Position numbers and translations under genes: made by a program. A DNA stretch of 37,969 nucleotides from positions 1 to 37,969 of IMG/VR virus record IMGVR_UViG_3300048832_000030. One strand, 5' to 3'. The stretch is from a virus. Within the stretch, counting starts at the first letter, position 1. Each line of letters opens with the position of its first letter. This document shows, in pieces, positions 1-37,969 of the stretch. The notes beneath the pieces were generated by a model that ran no database searches, had not been told where the DNA came from, and was given only the letters and a program-made list of their open reading frames with translations.

Positions 1-833
1 GCTGCATTGGCGATGTCAAACATATTCAGCGCGAGTTCCTTTGAGATAGACACGCCCTCTCTGGCGGTTCCATGCTCGCGCGATAGGTCGCCGTCGAGCC
101 ACCCTTGCAGCACAGCTTGCTGGCACTCACAAGGACTTCGCGTAAACTCACTAGGGAGCCGTTTAAGGCGTGCACCGGTGTTAAATAACCCTGTAAACAG
201 CTTGGACCAGTGTGTGCCATACACGCTCACCCAGCAGGTGTTGGTTCCACGTACAGCTATGTGCGCTTCCACGCCAGCTTCGTCACGCCATGCATCAACG
301 AGGTCTTTTGCTAGGGTGTCAACCTCGTCTCGGCATAGCGTATAGGTGAGCTTTCCGTGACTGGTTGATCCCTCGGCCACAAATAAGCCCGCAATGCGAC
401 CCCACCCGGCCGTCATGCCAATGAGGTCGGGGAGCGGGGTTCTCGTGACTGCGACAGACCGCTTGCCTGGAATGCCGTAGTGTGCGGTTCCACGAGCGTT
501 GGTAATGTGGTTGTTGTACGGGATGTAGCCAGTCGTCTCTAGCACGACGCTGCCAGCCGCCTGGTAGCGTGGCATGGCCACCAGGTCACCATGAGCGAGG
601 TCACACATGGCCACGTAGCCACGTTTCGTCAGAATAGGGTGCTCTGGCGTGGCATGCAGCAAACTGTGTCCACGCAGTCGTAGTCGCATCATTTCGGTGC
701 TTTTGCGCACCATCGTTGCCACGACGCGCCTGACGCGACCATCACCCGTCAGGACTTCGTCGAGCGTTCGGACCGCTTCTATTGGCTTCTGTGTTCCGTC
801 GCCCATGCGGATCATGGTGCCAGCCGGAAAGCA
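1..833 (-). mobile_element. Intein with LAGLIDADG homing endonuclease domain, partial
   Basis: The intein starts at Cys65 of the host ORF (codon at 833-831) with CFPAGTMI, a classic block A beginning with the nucleophilic Cys1. Block B is TPEH (residues 126-129), with the conserved Thr and His. The first LAGLIDADG helix is AGLFVAEG (212-219), and a second helix is LQGWLDGD (306-313), each with the acidic residue used for metal binding. It is therefore a full-size bifunctional Hint plus endonuclease intein, not a mini-intein. The C-terminal splice block (usually His-Asn then Cys/Ser/Thr) lies beyond the window, so splicing competence cannot be checked. Inteins typically occupy the most conserved sites of their hosts, and a peptidase active site fits. 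Confidence 0.9.
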
Positions 834-1025
834 GCTTCCTTCGTTGCCCTGGTTCTTGATTTTCTTGACCAGCGTCTCCAGCCCCTCGTGTGTCGCCAGT
901 AGTTCATCCCACTGGCTGCGAGGGTAGACGGCCTCCACCTCCTCGTAGACGGCGAACTCGCTGCCGAACACATCGTCACGTGGCAGGCAATCGCCACGGC
1001 CGGGAACGTCGATGAACTGGCTCAT
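1..1025 (-). CDS. Papain-like (C1) cysteine peptidase interrupted by an intein, partial
   Basis: The minus-strand frame is open from an ATG at 1025 to the left edge (341 codons seen). Residues 1-64 look like the N-terminal part of a papain-family peptidase and end in KIKNQGNEGS, matching the KNQG-x-x-GS that precedes the catalytic Cys of C1 peptidases. At residue 65 the sequence becomes an intein (CFPAGT start, see separate entry), so the insertion point lies directly before the expected catalytic Cys. The second extein half lies outside the window. The start overlaps the stop of the upstream gene (ATGA), so translation is probably coupled. In a head operon such a peptidase could act in maturation or in degrading the host envelope, but that is inference. 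The intein call is strong; the papain call rests on a short motif and its position. Confidence 0.75.
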   Translation of the reverse strand, partial: MSQFIDVPGRGDCLPRDDVFGSEFAVYEEVEAVYPRSQWDELLATHEGLETLVKKIKNQGNEGSCFPAGTMIRMGDGTQKPIEAVRTLDEVLTGDGRVRRVVATMVRKSTEMMRLRLRGHSLLHATPEHPILTKRGYVAMCDLAHGDLVAMPRYQAAGSVVLETTGYIPYNNHITNARGTAHYGIPGKRSVAVTRTPLPDLIGMTAGWGRIAGLFVAEGSTSHGKLTYTLCRDEVDTLAKDLVDAWRDEAGVEAHIAVRGTNTCWVSVYGTHWSKLFTGLFNTGARLKRLPSEFTRSPCECQQAVLQGWLDGDLSREHGTAREGVSISKELALNMFDIANA

Positions 1026-1648
1026 TTGCTGATCGCCTCCCTAACGGCGGCCACGGAGGAGGGGAGCGGCACGACGCGGACCAACTGGTTGCCGGCAACT
1101 ACCATCAGGGCAGGCAGGGCTTGGGCAGGTGCCAGTTTCGCACGCCATGCCTCCCACTTGGGCGGGAGTTGCGACACGTCCAGTATCAGCAGCCGCTCGC
1201 TCTGGAACTCTTTCCGCAGGGCGACGTACAGGCTGGCTTGCTGCGGTGTCCGCTGGGCCGTCTCGTTCCAGATCACCGCCCAGCGTTCCCCCGGCGGCAC
1301 CGGAGGAACCGGCGGAGGAGGGTCCGGGCCAGGGTCTCCCCCCAGAGTCACCCGCTGCACCACAGGCTGGCCGTCGCCGGGCGGCAGGTAGATGACGGCG
1401 TACGTGCCAGCCTTGCCCTCCCACAGGATCGATTTGCCGCCGTCCACCAACACCGGCTGGATGGGCATGAAGCCCTCGGCGAACACGATCCATTTGCCCG
1501 GCTCGGGGGCAGTTGCGGCCCCCAGGAGATTGCCCTGTGTTGGCAGCACGACGAGCTGCCCCAGAACCGGGCCACACAGGAGGAGTACCGCACAAAGGAC
1601 GGCACTGGGGAGGAGAGAGCGTCGAATACGTTGGAGGGTGCGTGTCAT
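1022..1648 (-). CDS. Exported protein with thioredoxin-like C-terminal half
   Basis: The ATG at 1648 is chosen because GGGAGA lies about 7 nt upstream and it places a typical signal peptide at the N-terminus: basic MTRTLQRIRR, a hydrophobic core (about residues 11-30), then GQ as a possible cleavage site. A longer reading from 1762 has no such support. The middle carries a Pro/Gly-rich linker of repeated PPP and PVPP. The C-terminal part (IWNETAQRT, LLILDVSQLP, LPALMVVAG) resembles a thioredoxin-like fold with a cis-Pro-like LPAL, but no CxxC is visible. It sits between virion genes and overlaps the peptidase gene by 4 nt. Its role is unknown; an export signal is unusual inside a head operon. 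Confidence 0.6.
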   Translation of the reverse strand: MTRTLQRIRRSLLPSAVLCAVLLLCGPVLGQLVVLPTQGNLLGAATAPEPGKWIVFAEGFMPIQPVLVDGGKSILWEGKAGTYAVIYLPPGDGQPVVQRVTLGGDPGPDPPPPVPPVPPGERWAVIWNETAQRTPQQASLYVALRKEFQSERLLILDVSQLPPKWEAWRAKLAPAQALPALMVVAGNQLVRVVPLPSSVAAVREAISK

Positions 1649-1731
1649 ACGGTTGTCTCCCGGTGGGGTGCCGGTCGGCGCGGCGGTGAGCAGACCGCGC
1701 CGACCAGTCACCACACACCCGGCCCTGGTAA

Positions 1732-2595
1732 CTAACTCGCTGGCCACGCCCGCTGCGCACAAGCACAGGTCCGCACGTCGATGTAGTAGTCGTCGGCGTG
1801 CGCGTTCTTGAGACCCAACAGCGGAGCCATCCCGATTCCGTCAGGGAACGTGGCGTCGTCGATGTCGGTGGACAAGATGGCGTTGGCGGTATCCGGTGCC
1901 ATCCGCGTCGTGCTGCGGTCGCCGGTGCCCCACCACGGCGTGAGCACCTTGGTCTGCGGGTTGTACCGCAGGCCAAAGTGATACCACGTCAGTTCTGCAA
2001 TCGTCTTCCAGTCACCGACGTGCTCAATCACGCCGCCGCTGGCCTTCTGGTACACAAGGTCAACCGTTGTCGTATTGCCTTCCGGCTTGAAGAGGCCGAT
2101 CAGGCCCGTATCGGCCAGCGTTCCGGCATCGGCAATCATATTGGTGGCCAGCAGACCCTGAGCCAAACCCAGGAAGAACCCGCTTTTGGCAGTCGTGTCG
2201 TTGGCCATACGGAACGACACCTCGAACACCAACTCCCTGGCGTCCGCTGCGGTATCGGAAATCATGAACGGGTCGCCGCCACCGCAACCCTTGATCCACG
2301 CCTCCTGATTGTCGGTCGTGGCAAAGAACCGTATCGCCGGACCATCTCCGTACTCCGTATGGAGCGTGCCCCGGATGTACTCGGCCGAATCCGTGTAGCC
2401 GGTCCACCCGCCGCCAACATTGACCACCGTGGTGGTCGCCACCGGCACGAACGGTGGATTGGCGGGGTCCAACATGCACCCGAACCCCACGCTCTGATCC
2501 TTCAGAGCGAAAATCTCATTGTAGGGAAAGTTCTTCCATAAGTCGTAGGTCAGCCCCACTCCCTGCTGATTTTCATGCTTGTTGTAAAGATCCAT
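1732..2595 (-). CDS. Putative virion protein downstream of the capsid gene
   Basis: This 287-residue protein is preceded by AAAGGGG about 7 nt before the ATG. It contains no motif I can name. Its composition is beta-rich with many Gly, Thr, Asp and aromatic residues (VVNVGGGWTGY, YHFGLRYNPQ, FKPEG), suggesting a jelly-roll or concanavalin-like sandwich as in decoration or fibre proteins. The position directly after the capsid gene in the same operon suggests a capsid-associated or head-decoration protein. The C-terminus has CACAQ, a small Cys cluster. The function is inferred from position only. Confidence 0.6.
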   Translation of the reverse strand: MDLYNKHENQQGVGLTYDLWKNFPYNEIFALKDQSVGFGCMLDPANPPFVPVATTTVVNVGGGWTGYTDSAEYIRGTLHTEYGDGPAIRFFATTDNQEAWIKGCGGGDPFMISDTAADARELVFEVSFRMANDTTAKSGFFLGLAQGLLATNMIADAGTLADTGLIGLFKPEGNTTTVDLVYQKASGGVIEHVGDWKTIAELTWYHFGLRYNPQTKVLTPWWGTGDRSTTRMAPDTANAILSTDIDDATFPDGIGMAPLLGLKNAHADDYYIDVRTCACAQRAWPAS

Positions 2596-2660
2596 GTTGG
2601 ACCCCTTTCCAATTCAAAAGAAATATTGGCTTGAGAAACTCGCTAGCAACGGTGGCGCGG

Positions 2661-3716
2661 TTACGCCACGTAGAACACAAACCCGCCCTGACGACGGTCG
2701 TAGCACACGGTGTTGCCCCAGTTGTCCATGTGCCGCTCCCGCACGGTGTGCTGCCGCGCCGCTTCCTTCGGCGGGTGCTTCACCATGTTGCGGCCTTCCT
2801 TGAAGAAGTACTCGAACTTGTTCCAGTTGATCCCGTAGAACGGGGCCTGGCTGTCGTAAGCGTCCGAGTCCGTATTGGTCAGCGCTGGCACCCAGGTCAC
2901 GACGTTGCCCCGGATCACGACCTCGCCCGCCCAGCGGCCGACATCGTTGCCCAGGTTGTCGTTCCCCGCTTGCAGCAGACGCCGCATCGTGGCCAGCACG
3001 CTGTGGACCGTGTAGAAGCCCCACTGCGCCATGCCGCCACCAATCTCCGGGTACGACTGCGGTGCCTGGAAGTAACAGTAGTCGCAGGCGTTGACCACCT
3101 TCTCGATCAGGTCGTCACGGCTGACCTGCACGTACGTGCCCGTGTAGTTCTTCCACTTGGGATACGTGGCGGTAGCGATACTGCCCGCACCACTGGTGAA
3201 ACCACTCGGGTCGCCGCCGTTGAAGCCCAGCGTGGCGTTCTTCTGAATCCAGAAGGGGATGCCAGCCGGAGGTCGCGGATCTTCGCTGCTGGACGCGGGT
3301 GCCGTCCACAGCGCCGTCTCCATCAGCTCGAAAAAGTCGTTGTAGAGCCCCTGCTCCAGCAACAGCATCTCGCGGATGATGGTTTCGGGGCCGCTCTGGA
3401 ACGATTCCTCGTCGATGTCGTAGATGTAGTTGACCGTCTGCTTGGACCACTCCTGTGTGGCCTTCGTCATGACGTTCACCCGGTTGGTGTCGTCCACGGC
3501 GTACAGGCCGGAGTGTTTGGCGGTCCCCTGGTTCCCGGTGCGCAGCTTCCACTCCAGTCGCGGGCCACCGCGCTCGGGCTTCTGCTTGCTCTTGAACCAG
3601 CGGCTGGCGAAGTGGTACTGCTGAAGCGGCATCGAGATATCGACCCACTCGTTCTTCGAGTACCGATTCAGGGTCAATTCGATGAAGTCGTCGATCTGTT
3701 CGTGGTAGAGTGCCAT
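2661..3716 (-). CDS. Putative major capsid protein
   Basis: This 351-residue protein lies in the canonical place for a coat protein: portal, small protein, scaffold-like protein, then this gene. Its size fits an HK97-fold coat. Compositional features fit too: an N-terminal helical part, an extended region with many Trp and Tyr residues, LEWKLRTGN, and an FEYFFKEGRN segment near the C-terminus. No catalytic motif is seen. The ATG at 3716 is preceded by GGAG and AAGG at suitable distance. The 17-nt gap to the upstream gene indicates one operon. I do not recognise it as a close member of a named capsid family, so the assignment is mainly syntenic. Confidence 0.7.
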   Translation of the reverse strand: MALYHEQIDDFIELTLNRYSKNEWVDISMPLQQYHFASRWFKSKQKPERGGPRLEWKLRTGNQGTAKHSGLYAVDDTNRVNVMTKATQEWSKQTVNYIYDIDEESFQSGPETIIREMLLLEQGLYNDFFELMETALWTAPASSSEDPRPPAGIPFWIQKNATLGFNGGDPSGFTSGAGSIATATYPKWKNYTGTYVQVSRDDLIEKVVNACDYCYFQAPQSYPEIGGGMAQWGFYTVHSVLATMRRLLQAGNDNLGNDVGRWAGEVVIRGNVVTWVPALTNTDSDAYDSQAPFYGINWNKFEYFFKEGRNMVKHPPKEAARQHTVRERHMDNWGNTVCYDRRQGGFVFYVA

Positions 3717-3732
3717 GGCACCTTACTCCGTA

Positions 3733-4854
3733 TTATCTATCGCCGCTGTCCTGCAACATGGAGTAAAAGGCCTGCTTCAGCACCGGGTCATGGCTCGGGT
3801 CGCCGGTCCACGGGGCCTGATCGTTCAGACCGACCCGCTTCCCGCTGTGCCCAAGTTTTTTCTTCCCCTGCTGCTGAATGCCTTTGGCCCACTGTTGCTG
3901 GCGCTGGGCGGTGAGTTGTTCAGAAAATTCCAGTTGCAGCGCCCTTTTCAAAAGCGTCGGCGTCCAGGCCACCTCCTGGCCGAGACTCCGCGCGCCGCTG
4001 CGCAGCACCTGCGCGGCGGTGAGCAGTTTGTCCCGATTGGCCAGTTGCGACTTGGTGCGCGTGCCATCGGTCTTCCCGAACAGGTCGTCGTGACCCAGGG
4101 TGTCCACGAGCGTCTGCAACTGCTGCTGCTGACTCTCGACGGCCTGCTGCCGGGACTCCGCCAGTTGCGACTCCAGCTCCGCCACCCGCGCGTCAAAGCG
4201 GCGGGAGAGCGTGTCGGAGAGCTTGGCGAACTCCTGAATCAATCCCTCGTCGTACTCGTCGGTGGACAGCGACGGCTCGTAGCCTGTCGTCTCCGACTTG
4301 GTGGGGAGGAAGCGACCGTCCTTGCCGCGCGGCGATTCAGACTCTGCCGGGGGCTGCTGGGTATCGGTCCCTTCCGGTTCGGGAACTCCTTCCTTGGCGC
4401 TGCGATAAAGCACCTGATCGAAGAGCTTGGCATGACGCTCCAGCTCCTCGGGTCCGCTAAGCTCGCGCAGTTGGTCCGCGTCCAAGCCCAGCATGGTGGC
4501 CAGCTCCTGATGTTCTGGGGAGAGCTGCTCCACCCAGTCCTCACCGTCCGGTTGGGCGGCGGCATCGGCTTCCTGGTCGGCAACCATGTGCTCCAGGTCG
4601 CTCGGGAGTTTCGTATTGTCCACGGTGGGCGTCACGTCCACGACCGGGCGCGACTCGATCATGGCCTCCGCTTCCACGGGGCGCTGCGGCACCTTGGCGG
4701 TAGCGGCAGACTTCTTAGCGGCCTTGCCGTTCTTTGCTTTCTCCGGCGGCGCAGCGGCAGCGGCCTGCTGCTTGGCCTCAAAGCGGTCCAGCGCGGCCGT
4801 GGCGGCGGCTACATCCAGTTTGCCTTCCGAGGTTGTCAGTTCACCTGTGGACAT
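3733..4854 (-). CDS. Putative scaffolding protein
   Basis: This acidic, low-complexity protein of 373 residues has Ala/Lys-rich N-terminal segments, long Glu/Gln-rich helices (RFDARVAELESQLAES, QQAVESQQQQ) and a basic C-terminal part. This is the typical makeup of phage scaffolding proteins, which chaperone coat assembly and leave or are degraded before packaging. It lies directly upstream of the putative capsid gene and downstream of the portal gene, the usual order. No protease motif is visible, so it is probably scaffold only. GGAG lies about 10 nt before the ATG. The sequence diverges too fast to assign a family. Confidence 0.65.
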   Translation of the reverse strand: MSTGELTTSEGKLDVAAATAALDRFEAKQQAAAAAPPEKAKNGKAAKKSAATAKVPQRPVEAEAMIESRPVVDVTPTVDNTKLPSDLEHMVADQEADAAAQPDGEDWVEQLSPEHQELATMLGLDADQLRELSGPEELERHAKLFDQVLYRSAKEGVPEPEGTDTQQPPAESESPRGKDGRFLPTKSETTGYEPSLSTDEYDEGLIQEFAKLSDTLSRRFDARVAELESQLAESRQQAVESQQQQLQTLVDTLGHDDLFGKTDGTRTKSQLANRDKLLTAAQVLRSGARSLGQEVAWTPTLLKRALQLEFSEQLTAQRQQQWAKGIQQQGKKKLGHSGKRVGLNDQAPWTGDPSHDPVLKQAFYSMLQDSGDR

Positions 4855-4893
4855 GATTCATTCGCTCCGGTGCTGTGGTGTGTGGGGGTGTGT

Positions 4894-5199
4894 TTAGTGA
4901 TGGCCAGACCAGTCGCCGTACCCGGCGTCGTTATCGCGCAAGTTGCGCAGCTTCATCACCTCGTTGCGGGCCTGCCGCGACTCCAGCACACAATCGCCGC
5001 TGGCGTCGTGGTGCGCGCCGGTGATGCCGTGCCGCGCGTAGAGTTGGTTGAACTCCGCACTCTGCTGCGGGTGACAACCTAGTGCCAGTGACCGCAGCGG
5101 ATGGGCAGCGCTGTACGCCAGGTTCACCAGCGGTGAAGCGAACACGCGGCTGCGGTTCCGGGTGAAGTCCAGGCGTTGGCGACGGTTATACTGGCTCAT
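4894..5199 (-). CDS. Small conserved-position protein between portal and scaffold genes
   Basis: This 101-residue protein starts at an ATG overlapping the portal stop (ATGA), so it is translationally coupled to portal. It is His-, Arg- and Asn-rich (YARHGITGAHHDASGDC). I see no recognisable domain. A position between portal and scaffold suggests a role in head assembly or head-tail joining, but nothing in the sequence confirms this. Confidence 0.6.
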   Translation of the reverse strand: MSQYNRRQRLDFTRNRSRVFASPLVNLAYSAAHPLRSLALGCHPQQSAEFNQLYARHGITGAHHDASGDCVLESRQARNEVMKLRNLRDNDAGYGDWSGHH

Positions 5200-6953
5200 T
5201 GCTGAAGACTCGCTAACTGATCGGGATTCACCTGCCCGCCACCCAGCAGCACCTGCTGCATGACGTGGCTGCGCGAATCGGGGGTCCCGCCGGTCGGCAC
5301 ATTGCGCCGCACGTAATTGCGTGTAGTTTGAGCGGGCATGTGCTGCTGACCGGCGGGACCAGGCCGATCCACCACGGGAGGCTGCTGGAAGGTCACGATG
5401 TGTTCCAGTTCCGGCAGGTGCAGCACCTCCGCGTAATGCCGCACCAGTTCCTGCACGTTGATCGTGCCGCCCGACTCCGAGAGGATCGGGTACAGATTGA
5501 CCAACTGCCCGATGGCCTGCTCCATCTTCTGGGCCTTGGCCTCCGGCGGCTCGTAGTTCATCGAGTAGGGCTCGATATCGAAGTTGTATTGCCAGAAGTC
5601 GCCTTCGCGCTTGTCCGGCGTCCAGTCAATCGACAGCGTGGTGCCCGTGCCGGGGGCCAGTTCGATACTCTGATGAATCGTCATGGCCTTGTCGGCCCAC
5701 AGCAGATGCCCCAGCGAGCCCATCACCTCGGCCACGAAGGTATGGACCCGCTGTTGCATCTTGGCTTCTTTGCGGCTCGATGCGCTGTAGATCAACTGCT
5801 CCTGACCCAGCGTCGGGGCCTGCGGTCCCAGTCCCGCCATCGCCCGCAGGTTCCCCGCCTGCCGGTCGAACAGGTCCAGCACGCCAATCGAGAACGCCAT
5901 GTTGGCCTGGTCCACGCCGCCCTGCTGAATGACGTTGATGCCCTGCGGGTCTTGCACCTTGACCCAGTCACCGTCGTTGACTCGCTTGAGTCGTTCGGCA
6001 TCGTCTACCGCCTCGGGCCGGTAGGTTGGGTTCGCCTTCTGCCGCTTGGCCTGCCGGGCCTGCTTGCGCATCAGGCCGTTGTAGAGCAAGTGCAGCCCCA
6101 TCAGGTTCTGAGCGGGGCTGGTGGGAATCACGTTGTCCGGCACTTCGGCAAAGGACAGGAACTTGTACGGACCACCCTCGGGGCCAGCGTCCACGAGCTT
6201 CAACGGCTTGGCCGTCACATGGCGGCTGAACACGCCGACCTTCTCCAAGTCCGGCAGCCATATGTCCATCAGGTCGCACATCGGCTCGTATTCGTCGTTG
6301 TCCACCATGGACCCGGACGAGATCTGCTGGGCCTGCTCCTCGGCCCGCTCCCACTTGCTCGACGGCGAAAGCTGTTTGACCACGCTCTTGTCGAAGTCCG
6401 GGTCGTCCAACACCGCCGACCACGGCACCCGGTACTCGTCCCACATGAACTTGCAGCGCCGGATGTCCTTGACGCTCATGTCCAGCCCGAAGTCGTCGCT
6501 GCTCACGCGGCAGGTGTACGGTCGGCCGGGATCGGCCCACACGTCATCCAGCAGTTGCAGCGACTGCCACTCGGCCAGGAACACCTTGGCCACGCCCCAG
6601 GAAAAGAAGGCATCCAGCACGATCTGCTGGCACGTCTGGTTGAACTGGATCTCCTTGATGTAGTTGTTTATCGCCTGCTGGAAGCGGTAGCCGAACGCAC
6701 GCAGATGCGTGTGCGGCGTGGTGACCCGCACCCGTGGCAGCCGGGCCGCCAGACCGATGGTGTAGGCGTCGGCGGTGAGGTTCAGGAGATTGACCAGCAC
6801 CTCGAACTGCGCGCCCTGGGCGTTGTAGTAGGAACCCACGAACTCCCGCAGCATCTTGAGCCGGTTGAGCCGGAAGGGCCGCAAGGCTTGGCGGCTGGCG
6901 TCAACGGCGGTGTAGAGACGGTGGAGGTCTTGCTTGCTGCCCAGGTCGATCAC
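5196..6953 (-). CDS. Portal protein
   Basis: This 585-residue protein fits a portal in size and position (directly after the large terminase). Portal proteins form the dodecameric DNA gateway at one capsid vertex. Supporting features are an N-terminal helical segment, a wing-like region, and a central run (KVQDPQGINVIQQGG, then a helix with MAGLGPQAPTLGQEQ) that resembles the clip/crown area of portals in related podo- and siphoviruses. A GTG start at 6953 is preferred because GGAGG lies 9 nt upstream; the ATG at 7007 has no ribosome-binding site. The stop overlaps the next gene by 4 nt. Confidence 0.82.
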   Translation of the reverse strand: MIDLGSKQDLHRLYTAVDASRQALRPFRLNRLKMLREFVGSYYNAQGAQFEVLVNLLNLTADAYTIGLAARLPRVRVTTPHTHLRAFGYRFQQAINNYIKEIQFNQTCQQIVLDAFFSWGVAKVFLAEWQSLQLLDDVWADPGRPYTCRVSSDDFGLDMSVKDIRRCKFMWDEYRVPWSAVLDDPDFDKSVVKQLSPSSKWERAEEQAQQISSGSMVDNDEYEPMCDLMDIWLPDLEKVGVFSRHVTAKPLKLVDAGPEGGPYKFLSFAEVPDNVIPTSPAQNLMGLHLLYNGLMRKQARQAKRQKANPTYRPEAVDDAERLKRVNDGDWVKVQDPQGINVIQQGGVDQANMAFSIGVLDLFDRQAGNLRAMAGLGPQAPTLGQEQLIYSASSRKEAKMQQRVHTFVAEVMGSLGHLLWADKAMTIHQSIELAPGTGTTLSIDWTPDKREGDFWQYNFDIEPYSMNYEPPEAKAQKMEQAIGQLVNLYPILSESGGTINVQELVRHYAEVLHLPELEHIVTFQQPPVVDRPGPAGQQHMPAQTTRNYVRRNVPTGGTPDSRSHVMQQVLLGGGQVNPDQLASLQQ

Positions 6954-7114
6954 CCCGGCGACCCTCCATGAAAAACGGGCTGGCCAGACGCAAATAAAAA
7001 CAGGCAAAGCGGTGAACCGGCACCGGCTTGCCTGTGTTGTGTCTGGCCATTAACGGTTAGCTAGACCGTCAATTTGCCCTATATTTTGTGACTAAGGGTG
7101 GAAATCTTGCCCGT

Positions 7115-9181
7115 CTACCCCCAGTCGTCGCCGCATGTTACCGCTGTGGGGGTGAAAACGTCAAGTCTCCCCTCCTCCCAGGGGTCCGACCCCACGGACA
7201 GGTACAGCTCGTCAAATTCCTTGAGCCTCGCCGCCATGGAGCCGGGCGGGACCATGATGACCTCCTGCTCCGCCCGCTCGGCCAGGTGCGGGTCTTCGGC
7301 ACAGACGTGCCAGGCCAGGCAGGCGGCGATGACCCGGTCACCGTGCGCCCGACCCTTGGAGCCCTCGTCGTCGGTCTTGGTGCTGCCGACGTGGATGATC
7401 TTGCCGTTCTTCCACGAATACTCGTGCAGCTCGTTGAGCATCTCCCGGCTGCGGGGCACGAACGCCCGCTGGGCGATGGCCGCCTGCAAGACCTCGAACA
7501 GCTTGAGCTTCAGGTCGTCGTCCTTCATCCAGAAGCCGTATTTCTGGGTCAGCTTCTTGAACCCCACGACCTCCGTATTGCGCCGCCAGACCTTCTGGTA
7601 GCCAATCGTTTCGAGCATCGTGGTCATGAAGGCGCTGGCGAAGTTGGCCTCGGGGATGACCAACGCCTCGTGGAACCAGCGGGCCAGGGCCACAACCACA
7701 TGCGCGAACCGCTGCTGCGGGTACGTGTTGCTGGTCCACTGGGCCACCTGCTCCCCAGTCAGGCGATTGACCACCACGGCGGCGCTGTTGCTGGAGAAGT
7801 CGTTCCCCGTCCCGGCGCTCACGTCCACGCCGACCACGTACAGCCCAACCGGCACCTGCCCGTTGAGCCCGATGGGCGTCCACAACTGGAACTCGCCATC
7901 CTCCTGGGCCACGACCTGGGGAGCACGCACCTCGGCCTGCTCCATGTCCACCACCAGCCGCCCTTGCACCAGCGGCGGCCGGGCGCACTCGGCAATCGCC
8001 TGCTTGACGATCTCGCCGTTGAAGACCTTCGACTCCGCCCCGCGCGGGTCGCGGTCCAGTTCCTGGGCGATGCCGCGCGGCGTGCTGCCAGGCCGCAGAC
8101 ACTGCTGGTTGTACCACACGTTCCGCAGCCGGTTCTCCACCACGAACCCGCGCCGCTTGAGCTGCTGATGCTGATACCGGATCACCTCCAGATCTCTCGG
8201 CATCAGCCGCCCGTCCCGCTCCGGGTACGCCTCCATGATCTTGCCCATCACGACGCGGTACAGTTGCCGGTTCTGCGTGGGGTTGTCCCGCCAGTCCAGC
8301 ACGATCTTGACCGCGTTGTTGTCCTCGGTGGCCGCCTCGTAATACGCGCCACTGTCGCCCTTGTACGTGCTCACCAGGAACCTGGCGTTAGTCACATGGC
8401 TCGTGCTGTTGAGCGCCGCGTAATCCTCACCCGGATTGAACGTGGCGAATTCATCCAACACGAACACCGTCTTGCGACCACCGCGCGCCACGTCCCCGGT
8501 AGCACTGTAGCCGACGATGTTGGCTCCGTTGGCCGGGTTGACGATGGAGTGCTCCGACAGGTTGCGATGCTTCTGCCAGTCGAACCCCTCCGGCTGCAAC
8601 CAACTCGGCAGCATCTTCAACGCCCAGCAGAATTTCCACAGCAGCGTGTCCGGGTCGCGCGTGCTGTCCACCAGCTTCTCATTGCGCGTCACCAACCCGG
8701 CGCTGAACAGGTCATCCCGCAGCCATCGCCGCAGTAGCACCATCAGATACATCCACGTCGCACCCTGACCACGGCTCTTGTCGATGACGATATCCAGCGG
8801 CTCCTCCCGCGCCTCGGAGTCCGTGATGGCACGGTCCATCGTGATGATGGCTGGGTCCTGGTGCGGCCAGGTGGCTAGCGGTCGTGTCTTCACCAACCCG
8901 CGCGGTTCATAGACAAAACACCCAAAGTTGCAGAAGAACAACACGTCCTCGAAGCACGCTTGCCGCAGATCGCGCTGCAGCCCCTTGTCACCCGCCGCCG
9001 CCTCCAGCAGCGTGATCCGCCACTGAAGATTCTCCATGGGGGTGCGCTTGCGGCAATACTGCGGCGCGTAGTACGGACACTCCGCATACGCACCGGCCGC
9101 CAACGACGCATCGAGCTTCGTCTTGCGCCGCGCGTACCGTTCCTTAACTCCCCGCCGCACCTGCGCCCGACCGTGGGCCAT
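7115..9181 (-). CDS. terL: Terminase large subunit (packaging ATPase-nuclease)
   Basis: This 688-residue protein has both terminase domains. The ATPase part carries a deviant Walker A, KSRGQGAT (135-142), and a Walker B, VFVLDEFA (239-246), with the catalytic Glu. The nuclease part carries the RNase H-like acidic triad: GVDVSAGTGND (451-461), Glu511 in PEANFAS, and HGDRVIA (613-619). It cuts concatemeric DNA and drives it through the portal. GGAGGTG lies just before the ATG. Its first 38 nt overlap the upstream small gene. About 160 nt separate its end from the portal start, with no other gene apparent. Confidence 0.93.
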   Translation of the reverse strand: MAHGRAQVRRGVKERYARRKTKLDASLAAGAYAECPYYAPQYCRKRTPMENLQWRITLLEAAAGDKGLQRDLRQACFEDVLFFCNFGCFVYEPRGLVKTRPLATWPHQDPAIITMDRAITDSEAREEPLDIVIDKSRGQGATWMYLMVLLRRWLRDDLFSAGLVTRNEKLVDSTRDPDTLLWKFCWALKMLPSWLQPEGFDWQKHRNLSEHSIVNPANGANIVGYSATGDVARGGRKTVFVLDEFATFNPGEDYAALNSTSHVTNARFLVSTYKGDSGAYYEAATEDNNAVKIVLDWRDNPTQNRQLYRVVMGKIMEAYPERDGRLMPRDLEVIRYQHQQLKRRGFVVENRLRNVWYNQQCLRPGSTPRGIAQELDRDPRGAESKVFNGEIVKQAIAECARPPLVQGRLVVDMEQAEVRAPQVVAQEDGEFQLWTPIGLNGQVPVGLYVVGVDVSAGTGNDFSSNSAAVVVNRLTGEQVAQWTSNTYPQQRFAHVVVALARWFHEALVIPEANFASAFMTTMLETIGYQKVWRRNTEVVGFKKLTQKYGFWMKDDDLKLKLFEVLQAAIAQRAFVPRSREMLNELHEYSWKNGKIIHVGSTKTDDEGSKGRAHGDRVIAACLAWHVCAEDPHLAERAEQEVIMVPPGSMAARLKEFDELYLSVGSDPWEEGRLDVFTPTAVTCGDDWG

Positions 9182-9383
9182 CTAGCACCTCCAACTGGCT
9201 GACCCGCTGCTCCAACGCAGCCACGTAATCCGCCAGTAAAATCAAATACACATCAGTACCACCCAGACCACAAGAGGTTAGCCCTTGCAAGTCATCATGA
9301 CTTCGCTGCTCCAACTCCAGCCGCAACAACAACTCCGTGCCCGGCGTCTGTATCAGTTCACTGACTCTTCTCATGCTTGCCAT
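9144..9383 (-). CDS. Small coiled-coil protein overlapping the large terminase gene
   Basis: This 79-residue protein has GGAGG at good spacing before the ATG. It overlaps the upstream gene by 26 nt and the large terminase by 38 nt, so it is probably real and translationally coupled. The C-terminal half (LLADYVAALEQRVSQLEVL) is a short amphipathic helix with heptad-like Leu/Val spacing. It could be a terminase accessory or oligomerisation factor. No family is recognised. Confidence 0.55.
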   Translation of the reverse strand: MASMRRVSELIQTPGTELLLRLELEQRSHDDLQGLTSCGLGGTDVYLILLADYVAALEQRVSQLEVLDGPRSGAGAAGS

Positions 9384-9927
9384 CGCTCACCTCCGCTGCC
9401 ACAGTGTTGTCACTACCTGCTGCCACTTTATTGTCACCATCACCCTTCTTCCACGGCGCAGCGTCGTACTTCTCCCGCTGCGCCTTCCTCTCCGCTGCCG
9501 CCACCCGCTTCTCCCGCTTCAGCCGACCCGCCTCCAACTCCTCCGCCCGCTTACCCTCCACCGCCGCGTCCGCATACTTCTTCAAGATCCCCCGCACCTG
9601 ACCCACCAGCTTCCGGTCGTGCTCGTAACCAGCCAACGCCTCCTCCTCCACCTCCCCCAGAAACTTCGGCACCGTCCGCGTAAAGAACTCAATCGGCTTC
9701 TGCGCCGCCACCCGCATGTAACTCCGCGCCACGTCACTCGGGGGCAACTCACCGGCCAACTCCCACCGCAACAGCACACGTCCCCGCTCGTCCTCTTGCA
9801 CCACCTTCTCAAAGTTCCTCGCTACCCACGACACCGCACCCCGCAAGTCCACCTGCTCCCCAACAGCCGGGACCACCACTGACGCCACCTTGTCACCGCC
9901 CCTGTCCGCGACACTCAGGTTCCCCAT
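9358..9927 (-). CDS. Putative small terminase subunit or packaging-associated protein
   Basis: This 189-residue protein is the first gene of the leftward head operon, the standard place for a small terminase, which binds the packaging site and recruits the large subunit. The central part (LPPSDVARSYMRVAAQ, then FFTRTVPKFL) is helical, followed by a highly charged coiled-coil stretch (EELEAGRLKREKRVAAAERK). The C-terminal tail holds an imperfect repeat (DNKVAAG, DNTVAAE). GGGAGGT lies before the ATG. No certain HTH is visible, so the role is inferred from position. Short GTGACAA repeats occur in and just upstream of the gene. Confidence 0.5.
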   Translation of the reverse strand: MGNLSVADRGGDKVASVVVPAVGEQVDLRGAVSWVARNFEKVVQEDERGRVLLRWELAGELPPSDVARSYMRVAAQKPIEFFTRTVPKFLGEVEEEALAGYEHDRKLVGQVRGILKKYADAAVEGKRAEELEAGRLKREKRVAAAERKAQREKYDAAPWKKGDGDNKVAAGSDNTVAAEVSDGKHEKSQ

Positions 9928-10637
9928 CTCTTACCTCCCCCTCTGACACAACCTTGTCACCCCACTCACCTCCGCGCGCACGTACCCGCTGCATCACCCT
10001 AGCCACACTCCCTTGTAACCGGGCCACATGTTGCCACAACCACGCTACACCAGTCAAGTCGTAACAGCCACTACAACCATGGCATACCCAAAATAGCTCA
10101 CGCTACCGCAGGGGCTGCTGCCTAACAACCACAGCCACAATAGGTTACAGAACAGCTATCACAGCCACCAGGGAGGTGGCATATAGGTTTCACGGCACGC
10201 GCGCCAGGAGGCTAATTCGAGTGACTCCCAGCGACCGGGGCCGGGGTCTGGCTCAGATTCCGCTGGGGTGCGCTACCTCTGTTGCTGCTGTACGGCGCTG
10301 CCACACCACAGTGCGGTAGGTGTAAGCTATTGCGCCATAGCCACTTACGCACCACACAATGTAGTACAGTGGGAACGCATAGCACTATATATATGGTGCG
10401 GATGCAGGGGTAGGAGGCAGCAAGGGTGGAAGCAAATGGCATGGCCGTGCGATTAGGTGTGGCGCAGACCAAATATTCTACACCCGCGTGTGTAGCATGT
10501 TGTTCCCCCTGCGTGTGCTACCTGGTGTTGTTGCTGTATCCTGCGTCCGTTGGTTCGGCAGTTGCTTGTGATACTGCCTGCGTAGGTTGGTTTGCTGCGG
10601 CAGCAGAGCAGGTGGGGATCGGTACCTGCTAGGAACC
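9928..10637. other. Non-coding divider between divergent operons
   Basis: No convincing gene is seen in this stretch, which separates the leftward head operon from the rightward accessory operon. Its base composition is unlike the coding regions around it, with T/G-rich runs and an AT-rich TATATATA near 10390. Visible hairpins are 10319-10353 (GGTGTAAGCTAT against ATAG..CTTA..CACC), 10492-10521 (GTAGCA against TGCTAC) and 10607-10630 (AGCAGGT against ACCTGCT). A 33-codon minus-strand reading (9994-9893, MQRVRARGGEW) overlaps the next gene and could be a leader peptide, but support is weak. It plausibly holds divergent promoters. Confidence 0.5.
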
Positions 10638-10787
10638 ATGAACAGTAGAGGAGCCGATCGCGGCAACTTTGACCGGGAAGCAGCAATTGTGAGGTTAGCG
10701 CGGATGGCGCGGAACAGTTGTAAGTTGTTCCAGTCTCACAACATAGTGGCGTTCATGGCTGTAATTTCCACCTGGCTAATCGCGTGA
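10638..10787 (+). CDS. Possible small protein with a C-terminal hydrophobic segment
   Basis: This 49-codon reading begins at an ATG with AGGA just upstream. It has a basic N-terminal part and a hydrophobic end (IVAFMAVISTWLIA) that could insert in a membrane. Its stop overlaps the GTG of the next reading frame (GTGA). It would be the first gene of the rightward operon. Evidence is only the start signal, coupling and composition. Confidence 0.3.
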   Translation: MNSRGADRGNFDREAAIVRLARMARNSCKLFQSHNIVAFMAVISTWLIA

Positions 10788-10990
10788 GCAGACCCGTCGT
10801 AGCTTGGCTGTCATCGCGTTGCTTCCGGTGCTCAGGCTTGTGTGGCAACGGAGCCTGTGGGCGGGTGCTGAGCGTACCCGCTGATGCGATGAGTAATGTA
10901 GCAGGGGTGGCGAAATGGGTAAAGACAAAAAGGGTAAAAATCGTGGGGGGGGACGTTGAAAAGCAAGATCTCGATTGTATAGGGGTGTAG
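10784..10990 (+). CDS. Possible small Cys-containing protein
   Basis: This 68-codon reading starts at a GTG overlapping the preceding stop. It contains an N-terminal Cys cluster (CFRCSGLCGNGACG), resembling a zinc knuckle, and a basic C-terminal part. Codon use is not clearly gene-like and no family is recognised. It is kept because it is coupled at its 5' end and stops 8 nt before the next gene. Confidence 0.25.
   Translation: MSRPVVAWLSSRCFRCSGLCGNGACGRVLSVPADAMSNVAGVAKWVKTKRVKIVGGDVEKQDLDCIGV
10915..10959 (+). CDS. Possible 14-residue Lys/Gly-rich peptide
   Basis: ATG at 10915 opens a 14-codon frame, MGKDKKGKNRGGGR, with a GGGGTGG Shine-Dalgarno-like run 4 nt upstream. It lies in another frame inside the previous weak candidate; at most one of the two is likely to be translated. 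The strongly basic composition is peptide-like rather than random, but so short a frame cannot be proven from sequence. Confidence 0.25.
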   Translation: MGKDKKGKNRGGGR

Positions 10991-10998
10991 AGGGAACA

Positions 10999-11268
10999 AT
11001 GATTAGCTTGGTACTAGAAAAGGAGAAGGAAATGAGAACCTGGAACGCAAGACAGATACAGAAGAGCTATTTGGCGGCCGTGCAGGCAGCGCGTGCGTTG
11101 CAGGCGGCCGTGGAGTCTCTGCGGGACTATGACAGCAGAGACGCGAGCGAGATAGAGGAAATGGTACGTTTTGCGGCGGCGGAGCACTGCTCACACGACG
11201 AGCGCGGGGCGCAAGCTTACATCAGCATGTTGTGGGACGAGGAGGTAATGAGCGTAGAAGAGGAGTAA
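10999..11268 (+). CDS. Small helical protein, function unknown
   Basis: This protein has 89 residues from the ATG at 10999 (GAGGGA upstream), or 78 from the ATG at 11032, which has the better AAGGAG. The sequence is mostly helical and Ala/Glu-rich (SYLAAVQAARALQAAVESL, then EIEEMVRFAAAEH). It ends in an acidic tail. Coding quality is much better than in the region upstream, so this is the first confident gene of the rightward operon. No domain is recognised. Confidence 0.6.
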   Translation: MISLVLEKEKEMRTWNARQIQKSYLAAVQAARALQAAVESLRDYDSRDASEIEEMVRFAAAEHCSHDERGAQAYISMLWDEEVMSVEEE

Positions 11269-11275
11269 TGGTGAA

Positions 11276-11350
11276 ATGACGGGGGTATTGCTGGTTGGTT
11301 TTGTGTTGGTGTTGGTGTTGTTCGTGGGTGCTGAATTTATTGGAAAGTAG
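11276..11350 (+). CDS. 24-residue single-span membrane peptide
   Basis: The frame starts at ATG 11276 with GAGGAG about 11 nt upstream and ends at TAG 11350. After MTG it is almost entirely Val, Leu, Gly and Phe (VLLVGFVLVLVLFVG), then AEFIGK. This is a textbook single transmembrane helix with a charged end. It sits between two genes with 7-nt gaps on each side. It could be a small membrane effector or regulator; the function is unknown. A random G/T-rich stretch could mimic this, hence the modest confidence. Confidence 0.45.
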   Translation: MTGVLLVGFVLVLVLFVGAEFIGK

Positions 11351-11357
11351 GTGAGTG

Positions 11358-11576
11358 ATGACCATTGATGAACGTAACCTGGCGACCTTGCGGCGAAATA
11401 TCAAGCGAACGCTTCGCAAATGGAAGCAAGAGGGGACTGTGGGTGCCAGTGTGGCATGTCTGCTGCAATGCACACCTACTGACGGGTTGACATGCACCCC
11501 GACCGACTACATGCACAACTGGTATGTAGAGGCTTTTAGCGCTGCCAGAAACCTAGGCTTTGACCTGTACGACTAA
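11358..11576 (+). CDS. Small basic protein upstream of the hammerhead ribozyme
   Basis: This 72-residue protein starts at ATG 11358 after a GGTGAGTG-type ribosome-binding site. The same style (AGGTGAG-x-G-ATG) recurs before several later genes of this operon. The N-terminal half is basic (RRNIKRTLRKWKQEG) and the C-terminal half is mixed (YMHNWYVEAFSAARNLGF). The stop codon (11574-11576) abuts the first base of the hammerhead ribozyme. No family is recognised. Confidence 0.6.
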   Translation: MTIDERNLATLRRNIKRTLRKWKQEGTVGASVACLLQCTPTDGLTCTPTDYMHNWYVEAFSAARNLGFDLYD

Positions 11577-11649
11577 GGGCGAAACGCCCCCGCGCCTCTT
11601 GGTGTGGTGTGGGGGCGTCTACGGGTGTGTGGCCCGTACTGATGAGCCC
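11577..11649 (+). ncRNA. Type II hammerhead ribozyme
   Basis: Every conserved core element is present in the order of a type II (stem II open) hammerhead. GGGC (11577-11580) is the 3' side of stem II, followed by GAAA (11581-11584). Stem III is CGCCCCC (11585-11591) paired perfectly with GGGGGCG (11611-11617). The U16.1-C17 cleavage dinucleotide is T11618-C11619. Stem I is TACGGG (11620-11625) paired with CCCGTA (11633-11638). CTGATGA (11639-11645) is the invariant box, and GCCC (11646-11649) closes stem II. Cleavage is predicted 3' of C11619. It lies between two genes, starting right after a stop codon, so it would split the polycistronic mRNA. Confidence 0.92.
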
Positions 11650-11675
11650 AAACAAGTGAGAAGGGAAGGTGAGAG

Positions 11676-11915
11676 ATGACCATGTATCACAGTGATCCTG
11701 ATCGGGAGAGTGAGTCGCGCGCACTGGAAGACATTGAGGTATTCCAGGTGCCGGAGGATTACGAACTGGAGGCCGATGAGAACGGCGAGTACGCGCCGGG
11801 TTGGTATTGGTGGTCCTGCTCGCCCGGTTGCTTGCCGGATGGCGCCGCCTGCGGGCCGTTTGAGAGTGAGGCCGAGGCGTTGGATGATGCACGGGAAGAT
11901 TTGCGGGAATGCTAG
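11676..11915 (+). CDS. Small acidic protein of a recurring phage type
   Basis: This 79-residue, strongly acidic protein is preceded by GGAAGGTGAGAG. The C-terminal half carries GWYWWSCSPGCLPDG followed by GPFESEAEALDDAR. This resembles small phage and bacterial proteins in which a Trp-rich turn with PGCLPD precedes a GPF-x-[ST]-E-x-EA helix; I know no assigned function for them. It is the first gene downstream of the ribozyme and would be translated from the 3' cleavage product, whose 5' end begins with the stem I hairpin. Confidence 0.65.
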   Translation: MTMYHSDPDRESESRALEDIEVFQVPEDYELEADENGEYAPGWYWWSCSPGCLPDGAACGPFESEAEALDDAREDLREC

Positions 11916-11930
11916 AGGGGATGGCGAGCG

Positions 11931-12155
11931 ATGACACAAATCAGCATAGAGCGGTTGATTCGTCGAGCGCAGAAACGTGCGCACGACAACTGGGAGACTT
12001 GGTGTGTGGTCGAGTGGGAGGAGGCCGAGGAGATCCGGCACGGTGTGATGCCTCTGGATGCGACCGAGTATGACGATTTCACCACATTCGATGGGCGCAT
12101 CTTAGTGGTGTGCGAGAGTGATGGATTGGTGGACTACGTGCGACAAGGTAAGTGA
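11931..12155 (+). CDS. Small protein, function unknown
   Basis: This 74-residue protein follows a GGCGAGCG start context 15 nt after the previous stop. The N-terminal part is basic and helical (IERLIRRAQKRAHDNWETW). The rest is acidic with alternating strands (ATEYDDFTTFDGRILVVC). No domain is recognised. It belongs to the rightward accessory operon by spacing and by the shared ribosome-binding style. Confidence 0.6.
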   Translation: MTQISIERLIRRAQKRAHDNWETWCVVEWEEAEEIRHGVMPLDATEYDDFTTFDGRILVVCESDGLVDYVRQGK

Positions 12156-12182
12156 CCCTATTTAACGAGGGGAAGGTGAGCG

Positions 12183-12443
12183 ATGAAACGATCTTTTACC
12201 ATTGGTGACTTTGCACGAAACATTGAATCAGGATGGATTGGGCAGATTGTGGAAATACTGCCACCACAAGAGGTCAAGGTTAACGACACTGAATCATTCT
12301 TCGAGACGATGGCGCGTTTGCGTGGAGTCTGCACGTTGTGCAGCATGGTGACCGGGGAAACCGTCATTGACGACGACGATATTCAATTTCACTCCGTGGA
12401 TGACTTGGAACATGCCAAGTTGACGTGCTGCCATGAGTCTTGA
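12183..12443 (+). CDS. Small protein, function unknown
   Basis: This 86-residue protein is preceded by GGGAAGGTGAGCG. It starts with MKRSFTIGDFARNIES and contains an SH3-like pattern of short strands (GWIGQIVEILPPQEVKVND), followed by VCTLCSMVTGETVI and a C-terminal CCHES. The two Cys-containing sites could bind metal. Its end overlaps the next small gene by 11 nt. Confidence 0.6.
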   Translation: MKRSFTIGDFARNIESGWIGQIVEILPPQEVKVNDTESFFETMARLRGVCTLCSMVTGETVIDDDDIQFHSVDDLEHAKLTCCHES

Positions 12444-12534
12444 CCTCTTGTCTCTGATCCACACCGCTGCCGCGCTCGCGTTGGGCGCGGCAGTGGGGTG
12501 GGTGACATTCAATGCGAAGGGTGGTGAGCGATGA
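12433..12534 (+). CDS. 33-residue hydrophobic mini-protein
   Basis: The frame from ATG 12433 overlaps the previous gene by 11 nt and the next gene by 4 nt (ATGA). It encodes a 33-residue protein whose core (LLSLIHTAAALALGAAVGW) would span a membrane once. There is no strong ribosome-binding site, so translation would depend on coupling to the upstream gene. Its last codons contain the GGTGAGCG that serves the next gene. Coupling at both ends supports it being a real gene. Confidence 0.45.
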   Translation: MSLDLLSLIHTAAALALGAAVGWVTFNAKGGER

Positions 12535-12869
12535 AAACGAAAGACGGTTTGACGGTGTATGACCTAGACCCGCAAGCAGGTGAATTGTGGGCGGTCGCCG
12601 GGCCTAATGGTTTCGACCCAAAGGCTATCGACCCCGACAACTTACCGGACGGCTTCCGGTGGGTGGAAGACGAGGAGTGGGAAGCAATCCAAGCGGACGC
12701 TCCGCGCATCCCGGTGGCGCTGCGGTACGAGACTGATCTCGGCAAATGGGTAGCCGAGAGTGACCTGTACATCTGCGCGTGCGACCGGCGCATCGACGCG
12801 CTGGCGGAGATGTGCAGCTATCACAACTGCACGGCAGACAGGTTCGAGATCACGGTGGATGAAATCTGA
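12531..12869 (+). CDS. Small acidic protein, function unknown
   Basis: This 112-residue protein begins at an ATG preceded by GGTGGTGAGCG. It is acidic and Trp-rich (GFRWVEDEEWEAIQADA), with later Cys residues in LYICACDRR and MCSYHNC. The pattern suggests a small compact domain, perhaps metal-binding, but I know no family. It is in the same operon as its neighbours. Confidence 0.6.
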   Translation: MKTKDGLTVYDLDPQAGELWAVAGPNGFDPKAIDPDNLPDGFRWVEDEEWEAIQADAPRIPVALRYETDLGKWVAESDLYICACDRRIDALAEMCSYHNCTADRFEITVDEI

Positions 12870-12909
12870 ATGGGCGGTAACACAACAGCACGAAAGGTAA
12901 GGTGAGACA

Positions 12910-13128
12910 ATGGCACGACCGAAACGACAGATTAGTAGCGACCAGTCAACGGCCACTAACGGAATTTTGGCGCAGCTCCCCACTATTCAGTGGCTTGAGG
13001 ACCGGGCGCAGGAATTGACAGACGAGCTAAACCGCGTCAAGTCGCTCCTGTCTTGGCGTGAAGCACTGGAAGACAATGCGGCTTGCGTGGGTAGCCAATT
13101 TAACCCACCAGAGGACCAGGATGCCTGA
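12910..13128 (+). CDS. Small helical protein, function unknown
   Basis: This 72-residue protein is preceded by GGTAAGGTGAGACA. Its centre (WLEDRAQELTDELNRVKSLL) is a strong amphipathic helix that could form a coiled coil. The start MARPKRQ is basic. Its 3' end holds a hairpin (GTGGGT against ACCCAC), and just after the stop lies a palindrome (CCTGGC-AC-GCCAGG, 13130-13143). No family is recognised. Confidence 0.55.
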   Translation: MARPKRQISSDQSTATNGILAQLPTIQWLEDRAQELTDELNRVKSLLSWREALEDNAACVGSQFNPPEDQDA

Positions 13129-13264
13129 TCCTGGCACGCCAGGCCTCCCAGAAGGCCCCAGAATCGACGCGGCGGCGGGAAACGGGAAAAGAACCCGCAC
13201 CCCCGCACGTCGCGTCCTGGGGGCTACTGGGGGCCTCCTGTGCGATGCAGGTAATTACACACCT

Positions 13265-14005
13265 ATGGGGGATATACAAGTGATCGACCACGCCAATGAA
13301 CAGGCTGCATCAGGCACCAAGGTGGTGGCATATGTCCGCTTTTCGCCTCGCCCCAACCAGGACGATTGCGATAGCTGCGACTATCAGCTCGCGGAGCTAC
13401 GCAGCTACGCCGCCGCGCGCGGTTGGGAGATCGTGGCCGAGTTCCGCGACGACGCGGTGAGCGGCAAGACCGACTACGAGTCGCGTCCCGGCCTGTTCGA
13501 CGCGGCGCAGGCGTGCAAGCGCGGGTACATCCTGCTCGTGCATCGCATCGACCGCCTCTTTCGTGATCTCCAGCATGGCCTGGCCTTCCGCGCCATGCTG
13601 GTACACCGCAAGATCAAACTCATGAGCATCCACGAGGACGCGGCCTGCGTCGATTCGCCGGAGGGGCGCATGATGCTGTCGCTGTTCCTGATCTTTGCGC
13701 AGTACCAGCGCGAGCTGACCAGCGCTCGCACTCGCTCCAAGATGCTGGCCTATCAGGCGCAGGGGCGGCGGATGTCGCGGATGCCGCCGTACGGCAGCCG
13801 CATCGACACGTACGACCGCAAGCGGCTCGTCCCTGAAGTTGGCGAACAGCAGAATCTGGAGATGCTGCGGCAGCTCCGGGCGCAGGGGCTCAGCCCCAAC
13901 AAGATTGCGGACAAGATGAATGAGCGCCACATCCCCTGCCGCGCGGCGAAGCAATGGACGCACACGCAGGTGCGCCGCATTTTCAAGCATCACGGGATCA
14001 AGTGA
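13265..14005 (+). CDS. Serine recombinase (resolvase/invertase family)
   Basis: The N-terminal resolvase domain is clear: AYVRFS with the nucleophilic Ser27, then DDAVSGK (63-68) and HRIDRLFRD (93-101), which carries the conserved active-site Arg residues. The C-terminal part (PPYGSRID, IADKMNERHI, then WTHTQVRRIF) matches a short 'Recombinase' helical domain. At about 246 residues it is far shorter than large serine integrases. It is more likely a resolvase or invertase than the lysogeny integrase, a role filled by the tyrosine recombinase at 25480. Start: ATG 13265, or GTG 13280 with GGGGG upstream. A longer reading from 13058 overlaps the previous gene and is unlikely. Confidence 0.85.
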   Translation: MGDIQVIDHANEQAASGTKVVAYVRFSPRPNQDDCDSCDYQLAELRSYAAARGWEIVAEFRDDAVSGKTDYESRPGLFDAAQACKRGYILLVHRIDRLFRDLQHGLAFRAMLVHRKIKLMSIHEDAACVDSPEGRMMLSLFLIFAQYQRELTSARTRSKMLAYQAQGRRMSRMPPYGSRIDTYDRKRLVPEVGEQQNLEMLRQLRAQGLSPNKIADKMNERHIPCRAAKQWTHTQVRRIFKHHGIK

Positions 14006-14031
14006 GGGTTACAACCTTTTCTGCGCAAAGA

Positions 14032-14114
14032 CCGGCCTTTCTGGGTGGGATAAAGTCTTCGCCTTGGCTGTAGCTAAGCTCAGCAGAGGCGAAAACACCC
14101 TGTCCCACCGCCGG
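14032..14114 (+). ncRNA. Candidate structured RNA downstream of the serine recombinase gene
   Basis: Three co-axial helices nest symmetrically: CCGGC (14032-14036) with GCCGG (14110-14114); GGTGGGA (14044-14050) with TCCCACC (14103-14109); GTCTTCGCC (14055-14063) with GGCGAAAAC (14088-14096, one mismatch). GCTG and CAGC can close the inner loop. The helices are separated by asymmetric internal loops, the signature of a folded RNA rather than a simple terminator, and no T-run follows. No known class is recognised. The strand is assumed from the upstream gene. Confidence 0.4.
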
Positions 14115-14535
14115 AGGCTCGTCGGGAAGTCGCGCGTGCTACTTGCGGTGCAGCGTATGTTGGCGCTGCAGGCTTGCTGTCGGGGGTTAAAGTGACCGCC
14201 ACCCACCGGGTTGTCGGCAAGGCAGAGCCCGGATTTTTCAGTCGCTCCCCGCAGCATGGAAAGTTGGTCAGCTTTCGTCTGGTCACGTCAAGCGCGTTCC
14301 CCTCAGGGGTCCGACGCGGACGCACTACCGTCTGCTTTGTGGTCGGCGCTCCCTGCCTGGCAGTCCGTTGGCATGGTTCGACGGCGCGGAGCGGAACACG
14401 GCTGCCGTACGCAATCGGTCGCATGGAGAGCGATTCTTGCACCTTGGCCCCGATCTATCCGCTAGTTGTCGTGGAACGCAGCACTTCGACACGCGAAACT
14501 TCTGCGTCGGCGGGGTTTCCAGCCCGGTCGGCGCA
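14115..14535. other. Gene-free, hairpin-rich stretch
   Basis: No reading frame here has a ribosome-binding site, recognisable motif or gene-like codon pattern, although long frames exist by chance on both strands because stops are rare. Short perfect hairpins are frequent: GCAGCG/CGCTGC near 14153, CCCC/GGGG near 14297 and GTCCG/CGGAC near 14308. The stretch may be decayed sequence, an untranslated RNA, or a remnant of recombination next to the serine recombinase. Confidence 0.4.
14206..14237 (+). terminator. Candidate terminator of the rightward operon
   Basis: CCGGG (14206-14210) can pair with CCCGG (14228-14232) across a 17-nt loop, and a run ATTTTT follows directly. The stem is short, so termination strength is uncertain. 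It lies about 200 nt after the serine recombinase stop and is the only hairpin plus T-run on the plus strand in this region. Confidence 0.4.
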
Positions 14536-14622
14536 CGAAAAAACCCGAAAGGGCTTCGCCTCCGCCTTTCGGCCACCGTTTCCGGTGCAACATACAAGGC
14601 GAAGCCCCTTCGGGTTCTTTCG
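14536..14622 (-). terminator. Three-way-junction hairpin and terminator of the leftward early operon
   Basis: The arms 14536-14561 and 14597-14622 pair over 26 bp with only two G-U wobbles. Read on the minus strand, the closed end holds two GAAA-tetraloop hairpins, CACCG-GAAA-CGGTG and GCC-GAAA-GGC, and the 3' arm ends in TTTTTT. The tetraloops are GNRA only on the minus strand, so this is the transcribed sense. It lies 78 nt past the last gene of the leftward array and faces the rightward operon, so it is well placed to stop leftward transcription. The extra junction makes it more elaborate than a standard terminator. Confidence 0.7.
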
Positions 14623-14700
14623 TTAGGTGGTATGTGGCACCCAACGCCGGTATCCTACCAAAACAGATAATGGCGTCAAGTCTTCCGTACGGGTTTTCCG

Positions 14701-14940
14701 TTACGTGTTGTGGGTATGCCGCACCATACCATCGGTCACCTGCTTCGTGATCTCCCACACCATGCCGCACTGGTTCCGCTCGTCGTGCGCCAGCCGCTCG
14801 GGCGACCAGCCGCGACGGATAGCCTCGCAGGCGGCACAGATGCCAGCCGGGTCGGGGCAGGGCTGGGCCTGGTCGCAGCCCTGGGGGCAGTAGCCCTCGT
14901 CGTCCAACGGCAGTCCGCACTCGTGGCACAGGCAGGTCAT
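14701..14940 (-). CDS. Small zinc-knuckle-like protein, last gene of the mosaic array
   Basis: This 79-residue protein runs from the ATG at 14940, which overlaps the previous stop by 4 nt. It has two Cys clusters: CLCHECGLPLDDEGYCPQGC and, after a short linker, CPDPAGICAACEA, spaced like a zinc ribbon or treble-clef knuckle. The C-terminal half is helical. It lacks the array's coiled-coil module and the GGGDE tail, as expected for the last member, and its ribosome-binding context differs (AAGGGGA). Confidence 0.6.
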   Translation of the reverse strand: MTCLCHECGLPLDDEGYCPQGCDQAQPCPDPAGICAACEAIRRGWSPERLAHDERNQCGMVWEITKQVTDGMVRHTHNT

Positions 14941-15122
14941 GGCGTGTCCCCTTGGGCTGTGGCTGCCGTGAGCAGCCGGCGGCACTCGTCCCGCTCGCCC
15001 CGCAGCCGCTCGATTTCGGCCCGTGCTGCATCGAGTTCCTTCTCAAATTTCCACATCCTGTGCTGTGGACAGCACATGTTGTCGGCTTGCACTGCAAGAC
15101 CACACAAATCACAAATCCTCAT
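14937..15122 (-). CDS. Array gene: Cys-knuckle plus ERLR/ECRRLL coiled coil
   Basis: This 61-residue protein overlaps the previous gene by 14 nt. The N-terminal CDLCGLAVQADNMCCPQH is zinc-knuckle-like. It is followed by the array's shared coiled-coil module, AEIERLRGERDECRRLL. The start codon sits directly after a junction copy (GGGAGGCGGGG), so its ribosome-binding site is coded within the 3' end of the upstream gene. Confidence 0.65.
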   Translation of the reverse strand: MRICDLCGLAVQADNMCCPQHRMWKFEKELDAARAEIERLRGERDECRRLLTAATAQGDTP

Positions 15123-15390
15123 CCCCGCCTCCCGCCGCGTCTCGTGCGGCCTCGTACCATGCCCCTGTCAGGTGCAACTGCTGCATGTGCAACAGCGAGT
15201 TGACATGCCCACACTCCCACGCATCGCACGCCGTCTCCAGCAACTGACGACAGAAATGTAATTGCTCCTGCAACCACAGCAGATCGTCCACGACGTCCTC
15301 GATGGGCATCGACTTGCCGTCTTTGGTAATCCACAGGTGCTCCTCGCCAGTGTGTCGGTCTTCAGTTCCCCTCAGCTTGTACTCAGCCAT
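15109..15390 (-). CDS. Array gene with GAWYEAARDAAGGGDE tail
   Basis: This 93-residue protein runs from the ATG at 15390, preceded by AAGGAGG. The N-terminal part (LRGTEDRHTGEEHLWITK) is unlike other members. The middle (FCRQLLETACDAWECGH) is a divergent form of the ECRRLL helix. The end, AWYEAARDAAGGGDEDL, is the array's shared tail. It overlaps both neighbours (8 and 14 nt). Confidence 0.65.
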   Translation of the reverse strand: MAEYKLRGTEDRHTGEEHLWITKDGKSMPIEDVVDDLLWLQEQLHFCRQLLETACDAWECGHVNSLLHMQQLHLTGAWYEAARDAAGGGDEDL

Positions 15391-15565
15391 CGCTATCCTC
15401 CTTCGCGTTCGCGTCCTCTTTGCCTTCTCGGTAACCGTCGCTGTTGGCAAACGAGAGACACTTTGAGCACGGCGTAACATACACCGTGTCGTTGATGTAT
15501 TTTGCCGTCAGTGAACTATTGCACCCGTCGCACACAACATTCACATCAACCTGTACAACTGCCAT
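15383..15565 (-). CDS. Array gene: short Cys-rich protein
   Basis: This 60-residue protein starts at ATG 15565, directly behind a junction copy. It carries CDGCNSS and CSKC, a four-Cys arrangement typical of a zinc ribbon, then a charged tail (EGKEDANAKEDSDG). It has no coiled-coil module. It overlaps the upstream gene by 20 nt and the downstream gene by 8 nt. Confidence 0.6.
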   Translation of the reverse strand: MAVVQVDVNVVCDGCNSSLTAKYINDTVYVTPCSKCLSFANSDGYREGKEDANAKEDSDG

Positions 15566-15824
15566 CCCCGCCTCCCGCCGCCGCAGCGGCCTCGTACCAT
15601 GCCTTGGATACCCACCTGCACACTTCCTGCGATTCAACCTGCTTCACCGCTTCCCGCAGCAGCCGGCGGCACTCGTCGCGCTCCGCCCGCAGCTCAGCCA
15701 GTTGCTCGCTTATAGTCTTTTCACAATGGCCACACGCGGGACACCTCAAGCCAGTCATCGTAAGTTCTGATCCGCACTTACCACACGTCAGTGGGTGCGG
15801 AACAAAATCAAGTACGTCACTCAT
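15546..15824 (-). CDS. Array gene: zinc ribbon plus coiled coil plus AWYEAA tail
   Basis: This 92-residue protein has all three array modules. They are a zinc ribbon (CGKCGSELTMTGLRCPACG), the coiled coil (LAELRAERDECRRLLREAV) and the tail (SKAWYEAAAAAGGGD). The start has a divergent junction (GGAGGTAGGCGAAG before ATG). The tail is the source of the ribosome-binding site for the next gene, which begins inside it. Confidence 0.65.
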   Translation of the reverse strand: MSDVLDFVPHPLTCGKCGSELTMTGLRCPACGHCEKTISEQLAELRAERDECRRLLREAVKQVESQEVCRWVSKAWYEAAAAAGGGDGSCTG

Positions 15825-16047
15825 CTTCGCCTACCTCCGCTTGTTGGTGCGGGAACCTTTTTAGTGCATGTATCAGCGCGATAGCGTCAATCACTTTCGG
15901 CGAAAGCACTATTTCAATCACACCGCCATTATCACTCAGGATCACATTCGCTTGCGGTTTGTGCACTTTGATCCACACGGTTTCTTCTAACAGCTCCAGG
16001 TACAGGTGCCACGAGTTGTCATGCACATAAGATACCCTAGTGCTCAT
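15817..16047 (-). CDS. Array gene without shared protein modules
   Basis: This 76-residue protein consists of alternating beta-like strands (WHLYLELLEETVWIKVH, then GGVIEIVLSPKVI) and a final helix. It has neither the Cys knuckle nor the coiled coil. It is in the array only through its start (GGAGGCGGGGAGAC before ATG, a junction with a 4-nt insertion) and its overlaps with both neighbours (4 and 8 nt). Confidence 0.6.
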   Translation of the reverse strand: MSTRVSYVHDNSWHLYLELLEETVWIKVHKPQANVILSDNGGVIEIVLSPKVIDAIALIHALKRFPHQQAEVGEDE

Positions 16048-16256
16048 GTCTCCCCGCCTCCCTCCGCGTCGCTGCTACGCCTGTACCTCTCGCCGCGACA
16101 GATTCCGCACGAGCACGGTACGCGATTTTCTGCATAGTAATGCACAAGATGCTCGCCGGGTGTGCGTATCCCAACGATGCGTAGGAAACGCTTGGCACGG
16201 GCTACGGCTCGCTGCCACTGGTGCCGCCGAAACGCCCGCGTCCTAGTCTCACTCAT
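16044..16256 (-). CDS. Array gene: basic protein with GGGET tail
   Basis: This 70-residue, Arg-rich protein (RTRAFRRHQWQRAVARAKRF) contains a small Cys cluster, CSCGIC. It ends in AEGGGET, a variant of the array tail. The start follows a junction copy with one change (GGGAGGTGGGG). It overlaps neighbours by 8 and 4 nt. A nucleic-acid-binding role is possible from charge alone. Confidence 0.6.
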   Translation of the reverse strand: MSETRTRAFRRHQWQRAVARAKRFLRIVGIRTPGEHLVHYYAENRVPCSCGICRGERYRRSSDAEGGGET

Positions 16257-16692
16257 CCCCACCTCCCGCCGCCCGCGCGGCCTCGATAAACTTGTCCATG
16301 ATCGGCACCAGCTTCAGCCGCTGGTCACTACTCGCGTCTCGTGGGTTGTTGTCGAACCCAATTACAAGCTCCCGCAGCAGCCTGCGGCACTCGGCTAGGT
16401 TAGCCTCCGCCAGAGCACAGTTCTTAAAGTTGTTTCTCAGCGCCGCCCGCAGCCGCTCGATCTCGGCTTCTTTGGCGTTGCGGTCGCTCACGACCTCCCA
16501 ATAGCCACTATCAAACCGATTGAACTCGGCCATGTAATGATCGCGCTGCTTGGTAAGCCTCTGCACAGATTCGTTGGCAGCATCACGTTCTCGTAGGATG
16601 CGCGCAAATTCGGCTGCGACATGCTCAGCAAATCCAGGTGAACACCTTTCATCGCTGACTGCCTGCCTGATCCATTCTGGACACTCACTCAT
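16249..16692 (-). CDS. Array gene: long coiled-coil member carrying the 99-bp repeat
   Basis: This is a 147-residue protein with an N-terminal helix-rich unique part (FARILRERDAANESVQRL), then the module EIERLRAALRNNFKNCALAE followed by ECRRLLRE. It ends in IEAARAAGGGDE. The module is encoded by a 99-bp stretch identical to one in the gene at 17132-17488. The start follows a perfect junction copy and overlaps the previous gene by 8 nt. Confidence 0.65.
   Translation of the reverse strand: MSECPEWIRQAVSDERCSPGFAEHVAAEFARILRERDAANESVQRLTKQRDHYMAEFNRFDSGYWEVVSDRNAKEAEIERLRAALRNNFKNCALAEANLAECRRLLRELVIGFDNNPRDASSDQRLKLVPIMDKFIEAARAAGGGDE
16369..16467 (-). repeat. 99-bp perfect direct repeat, copy 1
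   Basis: Identical over 99 bp to 17222-17320, in the same orientation, in two different array genes. It encodes the EIERLRAALRNN...ECRRLLRE coiled-coil module. Flanking sequences of the two genes are unrelated, so this is a transferred or converted module, not a whole-gene duplication. Confidence 0.95.
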
Positions 16693-16873
16693 CCCCGCCT
16701 CCCGCCTTGTCGGCTTTGCATTCCACCCACTGCTGCTTGGGCCACCAGTAATACCACCGCTTGCACACTTCGCAACGAGTGGACACCGTATGGGTTTTCT
16801 TTCGCATCCATGGCTGATAAATCAGCGATGCACAGTACGAAGAGACCGTGCAGGTATGCTTGCCGTCACTCAT
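16685..16873 (-). CDS. Array gene: short Cys/Trp-rich protein
   Basis: This 62-residue protein runs from the ATG at 16873, directly behind a junction copy. It contains CTVSSYC, then CEVCKRWYYWWPKQQW, and ends in ADKAGGGDE. The spaced Cys pairs suggest metal binding. The Trp-rich motif is unusual. A longer reading upstream passes through the junction and is rejected because of the strong ribosome-binding site at 16873. Confidence 0.6.
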   Translation of the reverse strand: MSDGKHTCTVSSYCASLIYQPWMRKKTHTVSTRCEVCKRWYYWWPKQQWVECKADKAGGGDE

Positions 16874-16895
16874 CCCCGCCTCCCGCCGCCTTGCC

Positions 16896-17135
16896 TTAAT
16901 AGCTAACGCCACCACCGCTCGATGTGAAACCAAGCGGACCACGCAAAAAGGTAGGACAAACAATCTCCACTCGCATTTCTGCGCCACTTCCGCTGCGACG
17001 AACCATCACCATGAAATAGTCGCTATTGGCTTTTGCGGCATCGCAATCTGCGAGCGGTGTGTATCCCTGACTCTTTAATCGCTCAATCTCAGAGAGCGTG
17101 ATTGTCAGTGGGTTGACCTGTTTAATGCTTTTCAT
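16896..17135 (-). CDS. Array gene without shared protein modules
   Basis: This 79-residue protein from the ATG at 17135 overlaps the upstream stop by 4 nt. It has a basic N-terminal half (SEIERLKSQGYTPLADC) and a strand-rich C-terminal half (AEMRVEIVCPTFLRGP), giving the impression of a small alpha/beta fold. It has no tail repeat. A junction copy follows its stop as 22 nt of untranslated sequence, so the junction is conserved even where it is non-coding. Confidence 0.6.
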   Translation of the reverse strand: MKSIKQVNPLTITLSEIERLKSQGYTPLADCDAAKANSDYFMVMVRRSGSGAEMRVEIVCPTFLRGPLGFTSSGGGVSY

Positions 17136-17488
17136 CCCCCGTCTCCCGCCGCCGCTGCGGCTTCGTACCACGCTTTGCTTAGGATCACCTGCCCGTAATC
17201 ATCACACCCCCCCTCACACCCCTCCCGCAGCAGCCTGCGGCACTCGGCTAGGTTAGCCTCCGCCAGAGCACAGTTCTTAAAGTTGTTTCTCAGCGCCGCC
17301 CGCAGCCGCTCGATCTCGGCCCGCAAGTTGTGGGCTACCCATTTCTGTTTGAACACCAACCTGTCAATCGCATCTCGCATGAGCGACAGTTTGTAATTAT
17401 TCGCCTCCTCGACACCTAACTCGCGGCAATGAGTGTTTATCCAGTCACACATCGATGCCATATCGCCTTCGTAGTCATACTCACTCAT
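17132..17488 (-). CDS. Array gene: coiled-coil member carrying the 99-bp repeat
   Basis: This 118-residue protein starts at ATG 17488, behind a junction copy. The unique N-terminus (MASMCDWINTHCRELGVEEA) is followed by EIERLRAALRNNFKNCALAE and ECRRLLREG, the module shared base for base with the gene at 16249-16692. It ends in SKAWYEAAAAAGDGG. A run of Gly/Asp/Cys (CEGGCDDYG) separates module and tail. Confidence 0.65.
   Translation of the reverse strand: MSEYDYEGDMASMCDWINTHCRELGVEEANNYKLSLMRDAIDRLVFKQKWVAHNLRAEIERLRAALRNNFKNCALAEANLAECRRLLREGCEGGCDDYGQVILSKAWYEAAAAAGDGG
17222..17320 (-). repeat. 99-bp perfect direct repeat, copy 2
   Basis: Second copy of the module at 16369-16467, in the gene at 17132-17488. 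No synonymous change is seen between copies, which points to very recent duplication or ongoing gene conversion. Confidence 0.95.
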
Positions 17489-17789
17489 CCCCGCCTCCCG
17501 CCTTTCTCTTGACAGTCTCGTACCAGAGGTGACTGTGCCACGCATTGTGCGCGACTAGGTCCCCGTCTTTCGTCTTGCATACATTCCATTTGACGATGTC
17601 GGCCACCGCCTCCCGCAGCAGCCTGCGGCACTCGTGCAGATCGTGCCGCAGTTGCTTCGTGTAGCAGTCCGGGCACAGCGCGTCGCGCTCCGCCCGCAGC
17701 CGCTCGATCTCGCACCAGGGGCACAGGTCGGGCTCGTAATGCACGTAGTGCCGCCCGCAGTCGTCGCATTCCAGGCTAATTAGGCTCAT
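17481..17789 (-). CDS. Array gene: Cys-rich coiled-coil member
   Basis: This is a 102-residue protein with CDDCGRHYVHYEPDLCPWC, a zinc-ribbon-like head. The coiled coil follows in two parts (EIERLRAERDALC, then LHECRRLLREAV), with CPDC between them. It ends in VKRKAGGGDE. The start follows a junction copy that is non-coding here, 76 nt after the previous stop. Confidence 0.65.
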   Translation of the reverse strand: MSLISLECDDCGRHYVHYEPDLCPWCEIERLRAERDALCPDCYTKQLRHDLHECRRLLREAVADIVKWNVCKTKDGDLVAHNAWHSHLWYETVKRKAGGGDE

Positions 17790-17865
17790 CCCCGCCTCCC
17801 GCCGCCTTCGCGGCCTCTACCACCATTAAAACAGCACCTCTTGTCGCAGCCGGTTGGCCGCTATC

Positions 17866-18360
17866 TCACCCTTCTCGTAAGTGCCGTTCCAACTCTTCCG
17901 AATCTTCCGCAGCGCAAGTCGTGTCTTCTATCCTCACGCTGCCAGACCAGCCGATGGTGTGTGGATGTAACATCTCCACAGCCTCTAGCACGACCCTTCG
18001 CAGTTCGCATAGCTCCTCAACACGCTGCCCGCACGCCTCCATGAGCAACTGAACCTTATAACGTAGCCGTTGCAGTTCATCCTCTTTCGGAATACCCAAC
18101 TCAATCACCGATTCGGCTTGCGCCAGCTTGTGTCTTGCCTCATCACGCTCGACTCGCAGTTCCTTGGTAAGTTGAAAAAACCGCTCCGCCTCGGTCTGCC
18201 GCATATCGCGAGTGTCCTCAGCGGCCCGTAGTTGCGACTCCAGCATGGCGACCTCGGCTTGGAGTGCTTTGTTTTTCTGTTGCAGCACCTCGATCTCGGC
18301 TTGCTGCTCCTGATACGCCTTTAACGAAACCATCCACTGTCTATCCGGTGCCTCACTCAT
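17866..18360 (-). CDS. Array gene: long coiled-coil protein at the 5' end of the array
   Basis: This 164-residue protein is nearly all coiled coil (YQEQQAEIEVLQQKNKALQA, then ESQLRAAEDTRDMRQTEAER and VERDEARHKLAQAES). It is the largest member. The start follows a junction copy which, as in two other cases, lies in non-coding sequence (36 nt after rusA). It may form a structural filament or scaffold with the shorter coiled-coil members, but that is speculation. Confidence 0.65.
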   Translation of the reverse strand: MSEAPDRQWMVSLKAYQEQQAEIEVLQQKNKALQAEVAMLESQLRAAEDTRDMRQTEAERFFQLTKELRVERDEARHKLAQAESVIELGIPKEDELQRLRYKVQLLMEACGQRVEELCELRRVVLEAVEMLHPHTIGWSGSVRIEDTTCAAEDSEELERHLREG

Positions 18361-18395
18361 CCCCGCCTCCCGCCGCCGCTGCGGCCGTGTGTGTG

Positions 18396-18878
18396 TTATT
18401 GGTAAAACGCATCCGCAATCCGCTCGACATAGATCTCACAGTGCGGCTGTTCCTCCGCCGCAGCGTAGCTCTTGCTGCATTGCAACTGGCACACCTGGGC
18501 ATCGTCCTTCCAAGCCAGTCCCGAAAGCGAATCTTTGAGCGACTTGACCAGGTTATCGCAATCCGGCTTCTTGTCGTGCCACATCCTGCGGCCGCTGTAC
18601 TTTTTCGCGTCCAGTCTGCCAGGCCTTGGCAGCACGAACGACACCGACAAGTAAATCGGCCCCTCCAGCGGCGGCTCCGTCGTCCGCTGCTGCCACGCCA
18701 GCGCGACAGCGGCCTTCCATTGGTTGACCGGGTGCCGCGCTGGCGTGTAGTTATGCGACAGCAGCCGATCCGCAATCTTCATCACGCGGTGCCGCTGCCT
18801 CGGCTGGGCCACCGGCACGCCGGGTATTCGCAGGCAGATGCCGCTGCGAGGTTTTGTGCATAGAAACTGTTCCGTCAT
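18396..18878 (-). CDS. rusA: RusA-family Holliday junction resolvase
   Basis: This 160-residue protein carries the RusA signature: D106-x-D108-N-L-x-K112, D116, then GLAWKDDAQ with D125 and D126. The Asp residues bind metal for cleavage of four-way junctions. RusA processes recombination or replication intermediates before packaging. It is somewhat longer than E. coli RusA (about 120 residues) because of an N-terminal extension. AAGGAG lies at proper distance before the ATG, within the end of the upstream gene. It is in the replication operon. Confidence 0.9.
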   Translation of the reverse strand: MTEQFLCTKPRSGICLRIPGVPVAQPRQRHRVMKIADRLLSHNYTPARHPVNQWKAAVALAWQQRTTEPPLEGPIYLSVSFVLPRPGRLDAKKYSGRRMWHDKKPDCDNLVKSLKDSLSGLAWKDDAQVCQLQCSKSYAAAEEQPHCEIYVERIADAFYQ

Positions 18879-18890
18879 CGCAGGGGCTCC

Positions 18891-19496
18891 TTACGCATAG
18901 GCCTGGAAGTCGGGATGCACACGACGCTGACTTGCACGGTGCAGGAACAGCCGACGCGCCACTTCCCAAAACGTCTCGTGTGTCGTGACGAACTCGTCCA
19001 AGATGTCCTCGTACCTGATGAGCATCCGACCGTCCTCCCAACGAGGAACACGGTGAATGCGAGACATCTTCTCGCCCAGGCCACAGTCACACGCCAACAT
19101 GCAGGTCGTCAGACCGTGCGTGTCGTCCTCGGTACTCAGCCGCTTCAGGCACAGAGGCGACAGCACCTCCACCAAGCCAAAGTCCATGCACCGACGACAC
19201 CTGGCCACAAGCTGACCGTCATGCACGGTCGGACCAAGCTCGCGCGGGCGCTCGCTACTGCCTGCCGAGGACTCCGCAATCAGGCGGCGGATAGCCCGCC
19301 CGTGGTGGCTGTAGCCGTTCGGCTGCGTGTCCTGTTCGTAGAGTGTGTCTGTGGCCGTCTCCAACTGCTGCCGCGTGTAGCGGGCCAGCAGCCGCCGCAG
19401 GTGGTCAATCTGGTCGGCATTGTCCGCTGTCCATTTGGTGAAGCCGGGGTAGGCCCGACCGTGGTAGTCCAACCAATGGTCGAAATCGCTTTTCAT
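18891..19496 (-). CDS. Replication-operon protein with a Cys-rich middle, function unknown
   Basis: This 201-residue protein overlaps the replisome organiser gene by 4 nt, so the two are coupled. The N-terminal half is helical (HLRRLLARYTRQQLETATDT). The middle has CRRCMDFG and CMLACDCG, a plausible zinc-binding domain. The C-terminal part is helical and basic. The place directly after a replisome organiser is where phages often keep a helicase loader or primase helper, but no Walker motif is present, so an ATPase loader is unlikely. Confidence 0.55.
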   Translation of the reverse strand: MKSDFDHWLDYHGRAYPGFTKWTADNADQIDHLRRLLARYTRQQLETATDTLYEQDTQPNGYSHHGRAIRRLIAESSAGSSERPRELGPTVHDGQLVARCRRCMDFGLVEVLSPLCLKRLSTEDDTHGLTTCMLACDCGLGEKMSRIHRVPRWEDGRMLIRYEDILDEFVTTHETFWEVARRLFLHRASQRRVHPDFQAYA

Positions 19497-20215
19497 TCGT
19501 CGTCCTTCCCTATCTTGCCCATCTCCTCAAGTTTGCGCATGGCCGCTTCGTGGGAGGAAATGGCTTGGCCGTTGCTGGCACACTGTCCGAACGCCTCTGG
19601 CTCACGGATTCCCTGCCAGCCCTTCTTGACTGTGTGCCGGATGGCCGCTACCGCCCGCTCCACTCCCCACTCCCCAAATTCCTGGAGCTGCTTCTTCACT
19701 TGCTCGGCAGTTAGGGGCTTCTTTATCTGGACCCTGTGTTTTACCCAAGACTCCCATTCTTCCTGGAACTCCACGGAGCCTTCTAAAGAGGAAGGGAAGG
19801 GAAGGGAAAGGAAGGGAAGGGAGGGTTCACGTTTCCGTGAACAATTTTTTTCTCCGTTAAGTAACGGTTCTTTAACCGTTAATTCACCGTTAACACTATC
19901 GGGGTAGTTAGACTCCCGCTCAGTATGGTGGGGTCGCTGATGCTCGTTCCACGTCCGAATCTGGATGTACTGCTCACCGTCCACCTGATAACGGACGATG
20001 AACTTGCCAGCGGCCAACTCCTGCAGCGCCTTCTCGACGTTCATGTTGTCGAATGGCATCAGCCGGGCTTTGAGCGTCCCGGCTTTATCCTTCATTCGGC
20101 CAGCCTTGTCGGCCTCGGTCCACATGCCGATGAACAGCAAACGGGTCAATGGTGGCAGCCGCCCAAGATCTTCGTCCGTGAAGAACTCGGGCTTGATGGT
20201 GCGTATCCGTGCCAC
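19493..20215 (-). CDS. Replisome organiser (DnaD-like phage replication initiator)
   Basis: The N-terminal 90 residues match the widespread phage replication-initiator N-domain: ARIRTIKPEFFTDEDL, LTRLLFIGMWTEADKAGR, LQELAAGKFIVRY and YIQIRTWNEHQRPHH. This winged-helix domain binds the origin. The C-terminal part (EEWESWVKHRVQIKKPLTAE, then LQEFGEWG) fits a DnaD-like or helicase-contacting domain. A low-complexity linker (about residues 105-145) is encoded by DNA with iteron-like repeats (see origin entry). It would recruit host helicase to the phage origin. Confidence 0.8.
   Translation of the reverse strand: MARIRTIKPEFFTDEDLGRLPPLTRLLFIGMWTEADKAGRMKDKAGTLKARLMPFDNMNVEKALQELAAGKFIVRYQVDGEQYIQIRTWNEHQRPHHTERESNYPDSVNGELTVKEPLLNGEKNCSRKREPSLPFLSLPFPSSLEGSVEFQEEWESWVKHRVQIKKPLTAEQVKKQLQEFGEWGVERAVAAIRHTVKKGWQGIREPEAFGQCASNGQAISSHEAAMRKLEEMGKIGKDDE
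19826..19894. other. Candidate replication origin inside the replisome organiser gene
   Basis: In 69 bp there are three direct CCGTTA copies (near 19854, 19876, 19887), an inverted one (TAACGG, 19862-19867), a perfect hairpin TTCACG-tttc-CGTGAA (19826-19841) and an A/T run. Next to them lies a long polypurine run of AAGGG units (19790-19822). Clustered repeats plus AT-rich DNA inside the initiator gene are the layout of lambda and several Gram-positive phage origins. Confidence 0.5.
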
Positions 20216-20229
20216 GGCTTGAATCCTTC

Positions 20230-20742
20230 CTAGAACGGCATCGGGTCGTTCGGCGGCGGAAACCCCGGCGTGCCACGCAGAGGCAAGTCGAACTCCGGCG
20301 GCTGCGGCGGCCCGCCCAGGTCCGACACCGGCTGGCCCTTGGCCAACGTCGTCCGGTCCTTGTAATACCGCACCTCGTTCTTCTCCCCGTACTTGTCGTC
20401 CAGAATCTTGGCTACCACGGCCACCAGCGGCCTATTGTGGAGGTCCGACGAGTCCTCGGGGGTCAGGACACCTACCGCTCGGCAGATCGAGGAGAGCGTC
20501 CCCAAGGCGATTTCCCGGGCCTTGGGGGAGTCATTGACGATATTCAGCCGATCAGTCAGATTCGCGCCCGCAAACGGACCCTGCACCACCTGCAACTCCA
20601 ACTGAAGGTACTCGCCGGTCCCCTTCTTATTCGGCTTGGTGATGCTCGACACAATCACCACCTCGTACTCGCCGCCTGGAAGCACGGTGAATCCCGCGTT
20701 CGGCTGGACGGTGTTGGCATCGAACCCTGCTAAATTACCCAT
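20230..20742 (-). CDS. DUF669-like single-strand DNA-associated protein
   Basis: This 170-residue protein has GFTVLPGGEYEVVIVSSITK followed by GTGEYLQLELQVVQGPFAGA, an OB-like beta barrel seen in phage DUF669 proteins. The end is Pro-rich and acidic, as in single-strand binding protein tails. These proteins usually sit next to a RecA-like ATPase, as here, and are thought to bind or protect single-stranded DNA. ATG 20742 is chosen over a GTG at 20754: it follows the upstream stop by one base and has GGGTGAGG at good distance. Confidence 0.75.
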   Translation of the reverse strand: MGNLAGFDANTVQPNAGFTVLPGGEYEVVIVSSITKPNKKGTGEYLQLELQVVQGPFAGANLTDRLNIVNDSPKAREIALGTLSSICRAVGVLTPEDSSDLHNRPLVAVVAKILDDKYGEKNEVRYYKDRTTLAKGQPVSDLGGPPQPPEFDLPLRGTPGFPPPNDPMPF

Positions 20743-20743
20743 T

Positions 20744-21562
20744 TTAAACCTCACCCTTCTTTTGCTTGGAATGACCTTCTCTTACCAAACCACTGATATT
20801 GCCACCGGGTTTGACGACTTCCGCCGCAAGCCCAGGCCAATACTTCTGATACTCCGACCAGGCCAGCGGAATCTGGTCCGGCATCTCGATGCGCCGCTTC
20901 GCCAGATGCGTCGGGGCCTCGCAGGTGTGGACCACCCGGTCGCTGCTCCCGACGGCGCGCGTGCGCTTATGGTTGAACTTGTCCTCGCGGGTGATGACGC
21001 TCACCGCGTACTTGGCGAAGAACACCTCGTCGCACCACTCGACCAGTAGTGCGGAGGCGGTCTTGTGCAGGTCCGGCACCCAGCGGTCATACGGGTCGGC
21101 CTCGGGAGGCGAAAACCGCTCAACTTTGGCGTGCGCCACGAGGACCACATTCATCCCCCGGTCCCGGCAGCCGTCCAACATCCGCAGCAGCGTCTCCCAG
21201 CGCCGGACGGCGAACACGTAACCCTTGCCGTACCCAAAGTCCTCAATGGACTTCTTGTTTTCCGCTTTAGCTGTGGCGTCCCAAATCAAGTGTTCCAGCC
21301 AGTCCAGCGAGTCGATCACCACGGTGTCGTACCCGTGTGCCACCTCGGGAGACGACAACTGCATCAGCCACTGCGCCACCTCGGTGGTGGACCGGCACAG
21401 CGGCGTCTTGTCGCAGTCGATGTCGGCCAGACCATCCTCGGTGGCGATGACGATAGGTCGTGGCGCGGAGGCTCCCCACGTTGACTTGCCGATGGCCGGT
21501 GGGCCGTACATCAGGCACCTCCTCGGCTTCACTTGCTTTCCTCGGACGATTCCTTGCAACAC
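20744..21562 (-). CDS. RecA-like ATPase (Sak4-like recombination/annealing helper)
   Basis: This 272-residue protein has a Walker A motif, YGPPAIGKST (19-28), and a Walker B, DTVVIDSLDW (79-88). A conserved strand VVLVAHAKVERF carries a sensor-like Gln/His position. It matches the RecA-fold phage ATPases (Sak4 or AAA_24) that act in single-strand annealing with the phage binding protein encoded next. Start: GTG 21562 with AAGGAG at 7 nt; a longer ATG reading from 21634 lies inside the upstream gene. The gene overlaps the small gene at 21529. Confidence 0.82.
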   Translation of the reverse strand: MLQGIVRGKQVKPRRCLMYGPPAIGKSTWGASAPRPIVIATEDGLADIDCDKTPLCRSTTEVAQWLMQLSSPEVAHGYDTVVIDSLDWLEHLIWDATAKAENKKSIEDFGYGKGYVFAVRRWETLLRMLDGCRDRGMNVVLVAHAKVERFSPPEADPYDRWVPDLHKTASALLVEWCDEVFFAKYAVSVITREDKFNHKRTRAVGSSDRVVHTCEAPTHLAKRRIEMPDQIPLAWSEYQKYWPGLAAEVVKPGGNISGLVREGHSKQKKGEV

Positions 21563-21702
21563 GATTGTTCTCCTTTGGTGGTGTGATGTGGGTCGGGTGT
21601 CTCTTGGCGATACAGTTCCTCCACCCGCTGCCACAGTCGTTCGGCTTCCGCCTCGCGTTCGCAGTACGTGATGAAGTCGGGTGGCGTGGTGTGCTGGCGC
21701 AT
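21529..21702 (-). CDS. Small charged protein upstream of the ATPase gene
   Basis: This 57-codon frame from ATG 21702 has AAGGAG 5 nt upstream, located in the last codons of csrA. It is helical and highly charged (CEREAEAERLWQRVEELY), with a C-terminal CCKES. Its last part contains the ribosome-binding site and start of the ATPase gene (34-nt overlap). Good start signals and coupling on both sides support it despite its size. Confidence 0.6.
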   Translation of the reverse strand: MRQHTTPPDFITYCEREAEAERLWQRVEELYRQETPDPHHTTKGEQSCCKESSEESK

Positions 21703-21704
21703 GG

Positions 21705-21890
21705 CTACTCCTTGGCTGGTGCGCTGGCCTGTGGTGGCGGCGGTATCAGCAACTCGCTGCGCAGGATGCGGGTGGTCAGCGGTGCCTCCACGCCGATCCG
21801 CACCCGGTCGCGGTACACGTCCAGCACCACGATCTTGATGCCGCCGTCGATCTCGATGGACTCATTCTCTTTCCGTGTCAAAATCAGCAT
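21705..21890 (-). CDS. csrA: Phage-encoded CsrA-family RNA-binding regulator
   Basis: This 61-residue protein aligns with CsrA along its length: MLILTRKENESIEIDG, IKIVVLDVYRDRVRIGVEAP and TRILRSELL. Leu4, Arg6 and Arg44, key for RNA contact in E. coli CsrA, are all present at matching positions. CsrA dimers bind GGA motifs in leaders and block or stabilise mRNAs. ATG 21890 (or 21893) follows AAGGAG. A copy inside a phage early operon suggests control of host or phage translation. It ends in a Pro/Ala-rich tail. Confidence 0.93.
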   Translation of the reverse strand: MLILTRKENESIEIDGGIKIVVLDVYRDRVRIGVEAPLTTRILRSELLIPPPPQASAPAKE

Positions 21891-22050
21891 CATGCTTCTC
21901 CTTGCAGCGGTAGATGTCATACCAGTCGAGAAATACTTCCATCTCTGCCAGTGACTTGGTCACGATGGTCGGGTGGCCGATGCCTGGCAGATCGCACCGC
22001 CACTCGTTACGCACTCCGTCCCACTGGACGGCTAAATCATGGACTTGCAT
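21862..22050 (-). CDS. Small protein between the acetyltransferase and csrA genes
   Basis: This 62-residue protein overlaps both neighbours (19 and about 29 nt). Sequence: MQVHDLAVQWDGVRNEWRCD and later LAEMEVFLDWYDIY, an alpha/beta pattern. GAGGA lies 8 nt before the ATG. No family is recognised. Overlap with csrA indicates translational coupling, so the csrA level may depend on translation of this gene. Confidence 0.55.
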   Translation of the reverse strand: MQVHDLAVQWDGVRNEWRCDLPGIGHPTIVTKSLAEMEVFLDWYDIYRCKEKHDADFDTERE

Positions 22051-22571
22051 CGCAGTGTCCTCGTATCACCTTTCCAGATGCGCTCGATCACCTCGCAGCC
22101 GATGTCGTAGCCGAACGCCAGTTCGGTCATGCCGCCAGCGTCGTACACCGGGTCAAACGGCTCGTATTGCTTCTTGATGCCCCAGCCGTTGCCCTGGAAG
22201 AAATGAATCACGCCCGCATCGCCGGAGTCCACGAACACCGTGGCCTCGCGCCGCTTGCCGTGCCGCCGTAGCAAGATCTTGCACAACAGTGCGGTGCCAA
22301 TGCCGAGTCGCTGGGCACTCGGCAGCACGGCGATGCGGTGGATGTGAATGGATGTCATGCCCAACTCGTAGAAGGCGTACCCCGCCACCACCTCGGCGTT
22401 GGGGTTGCCCGCCACCGGCAGGCAGGCCACGAGGCCCACCATGCGTGTCTCCTGCCTCAAGTGCTCCAGCTGCACGGGTGTTATGGCCAGCGAGCCGAAT
22501 GCCTCGCTATCTAACGCTAAGACGGCTGGCACGTCTCTGCTGATCAACCAGCGGCAGTACAGATGTGGCAT
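22032..22571 (-). CDS. GNAT-family N-acetyltransferase
   Basis: This 179-residue protein has the GNAT core: the strand IHIHRIAVLPSAQRLGIGTA, in which QRLGIGTALL forms the acetyl-CoA loop (R-x-x-G-x-G/A). A later GDAGVIHFFQGNGWG is typical of motif B. The substrate is unknown; similar phage enzymes may modify a host protein. ATG 22571 has GGAGGAG before it; a longer reading is rejected for lack of a ribosome-binding site. Confidence 0.82.
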   Translation of the reverse strand: MPHLYCRWLISRDVPAVLALDSEAFGSLAITPVQLEHLRQETRMVGLVACLPVAGNPNAEVVAGYAFYELGMTSIHIHRIAVLPSAQRLGIGTALLCKILLRRHGKRREATVFVDSGDAGVIHFFQGNGWGIKKQYEPFDPVYDAGGMTELAFGYDIGCEVIERIWKGDTRTLRCKSMI

Positions 22572-22573
22572 GG

Positions 22574-22849
22574 TTACTCCTCCAGTGTGTACACATTGCA
22601 TCCGCCGTCGCCCCGCCGGCACACGATGCGGTGGCCGGCGGCTCGCAGGTCGCTGATACGGCTGGTGTATTTCAAGCTGACCCGTGCCAGCTCCACGTTG
22701 GTGCAGCTACCCTGCCGCAGCAGGTGCAGGATGGTCGCGTTCTGCCCGCTCAGCCGCCGCTCGTCCCCCCGCTGCACGTGCGGGTCGCGGGGTGGGGGTG
22801 GCGATGCGGCGGTAGCCGGTGGGTCGAACAGGCTGAGCTGGCGGCTCAT
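22574..22849 (-). CDS. Winged-helix (HTH_39-like) DNA-binding protein
   Basis: This 91-residue protein has LSGQNATILHLLRQGSCTNV followed by LARVSLKYTSRISDLRAAGH. This is a helix-turn-helix with a recognition helix typical of small phage winged-helix proteins; the C-terminal wing is IVCRRGDGGCNVYTLEE. GAGGTGG lies before the ATG, which overlaps the upstream stop by 4 nt. The likely role is transcriptional control of the early operon. Confidence 0.78.
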   Translation of the reverse strand: MSRQLSLFDPPATAASPPPPRDPHVQRGDERRLSGQNATILHLLRQGSCTNVELARVSLKYTSRISDLRAAGHRIVCRRGDGGCNVYTLEE

Positions 22850-23418
22850 GATATCCACCTCAATACAGGTTGTGGGCATGTAGCTGACAGACCTGGGCCT
22901 TTCTGCCTTAACAATGCGTGGCATTCATCGCATAGCGGCAGCAGCCACCTATGTTCGTCGTCACAGCCAATCCGTCCATAATCTGAATGGTGCCACAACA
23001 TAAATGGATGTCTGGCGTTGATGGCACACGTAATGCCTTCACTCAGAAACGCAGACCATCGCTGCACAGCCTCCTGTTTGACTTGAGAAAGTGGAGTTAG
23101 CCTCGCTTGTCCTCCATTCCCAGTTGTTTCATAATTGCGTGCAGATCTTGCATACGTCTCGAGGCTGCCAACGCCATCAATCCATTTACGGTAATGATCG
23201 CGTGCCTCCGTTTCTGTCCAGCCCATAGCCTTCCATTGCGGTATGAATAAGTTCTGACTGGCTGGCTGCGTTAGCAACGCCTGCCACCTGGCAAAATCTG
23301 CATCACTGCCCTGTTCAATAAAAAATCGCACCAGCCGACGAATGCACGTTTCGCCATTGACATCAATCGACTCATCGAATAAAAGCCGTTGCATGTCGTG
23401 CGTAGTCCAAAACATCAT
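22846..23418 (-). CDS. HNH-like nuclease candidate
   Basis: This is a 190-residue protein. The C-terminal region has LWHHSDYGRIG, then HRWLLPLCDECHALL, the layout of HNH nucleases in which His-His starts the motif and CxxCH follows. A zinc pair from a first CxxC is not visible, so activity is uncertain. The N-terminal 110 residues (FDESIDVNGETCIRRLVRFF, EARDHYRKWIDG) are helical with no match I can name. It lies next to the methyltransferase gene, so a modification-linked nuclease role is possible but unproven. Confidence 0.55.
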   Translation of the reverse strand: MMFWTTHDMQRLLFDESIDVNGETCIRRLVRFFIEQGSDADFARWQALLTQPASQNLFIPQWKAMGWTETEARDHYRKWIDGVGSLETYARSARNYETTGNGGQARLTPLSQVKQEAVQRWSAFLSEGITCAINARHPFMLWHHSDYGRIGCDDEHRWLLPLCDECHALLRQKGPGLSATCPQPVLRWIS

Positions 23419-23440
23419 CGCCCTCCTATTAGGGTGTTGA

Positions 23441-24307
23441 TTAGACTGGCGATTCCGGTGCTACGGTTTCGCCAGTCGCTTTATGGAATTTAACGATTTG
23501 CCTACCGATGTATTCCGCAACTGGCACGGCTACAGCGTTTCCGACAGCTCGTCCCCGATGTCGGTAAAATCTCTGGGAAAGCCCATGATCTCCTCTAAGA
23601 GTTGGATCGGGGGCTTGTATCCGAATGACATCGCATTTTCCCAGACCTTTGCCGAATATCGTTTGCGACCAGTCAGGCTCAGTCCCCACCCTCGCTGCCC
23701 CATGCTGGCCGTTGGTGTAGGCAACAATAAATGTTCGCTGACGCTTGTGTGGCAGCCCGAAGTCGGACGCGAGTAAACTCGTCCACTCCGCATCAAACCC
23801 GAGCGAGTTAAGGTCGCCAAGCACGGTAGCAAGTCCGAAATCGGTAAGAAGCCCTGATACATTTTCGATCACCACATATGATGGACGTAATACACGAACA
23901 ACACGCATCATTTCAAAAAAGAGTCCTGAACGCTCGCCGCTTAACCCCTTCCGTTTACCTGCATGAGAAACGTCCTGGCACGGGAACCCGCCAGCAATAA
24001 TGTCCACACGTTCTGTTGAACTGGCAGGAAAGTCCCTCACATCCTCATATCGCGTAATGTGTGGCCAGTGCTTTGCAAGCACCTTCTGTGCGTACGGGTC
24101 ATTTTCCACCTGCCATCTACAGACCATGCCGGCCCGCTCCAGCCCCAGATCTAGCCCACCAATGCCGGCGAACAGCGAACCGAATGTGAGCGTGCGCAAC
24201 GCATCAGCCTCCATGCCCGGAGACTCCATGTGTGTGGTATGTTTGAATACCCGGTCGGCAGGACACAGCCGGGTGCTGTGGTGATTCGCGGCACCTGCCG
24301 TTGCCAT
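23441..24307 (-). CDS. DNA cytosine-5 methyltransferase
   Basis: This 288-residue protein has the motifs of the C5 family in order: I, FAGIGGLDLGLERAG (46-60); IV, GGFPCQDVS with catalytic Cys110; VI, IENV (147-150); VIII, HKRQRTFIV (187-195); X, AVGNAVAVPVAEYIG (254-268). The recognition region between VIII and X is short, about 55 residues. ATG 24307 overlaps the previous stop (TGATG) with AGGTGA upstream. It probably modifies phage DNA against host restriction. The same DNA also reads as a partial C5-type C-terminus in another frame (see findings). Confidence 0.93.
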   Translation of the reverse strand: MATAGAANHHSTRLCPADRVFKHTTHMESPGMEADALRTLTFGSLFAGIGGLDLGLERAGMVCRWQVENDPYAQKVLAKHWPHITRYEDVRDFPASSTERVDIIAGGFPCQDVSHAGKRKGLSGERSGLFFEMMRVVRVLRPSYVVIENVSGLLTDFGLATVLGDLNSLGFDAEWTSLLASDFGLPHKRQRTFIVAYTNGQHGAARVGTEPDWSQTIFGKGLGKCDVIRIQAPDPTLRGDHGLSQRFYRHRGRAVGNAVAVPVAEYIGRQIVKFHKATGETVAPESPV

Positions 24308-24933
24308 CAGGCATCACCTGCCGACTGGGGCTTCTGTCTCAATCTCAGCATTGCACTCGTCAACAGCGGCCAATACATCGAGCAGTTTTCTTTGTCGTCG
24401 GTGGGGAAAAGAATCTGGTTGACCTTCTCGTTGCGCTTGTTCGTGGACTCCTTGATGACGCCCGCATCAATAGCGGCTTCAGCTGCCCACTCCGCTTTGG
24501 CAAGGCGAGTGGCAGCCGCAGGCTCGTGGCCTTGTTCGAGGTAATGCTCAAGATACGGCTCGAACTCTTCGGCGTCTTCGCCTTCGATTTTTGCAACGGA
24601 CTGATTACCGTGTCCATCATCCGTCAGCTTGACCTGCACGTCAGGCGAATACTCGCTTACCAATCGGGACACAGCATGGTTAACGCCCTTGTCACCAGAC
24701 TTGCCTGGGGGGGTGAAAAGTTTTCCACCCCCATCACCAATTGCCGCCCCAATTCCTGCATAACTAAGTTGCTGTGAAATCCATTTGTCAGAAAACCCTA
24801 AGTGCTCAGCAACCTCGTTGATTTTGTGGCCGACACAGTACCGCACCACTGCTTGGGCAATCTCCATGCGGTGCCGCTTCTGTAGCCCCGCCCAATCTTT
24901 GTCGATTTCTTCCCATGTCAACGTCTTGGCCAT
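24307..24933 (-). CDS. Early regulator with HTH domain
   Basis: This 208-residue protein has an HTH at residues 30-55 (YCVGHKINEVAEHLGFSDKW, then ISQQLSYAGI), followed by a charged, helical second half. The HTH resembles the ParB/KorB or sigma-4-like type that reads short operators. It is the first gene after the promoter/operator at 24981-25008. GGAG precedes the ATG. It may be the regulator of the early operon; autoregulation is inferred only from position. Confidence 0.6.
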   Translation of the reverse strand: MAKTLTWEEIDKDWAGLQKRHRMEIAQAVVRYCVGHKINEVAEHLGFSDKWISQQLSYAGIGAAIGDGGGKLFTPPGKSGDKGVNHAVSRLVSEYSPDVQVKLTDDGHGNQSVAKIEGEDAEEFEPYLEHYLEQGHEPAAATRLAKAEWAAEAAIDAGVIKESTNKRNEKVNQILFPTDDKENCSMYWPLLTSAMLRLRQKPQSAGDA

Positions 24934-24979
24934 CTCTCGTTCTCCATGTGTTGTAATTGAGTGAATCACACGTGCAGCA

Positions 24980-25000
24980 ATTTACAAGAATGTAAATAGG
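24980..25000. promoter_or_regulatory. Operator 1: ATTTACA..TGTAAAT palindrome
   Basis: ATTTACA-AGAA-TGTAAAT is a perfect 7-bp inverted repeat. An 18 of 21 match occurs in the same orientation at 25286-25306. It overlaps the -10 region of the leftward promoter, the position of a repressor site. Its likely reader is the excisionase-like protein or the HTH protein encoded on either side. Confidence 0.7.
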
Positions 25001-25008
25001 CGTGTCAA
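24981..25008 (-). promoter_or_regulatory. Leftward early promoter
   Basis: The minus strand reads TTGACA (25008-25003), a perfect -35, then 16 nt, then TGTAAA (24986-24981), a 4 of 6 -10. It points into the HTH regulator gene, whose start lies about 48 nt downstream. The -10 is inside operator 1. Confidence 0.65.
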
Positions 25009-25043
25009 GAGAAGGCCGGAAAAAATTCCGGCCGCTCGTTCGC

Positions 25044-25268
25044 TCAGTCGCCGATCCGGGGCCGACCGCCCTTCCGCCGGGCTGCCTTCGCCGCCCGCTT
25101 CACCTCCTCCTGCGGGATCAGCCACGCCGACCGATCCTTGTCCTCGTTCAGCTTCTTCCCCTTCATTTCCTTGTCCAGCAGCATCTGCCGGATGCGGGCA
25201 CCCGTGCAGCCCAGGGCTTCCGCAGCCTCCTCGACGGTGAACATCGGCGAGTTATTTTGGACTGGCAT
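25044..25268 (-). CDS. Excisionase-like MerR/HTH protein
   Basis: This 74-residue protein has FTVEEAAEALGCTGARIRQM followed by WLIPQEEVKRAA, the winged helix of excisionases and the small MerR-like family that bend att DNA. A basic C-terminal tail (KAARRKGGRPRIGD) completes the DNA-binding surface. It lies next to the att site and the integrase, as excisionases do. Two palindromic operators flank the gene, suggesting it also controls its own and the downstream promoter. ATG 25268 has GGGAG 11 nt upstream; ATG 25277 is an alternative. Confidence 0.72.
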   Translation of the reverse strand: MPVQNNSPMFTVEEAAEALGCTGARIRQMLLDKEMKGKKLNEDKDRSAWLIPQEEVKRAAKAARRKGGRPRIGD

Positions 25269-25285
25269 CGTTGACATGGCTCCCA

Positions 25286-25306
25286 ATTTACATCAATGTA
25301 AGTAGG
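25286..25306. promoter_or_regulatory. Operator 2, upstream of the excisionase-like gene
   Basis: ATTTACA-TCAA-TGTAAGT, matching operator 1 at 18 of 21 bases. On the minus strand it overlaps a possible -10 (TAAATT), with TGGACG as a weak -35 17 nt upstream. Placement right before the gene suggests feedback control. Confidence 0.65.
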
Positions 25307-25330
25307 TCGTCCAGACACAAAATGGACGAC
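25306..25330. repeat. Inverted repeat between operator 2 and att
   Basis: GTCGTCC (25306-25312) and GGACGAC (25324-25330) are perfect 7-bp arms around an 11-nt spacer. Its place beside the att core suggests an integrase arm-binding or excisionase site, but a transcriptional role cannot be excluded. Confidence 0.4.
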
Positions 25331-25336
25331 GGCCAG

Positions 25337-25395
25337 TACCAGAGGAGGGACTCGAACCCTCATGTCCTTAACGGACACTGGATTTTGAATACAGC
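25337..25395 (-). other. attP core: 3' part of a tRNA-Leu(CAA) gene
   Basis: The minus strand reads as the 3' part of a tRNA: anticodon loop TTCAAAA (anticodon CAA), a long variable arm TGTCCGTTAAGGACA, T arm GAGGG-TTCGAGT-CCCTC and acceptor CTCTGGT-A. The sequence 5' of the anticodon stem does not form a D arm or a matching acceptor, and the anticodon stem has a mismatch where tRNA identity ends. It is therefore a fragment, as carried by phages that integrate into a tRNA gene and restore its 3' end. The integrase gene lies next to it. Confidence 0.85.
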
Positions 25396-25479
25396 GGCGC
25401 GGGCAGCACCGGCATAAATTGCCAGCACGAGGCTGCACCATAAGCTACGTTTCCCCGACACTACTTCGGGGATCTAGCC

Positions 25480-26289
25480 GTGCTGCTCCACGACTACCTT
25501 CACCGCTACACCTCCACCCGCGACGTGCGCACCAGCACCGCCGAGCACTACCACTGGGTAGTCGAGTCGTTCCGCCACCTCCACGGCGATCTGGACCTGG
25601 CAGCCCTTACCGCCGACCACCTCACCGCCTGGCTACGCTGGCTGCGGGACAACGGCCGCTCGCCGTGGACGGTGCGGCAGCGGCGGATCAGCCTGCTGGT
25701 CATCTGGCGGGCTGCCTGGCTGGACGGGCTGGCACCGCCGATACCACCGCTGCAACGCCTACGCCGGCTCCAGGTGTGCCCGGAGGCGTGGACGATCCAG
25801 GAAGTCAAACAGCTCATCCTGACGGCGGAGGCGTGGCCTGTGCGGTCGCTGTGGACCAGCAGCTTGGTGCGGGCTGGCTACGACACCGGCTTGCGGCTGG
25901 GCGATCTGCTCGACCGCCGGGTGGGGCAGCTCAGCGGCGAGGTGTTGCAACTCGTGCAGGCCAAGACGGGCCGAACCGTGGCTGTCCGGCTGCGGCCGGT
26001 GACGCTGGTAGCCGTGGAGAAGCTCACCGCAGGCCAGCCGCCCGGCAGCCGCATCTGGCCGCTGTGGGGCAGGCGGGAGGCGTTCTACAGGCACATGCGG
26101 AGGGTGGTGGCTGCGGCTGGTATCCGGCCCGGCACGTTCAAGTGGCTCCGCCGGGCAGCCGCCACCGCCTGCGAGCGGGCGGAGCCGGGCAGCGCCACGC
26201 TGCTGCTCGGCCACACGCACCGCAGCACCACGGAGACCTGGTATCTGGACCGCAGCCAGCTCGCCGTGCCGCCGCTGCCGCCGCTGTGA
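25480..26289 (+). CDS. int: Tyrosine recombinase / phage integrase
   Basis: This 269-residue protein begins at GTG 25480 with GGGGA upstream. The N-terminal SAM-like domain (YLHRYTSTRDVRTSTAEHY) is followed by the catalytic domain: Arg139 in DTGLRLGD, Lys162, WLRRAAATACE with the second Arg, His245 in LLGHTHR and the nucleophile Tyr255 in TWYLDRS. The usual His of the H-x-x-R box appears to be Lys221, a tolerated variation. It lies beside the tRNA-Leu fragment, so it would integrate the phage there. Confidence 0.92.
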   Translation: MLLHDYLHRYTSTRDVRTSTAEHYHWVVESFRHLHGDLDLAALTADHLTAWLRWLRDNGRSPWTVRQRRISLLVIWRAAWLDGLAPPIPPLQRLRRLQVCPEAWTIQEVKQLILTAEAWPVRSLWTSSLVRAGYDTGLRLGDLLDRRVGQLSGEVLQLVQAKTGRTVAVRLRPVTLVAVEKLTAGQPPGSRIWPLWGRREAFYRHMRRVVAAAGIRPGTFKWLRRAAATACERAEPGSATLLLGHTHRSTTETWYLDRSQLAVPPLPPL

Positions 26290-26294
26290 CGCGG

Positions 26295-29200
26295 TCAGTC
26301 GCCGCTGGGCCACGCCATAATCAGCCGCTTCTGCCAGTCCTGCACCGTGGCAGGCTTGAAGCCGCGCTGCAGCAGCCGCTGCGTCAGCGACTCCACCGCC
26401 CGCGACTGCGACACGCCAATCTCCAGCAGCGCCCGCTGCGCACGCTGCATCTGCTCCACCTTGTCGGAGCTGGACTTGGCCGGGTCCACCACACTGGCCG
26501 CCGTCGTCGCCAACCGGCCGATGTGGTCCTGCATCACCTGCTTGACTTCCGGCGGCAAGTCATCCGTTTTCAGCGGATCGGGATACCTCTCCAAAGGCGG
26601 TCGCCCAATGTAATTACGCGCCAGACCCACCATGTACTGCTGCACCTTCCACCGTTCGTTCCGGTCCTCCACGCCGTCGTTCAGCTTGCGCAGATCGGAC
26701 AGCATGTCGGCAATCCGCTCCAGCCGGTAGTTCTCATCCTGCAACTCGGGACTCGACTCGCGGCCCGGAAGTCTGCTGCTGGCATACGCCCGCCGTACCC
26801 GATCCGCCTCCACATAAAACTCGTTGACGCTGCGCGGCTGCTCCTGTCGCAATACGAACCCCTGCACAACGGGAATGTCGGCCGGGGACAGCGGATCGAG
26901 CGACACCGCCGAATGCACCAGCGGCGCGGCCCGGCGGTACATGCCGCCCGTTGCGGAGTCGATGGCGTATTCCAACTTGGCTGGCGACACATTCAGCCAC
27001 TTTCCAATCGCCTTAGCCAGATGTGTGTTGTATTCCTTGGCCTGATCGGCTGGTTGCAGACCCTGCTTGCCCAGTGGCACAATCGGCCTGCCGAACACGT
27101 CTTTGTTGCGGGCGATCTGCCACGCCGTGCTGACGCCCGCCACGTTCAACTCGGGACGGGCATTGTTAATGAACTGAGCTGCCCAGCGGTTCATGGACTC
27201 CGGGTCGCGCCGGTACAGGGAATCCAGAATGGACTCGACACCCGCTCCCAACTGCGCCGCTTCATGACCACGTGGGATGCGGGCAATCGGCTTCCCTGAT
27301 TCATCGGTGAACACGAAGTACCCGTCCAGCCACGACTCTCGCTCCTGATACCAGTCCTCGTCCTTGTGCCACAGCCAATACAGAATCGAAGGAATGGCAC
27401 CGTAGGCCATCCAGCGGGCAAACGTGCGGCCCGGATGGTCCTTGAAGGTGCGCACGGTTTTGTCCAACCCCTCCAGGCGTGCGTTCCAGAACGGAACCAA
27501 CCGATTGACGATACGTCCCACGGTGCCCATCCGGCGGAAATCGACGGTGACTTCGTGCGCGGCATTCAAGGCTTCCACCAGCACCTTGCCGTCAATGTCG
27601 CCGCTGTTGACCATCTGCCGCACTTGGTCCTTGGTGTACCCGTGCTTCTTCCACACACCCACAAACTCAGCCAAGCGCGGACCCGCTTCGGTGACCTGCA
27701 TCACATCCATCGCGGTTTCAATGAACCCGAACTTCTGCTTGCCTGAGACGGCAGACTTAACCGCCCGGCGCACGCTGGGCCGGTCCTGGGCCAGTACGCT
27801 CGACAACATGCCGCCGTACTGCCGATACAGTTTCACAAACGGGTCTTCGGTGTGTCCCTTGATACGCCGCTGAAACTCACTGTAAGCGTAGGTCGCCACC
27901 CACTGCATGGGATCGGCCACGCCGCCGTAGTCGCGCTGCATCAGGTACGTCGGCATGTCACGCATGAAGTTTCGGAACACAAACGTCGGGTTCAGGCCCG
28001 TGGCACCCAGACGAATCATGCGCGTCATGGCACCCAACGTGGCATCCACAAACTTGGGCAATTGGTAGATGCCCATGCCGGTCACGGTTTTGTAGAGGTC
28101 GTCGTTGACGTAGTAGAGCGTGGGCTGACCGTCCCGGTACACCCGCACCACCGGGTCGCCACCCCGCTCAAAGAAGTTGGGACGATACAAGTTGATGAGG
28201 TCCGACCGCCACTTGTTCTTTGTCTCCGCATCCATGTCGGCTTCCATCTGCTCAATCGCCAACGGGTCCATACCCATCGACTCCAGACTCTCCTTCATGG
28301 AATGCCAGATTTCGTCCAGCGAAGCCGTCGTCTTCTGCATGTTGGGCGGCAGTCGCTCAATCCAGCCGTTGGCTCCATGCAGTTCCGCCGCCTCGATCAT
28401 TTCGTTGGTCACGACCTGCGCACTAGCCATCTGGTATACGTGCATGGCTTGCCGTACCGTGGATTGCACGGGGTCGAGAATCTGATAGCCACTGCCCTTG
28501 CGCCGCTTGAACGGCTGAGCCAAGTCCACCATCTGCACGCCACCCACACTGCCTTTGCCTGTCTGGTGTTTCGGCACGACCCGGAACAAGGGCAGGTAGG
28601 TCTGGTACGCATCCGTTATCATCTTGCCGGTTTCCGGTGAGATGCGGCCCGTGTCCACCATCACCTGCACCAGATCGTTATTGAACTTCGTGAGCGCGTC
28701 GGCCGCTTTGGCCCAGTGCCGATTGTGCTGGCCAGCATTGAACACATGCTGCGCGTCGTCTTTGGTGATGCCGGGGTTCTTCCCGGCGGCCCACGACTCC
28801 AGCGCGTGCCTGGCGTAAGCCCAGGTCACCCACGGCAGATACTCCTCGTTGCTGATCGGCTCCAGCGCCTTCCACAGCGAATCGCCAATCCGCTTGACGT
28901 TTCCTTGGTCGTCGAAGGTAAAGACCCCGCTTTCCAAGGCGGTATTGGCCAGGGTCGTGGCGCTCTGGTTCCATGCCACCGCCCGGTCCATGAACGACAT
29001 GCCGGGGTCGGGCCGATACCCACGCGACCGCAGTTCCTTCTCGAACCGATGACCGAAGTGGAACTGGTCCTTCATCGCCTGATAGGCCCGGTGCAGCATG
29101 TAGGGGGCCTGGTCCCGCATCGGCAGCGGCGTCGGCTTGCCGGTGATGGAGATCTGGCCCGCCACCCGTCCCTGCGCGCCAGCAGCTCGCCAGCGGTCAA

Positions 29201-32200
29201 GCCACTGCTTGGACTCGTTGATGCGGTTCTGCCACAGCGGATGGCTGCCCAGCCACTGCTCGAAGTGGGCGTGAAACTGCGGCGAGGCGGTAGCCACGTC
29301 AATTTCGCCCGTCAGGTAGCCCCGCACGTATTCGGCAAACCCTTCCTCCGGCCGCATCTGGTTGGGGAAGTCGTAGTCCAGGGACGCCACCTCGTTGCGG
29401 AGCGCGACTCCGGCACCGCTGAGCACATCCGACCGCTTGTCGAACCCGTGGGCCAGTTCGTGGGTCGCCACGTCCAGGGAGGCTGATTCCTCACCCTTGA
29501 CCCGCACGTTCTCCCACAGCATCTTGTAGACGCCACGCAGCCCCTTGCCACGCAGGCGACCGGCACGAATCGGAATCTTGAAGATGTTCTCCAGGTGCTC
29601 CATCACCTGCCGTGCCCCGATGCGCTCGCCCGTTCCCTGCATCTCGACCGGCATCCCCGCCAGGTCCGCAGAACCCGTGGTCCCGCTGGCTGGCAGCGCC
29701 TGCATGGCCAAATCTTTATCAATGTTCCGCCGCAGGATCAGCATGATCTGCTTTTCCTTCCCGGCGATGGCCTGCGGTGACACCCCCGCTTCGTCGGCCA
29801 GTTGTTGCAGCGTAGCTTTGTGTCCCGAACGGAACCGGGACATGATGAGCCGCTGCTTGTCCACCGGCAACTTGCCGACAGCTTCTCTTACCCGGCTGAC
29901 CACCTCGCCGCGCTCCAGCGTACTGGCCTCCGCCCTCGCCACCGGCTCCGGCGTGTCCTCGGTCATCTGCTTGGGCTGCCGCGACTCCTTGCCGACGTAG
30001 GTCAGCATGCGGTTGCGGATGGCGGTGCGCGCGTAGTGCTCGAACTTCTCGCCCTTGGCCGGGTCAAACGCATCGACCGCCTCGATCAGCGCCTCATTGC
30101 CGACGCTGGTCAGGTCGTCGATGTCTATGTGGCGGTTGGTGCGGGCCAGCTTACCCGCAATGGGTCCGACGAGGTGCAGGTTGTCGAGGATGCGCTGCTC
30201 GCGCTCCTGCGAGGCGGGGGTAGGTGCAGCCGCCACAGGCTGCTCCACCGGCGCTGCGGGGGCTGGCTTCCGAATCGCTGTGGCTTTCGTGGCCATGTCC
30301 AACTGCGCCACCAGCATGTCCCGGTATCGCCTCAACGCATCCTTCTTGCCCGCCACGACTTCTCCGAGAAACGCCGTCCGCTCTGCCGCGGGCATGGCCT
30401 TCACCGCACTGATGTGTGCGTCAATGTCGGCCGTGGTGGTTTGCAGGGAGTCAACCTTGTCCAGCAGCTCGCGGTGCTTGGCCTGCGCATCGTAGGGGGT
30501 CGCCTTCCGCCCGCGACTCTTCTTCGGCGGCGCAGCGGGAGCAGGAGCATATGACACCACTCGTACTGGCACAGTGGCCATCCCAAGTTGCTTTGCTGCG
30601 GCGTAGCGTCCACCGCCATCTGCTATCTCGAATTGGCCACTTGCTGTTTCCTCTACAATAATCGGAGGAAGCGTGCCTGGGTTATTCTTCATGGTGGCCA
30701 GTATGTCTGGACTGGCATAGTCATGCTCTGGGCTAACCACTGACTCGATTGGCAATTGTCGAACATCAGACAATCCGGTTGGTTCCACACCCTCCTGTAA
30801 ATACCGAGACGTGTTCCGTTTCCAAACATTGTCTACTACTGGTGCATCACCACTCCACGCCGCTACGGGTGCCGCCGGGGCGGGAGCGGGGGCCGCTGCC
30901 TTCGCCGCCTTCCCCGGCCTGTCAGTCCGCACGAAGTGGTGCGTGGCGTCACCCGGTCCCACCACCTCCGACGCCGCCACCGTGCCAGCGTCCATCCCGC
31001 TCACCAAGTCCGCGCGGCTAAGCGTCAGCAAGTCCTCCCGGTTGGCGTCCACCAGCATGGCATCGAACTGCTCCCGCGTGACACCCTGCCCCTCGGGCCG
31101 CTGCTGGAAGTCCTCCCACAGCTTGGCAATGAATACCTTGTTGTCCCCGAACCGCCCCTCGGTAGACGCTGCCGCAATCTCGTTGATGGCCGCCGCGAAG
31201 GACGGCAGATCGGGGGCGGGGGCAGCCTCCTGCTCCTGCATCGCCGCCAGCTTCGTCTCCTCCTCGACCACCGACTCCTCGTTGACCGCGTACTCCTCCG
31301 CCGCCGCCTCCACCGCTTCCTTCCGCTTTGGTCCTGGCAGACGCTCAGTGAAACCGATCTCTATGAATTCTTTCCTGCTCGGTGTATCGCCTTTCGGGTG
31401 AGACTTCACCCACTCAGCCGCCTTCCGCTGCGCTGCCAATGAGTCGATGACCGGCTGCGGCACCGACCGCTCCACGGGCGGCGGCTCGTTGATGGCCGCA
31501 CGCTGACGGGCCACGGCGTCCTCGACACGCTGGCCGTACTCCTCGTCAGCAGCCTGCGTCTCTGCCTTGCGCCCCCGCTTATTCACGGCACCAATGCCTA
31601 CCGGAATCGCCTGCATGGCACCCATCGCCATGACCGTCTGCACCACCGTGTCACCGATCACTTGCGGCAACTGCGGCAGCAAGTCTTCGTTGTCAATCCC
31701 GTAGACCTTCTCTGCTATCTGGTGCCCAACCTCGGTAATGATCTCCTCCGGCAACTCCTGCATCGCAGCGATGCCCAGCCGCTTCAGACCCTCAGTGATC
31801 CCTTGCCCGGCAATCTTGCCAGCCTGGGCAAAGTGAGTCTCCATACCACCAAGTCCCAGGCGCTGGAACGTGCCAGCCACGGCTCCCTCAATGGCCCCGC
31901 GCGTCAGGGTGTAGGCTGCCAGCCGCTTACCCGTGGCACCTGCCTCACGCCCCTGGGTCAACGCCTGGTTCATCTCCGTGGTCGCAGCGGCTCCGATGGA
32001 CGAGGCAGCCACCAACCCCGTACCGGCACCTGCCACGCCCGCCGTGCCCATGGCAGCCAAGCCAAGCGGGACCGTCTCGATGGAACCTCGATAGCCACGA
32101 TGCAGAATCGCAGGCATGGTCCGTTCTTCGTCCTGCTCCGAAGCCGCTTGCCGAATCGCATCCCCGATGACGTTGTAAGAGTCGGCATCCAGGTCGTCGC

Positions 32201-32429
32201 CAGTCAAGCGATTGACCATGGACGCCACCGTGGTGCCCAGCCCCAGAAACGCAGCCTTGGTGGAGGGGAAGTAGGATTCCGCCAGCGACTTGCGCGCATA
32301 CTCCAGCGCCACCTGCTTCTGGATTCCCATTTCGACCTGCCGCTTGTTCGCCTGGGGGAACTTATCCCAGGCGGTGGCAGTCTCTGGTGCGTCACTCAAA
32401 GCTGTAAAGCCATCCCACTTATCGCTCAT
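26295..32429 (-). CDS. Giant polyvalent ejection protein: ParB-like, sigma-70-like, zincin and LPD38-like domains
   Basis: This 2044-residue protein is built of recognisable domains. Residues 100-285 are Ala/Gly-rich hydrophobic helices. Residues 553-626 are ParB-like (PPIIVE, ADGGGRYAAAKQLG). Residues 741-902 are sigma-70-like: region 2 has DDLTSVGNEALIEAVDAFDP and KFEHYARTAIRNRM; region 4 has KLPVDKQRLIMSRF and LQQLADEAGVSPQAI. Residues 988-1033 hold a zincin motif, HELAH with a later EEGFAEY. Residues 1400-1720 resemble LPD38 (NPTFVFRNFMRDMPTY). The design fits the polyvalent proteins that phages inject with their DNA. It ends tail-to-tail 5 bp from the integrase gene. Confidence 0.85.
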   Translation of the reverse strand: MSDKWDGFTALSDAPETATAWDKFPQANKRQVEMGIQKQVALEYARKSLAESYFPSTKAAFLGLGTTVASMVNRLTGDDLDADSYNVIGDAIRQAASEQDEERTMPAILHRGYRGSIETVPLGLAAMGTAGVAGAGTGLVAASSIGAAATTEMNQALTQGREAGATGKRLAAYTLTRGAIEGAVAGTFQRLGLGGMETHFAQAGKIAGQGITEGLKRLGIAAMQELPEEIITEVGHQIAEKVYGIDNEDLLPQLPQVIGDTVVQTVMAMGAMQAIPVGIGAVNKRGRKAETQAADEEYGQRVEDAVARQRAAINEPPPVERSVPQPVIDSLAAQRKAAEWVKSHPKGDTPSRKEFIEIGFTERLPGPKRKEAVEAAAEEYAVNEESVVEEETKLAAMQEQEAAPAPDLPSFAAAINEIAAASTEGRFGDNKVFIAKLWEDFQQRPEGQGVTREQFDAMLVDANREDLLTLSRADLVSGMDAGTVAASEVVGPGDATHHFVRTDRPGKAAKAAAPAPAPAAPVAAWSGDAPVVDNVWKRNTSRYLQEGVEPTGLSDVRQLPIESVVSPEHDYASPDILATMKNNPGTLPPIIVEETASGQFEIADGGGRYAAAKQLGMATVPVRVVSYAPAPAAPPKKSRGRKATPYDAQAKHRELLDKVDSLQTTTADIDAHISAVKAMPAAERTAFLGEVVAGKKDALRRYRDMLVAQLDMATKATAIRKPAPAAPVEQPVAAAPTPASQEREQRILDNLHLVGPIAGKLARTNRHIDIDDLTSVGNEALIEAVDAFDPAKGEKFEHYARTAIRNRMLTYVGKESRQPKQMTEDTPEPVARAEASTLERGEVVSRVREAVGKLPVDKQRLIMSRFRSGHKATLQQLADEAGVSPQAIAGKEKQIMLILRRNIDKDLAMQALPASGTTGSADLAGMPVEMQGTGERIGARQVMEHLENIFKIPIRAGRLRGKGLRGVYKMLWENVRVKGEESASLDVATHELAHGFDKRSDVLSGAGVALRNEVASLDYDFPNQMRPEEGFAEYVRGYLTGEIDVATASPQFHAHFEQWLGSHPLWQNRINESKQWLDRWRAAGAQGRVAGQISITGKPTPLPMRDQAPYMLHRAYQAMKDQFHFGHRFEKELRSRGYRPDPGMSFMDRAVAWNQSATTLANTALESGVFTFDDQGNVKRIGDSLWKALEPISNEEYLPWVTWAYARHALESWAAGKNPGITKDDAQHVFNAGQHNRHWAKAADALTKFNNDLVQVMVDTGRISPETGKMITDAYQTYLPLFRVVPKHQTGKGSVGGVQMVDLAQPFKRRKGSGYQILDPVQSTVRQAMHVYQMASAQVVTNEMIEAAELHGANGWIERLPPNMQKTTASLDEIWHSMKESLESMGMDPLAIEQMEADMDAETKNKWRSDLINLYRPNFFERGGDPVVRVYRDGQPTLYYVNDDLYKTVTGMGIYQLPKFVDATLGAMTRMIRLGATGLNPTFVFRNFMRDMPTYLMQRDYGGVADPMQWVATYAYSEFQRRIKGHTEDPFVKLYRQYGGMLSSVLAQDRPSVRRAVKSAVSGKQKFGFIETAMDVMQVTEAGPRLAEFVGVWKKHGYTKDQVRQMVNSGDIDGKVLVEALNAAHEVTVDFRRMGTVGRIVNRLVPFWNARLEGLDKTVRTFKDHPGRTFARWMAYGAIPSILYWLWHKDEDWYQERESWLDGYFVFTDESGKPIARIPRGHEAAQLGAGVESILDSLYRRDPESMNRWAAQFINNARPELNVAGVSTAWQIARNKDVFGRPIVPLGKQGLQPADQAKEYNTHLAKAIGKWLNVSPAKLEYAIDSATGGMYRRAAPLVHSAVSLDPLSPADIPVVQGFVLRQEQPRSVNEFYVEADRVRRAYASSRLPGRESSPELQDENYRLERIADMLSDLRKLNDGVEDRNERWKVQQYMVGLARNYIGRPPLERYPDPLKTDDLPPEVKQVMQDHIGRLATTAASVVDPAKSSSDKVEQMQRAQRALLEIGVSQSRAVESLTQRLLQRGFKPATVQDWQKRLIMAWPSGD

Positions 32430-33598
32430 GGCACCTGCCTTATGACACCTTTGTCGTCGATGAATAGCGTACCGGACGGCAGTTTGGTAGCTTCTTCCGG
32501 CGTACTGGCACGCGGCAGATACTGAGTCGCCAACTCCGCCGCACGAGGACTCGGTGCGTTGACAACCGTGGGTGCCGCTGCGCCGGGTGCCTCTGCCGCT
32601 GCCACAGGCGTCGGCGTTACCGGGACCGCCGCGCGCGGGCTGCCGGTCATGCCCGGCTGCTCGGCGTAGCCAGCCGTACCAACCTTACCACCAGCCTCTA
32701 CCGGGGCCGCTGGTGCCGCCTCGCCGCTGGTGGGCGCGCCAGCCGCCGGAGGCTGAAAGTATTTCTCGACAGCCGCACGACGCTCCTCCAACGCCTTGAC
32801 TGCCTCCTCCACGGTCTCGTACTTCTGCTTCACCACCATGTTCTCGCCATCCTTCTCCGTCACCGTCTCGGCCATCATCTTGTTGACATCGTCCAGCATC
32901 TTCTGCTGGTCCTTCTGCGCCTGCGTGGCCGCCGCCGTCGCCGTCTTGTCCTCCATCTCGACGATGCCCTTGCCCGGCACCTCCTGGTAACGCTTGCCAG
33001 TCTTCGGGTCGGTGTAGATCGACGACTCCACTCGCTCAGCCAGAGCCGGACCTACCATCGGCGGCCGAGGTGACGGCAGAATCTTGTTCTGCTGCTCCTG
33101 CAACTGGACAATCGCCCGCTCCTGGTCCTCCGGGGCCAGCGGCTCGCCACGGCTGGTCATCCCCTTGCCGCGAATCGAGTCGATCTCCGCTTGCAGCGAG
33201 GTCCACTCCTTGTCGTGCCGGTCGGTCCATTCGTGCGTACCAGCATCCAGCCCCCGCCACGCCGTGGTGGCCTCGTCCCTGGCAATGTCCCGCATCCGCG
33301 TCTCGCCACGCCACCGCAGGTCTTCCATGCGCTCATCGGCCCGCAGTTTGTCCCGCTCCACGTCCCGCAGCAGACCCTCTTCAAACATCGCCCGGCGATC
33401 AACGCGGTCGGCCTCCCGGTTCTCCCAAGCCAACTTCCGGTCTGCCTCGCGTTCCTGCGCGCCCCACAGCAGTCGATTGTGCTGTATCTGCTGCTCCAAC
33501 AATTCCCGGCGACGGCGACCCTTCGCAGTCCCCACGCCCGTCGCGTAAGCCGCTAACCCAGCCGCCCCTATAGGTTGATAATCAATACGGATTCCCAT
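32426..33598 (-). CDS. Coiled-coil virion/ejection protein
   Basis: This 390-residue protein overlaps the giant gene by 4 nt. The N-terminal 170 residues are highly charged helices (RRRRELLEQQIQHNRLLWGA, DRVDRRAMFEEGLLRDVERD), likely a long coiled coil. The C-terminal part is an Ala/Pro-rich linker ending in a compact segment (PSGTLFIDDKGVIRQVP). It probably is an internal virion or ejection protein that partners the giant protein. GAGGGG precedes the ATG. Confidence 0.65.
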   Translation of the reverse strand: MGIRIDYQPIGAAGLAAYATGVGTAKGRRRRELLEQQIQHNRLLWGAQEREADRKLAWENREADRVDRRAMFEEGLLRDVERDKLRADERMEDLRWRGETRMRDIARDEATTAWRGLDAGTHEWTDRHDKEWTSLQAEIDSIRGKGMTSRGEPLAPEDQERAIVQLQEQQNKILPSPRPPMVGPALAERVESSIYTDPKTGKRYQEVPGKGIVEMEDKTATAAATQAQKDQQKMLDDVNKMMAETVTEKDGENMVVKQKYETVEEAVKALEERRAAVEKYFQPPAAGAPTSGEAAPAAPVEAGGKVGTAGYAEQPGMTGSPRAAVPVTPTPVAAAEAPGAAAPTVVNAPSPRAAELATQYLPRASTPEEATKLPSGTLFIDDKGVIRQVP

Positions 33599-33610
33599 CG
33601 CAGTCCCCTC

Positions 33611-34507
33611 TTAGCCAATGCCGATCTTGCGGCCTAGTTTGTTTAGCTTCTGTTTCCGCTTTCCGCACCCGCACGGCTTACCCAAGAGCTTCGTCACCCG
33701 CTGCTCTGTAATCCCTACGCTGCTCAATACCTTTTCCACGTAGTCGCCCAAGCCCATCTTCGGCTGCGGAACCACCTGCCCCGGCCCACGCCCCGCTTCC
33801 CACATCGCATAGTAGTCCGGCCGCGTCTGGCACAGCCGGTGCCAGTGCGGCGTCTTGTGGCATTGGTGCCGCTCGCACCAGCCGGGTTGTTCACATACGC
33901 AACCAGCAGTGGCTGCTAACTGCATATAATCAGCGTGACAATACTGCCGGATAGCCATTAACTCAGGCTGACGTGCCACGGGCTTCTGGAAGGACTTATT
34001 CTCCGTGATATCTGGCAACTCTACATCCAACCAGGTCGCAATTTCTTGATGTACACAGTCGCTATAGCGAAACACCTGTGTGGACTCGTGACAGTAGGTC
34101 TGCAAGAAGCCTCCTGGGTTGCAAAGCAGCCGTAATTTCATTGCGTCTTGTACAACTTGCTCAAACGACAATTGAGCTGTGCGATACACCCAATCCGCAA
34201 ACCAAGCGGGCCATTCCTGGATACCCGGATCATCTGCACTGGCCTGCGACCATCTTTGTAGCCATCCATAATGAGACCTGAAAACACCCACGGGGTCACG
34301 CAGTATGGTAAATGTCTGGTAGCCGGGATATTGCTCCATTGCCAATCTGGCTGAGCAGTGCATACCCGCCGGAATGTCCGGCGGAAAGCTCAGACGATTA
34401 TCCCATAAGGCATCTGTAAATCTTGCTGTCAAAGCCAGACTGAGAGACGTGCCGCCAGTGCGTGGCATGTGGATAAAGATCAACTTCTTACTGGGTATGA
34501 TGACCAT
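33611..34507 (-). CDS. Sulfotransferase-family protein with C-terminal Cys/His module
   Basis: This is a 298-residue protein. Residues 11-22 (FIHMPRTGGTSL) match the 5'-phosphosulfate binding loop, and residues 67-80 (TILRDPVGVFRSHY) match the 3'-phosphate binding motif with its Arg and Ser. Such enzymes move sulfate from PAPS to sugars or proteins. Residues 203-244 (CVCEQPGWCERH, then WEAGRGPGQ) are a Cys/His-rich module also found at the start of the next protein upstream. ATG 34507 overlaps the previous stop (TAATG). Sulfation of a surface sugar is one possible role. Confidence 0.78.
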   Translation of the reverse strand: MVIIPSKKLIFIHMPRTGGTSLSLALTARFTDALWDNRLSFPPDIPAGMHCSARLAMEQYPGYQTFTILRDPVGVFRSHYGWLQRWSQASADDPGIQEWPAWFADWVYRTAQLSFEQVVQDAMKLRLLCNPGGFLQTYCHESTQVFRYSDCVHQEIATWLDVELPDITENKSFQKPVARQPELMAIRQYCHADYMQLAATAGCVCEQPGWCERHQCHKTPHWHRLCQTRPDYYAMWEAGRGPGQVVPQPKMGLGDYVEKVLSSVGITEQRVTKLLGKPCGCGKRKQKLNKLGRKIGIG

Positions 34508-35463
34508 TATTCCATATAACCCTGACTTGGGCACAACACCTTGATGCCGTACCTTCTCATGCGAACAGCAATGTCAGGTTCCGACTCGATGAATGTCACG
34601 CATTCGATGCGGTGGCATATCCGCGCCTTCCAGGTGGCCACCTTGTCTGGGTTCCAGCGATCATGCTCTGATCCAGACCACATGATTAGTCGATTGTATT
34701 GCATGCGCCATTTCTCCAGCCACGCAACAGTAGTTGCTCGCTCGGATTCTGGGCGAGCTGTAATAATGGCCTGACAGCGGTCATTGTGGATGGGATACAA
34801 TGGCTGATGTTGGTAAGGAGGGTTTTTACAGACAACGCCATCCATATCCACACCCCACGCATGAATCCATGGTGCATTGAAAATATTCCACTCCAGTAGG
34901 TGAGGGTACGGCAATACCTCAGAATACAGCACGGGAAGCGACAGATTTTTGCGGATATAACACACCGCCAATGCAGCATTGGGCGCAATCATGCCACTCG
35001 ATAGATAACGCCTGAATGTATAGCCACCGTGCATGGTATCGTCGATGTAGGCAGGAATGCCTGTTCTCGGCTGAAGCGCACCCCAACCTGTGCGAGACCC
35101 ACCACCTAAAGGTATCTCCCCGTCTTGCCTCAAAACATACAGCGGAAGATGTAGTAATGTAGCAATAATGCTGGCTGGAATTAGTCCGCTGCGGGGAATA
35201 GCTACGATGCGTGACACATTGTCTGGTAATCGTGAAGCCAACTGAACTGCCGCAGCTGCTAATTCGTGACACTTTACGAACCGCACTCGATCTCTCATAA
35301 GATGAACCGGCGTTAGTTCTGCCAAACCTTGTCCTGGCCCACGACCCGCTTCCCATGCTGCAAAGTATTTCGCATCCGTCTGGCATAGCTCGAACCAGCG
35401 CTGCGTCTTGTTGACGTTGTGCTTCTGGCAGTATCCAGGGCCTTTACACACGCATCCGGTCAT
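34507..35463 (-). CDS. Cys/His module fused to a phosphoribosyltransferase and a HAD-like domain
   Basis: This is a 318-residue protein. Residues 4-45 are the Cys/His module (CVCKGPGYCQKH, WEAGRGPGQ). Residues 60-180 look like a PRTase fold: IVAIPRSGLIPA, then AYIDDTMHGG as the PRPP-binding loop. Residues 203-310 look HAD-like: WGVDMDGVV (D206, D208), ITARPESER and a late ESEPDIA. A PRTase fused to a phosphatase suggests nucleotide salvage or base modification. I know no family with this exact order. GAGG precedes the ATG. Confidence 0.75.
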   Translation of the reverse strand: MTGCVCKGPGYCQKHNVNKTQRWFELCQTDAKYFAAWEAGRGPGQGLAELTPVHLMRDRVRFVKCHELAAAAVQLASRLPDNVSRIVAIPRSGLIPASIIATLLHLPLYVLRQDGEIPLGGGSRTGWGALQPRTGIPAYIDDTMHGGYTFRRYLSSGMIAPNAALAVCYIRKNLSLPVLYSEVLPYPHLLEWNIFNAPWIHAWGVDMDGVVCKNPPYQHQPLYPIHNDRCQAIITARPESERATTVAWLEKWRMQYNRLIMWSGSEHDRWNPDKVATWKARICHRIECVTFIESEPDIAVRMRRYGIKVLCPSQGYME

Positions 35464-35469
35464 AGTGCC

Positions 35470-36642
35470 TCAGATGGTTATCAAAATCCAATACTCGCCG
35501 CTGCAATTTTCCGAGATCGGCGGTTCGCCCGTGCAGCCCGGCTCGTTCTTCTTGTAGCACAGCTCGCAGTCCTGGGAAAACCCTAGCGTATATGGCCCGA
35601 AGTACAGTTGTAGCGGGACGCACATGGACAGCTCCGCGTCGGCCGACTTCTGTACGTTCGTATTGTGGCAACGGTCCAGCGGCTCTAATGGAATCAAGCT
35701 GAACGAAGAGGGCGGGCCATTGCCGCACGTCAACCGAAAGTTCAGTTCCTCTGTTGCGTAGCCCGTGGACTTCTCCAGTCCGCCCTCCCACATGACCTCC
35801 TGCGGCCCCAGTACCGCTTCCATCTCCCAGCTTTCGCCCTCCAAGCACGCCGCCCGATAGGTCGCGTTCACTATCGTGGCCGTCAGCGTCGTGGGCATCG
35901 CAAACTCCTCGCACACGCAGAAGCAGCTGCGGCAAATCTCGCTACCGTTGCGCAGCTCCTCCACGGAGAAGTTGTCGAACCGATTCTGGTGCCCGGTGTT
36001 CTCGTGCCCGATGGCGCAGTATTGGCCCGTACCAGGGTCCGCGTCGTCCCACGCAGCGTACTCGTTGACCGTGGGAGAGATCCACGCCTTGGTCAGGCTC
36101 AGCTCGTGGTCTGCGCACACCTTAAACACGATGTTGATGGGCGTGCCCGTTGCAGCAGTGGTGTAGATGGCGGAGTCGCCGCCGTTGCCGCCCGTGATCG
36201 TGGTCGTCCACTGATTGGCGGTTTCGTCCCAACTGAACTTGACCTGGATGTCGCCCGCCTTCGAGTCGCTGATGCAGCACGGCCAGATGAAATACTCGTC
36301 ACCGTCCTCAATGGACGCTACGGGCACCTCGACCTCAATGAACATCTCACCGGCAGAGGCGGCTGGTACGGAACGAGTACAGAAGAGTTGGGCACCCGAC
36401 GTGCCGGTTTCTTCGTCGTACTCCTCGACCAGTTCCTCATCTTCAATGCCCCAGTCGCCAGCGACCTCGTTCCAGTCGTCGCCCAGGCTGGTGCTGTCTT
36501 CACGCGCGAAGGTGTCCTCGAAGATCCAACAATCGCACGGGCAGCAGTCCTCGTGGAAGGCGGAACCCACCCAGGTGCCAGGGTTCTGGCTCGTCCCCCA
36601 GAACTGAATCTCCCCTTCTTTGGCATGGATTCCAACGGCCAT
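35470..36642 (-). CDS. Virion protein with concanavalin-like N-terminal part
   Basis: This 390-residue protein is Cys-, Asp- and Trp-rich. Residues 45-240 (DTFAREDSTSLGDDWNEVAG, SFIEVEV-type strands, then HENTGHQNRFDNFSVEEL) have the look of a laminin/concanavalin-type sandwich that binds sugar. The C-terminal half has several Cys pairs (CRSCFCVC, CELCYKKNEPGC), suggesting disulfides or metal. It may be a tail or receptor-binding protein. ATG 36642 lies two bases after the upstream stop; the longer reading has no support. Confidence 0.6.
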   Translation of the reverse strand: MAVGIHAKEGEIQFWGTSQNPGTWVGSAFHEDCCPCDCWIFEDTFAREDSTSLGDDWNEVAGDWGIEDEELVEEYDEETGTSGAQLFCTRSVPAASAGEMFIEVEVPVASIEDGDEYFIWPCCISDSKAGDIQVKFSWDETANQWTTTITGGNGGDSAIYTTAATGTPINIVFKVCADHELSLTKAWISPTVNEYAAWDDADPGTGQYCAIGHENTGHQNRFDNFSVEELRNGSEICRSCFCVCEEFAMPTTLTATIVNATYRAACLEGESWEMEAVLGPQEVMWEGGLEKSTGYATEELNFRLTCGNGPPSSFSLIPLEPLDRCHNTNVQKSADAELSMCVPLQLYFGPYTLGFSQDCELCYKKNEPGCTGEPPISENCSGEYWILITI

Positions 36643-36644
36643 TA

Positions 36645-37238
36645 TTAATACCCGTCGGGCGGGCACTCCGTCCACTGCCAGGGTTCTGCAATCCAGCTCG
36701 GCCAGCCGTAGTAAGCGTTGGTCCAGCGGATCTTCAGCCCGCTCGGCAGCTCGATGTCGTGCGGGTTGAGCACGGTGAACGTCGTGCCACTGGCGGTCCA
36801 GCCGGACGTGTACATCTCTGCCGTACCACTACCACCAGCAGCGATGGCCCCCGTTGTCTTGCCGAGATACCACAACTGGGTAGTGACCAGTTCCGGCGGC
36901 ATCCAGATGATGCGCCAGTGGTTCTCGTAATCGTGCAGAGCCAGACCAACGTCGTCAACATCACCAGAAAAGAGATAATCCTGGTTGTTGTCAGACAACT
37001 GGTTGTGGACGTAGATATGGATCTCGGGTGGGTGGAAGATCGGGTTCTGCCCCCACTGATCCTCGTTCGTGATCTCGGCCTCTGCGTACTCGTCCGCAGT
37101 CGTGAGGGCCTCAAGCAGCGTGAAGCGGGTGCATTGCTTCAGCGGTGGGTAGAGGTAGTTCGACTTGCCCGAAATAGGGTCAGTCGGACTGGGCAGCCGA
37201 AAGAAGGGAGCAGCGGTTTTGCGCTTGCGGAAAGACAT
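36645..37238 (-). CDS. Virion-associated protein, function unknown
   Basis: This 197-residue protein is Trp/Tyr-rich and beta-like (HIYVHNQLSDNNQDYLFSGD, WRIIWMPPELVTTQLWYLGK). It has a basic N-terminus (MSFRKRKTAAPFFRLPSP). AGGA lies before the ATG. It is probably a structural component encoded with its neighbours in the tail/ejection operon. I see no recognised domain. Confidence 0.55.
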   Translation of the reverse strand: MSFRKRKTAAPFFRLPSPTDPISGKSNYLYPPLKQCTRFTLLEALTTADEYAEAEITNEDQWGQNPIFHPPEIHIYVHNQLSDNNQDYLFSGDVDDVGLALHDYENHWRIIWMPPELVTTQLWYLGKTTGAIAAGGSGTAEMYTSGWTASGTTFTVLNPHDIELPSGLKIRWTNAYYGWPSWIAEPWQWTECPPDGY

Positions 37239-37248
37239 GTGAACATTC

Positions 37249-37969
37249 CTAATCGGGGCTTAACCAACCACCGCCGCTGTCCCCAAGCCCCACGATCAGC
37301 CGGGTCATATCTTCGATCTTCGGTCCCACGTCCTCCCTGCGTTCCATGAATCCGAACAGCCCGACGATCAGGTCGTTGCGCGTGTCGAGCTGGTACGCCA
37401 TCAGGGTATTTTCCTTGTCGCGGACTTCCATCCGGCCCTGTGCGCGCTGAATCCTCGACTGCATGACCGTCAGGGCGCACTTGGTGCGTACGTCCACCAG
37501 AAACTGGCCCTGCTGGTGCTGCATGGCGGCATTCTTTAGTTTGCCGTCCAGCACCATGCCCTTGACCTGCATTTCTTGTTCGTACAGCTTGTGCTCGTTG
37601 TCCAACTTCTCCCGGTTGAGCTGGTCGTTGAGCTTGGCGATGGCCTCGTTTCGCTCCCGCTCGACGCGGACCTGCATCTGCGTGTAAACGGCACTGGAGT
37701 ACAGGCCACGGTTCACCAGATCCTGGCTGGTACGGGCCAGCAGGTTGTCGAATTGCTCGTTGATGCGGGCCAGTTCCGTGGTGCCCAGGCCGGTCAGGAA
37801 CGCTTCGGCTACGGCTTCGTGCGTGTCGTAGATTGCTTCAAGCGTGGCCAGTTTGACGAGGTAATCAGCCAACTGGGCTGTCACGATATCGCCCGCCGCC
37901 GTAGCGGACGCCTTGGCTGCGGCCATCTCGGATTCAACGTCGGCTACCAGTGTATCAAGATAGCCCAGG
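37249..37969 (-). CDS. Coiled-coil virion protein, partial at the right edge
   Basis: The frame is open from the right edge; the first in-frame ATG in view is 37926, but codons upstream of it (GYLDTLVADVESE) read as coding, so the true start lies outside. The visible part is strongly helical (RINEQFDNLLARTSQDLVNR, EREREN-like repeats, KLNDQLNREKLDNEHKLYEQ). This suggests a tail or ejection structural protein with a long coiled coil. It is upstream of and co-oriented with the other virion genes. Confidence 0.6.
   Translation of the reverse strand, partial: LGYLDTLVADVESEMAAAKASATAAGDIVTAQLADYLVKLATLEAIYDTHEAVAEAFLTGLGTTELARINEQFDNLLARTSQDLVNRGLYSSAVYTQMQVRVERERNEAIAKLNDQLNREKLDNEHKLYEQEMQVKGMVLDGKLKNAAMQHQQGQFLVDVRTKCALTVMQSRIQRAQGRMEVRDKENTLMAYQLDTRNDLIVGLFGFMERREDVGPKIEDMTRLIVGLGDSGGGWLSPD

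Follow-up and report, generated by a model that had tools for sequence, protein, structure and literature searches.

A two-domain sigma-70 factor embedded in a giant, predicted ejection protein of a podovirus-like phage

Introduction

Textbook phages rely on the sigma factor of the host for their first transcripts; the known alternatives are to inject a whole RNA polymerase, as N4 and the giant phages do, or to inject an enzyme that modifies the polymerase of the host, as T4 does with Alt. The locus described here raises the question of what a sigma factor might be doing in the middle of a giant phage protein. It lies in a 37,969-nucleotide stretch of viral DNA (IMG/VR record IMGVR_UViG_3300048832_000030; hereafter, the window), a linear fragment in which a reading frame runs off the right end and a gene is unfinished at the left end. 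Its central feature is a single reading frame of 2044 codons (26295..32429, minus strand) that, by Pfam, PHROGs, and NCBIfam, encodes a polyvalent protein. The main text of Iyer et al. (2017; PMC5512222) describes such proteins as combining from two to fifteen domains with differing activities in each polypeptide, in a phage late-gene setting, and predicts that they are transferred and jump-start transcription.

Results

The sequence-only reading of this locus had placed a sigma region 2 followed by a sigma region 4 in residues 741 to 902 of the giant protein. All of the motifs that it quoted are present, and the span delimited by profiles, predicted fold, and PDB matches is 741 to 903 (29721..30209, minus strand), without region 3. 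Region 2 occupies residues 755 to 817 (29979..30167, minus strand), where Pfam PF04542 and, structurally, a SigE domain match; region 4 occupies residues 852 to 900 (29730..29876, minus strand), where TIGR02937 and an RpoH C-terminal model match and the Pfam region 4 model scores weakly. The profile search that the same reading had offered as a check bore it out: TIGR02937 spans both regions (residues 742 to 901) with an E value of 5e-18 and 65.3 bits (cut-off, 42.9), and Sigma70_r2 (PF04542) exceeds the Pfam gathering score, with E values of 2.6e-11 in the whole 2044-residue protein and 4e-12 in the segment. Sigma70_r4 taken alone falls under its gathering score (E of 0.055 in the whole protein and 0.007 in the segment). 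The C-terminal half of the segment has an independent match to an RpoH model (E of 2e-9, segment search), phrog_351, annotated as an RNA polymerase sigma factor, matches the segment with an E value of 1.5e-14, and a phmmer search of the PDB returned only sigma factors among the matches listed, the best of them FliA (1.6e-7).

The nearest NCBIfam models to region 2 are of the SigE, SigK, and FliA types, and the Pfam search gave no match in the segment to the ECF-type model PF07638. With region 2 followed by region 4, the segment has the layout of ECF sigma factors, in which region 3 is likewise missing; no anti-sigma factor was noticed. No other sigma region 2 is encoded in the window, so that residues 741 to 903 are its sole copy, and a single-sequence scan returned no close relatives of the segment. 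A plasmid search with the segment returned one match, a stand-alone sporulation SigE gene. Two apparent leads were set aside. The 928 columns of phrog_351 at first hinted at a known giant-protein family, and the profile says nothing on fusions; the matches to the segment labeled as phage that we opened were stand-alone genes of bacterial type on unverified fecal contigs. Several of these contigs, deposited as 'Bacteriophage sp.' (MT835xxx to MT840xxx), carry SigE-like and FliA/WhiG-like sigma genes and may be bacterial DNA.

An AlphaFold2 model of the segment, built from an alignment of 13 sequences, has a mean pLDDT of 86 and shows two helical domains with a disordered linker of about 15 to 20 residues between them (segment residues 99 to 113 in the model). 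The modeled sigma2 domain superimposes on the N-terminal domain of SigE with a Z score of 14.0 and 1.5 Å over 80 residues (38% identity) and on region 2 of sigma-70 (1sig) with 1.3 Å over 74 residues, and the structure matches listed from the PDB are sigma factors. Structure prediction, a further check named by the earlier reading, thus agrees with it, with sigma2 fitting SigE at 1.5 Å and sigma4 modeled as a helical domain. A chance match or an artefact is ruled out by several independent profiles, the fold, the unbroken reading frame, and a phage-like GC3 over the sigma segment (0.8 to 0.95). The assignment is far beyond chance, and we conclude that residues 741 to 903 are a sigma-70 region 2 and region 4.

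The remainder of the protein explains why it was called polyvalent: the ParB-like, zincin, and LPD domains that had been proposed were all found, and ParB-like, sigma, zincin, and LPD38 domains lie in one open reading frame. Its ATG overlaps the stop codon of an upstream gene of 390 codons (32426..33598, minus strand), which occupies the place of a 398-codon gene in L151, a syntenic relative on a 43.4-kb contig. An Ala/Gly-rich N-terminal domain (residues 1 to 300; 31530..32429, minus strand) is shared with L151 at 36% over residues 3 to 270, and Pfam detects no N-terminal SLT transglycosylase in the protein; the relative L038 has one. Residues about 420 to 920 (29670..31172, minus strand) are missing in L151. 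They begin with a small block recognized from sequence and alignment, 'FGDNKVFIAKLW...LSRADLV' (residues 420 to 500; 30930..31172, minus strand), which is followed by an Ala/Pro linker (residues 511 to 524; 30858..30899, minus strand) ahead of the ParB-like domain (residues about 554 to 640; 30510..30770, minus strand). Pfam places ParB_N below threshold at residues 581 to 624, and several PHROGs ParB-like families back the assignment. Further Ala/Pro linkers occur at residues 628 to 635 and, immediately ahead of the sigma domain, at residues 722 to 739 (30213..30266, minus strand). An assembly chimera is unlikely, as the junctions are Ala/Pro linkers within one frame. The ParB-like core (residues 541 to 600; 30630-30809, minus strand) has a GC content of 0.49 and a GC3 of 0.45, against about 0.63 and about 0.8 for the gene; this low GC3 suggests that the core may have been imported recently.

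Downstream of the sigma domain, residues 937 to 1080 (29190..29621, minus strand) form a predicted zincin-type metallopeptidase, delimited by an alignment of 22 relatives and a structural model. The two histidines and the glutamate of its zinc-binding motif HELAH (residues 990 to 994; 29448..29462, minus strand) and the glutamate presumed to be the third ligand, in the motif EGFAE (residues 1029 to 1033; 29331-29345, minus strand), are invariant in the 22 sequences. The model (pLDDT of 81.5, pTM of 0.73) resembles PPEP-1 and ATLF-like zinc peptidases with a Z score of about 7.4; Foldseek E values are about 0.06 to 0.3, and Foldseek gave no match to the model under an E value of 0.05. Because these fold scores are moderate, the assignment rests on motif and fold together, and by both the domain after sigma is predicted to be a zincin with an intact catalytic motif. 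PPEP enzymes cleave at Pro-Pro, and we suggest by analogy that the zincin may cleave the Ala/Pro linkers of its own protein.

The C-terminal scaffold (residues 1161 to 1916; 26682..28949, minus strand) is common to phage internal virion or ejection proteins and includes an LPD38 domain (residues 1692 to 1852; 26874..27356, minus strand; Pfam PF18857, E of 5.1e-21). It is about 25% identical to proteins of the pelagiphages HTVC034P, HTVC204P, Lederberg, and HTVC010P and of the podovirus MW202898. The full-length homologues stand in the gene order tail tubular A and B, acetyltransferase, 'internal virion protein', another large gene, homologue, and tail fiber, and in HTVC034P, HTVC204P, Lederberg, and MW202898 the homologue occupies the place of T7 gp16. 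The window's own tail genes are missing because the window is a fragment, and they would lie off its ends. L151 supplies the order in a closer setting: its terminase (32%, 1e-71), portal (31%, 3e-81), and capsid-size gene (28%, 2e-47) match those of the window and are arranged as terminase, portal, capsid, an 815-residue tail-size frame, frames of 1093 and 398 residues, and the giant gene, after which Sak4 and SSB genes follow as they do in the window. From this gene order, the giant gene closes the structural cassette. Taking position and homology together, we infer that the giant protein is probably an ejection protein that a podovirus-like phage packages in its virion.

Other genes of the window merit a record of their own. 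Just upstream of the ejection genes, two adjacent minus-strand genes, one polynucleotide-kinase-like and one sulfotransferase-like (34507-35463 and 33611-34534), share a Cys/His-rich module, C.C..PGyC..H...K....W..LCQ....Y...WEaGrGPGQ. At the left end, a gene that runs off the contig (3-1025, minus strand) encodes the papain-like motif NQGNEGS and, immediately after it, a Hint domain of the intein type (CFPAGTMIRMGDG...; Hint_2/Vint/Hom_end_hint, E of about 1e-6), so that the intein sits where a phage cysteine protease would have its catalytic cysteine.

Comparison with relatives identifies the ParB-like and sigma domains as a cargo insert, because the 1604-residue protein of L151 aligns with residues 3 to 270 (36%) and 926 to 2025 (34%) and so keeps both flanks and the zincin without the ParB-like and sigma domains of residues about 420 to 920. 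Three scans of viral contigs and one genome scan gathered the LPD38/zincin relatives. In the alignment, L147 to L149 have neither a ParB-like nor a sigma domain. L146 and L093 are 44% identical from residue 937 on and, as read from sequence, hold a methyltransferase and a helicase in the cargo slot; L014 holds a methyltransferase there. On LPD38 scaffolds, L016 (1-7521) carries a methylase-helicase pair, which Pfam types as a strawberry-notch helicase, L072 (5435-12325) a zeta-toxin-like kinase, and L038 (6302-12343) the N-terminal SLT transglycosylase. Across these relatives, then, the scaffold stays the same and what fills the slot varies. With our own HMM, no second sigma-bearing LPD38 relative was found among the giant frames of the loci fetched; PF04542 matched in none of 13 viral records of LPD38 relatives and TIGR02937 in none of 50 records.

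A scan for sigma region 2, with candidates limited to those sharing short exact motifs, uncovered parallel fusions on other scaffolds. Of the polyvalent proteins searched for the same fusion, another check named by the earlier reading, L280, which has an ART domain, carries it, and fusions occur in the MuF proteins of L264 and L266, but none of the LPD38 relatives examined has one. The MuF fusion (L264/L266:4666-6867) is a 734-residue protein with Phage_Mu_F at residues 245 to 349, Sigma70_r2 at 443 to 512 (E of 2.5e-18), and Sigma70_r4 at 544 to 596 (E of 5.6e-12); repeats of NVFCPTGEGGG (pattern NVFCPTG.GGG) flank the sigma domain, and a portal gene (phrog_146, E of 1.9e-48) lies directly upstream. 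MuF proteins belong to the phage head, and their fusion to effectors is known (PMC7302621; main text of PMC5512222). The L264 and L266 contigs come from two different samples and differ at 6 nucleotides over about 8 kb, and this near-identity makes an assembly chimera unlikely. Counted from the first ATG, the L280 protein (265-9969) has 3185 residues or more, within an open frame of 3235 that runs off the contig, in a genome that encodes a terminase. Its domains are methyltransferase-like, Sigma70_r2 (E of 2.5e-13), Sigma70_r4 (E of 1.9e-9), and ART-PolyVal, with TIGR02937 at an E value of 2.9e-25, and its modules, sigma included, are separated by the repeated motifs HPRGGGG.F and PGDTK.ENG..YVLNQNHRW. 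L286 (9841-19395) likewise encodes a polyvalent protein longer than 3100 residues, in which sigma-70, methyltransferase-like, and ADP-ribosyltransferase domains occur together.

In a tree, the sigma domains of the three fusions fall in separate places; at least two changes are forced, and three lie within the bootstrap range; several branches are long, including that of the window sigma, whose placement is unsure. Capture looks independent because the three do not group, and by these comparisons unrelated virion-type proteins have likely captured a sigma factor more than once. A long 'sigma' frame in L268 (5740-7551) was rejected as a fusion, as its extra length looks like an intein. This phage sigma is of the RpoD type, and the apparent intein-like insert lies inside region 2, between FSTYA and TWWVRQ.

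Discussion

What, then, might a sigma factor do within such a protein? The reading that we favor, at a probability of roughly one half, is that an injected ejection protein delivers the sigma factor, possibly freed by the zincin, and so redirects host RNA polymerase to phage promoters. We infer each of its steps: packaging, entry, release, polymerase binding, promoter choice, and timing. The giant protein would be packaged in the virion, its N-terminal domain and LPD38 C-terminal scaffold holding swappable cargo between them, which in this phage would be the ParB-like domain and the two-domain sigma factor. At infection it would enter the cell together with the DNA, and the sigma part would either stay tethered or be released when the neighboring zincin cleaves the Ala/Pro linkers. 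The sigma part would then bind host core RNA polymerase and bring it to phage promoters ahead of all phage gene expression, the host-polymerase counterpart of the whole RNA polymerase that N4 injects. Recurrence of the fusion is the strongest sign that it acts in delivery. Tentatively, we extend the argument to a proposition somewhat less likely to hold than not, namely, that phages have repeatedly made injected or head proteins into vehicles for sigma factors and that reprogramming of the host polymerase at entry is a general infection strategy.

Against delivery stand the rarity of sigma in this scaffold, the weak Pfam match of region 4, and the absence of region 3. The promoters of the window bear on the question as well. 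The best host-type match, a sigma-70-type TTGACA-18-TAAATT (25008-24979, minus strand), lies directly ahead of the replication operon, in a scan that overall was not above chance; with such a match, early genes could perhaps do without a sigma factor brought in by the virion. A terminator-like hairpin precedes the match, both within 24979-25033 (minus strand). No phage-specific promoter motif was identified in the window, in which intergenic sequence is too scant for motif discovery, and repeats at 11.3 to 12.9 kb were rejected as phage promoters because they look like ribosome-binding-site and start contexts.

An injected sigma factor might instead act mainly by competition, taking up the core RNA polymerase of the host and so shutting down host transcription, without steering the enzyme to phage promoters. 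SigN of Bacillus subtilis, a sigma factor borne on a plasmid or prophage, is toxic by outcompeting SigA for core polymerase (PMC10601692), and the main text of PMC5512222 describes many further cargo domains of polyvalent proteins as aimed at the host. A pure core competitor, however, has no need of region 4 with its DNA-binding helix-turn-helix, which all three fusions keep, and with only a few copies injected, thousands of polymerases could hardly be titrated; we consider this explanation unlikely. The placement of the sigma domain in an ejection-type protein also accords with a tether, by which host RNA polymerase would be held to the entering genome and transcription would pull the DNA in, as in T7 and N4; the injected polymerase of N4 may serve DNA entry too (PMC4496689). 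Tethering would need promoter choice as well and thus overlaps delivery, and the MuF and ART fusions are built on other scaffolds, which leaves it quite unlikely as an account of its own.

Of the phage sigma factors known, the majority act once they have been expressed and control middle or late genes (PMC4496689, PMC4331800), and the giant protein, made late, could similarly serve late phage genes in the cell that produces it, whether or not it is packaged afterward. That is very doubtful: its gene ends the structural cassette, so that the factor would come too late for the genes that it should switch on, a 2044-residue fusion is an odd vehicle, and in the MuF case, too, the carrier is a structural protein. 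That the domain is a relic, a mere DNA- or protein-binding module with no role in transcription, as its long branch, weak region 4 score, missing region 3, and single occurrence in the LPD38 scaffold might suggest, is equally doubtful when the region 2 core motifs are intact, the identity to SigE is 38% over 80 residues at 1.5 Å, ECF factors also dispense with region 3, and regions 2 and 4 were captured together recurrently.

If delivery is true, a virion-carried sigma factor would add a third way to obtain first transcripts, at far lower cost, and it would explain how phages could start transcription in hosts whose promoters they do not match. If the zincin frees the sigma factor, the peptidases that are common in polyvalent proteins would acquire a function.

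Polyvalent proteins and the start of transcription by injected enzymes were already known, and the fusion to a sigma factor is new in the literature that we searched. The sequence-only reading knew of no described fusion with a region 2 plus 4 sigma, and we came upon no description of a virion-borne or fused sigma factor either in the searchable literature, taken as that outside subscription papers, preprints, and supplements; the word sigma is absent from the main text of PMC5512222. A single sigma-factor peptide was reported from the podophage SU10 (PMC4281155), in a preparation that was not gradient-purified; it proves nothing on packaging. The stand-alone phage sigma factors (SPO1 gp28 and gp34, phiEco32 gp36, and those of Bacillus phages and cyanophages) share the sigma-70 family and regions 2 and 4 with the domain described here, but each is encoded by a small gene of its own and made during infection, outside virion-type proteins.

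The scaffold has its own set of counterparts. Proteins like T7 gp16 (HTVC010P, HTVC034P, MW202898) share the C-terminal scaffold at about 25% and are likewise encoded behind the genes for tail tubular and internal virion proteins, whereas their full-length forms are about 1250 residues long and have no sigma, ParB-like, or zincin insert of such size. DarB-like antirestriction proteins (L093/L146 and a homologue in Vibrio phage VvAW1) have the same zincin and LPD38 C-terminal half (44% in L146) and the same slot, filled with methylase and SNF2/strawberry-notch helicase cargo instead of sigma. The polyvalent proteins in the main text of PMC5512222 are alike in their multidomain chain, LPD38, ParB-like, and zincin domains, late-gene setting, and cargo that varies among relatives; what differs is the full region 2 plus 4 sigma as cargo. 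A functional parallel is the virion RNA polymerase of N4, itself counted among the polyvalent proteins, which is injected and whose N-terminal and C-terminal parts function in injection and encapsidation (unpublished data cited in PMC4496689). Both proteins carry transcription cargo midway in a giant chain, injected in N4 and predicted to be so here, and no single-subunit RNA polymerase domain appears among the Pfam, PHROGs, and NCBIfam matches of the 2044-residue protein. N4 brings a whole single-subunit polymerase, whereas the phage described here would bring only a specificity factor for the enzyme of its host.
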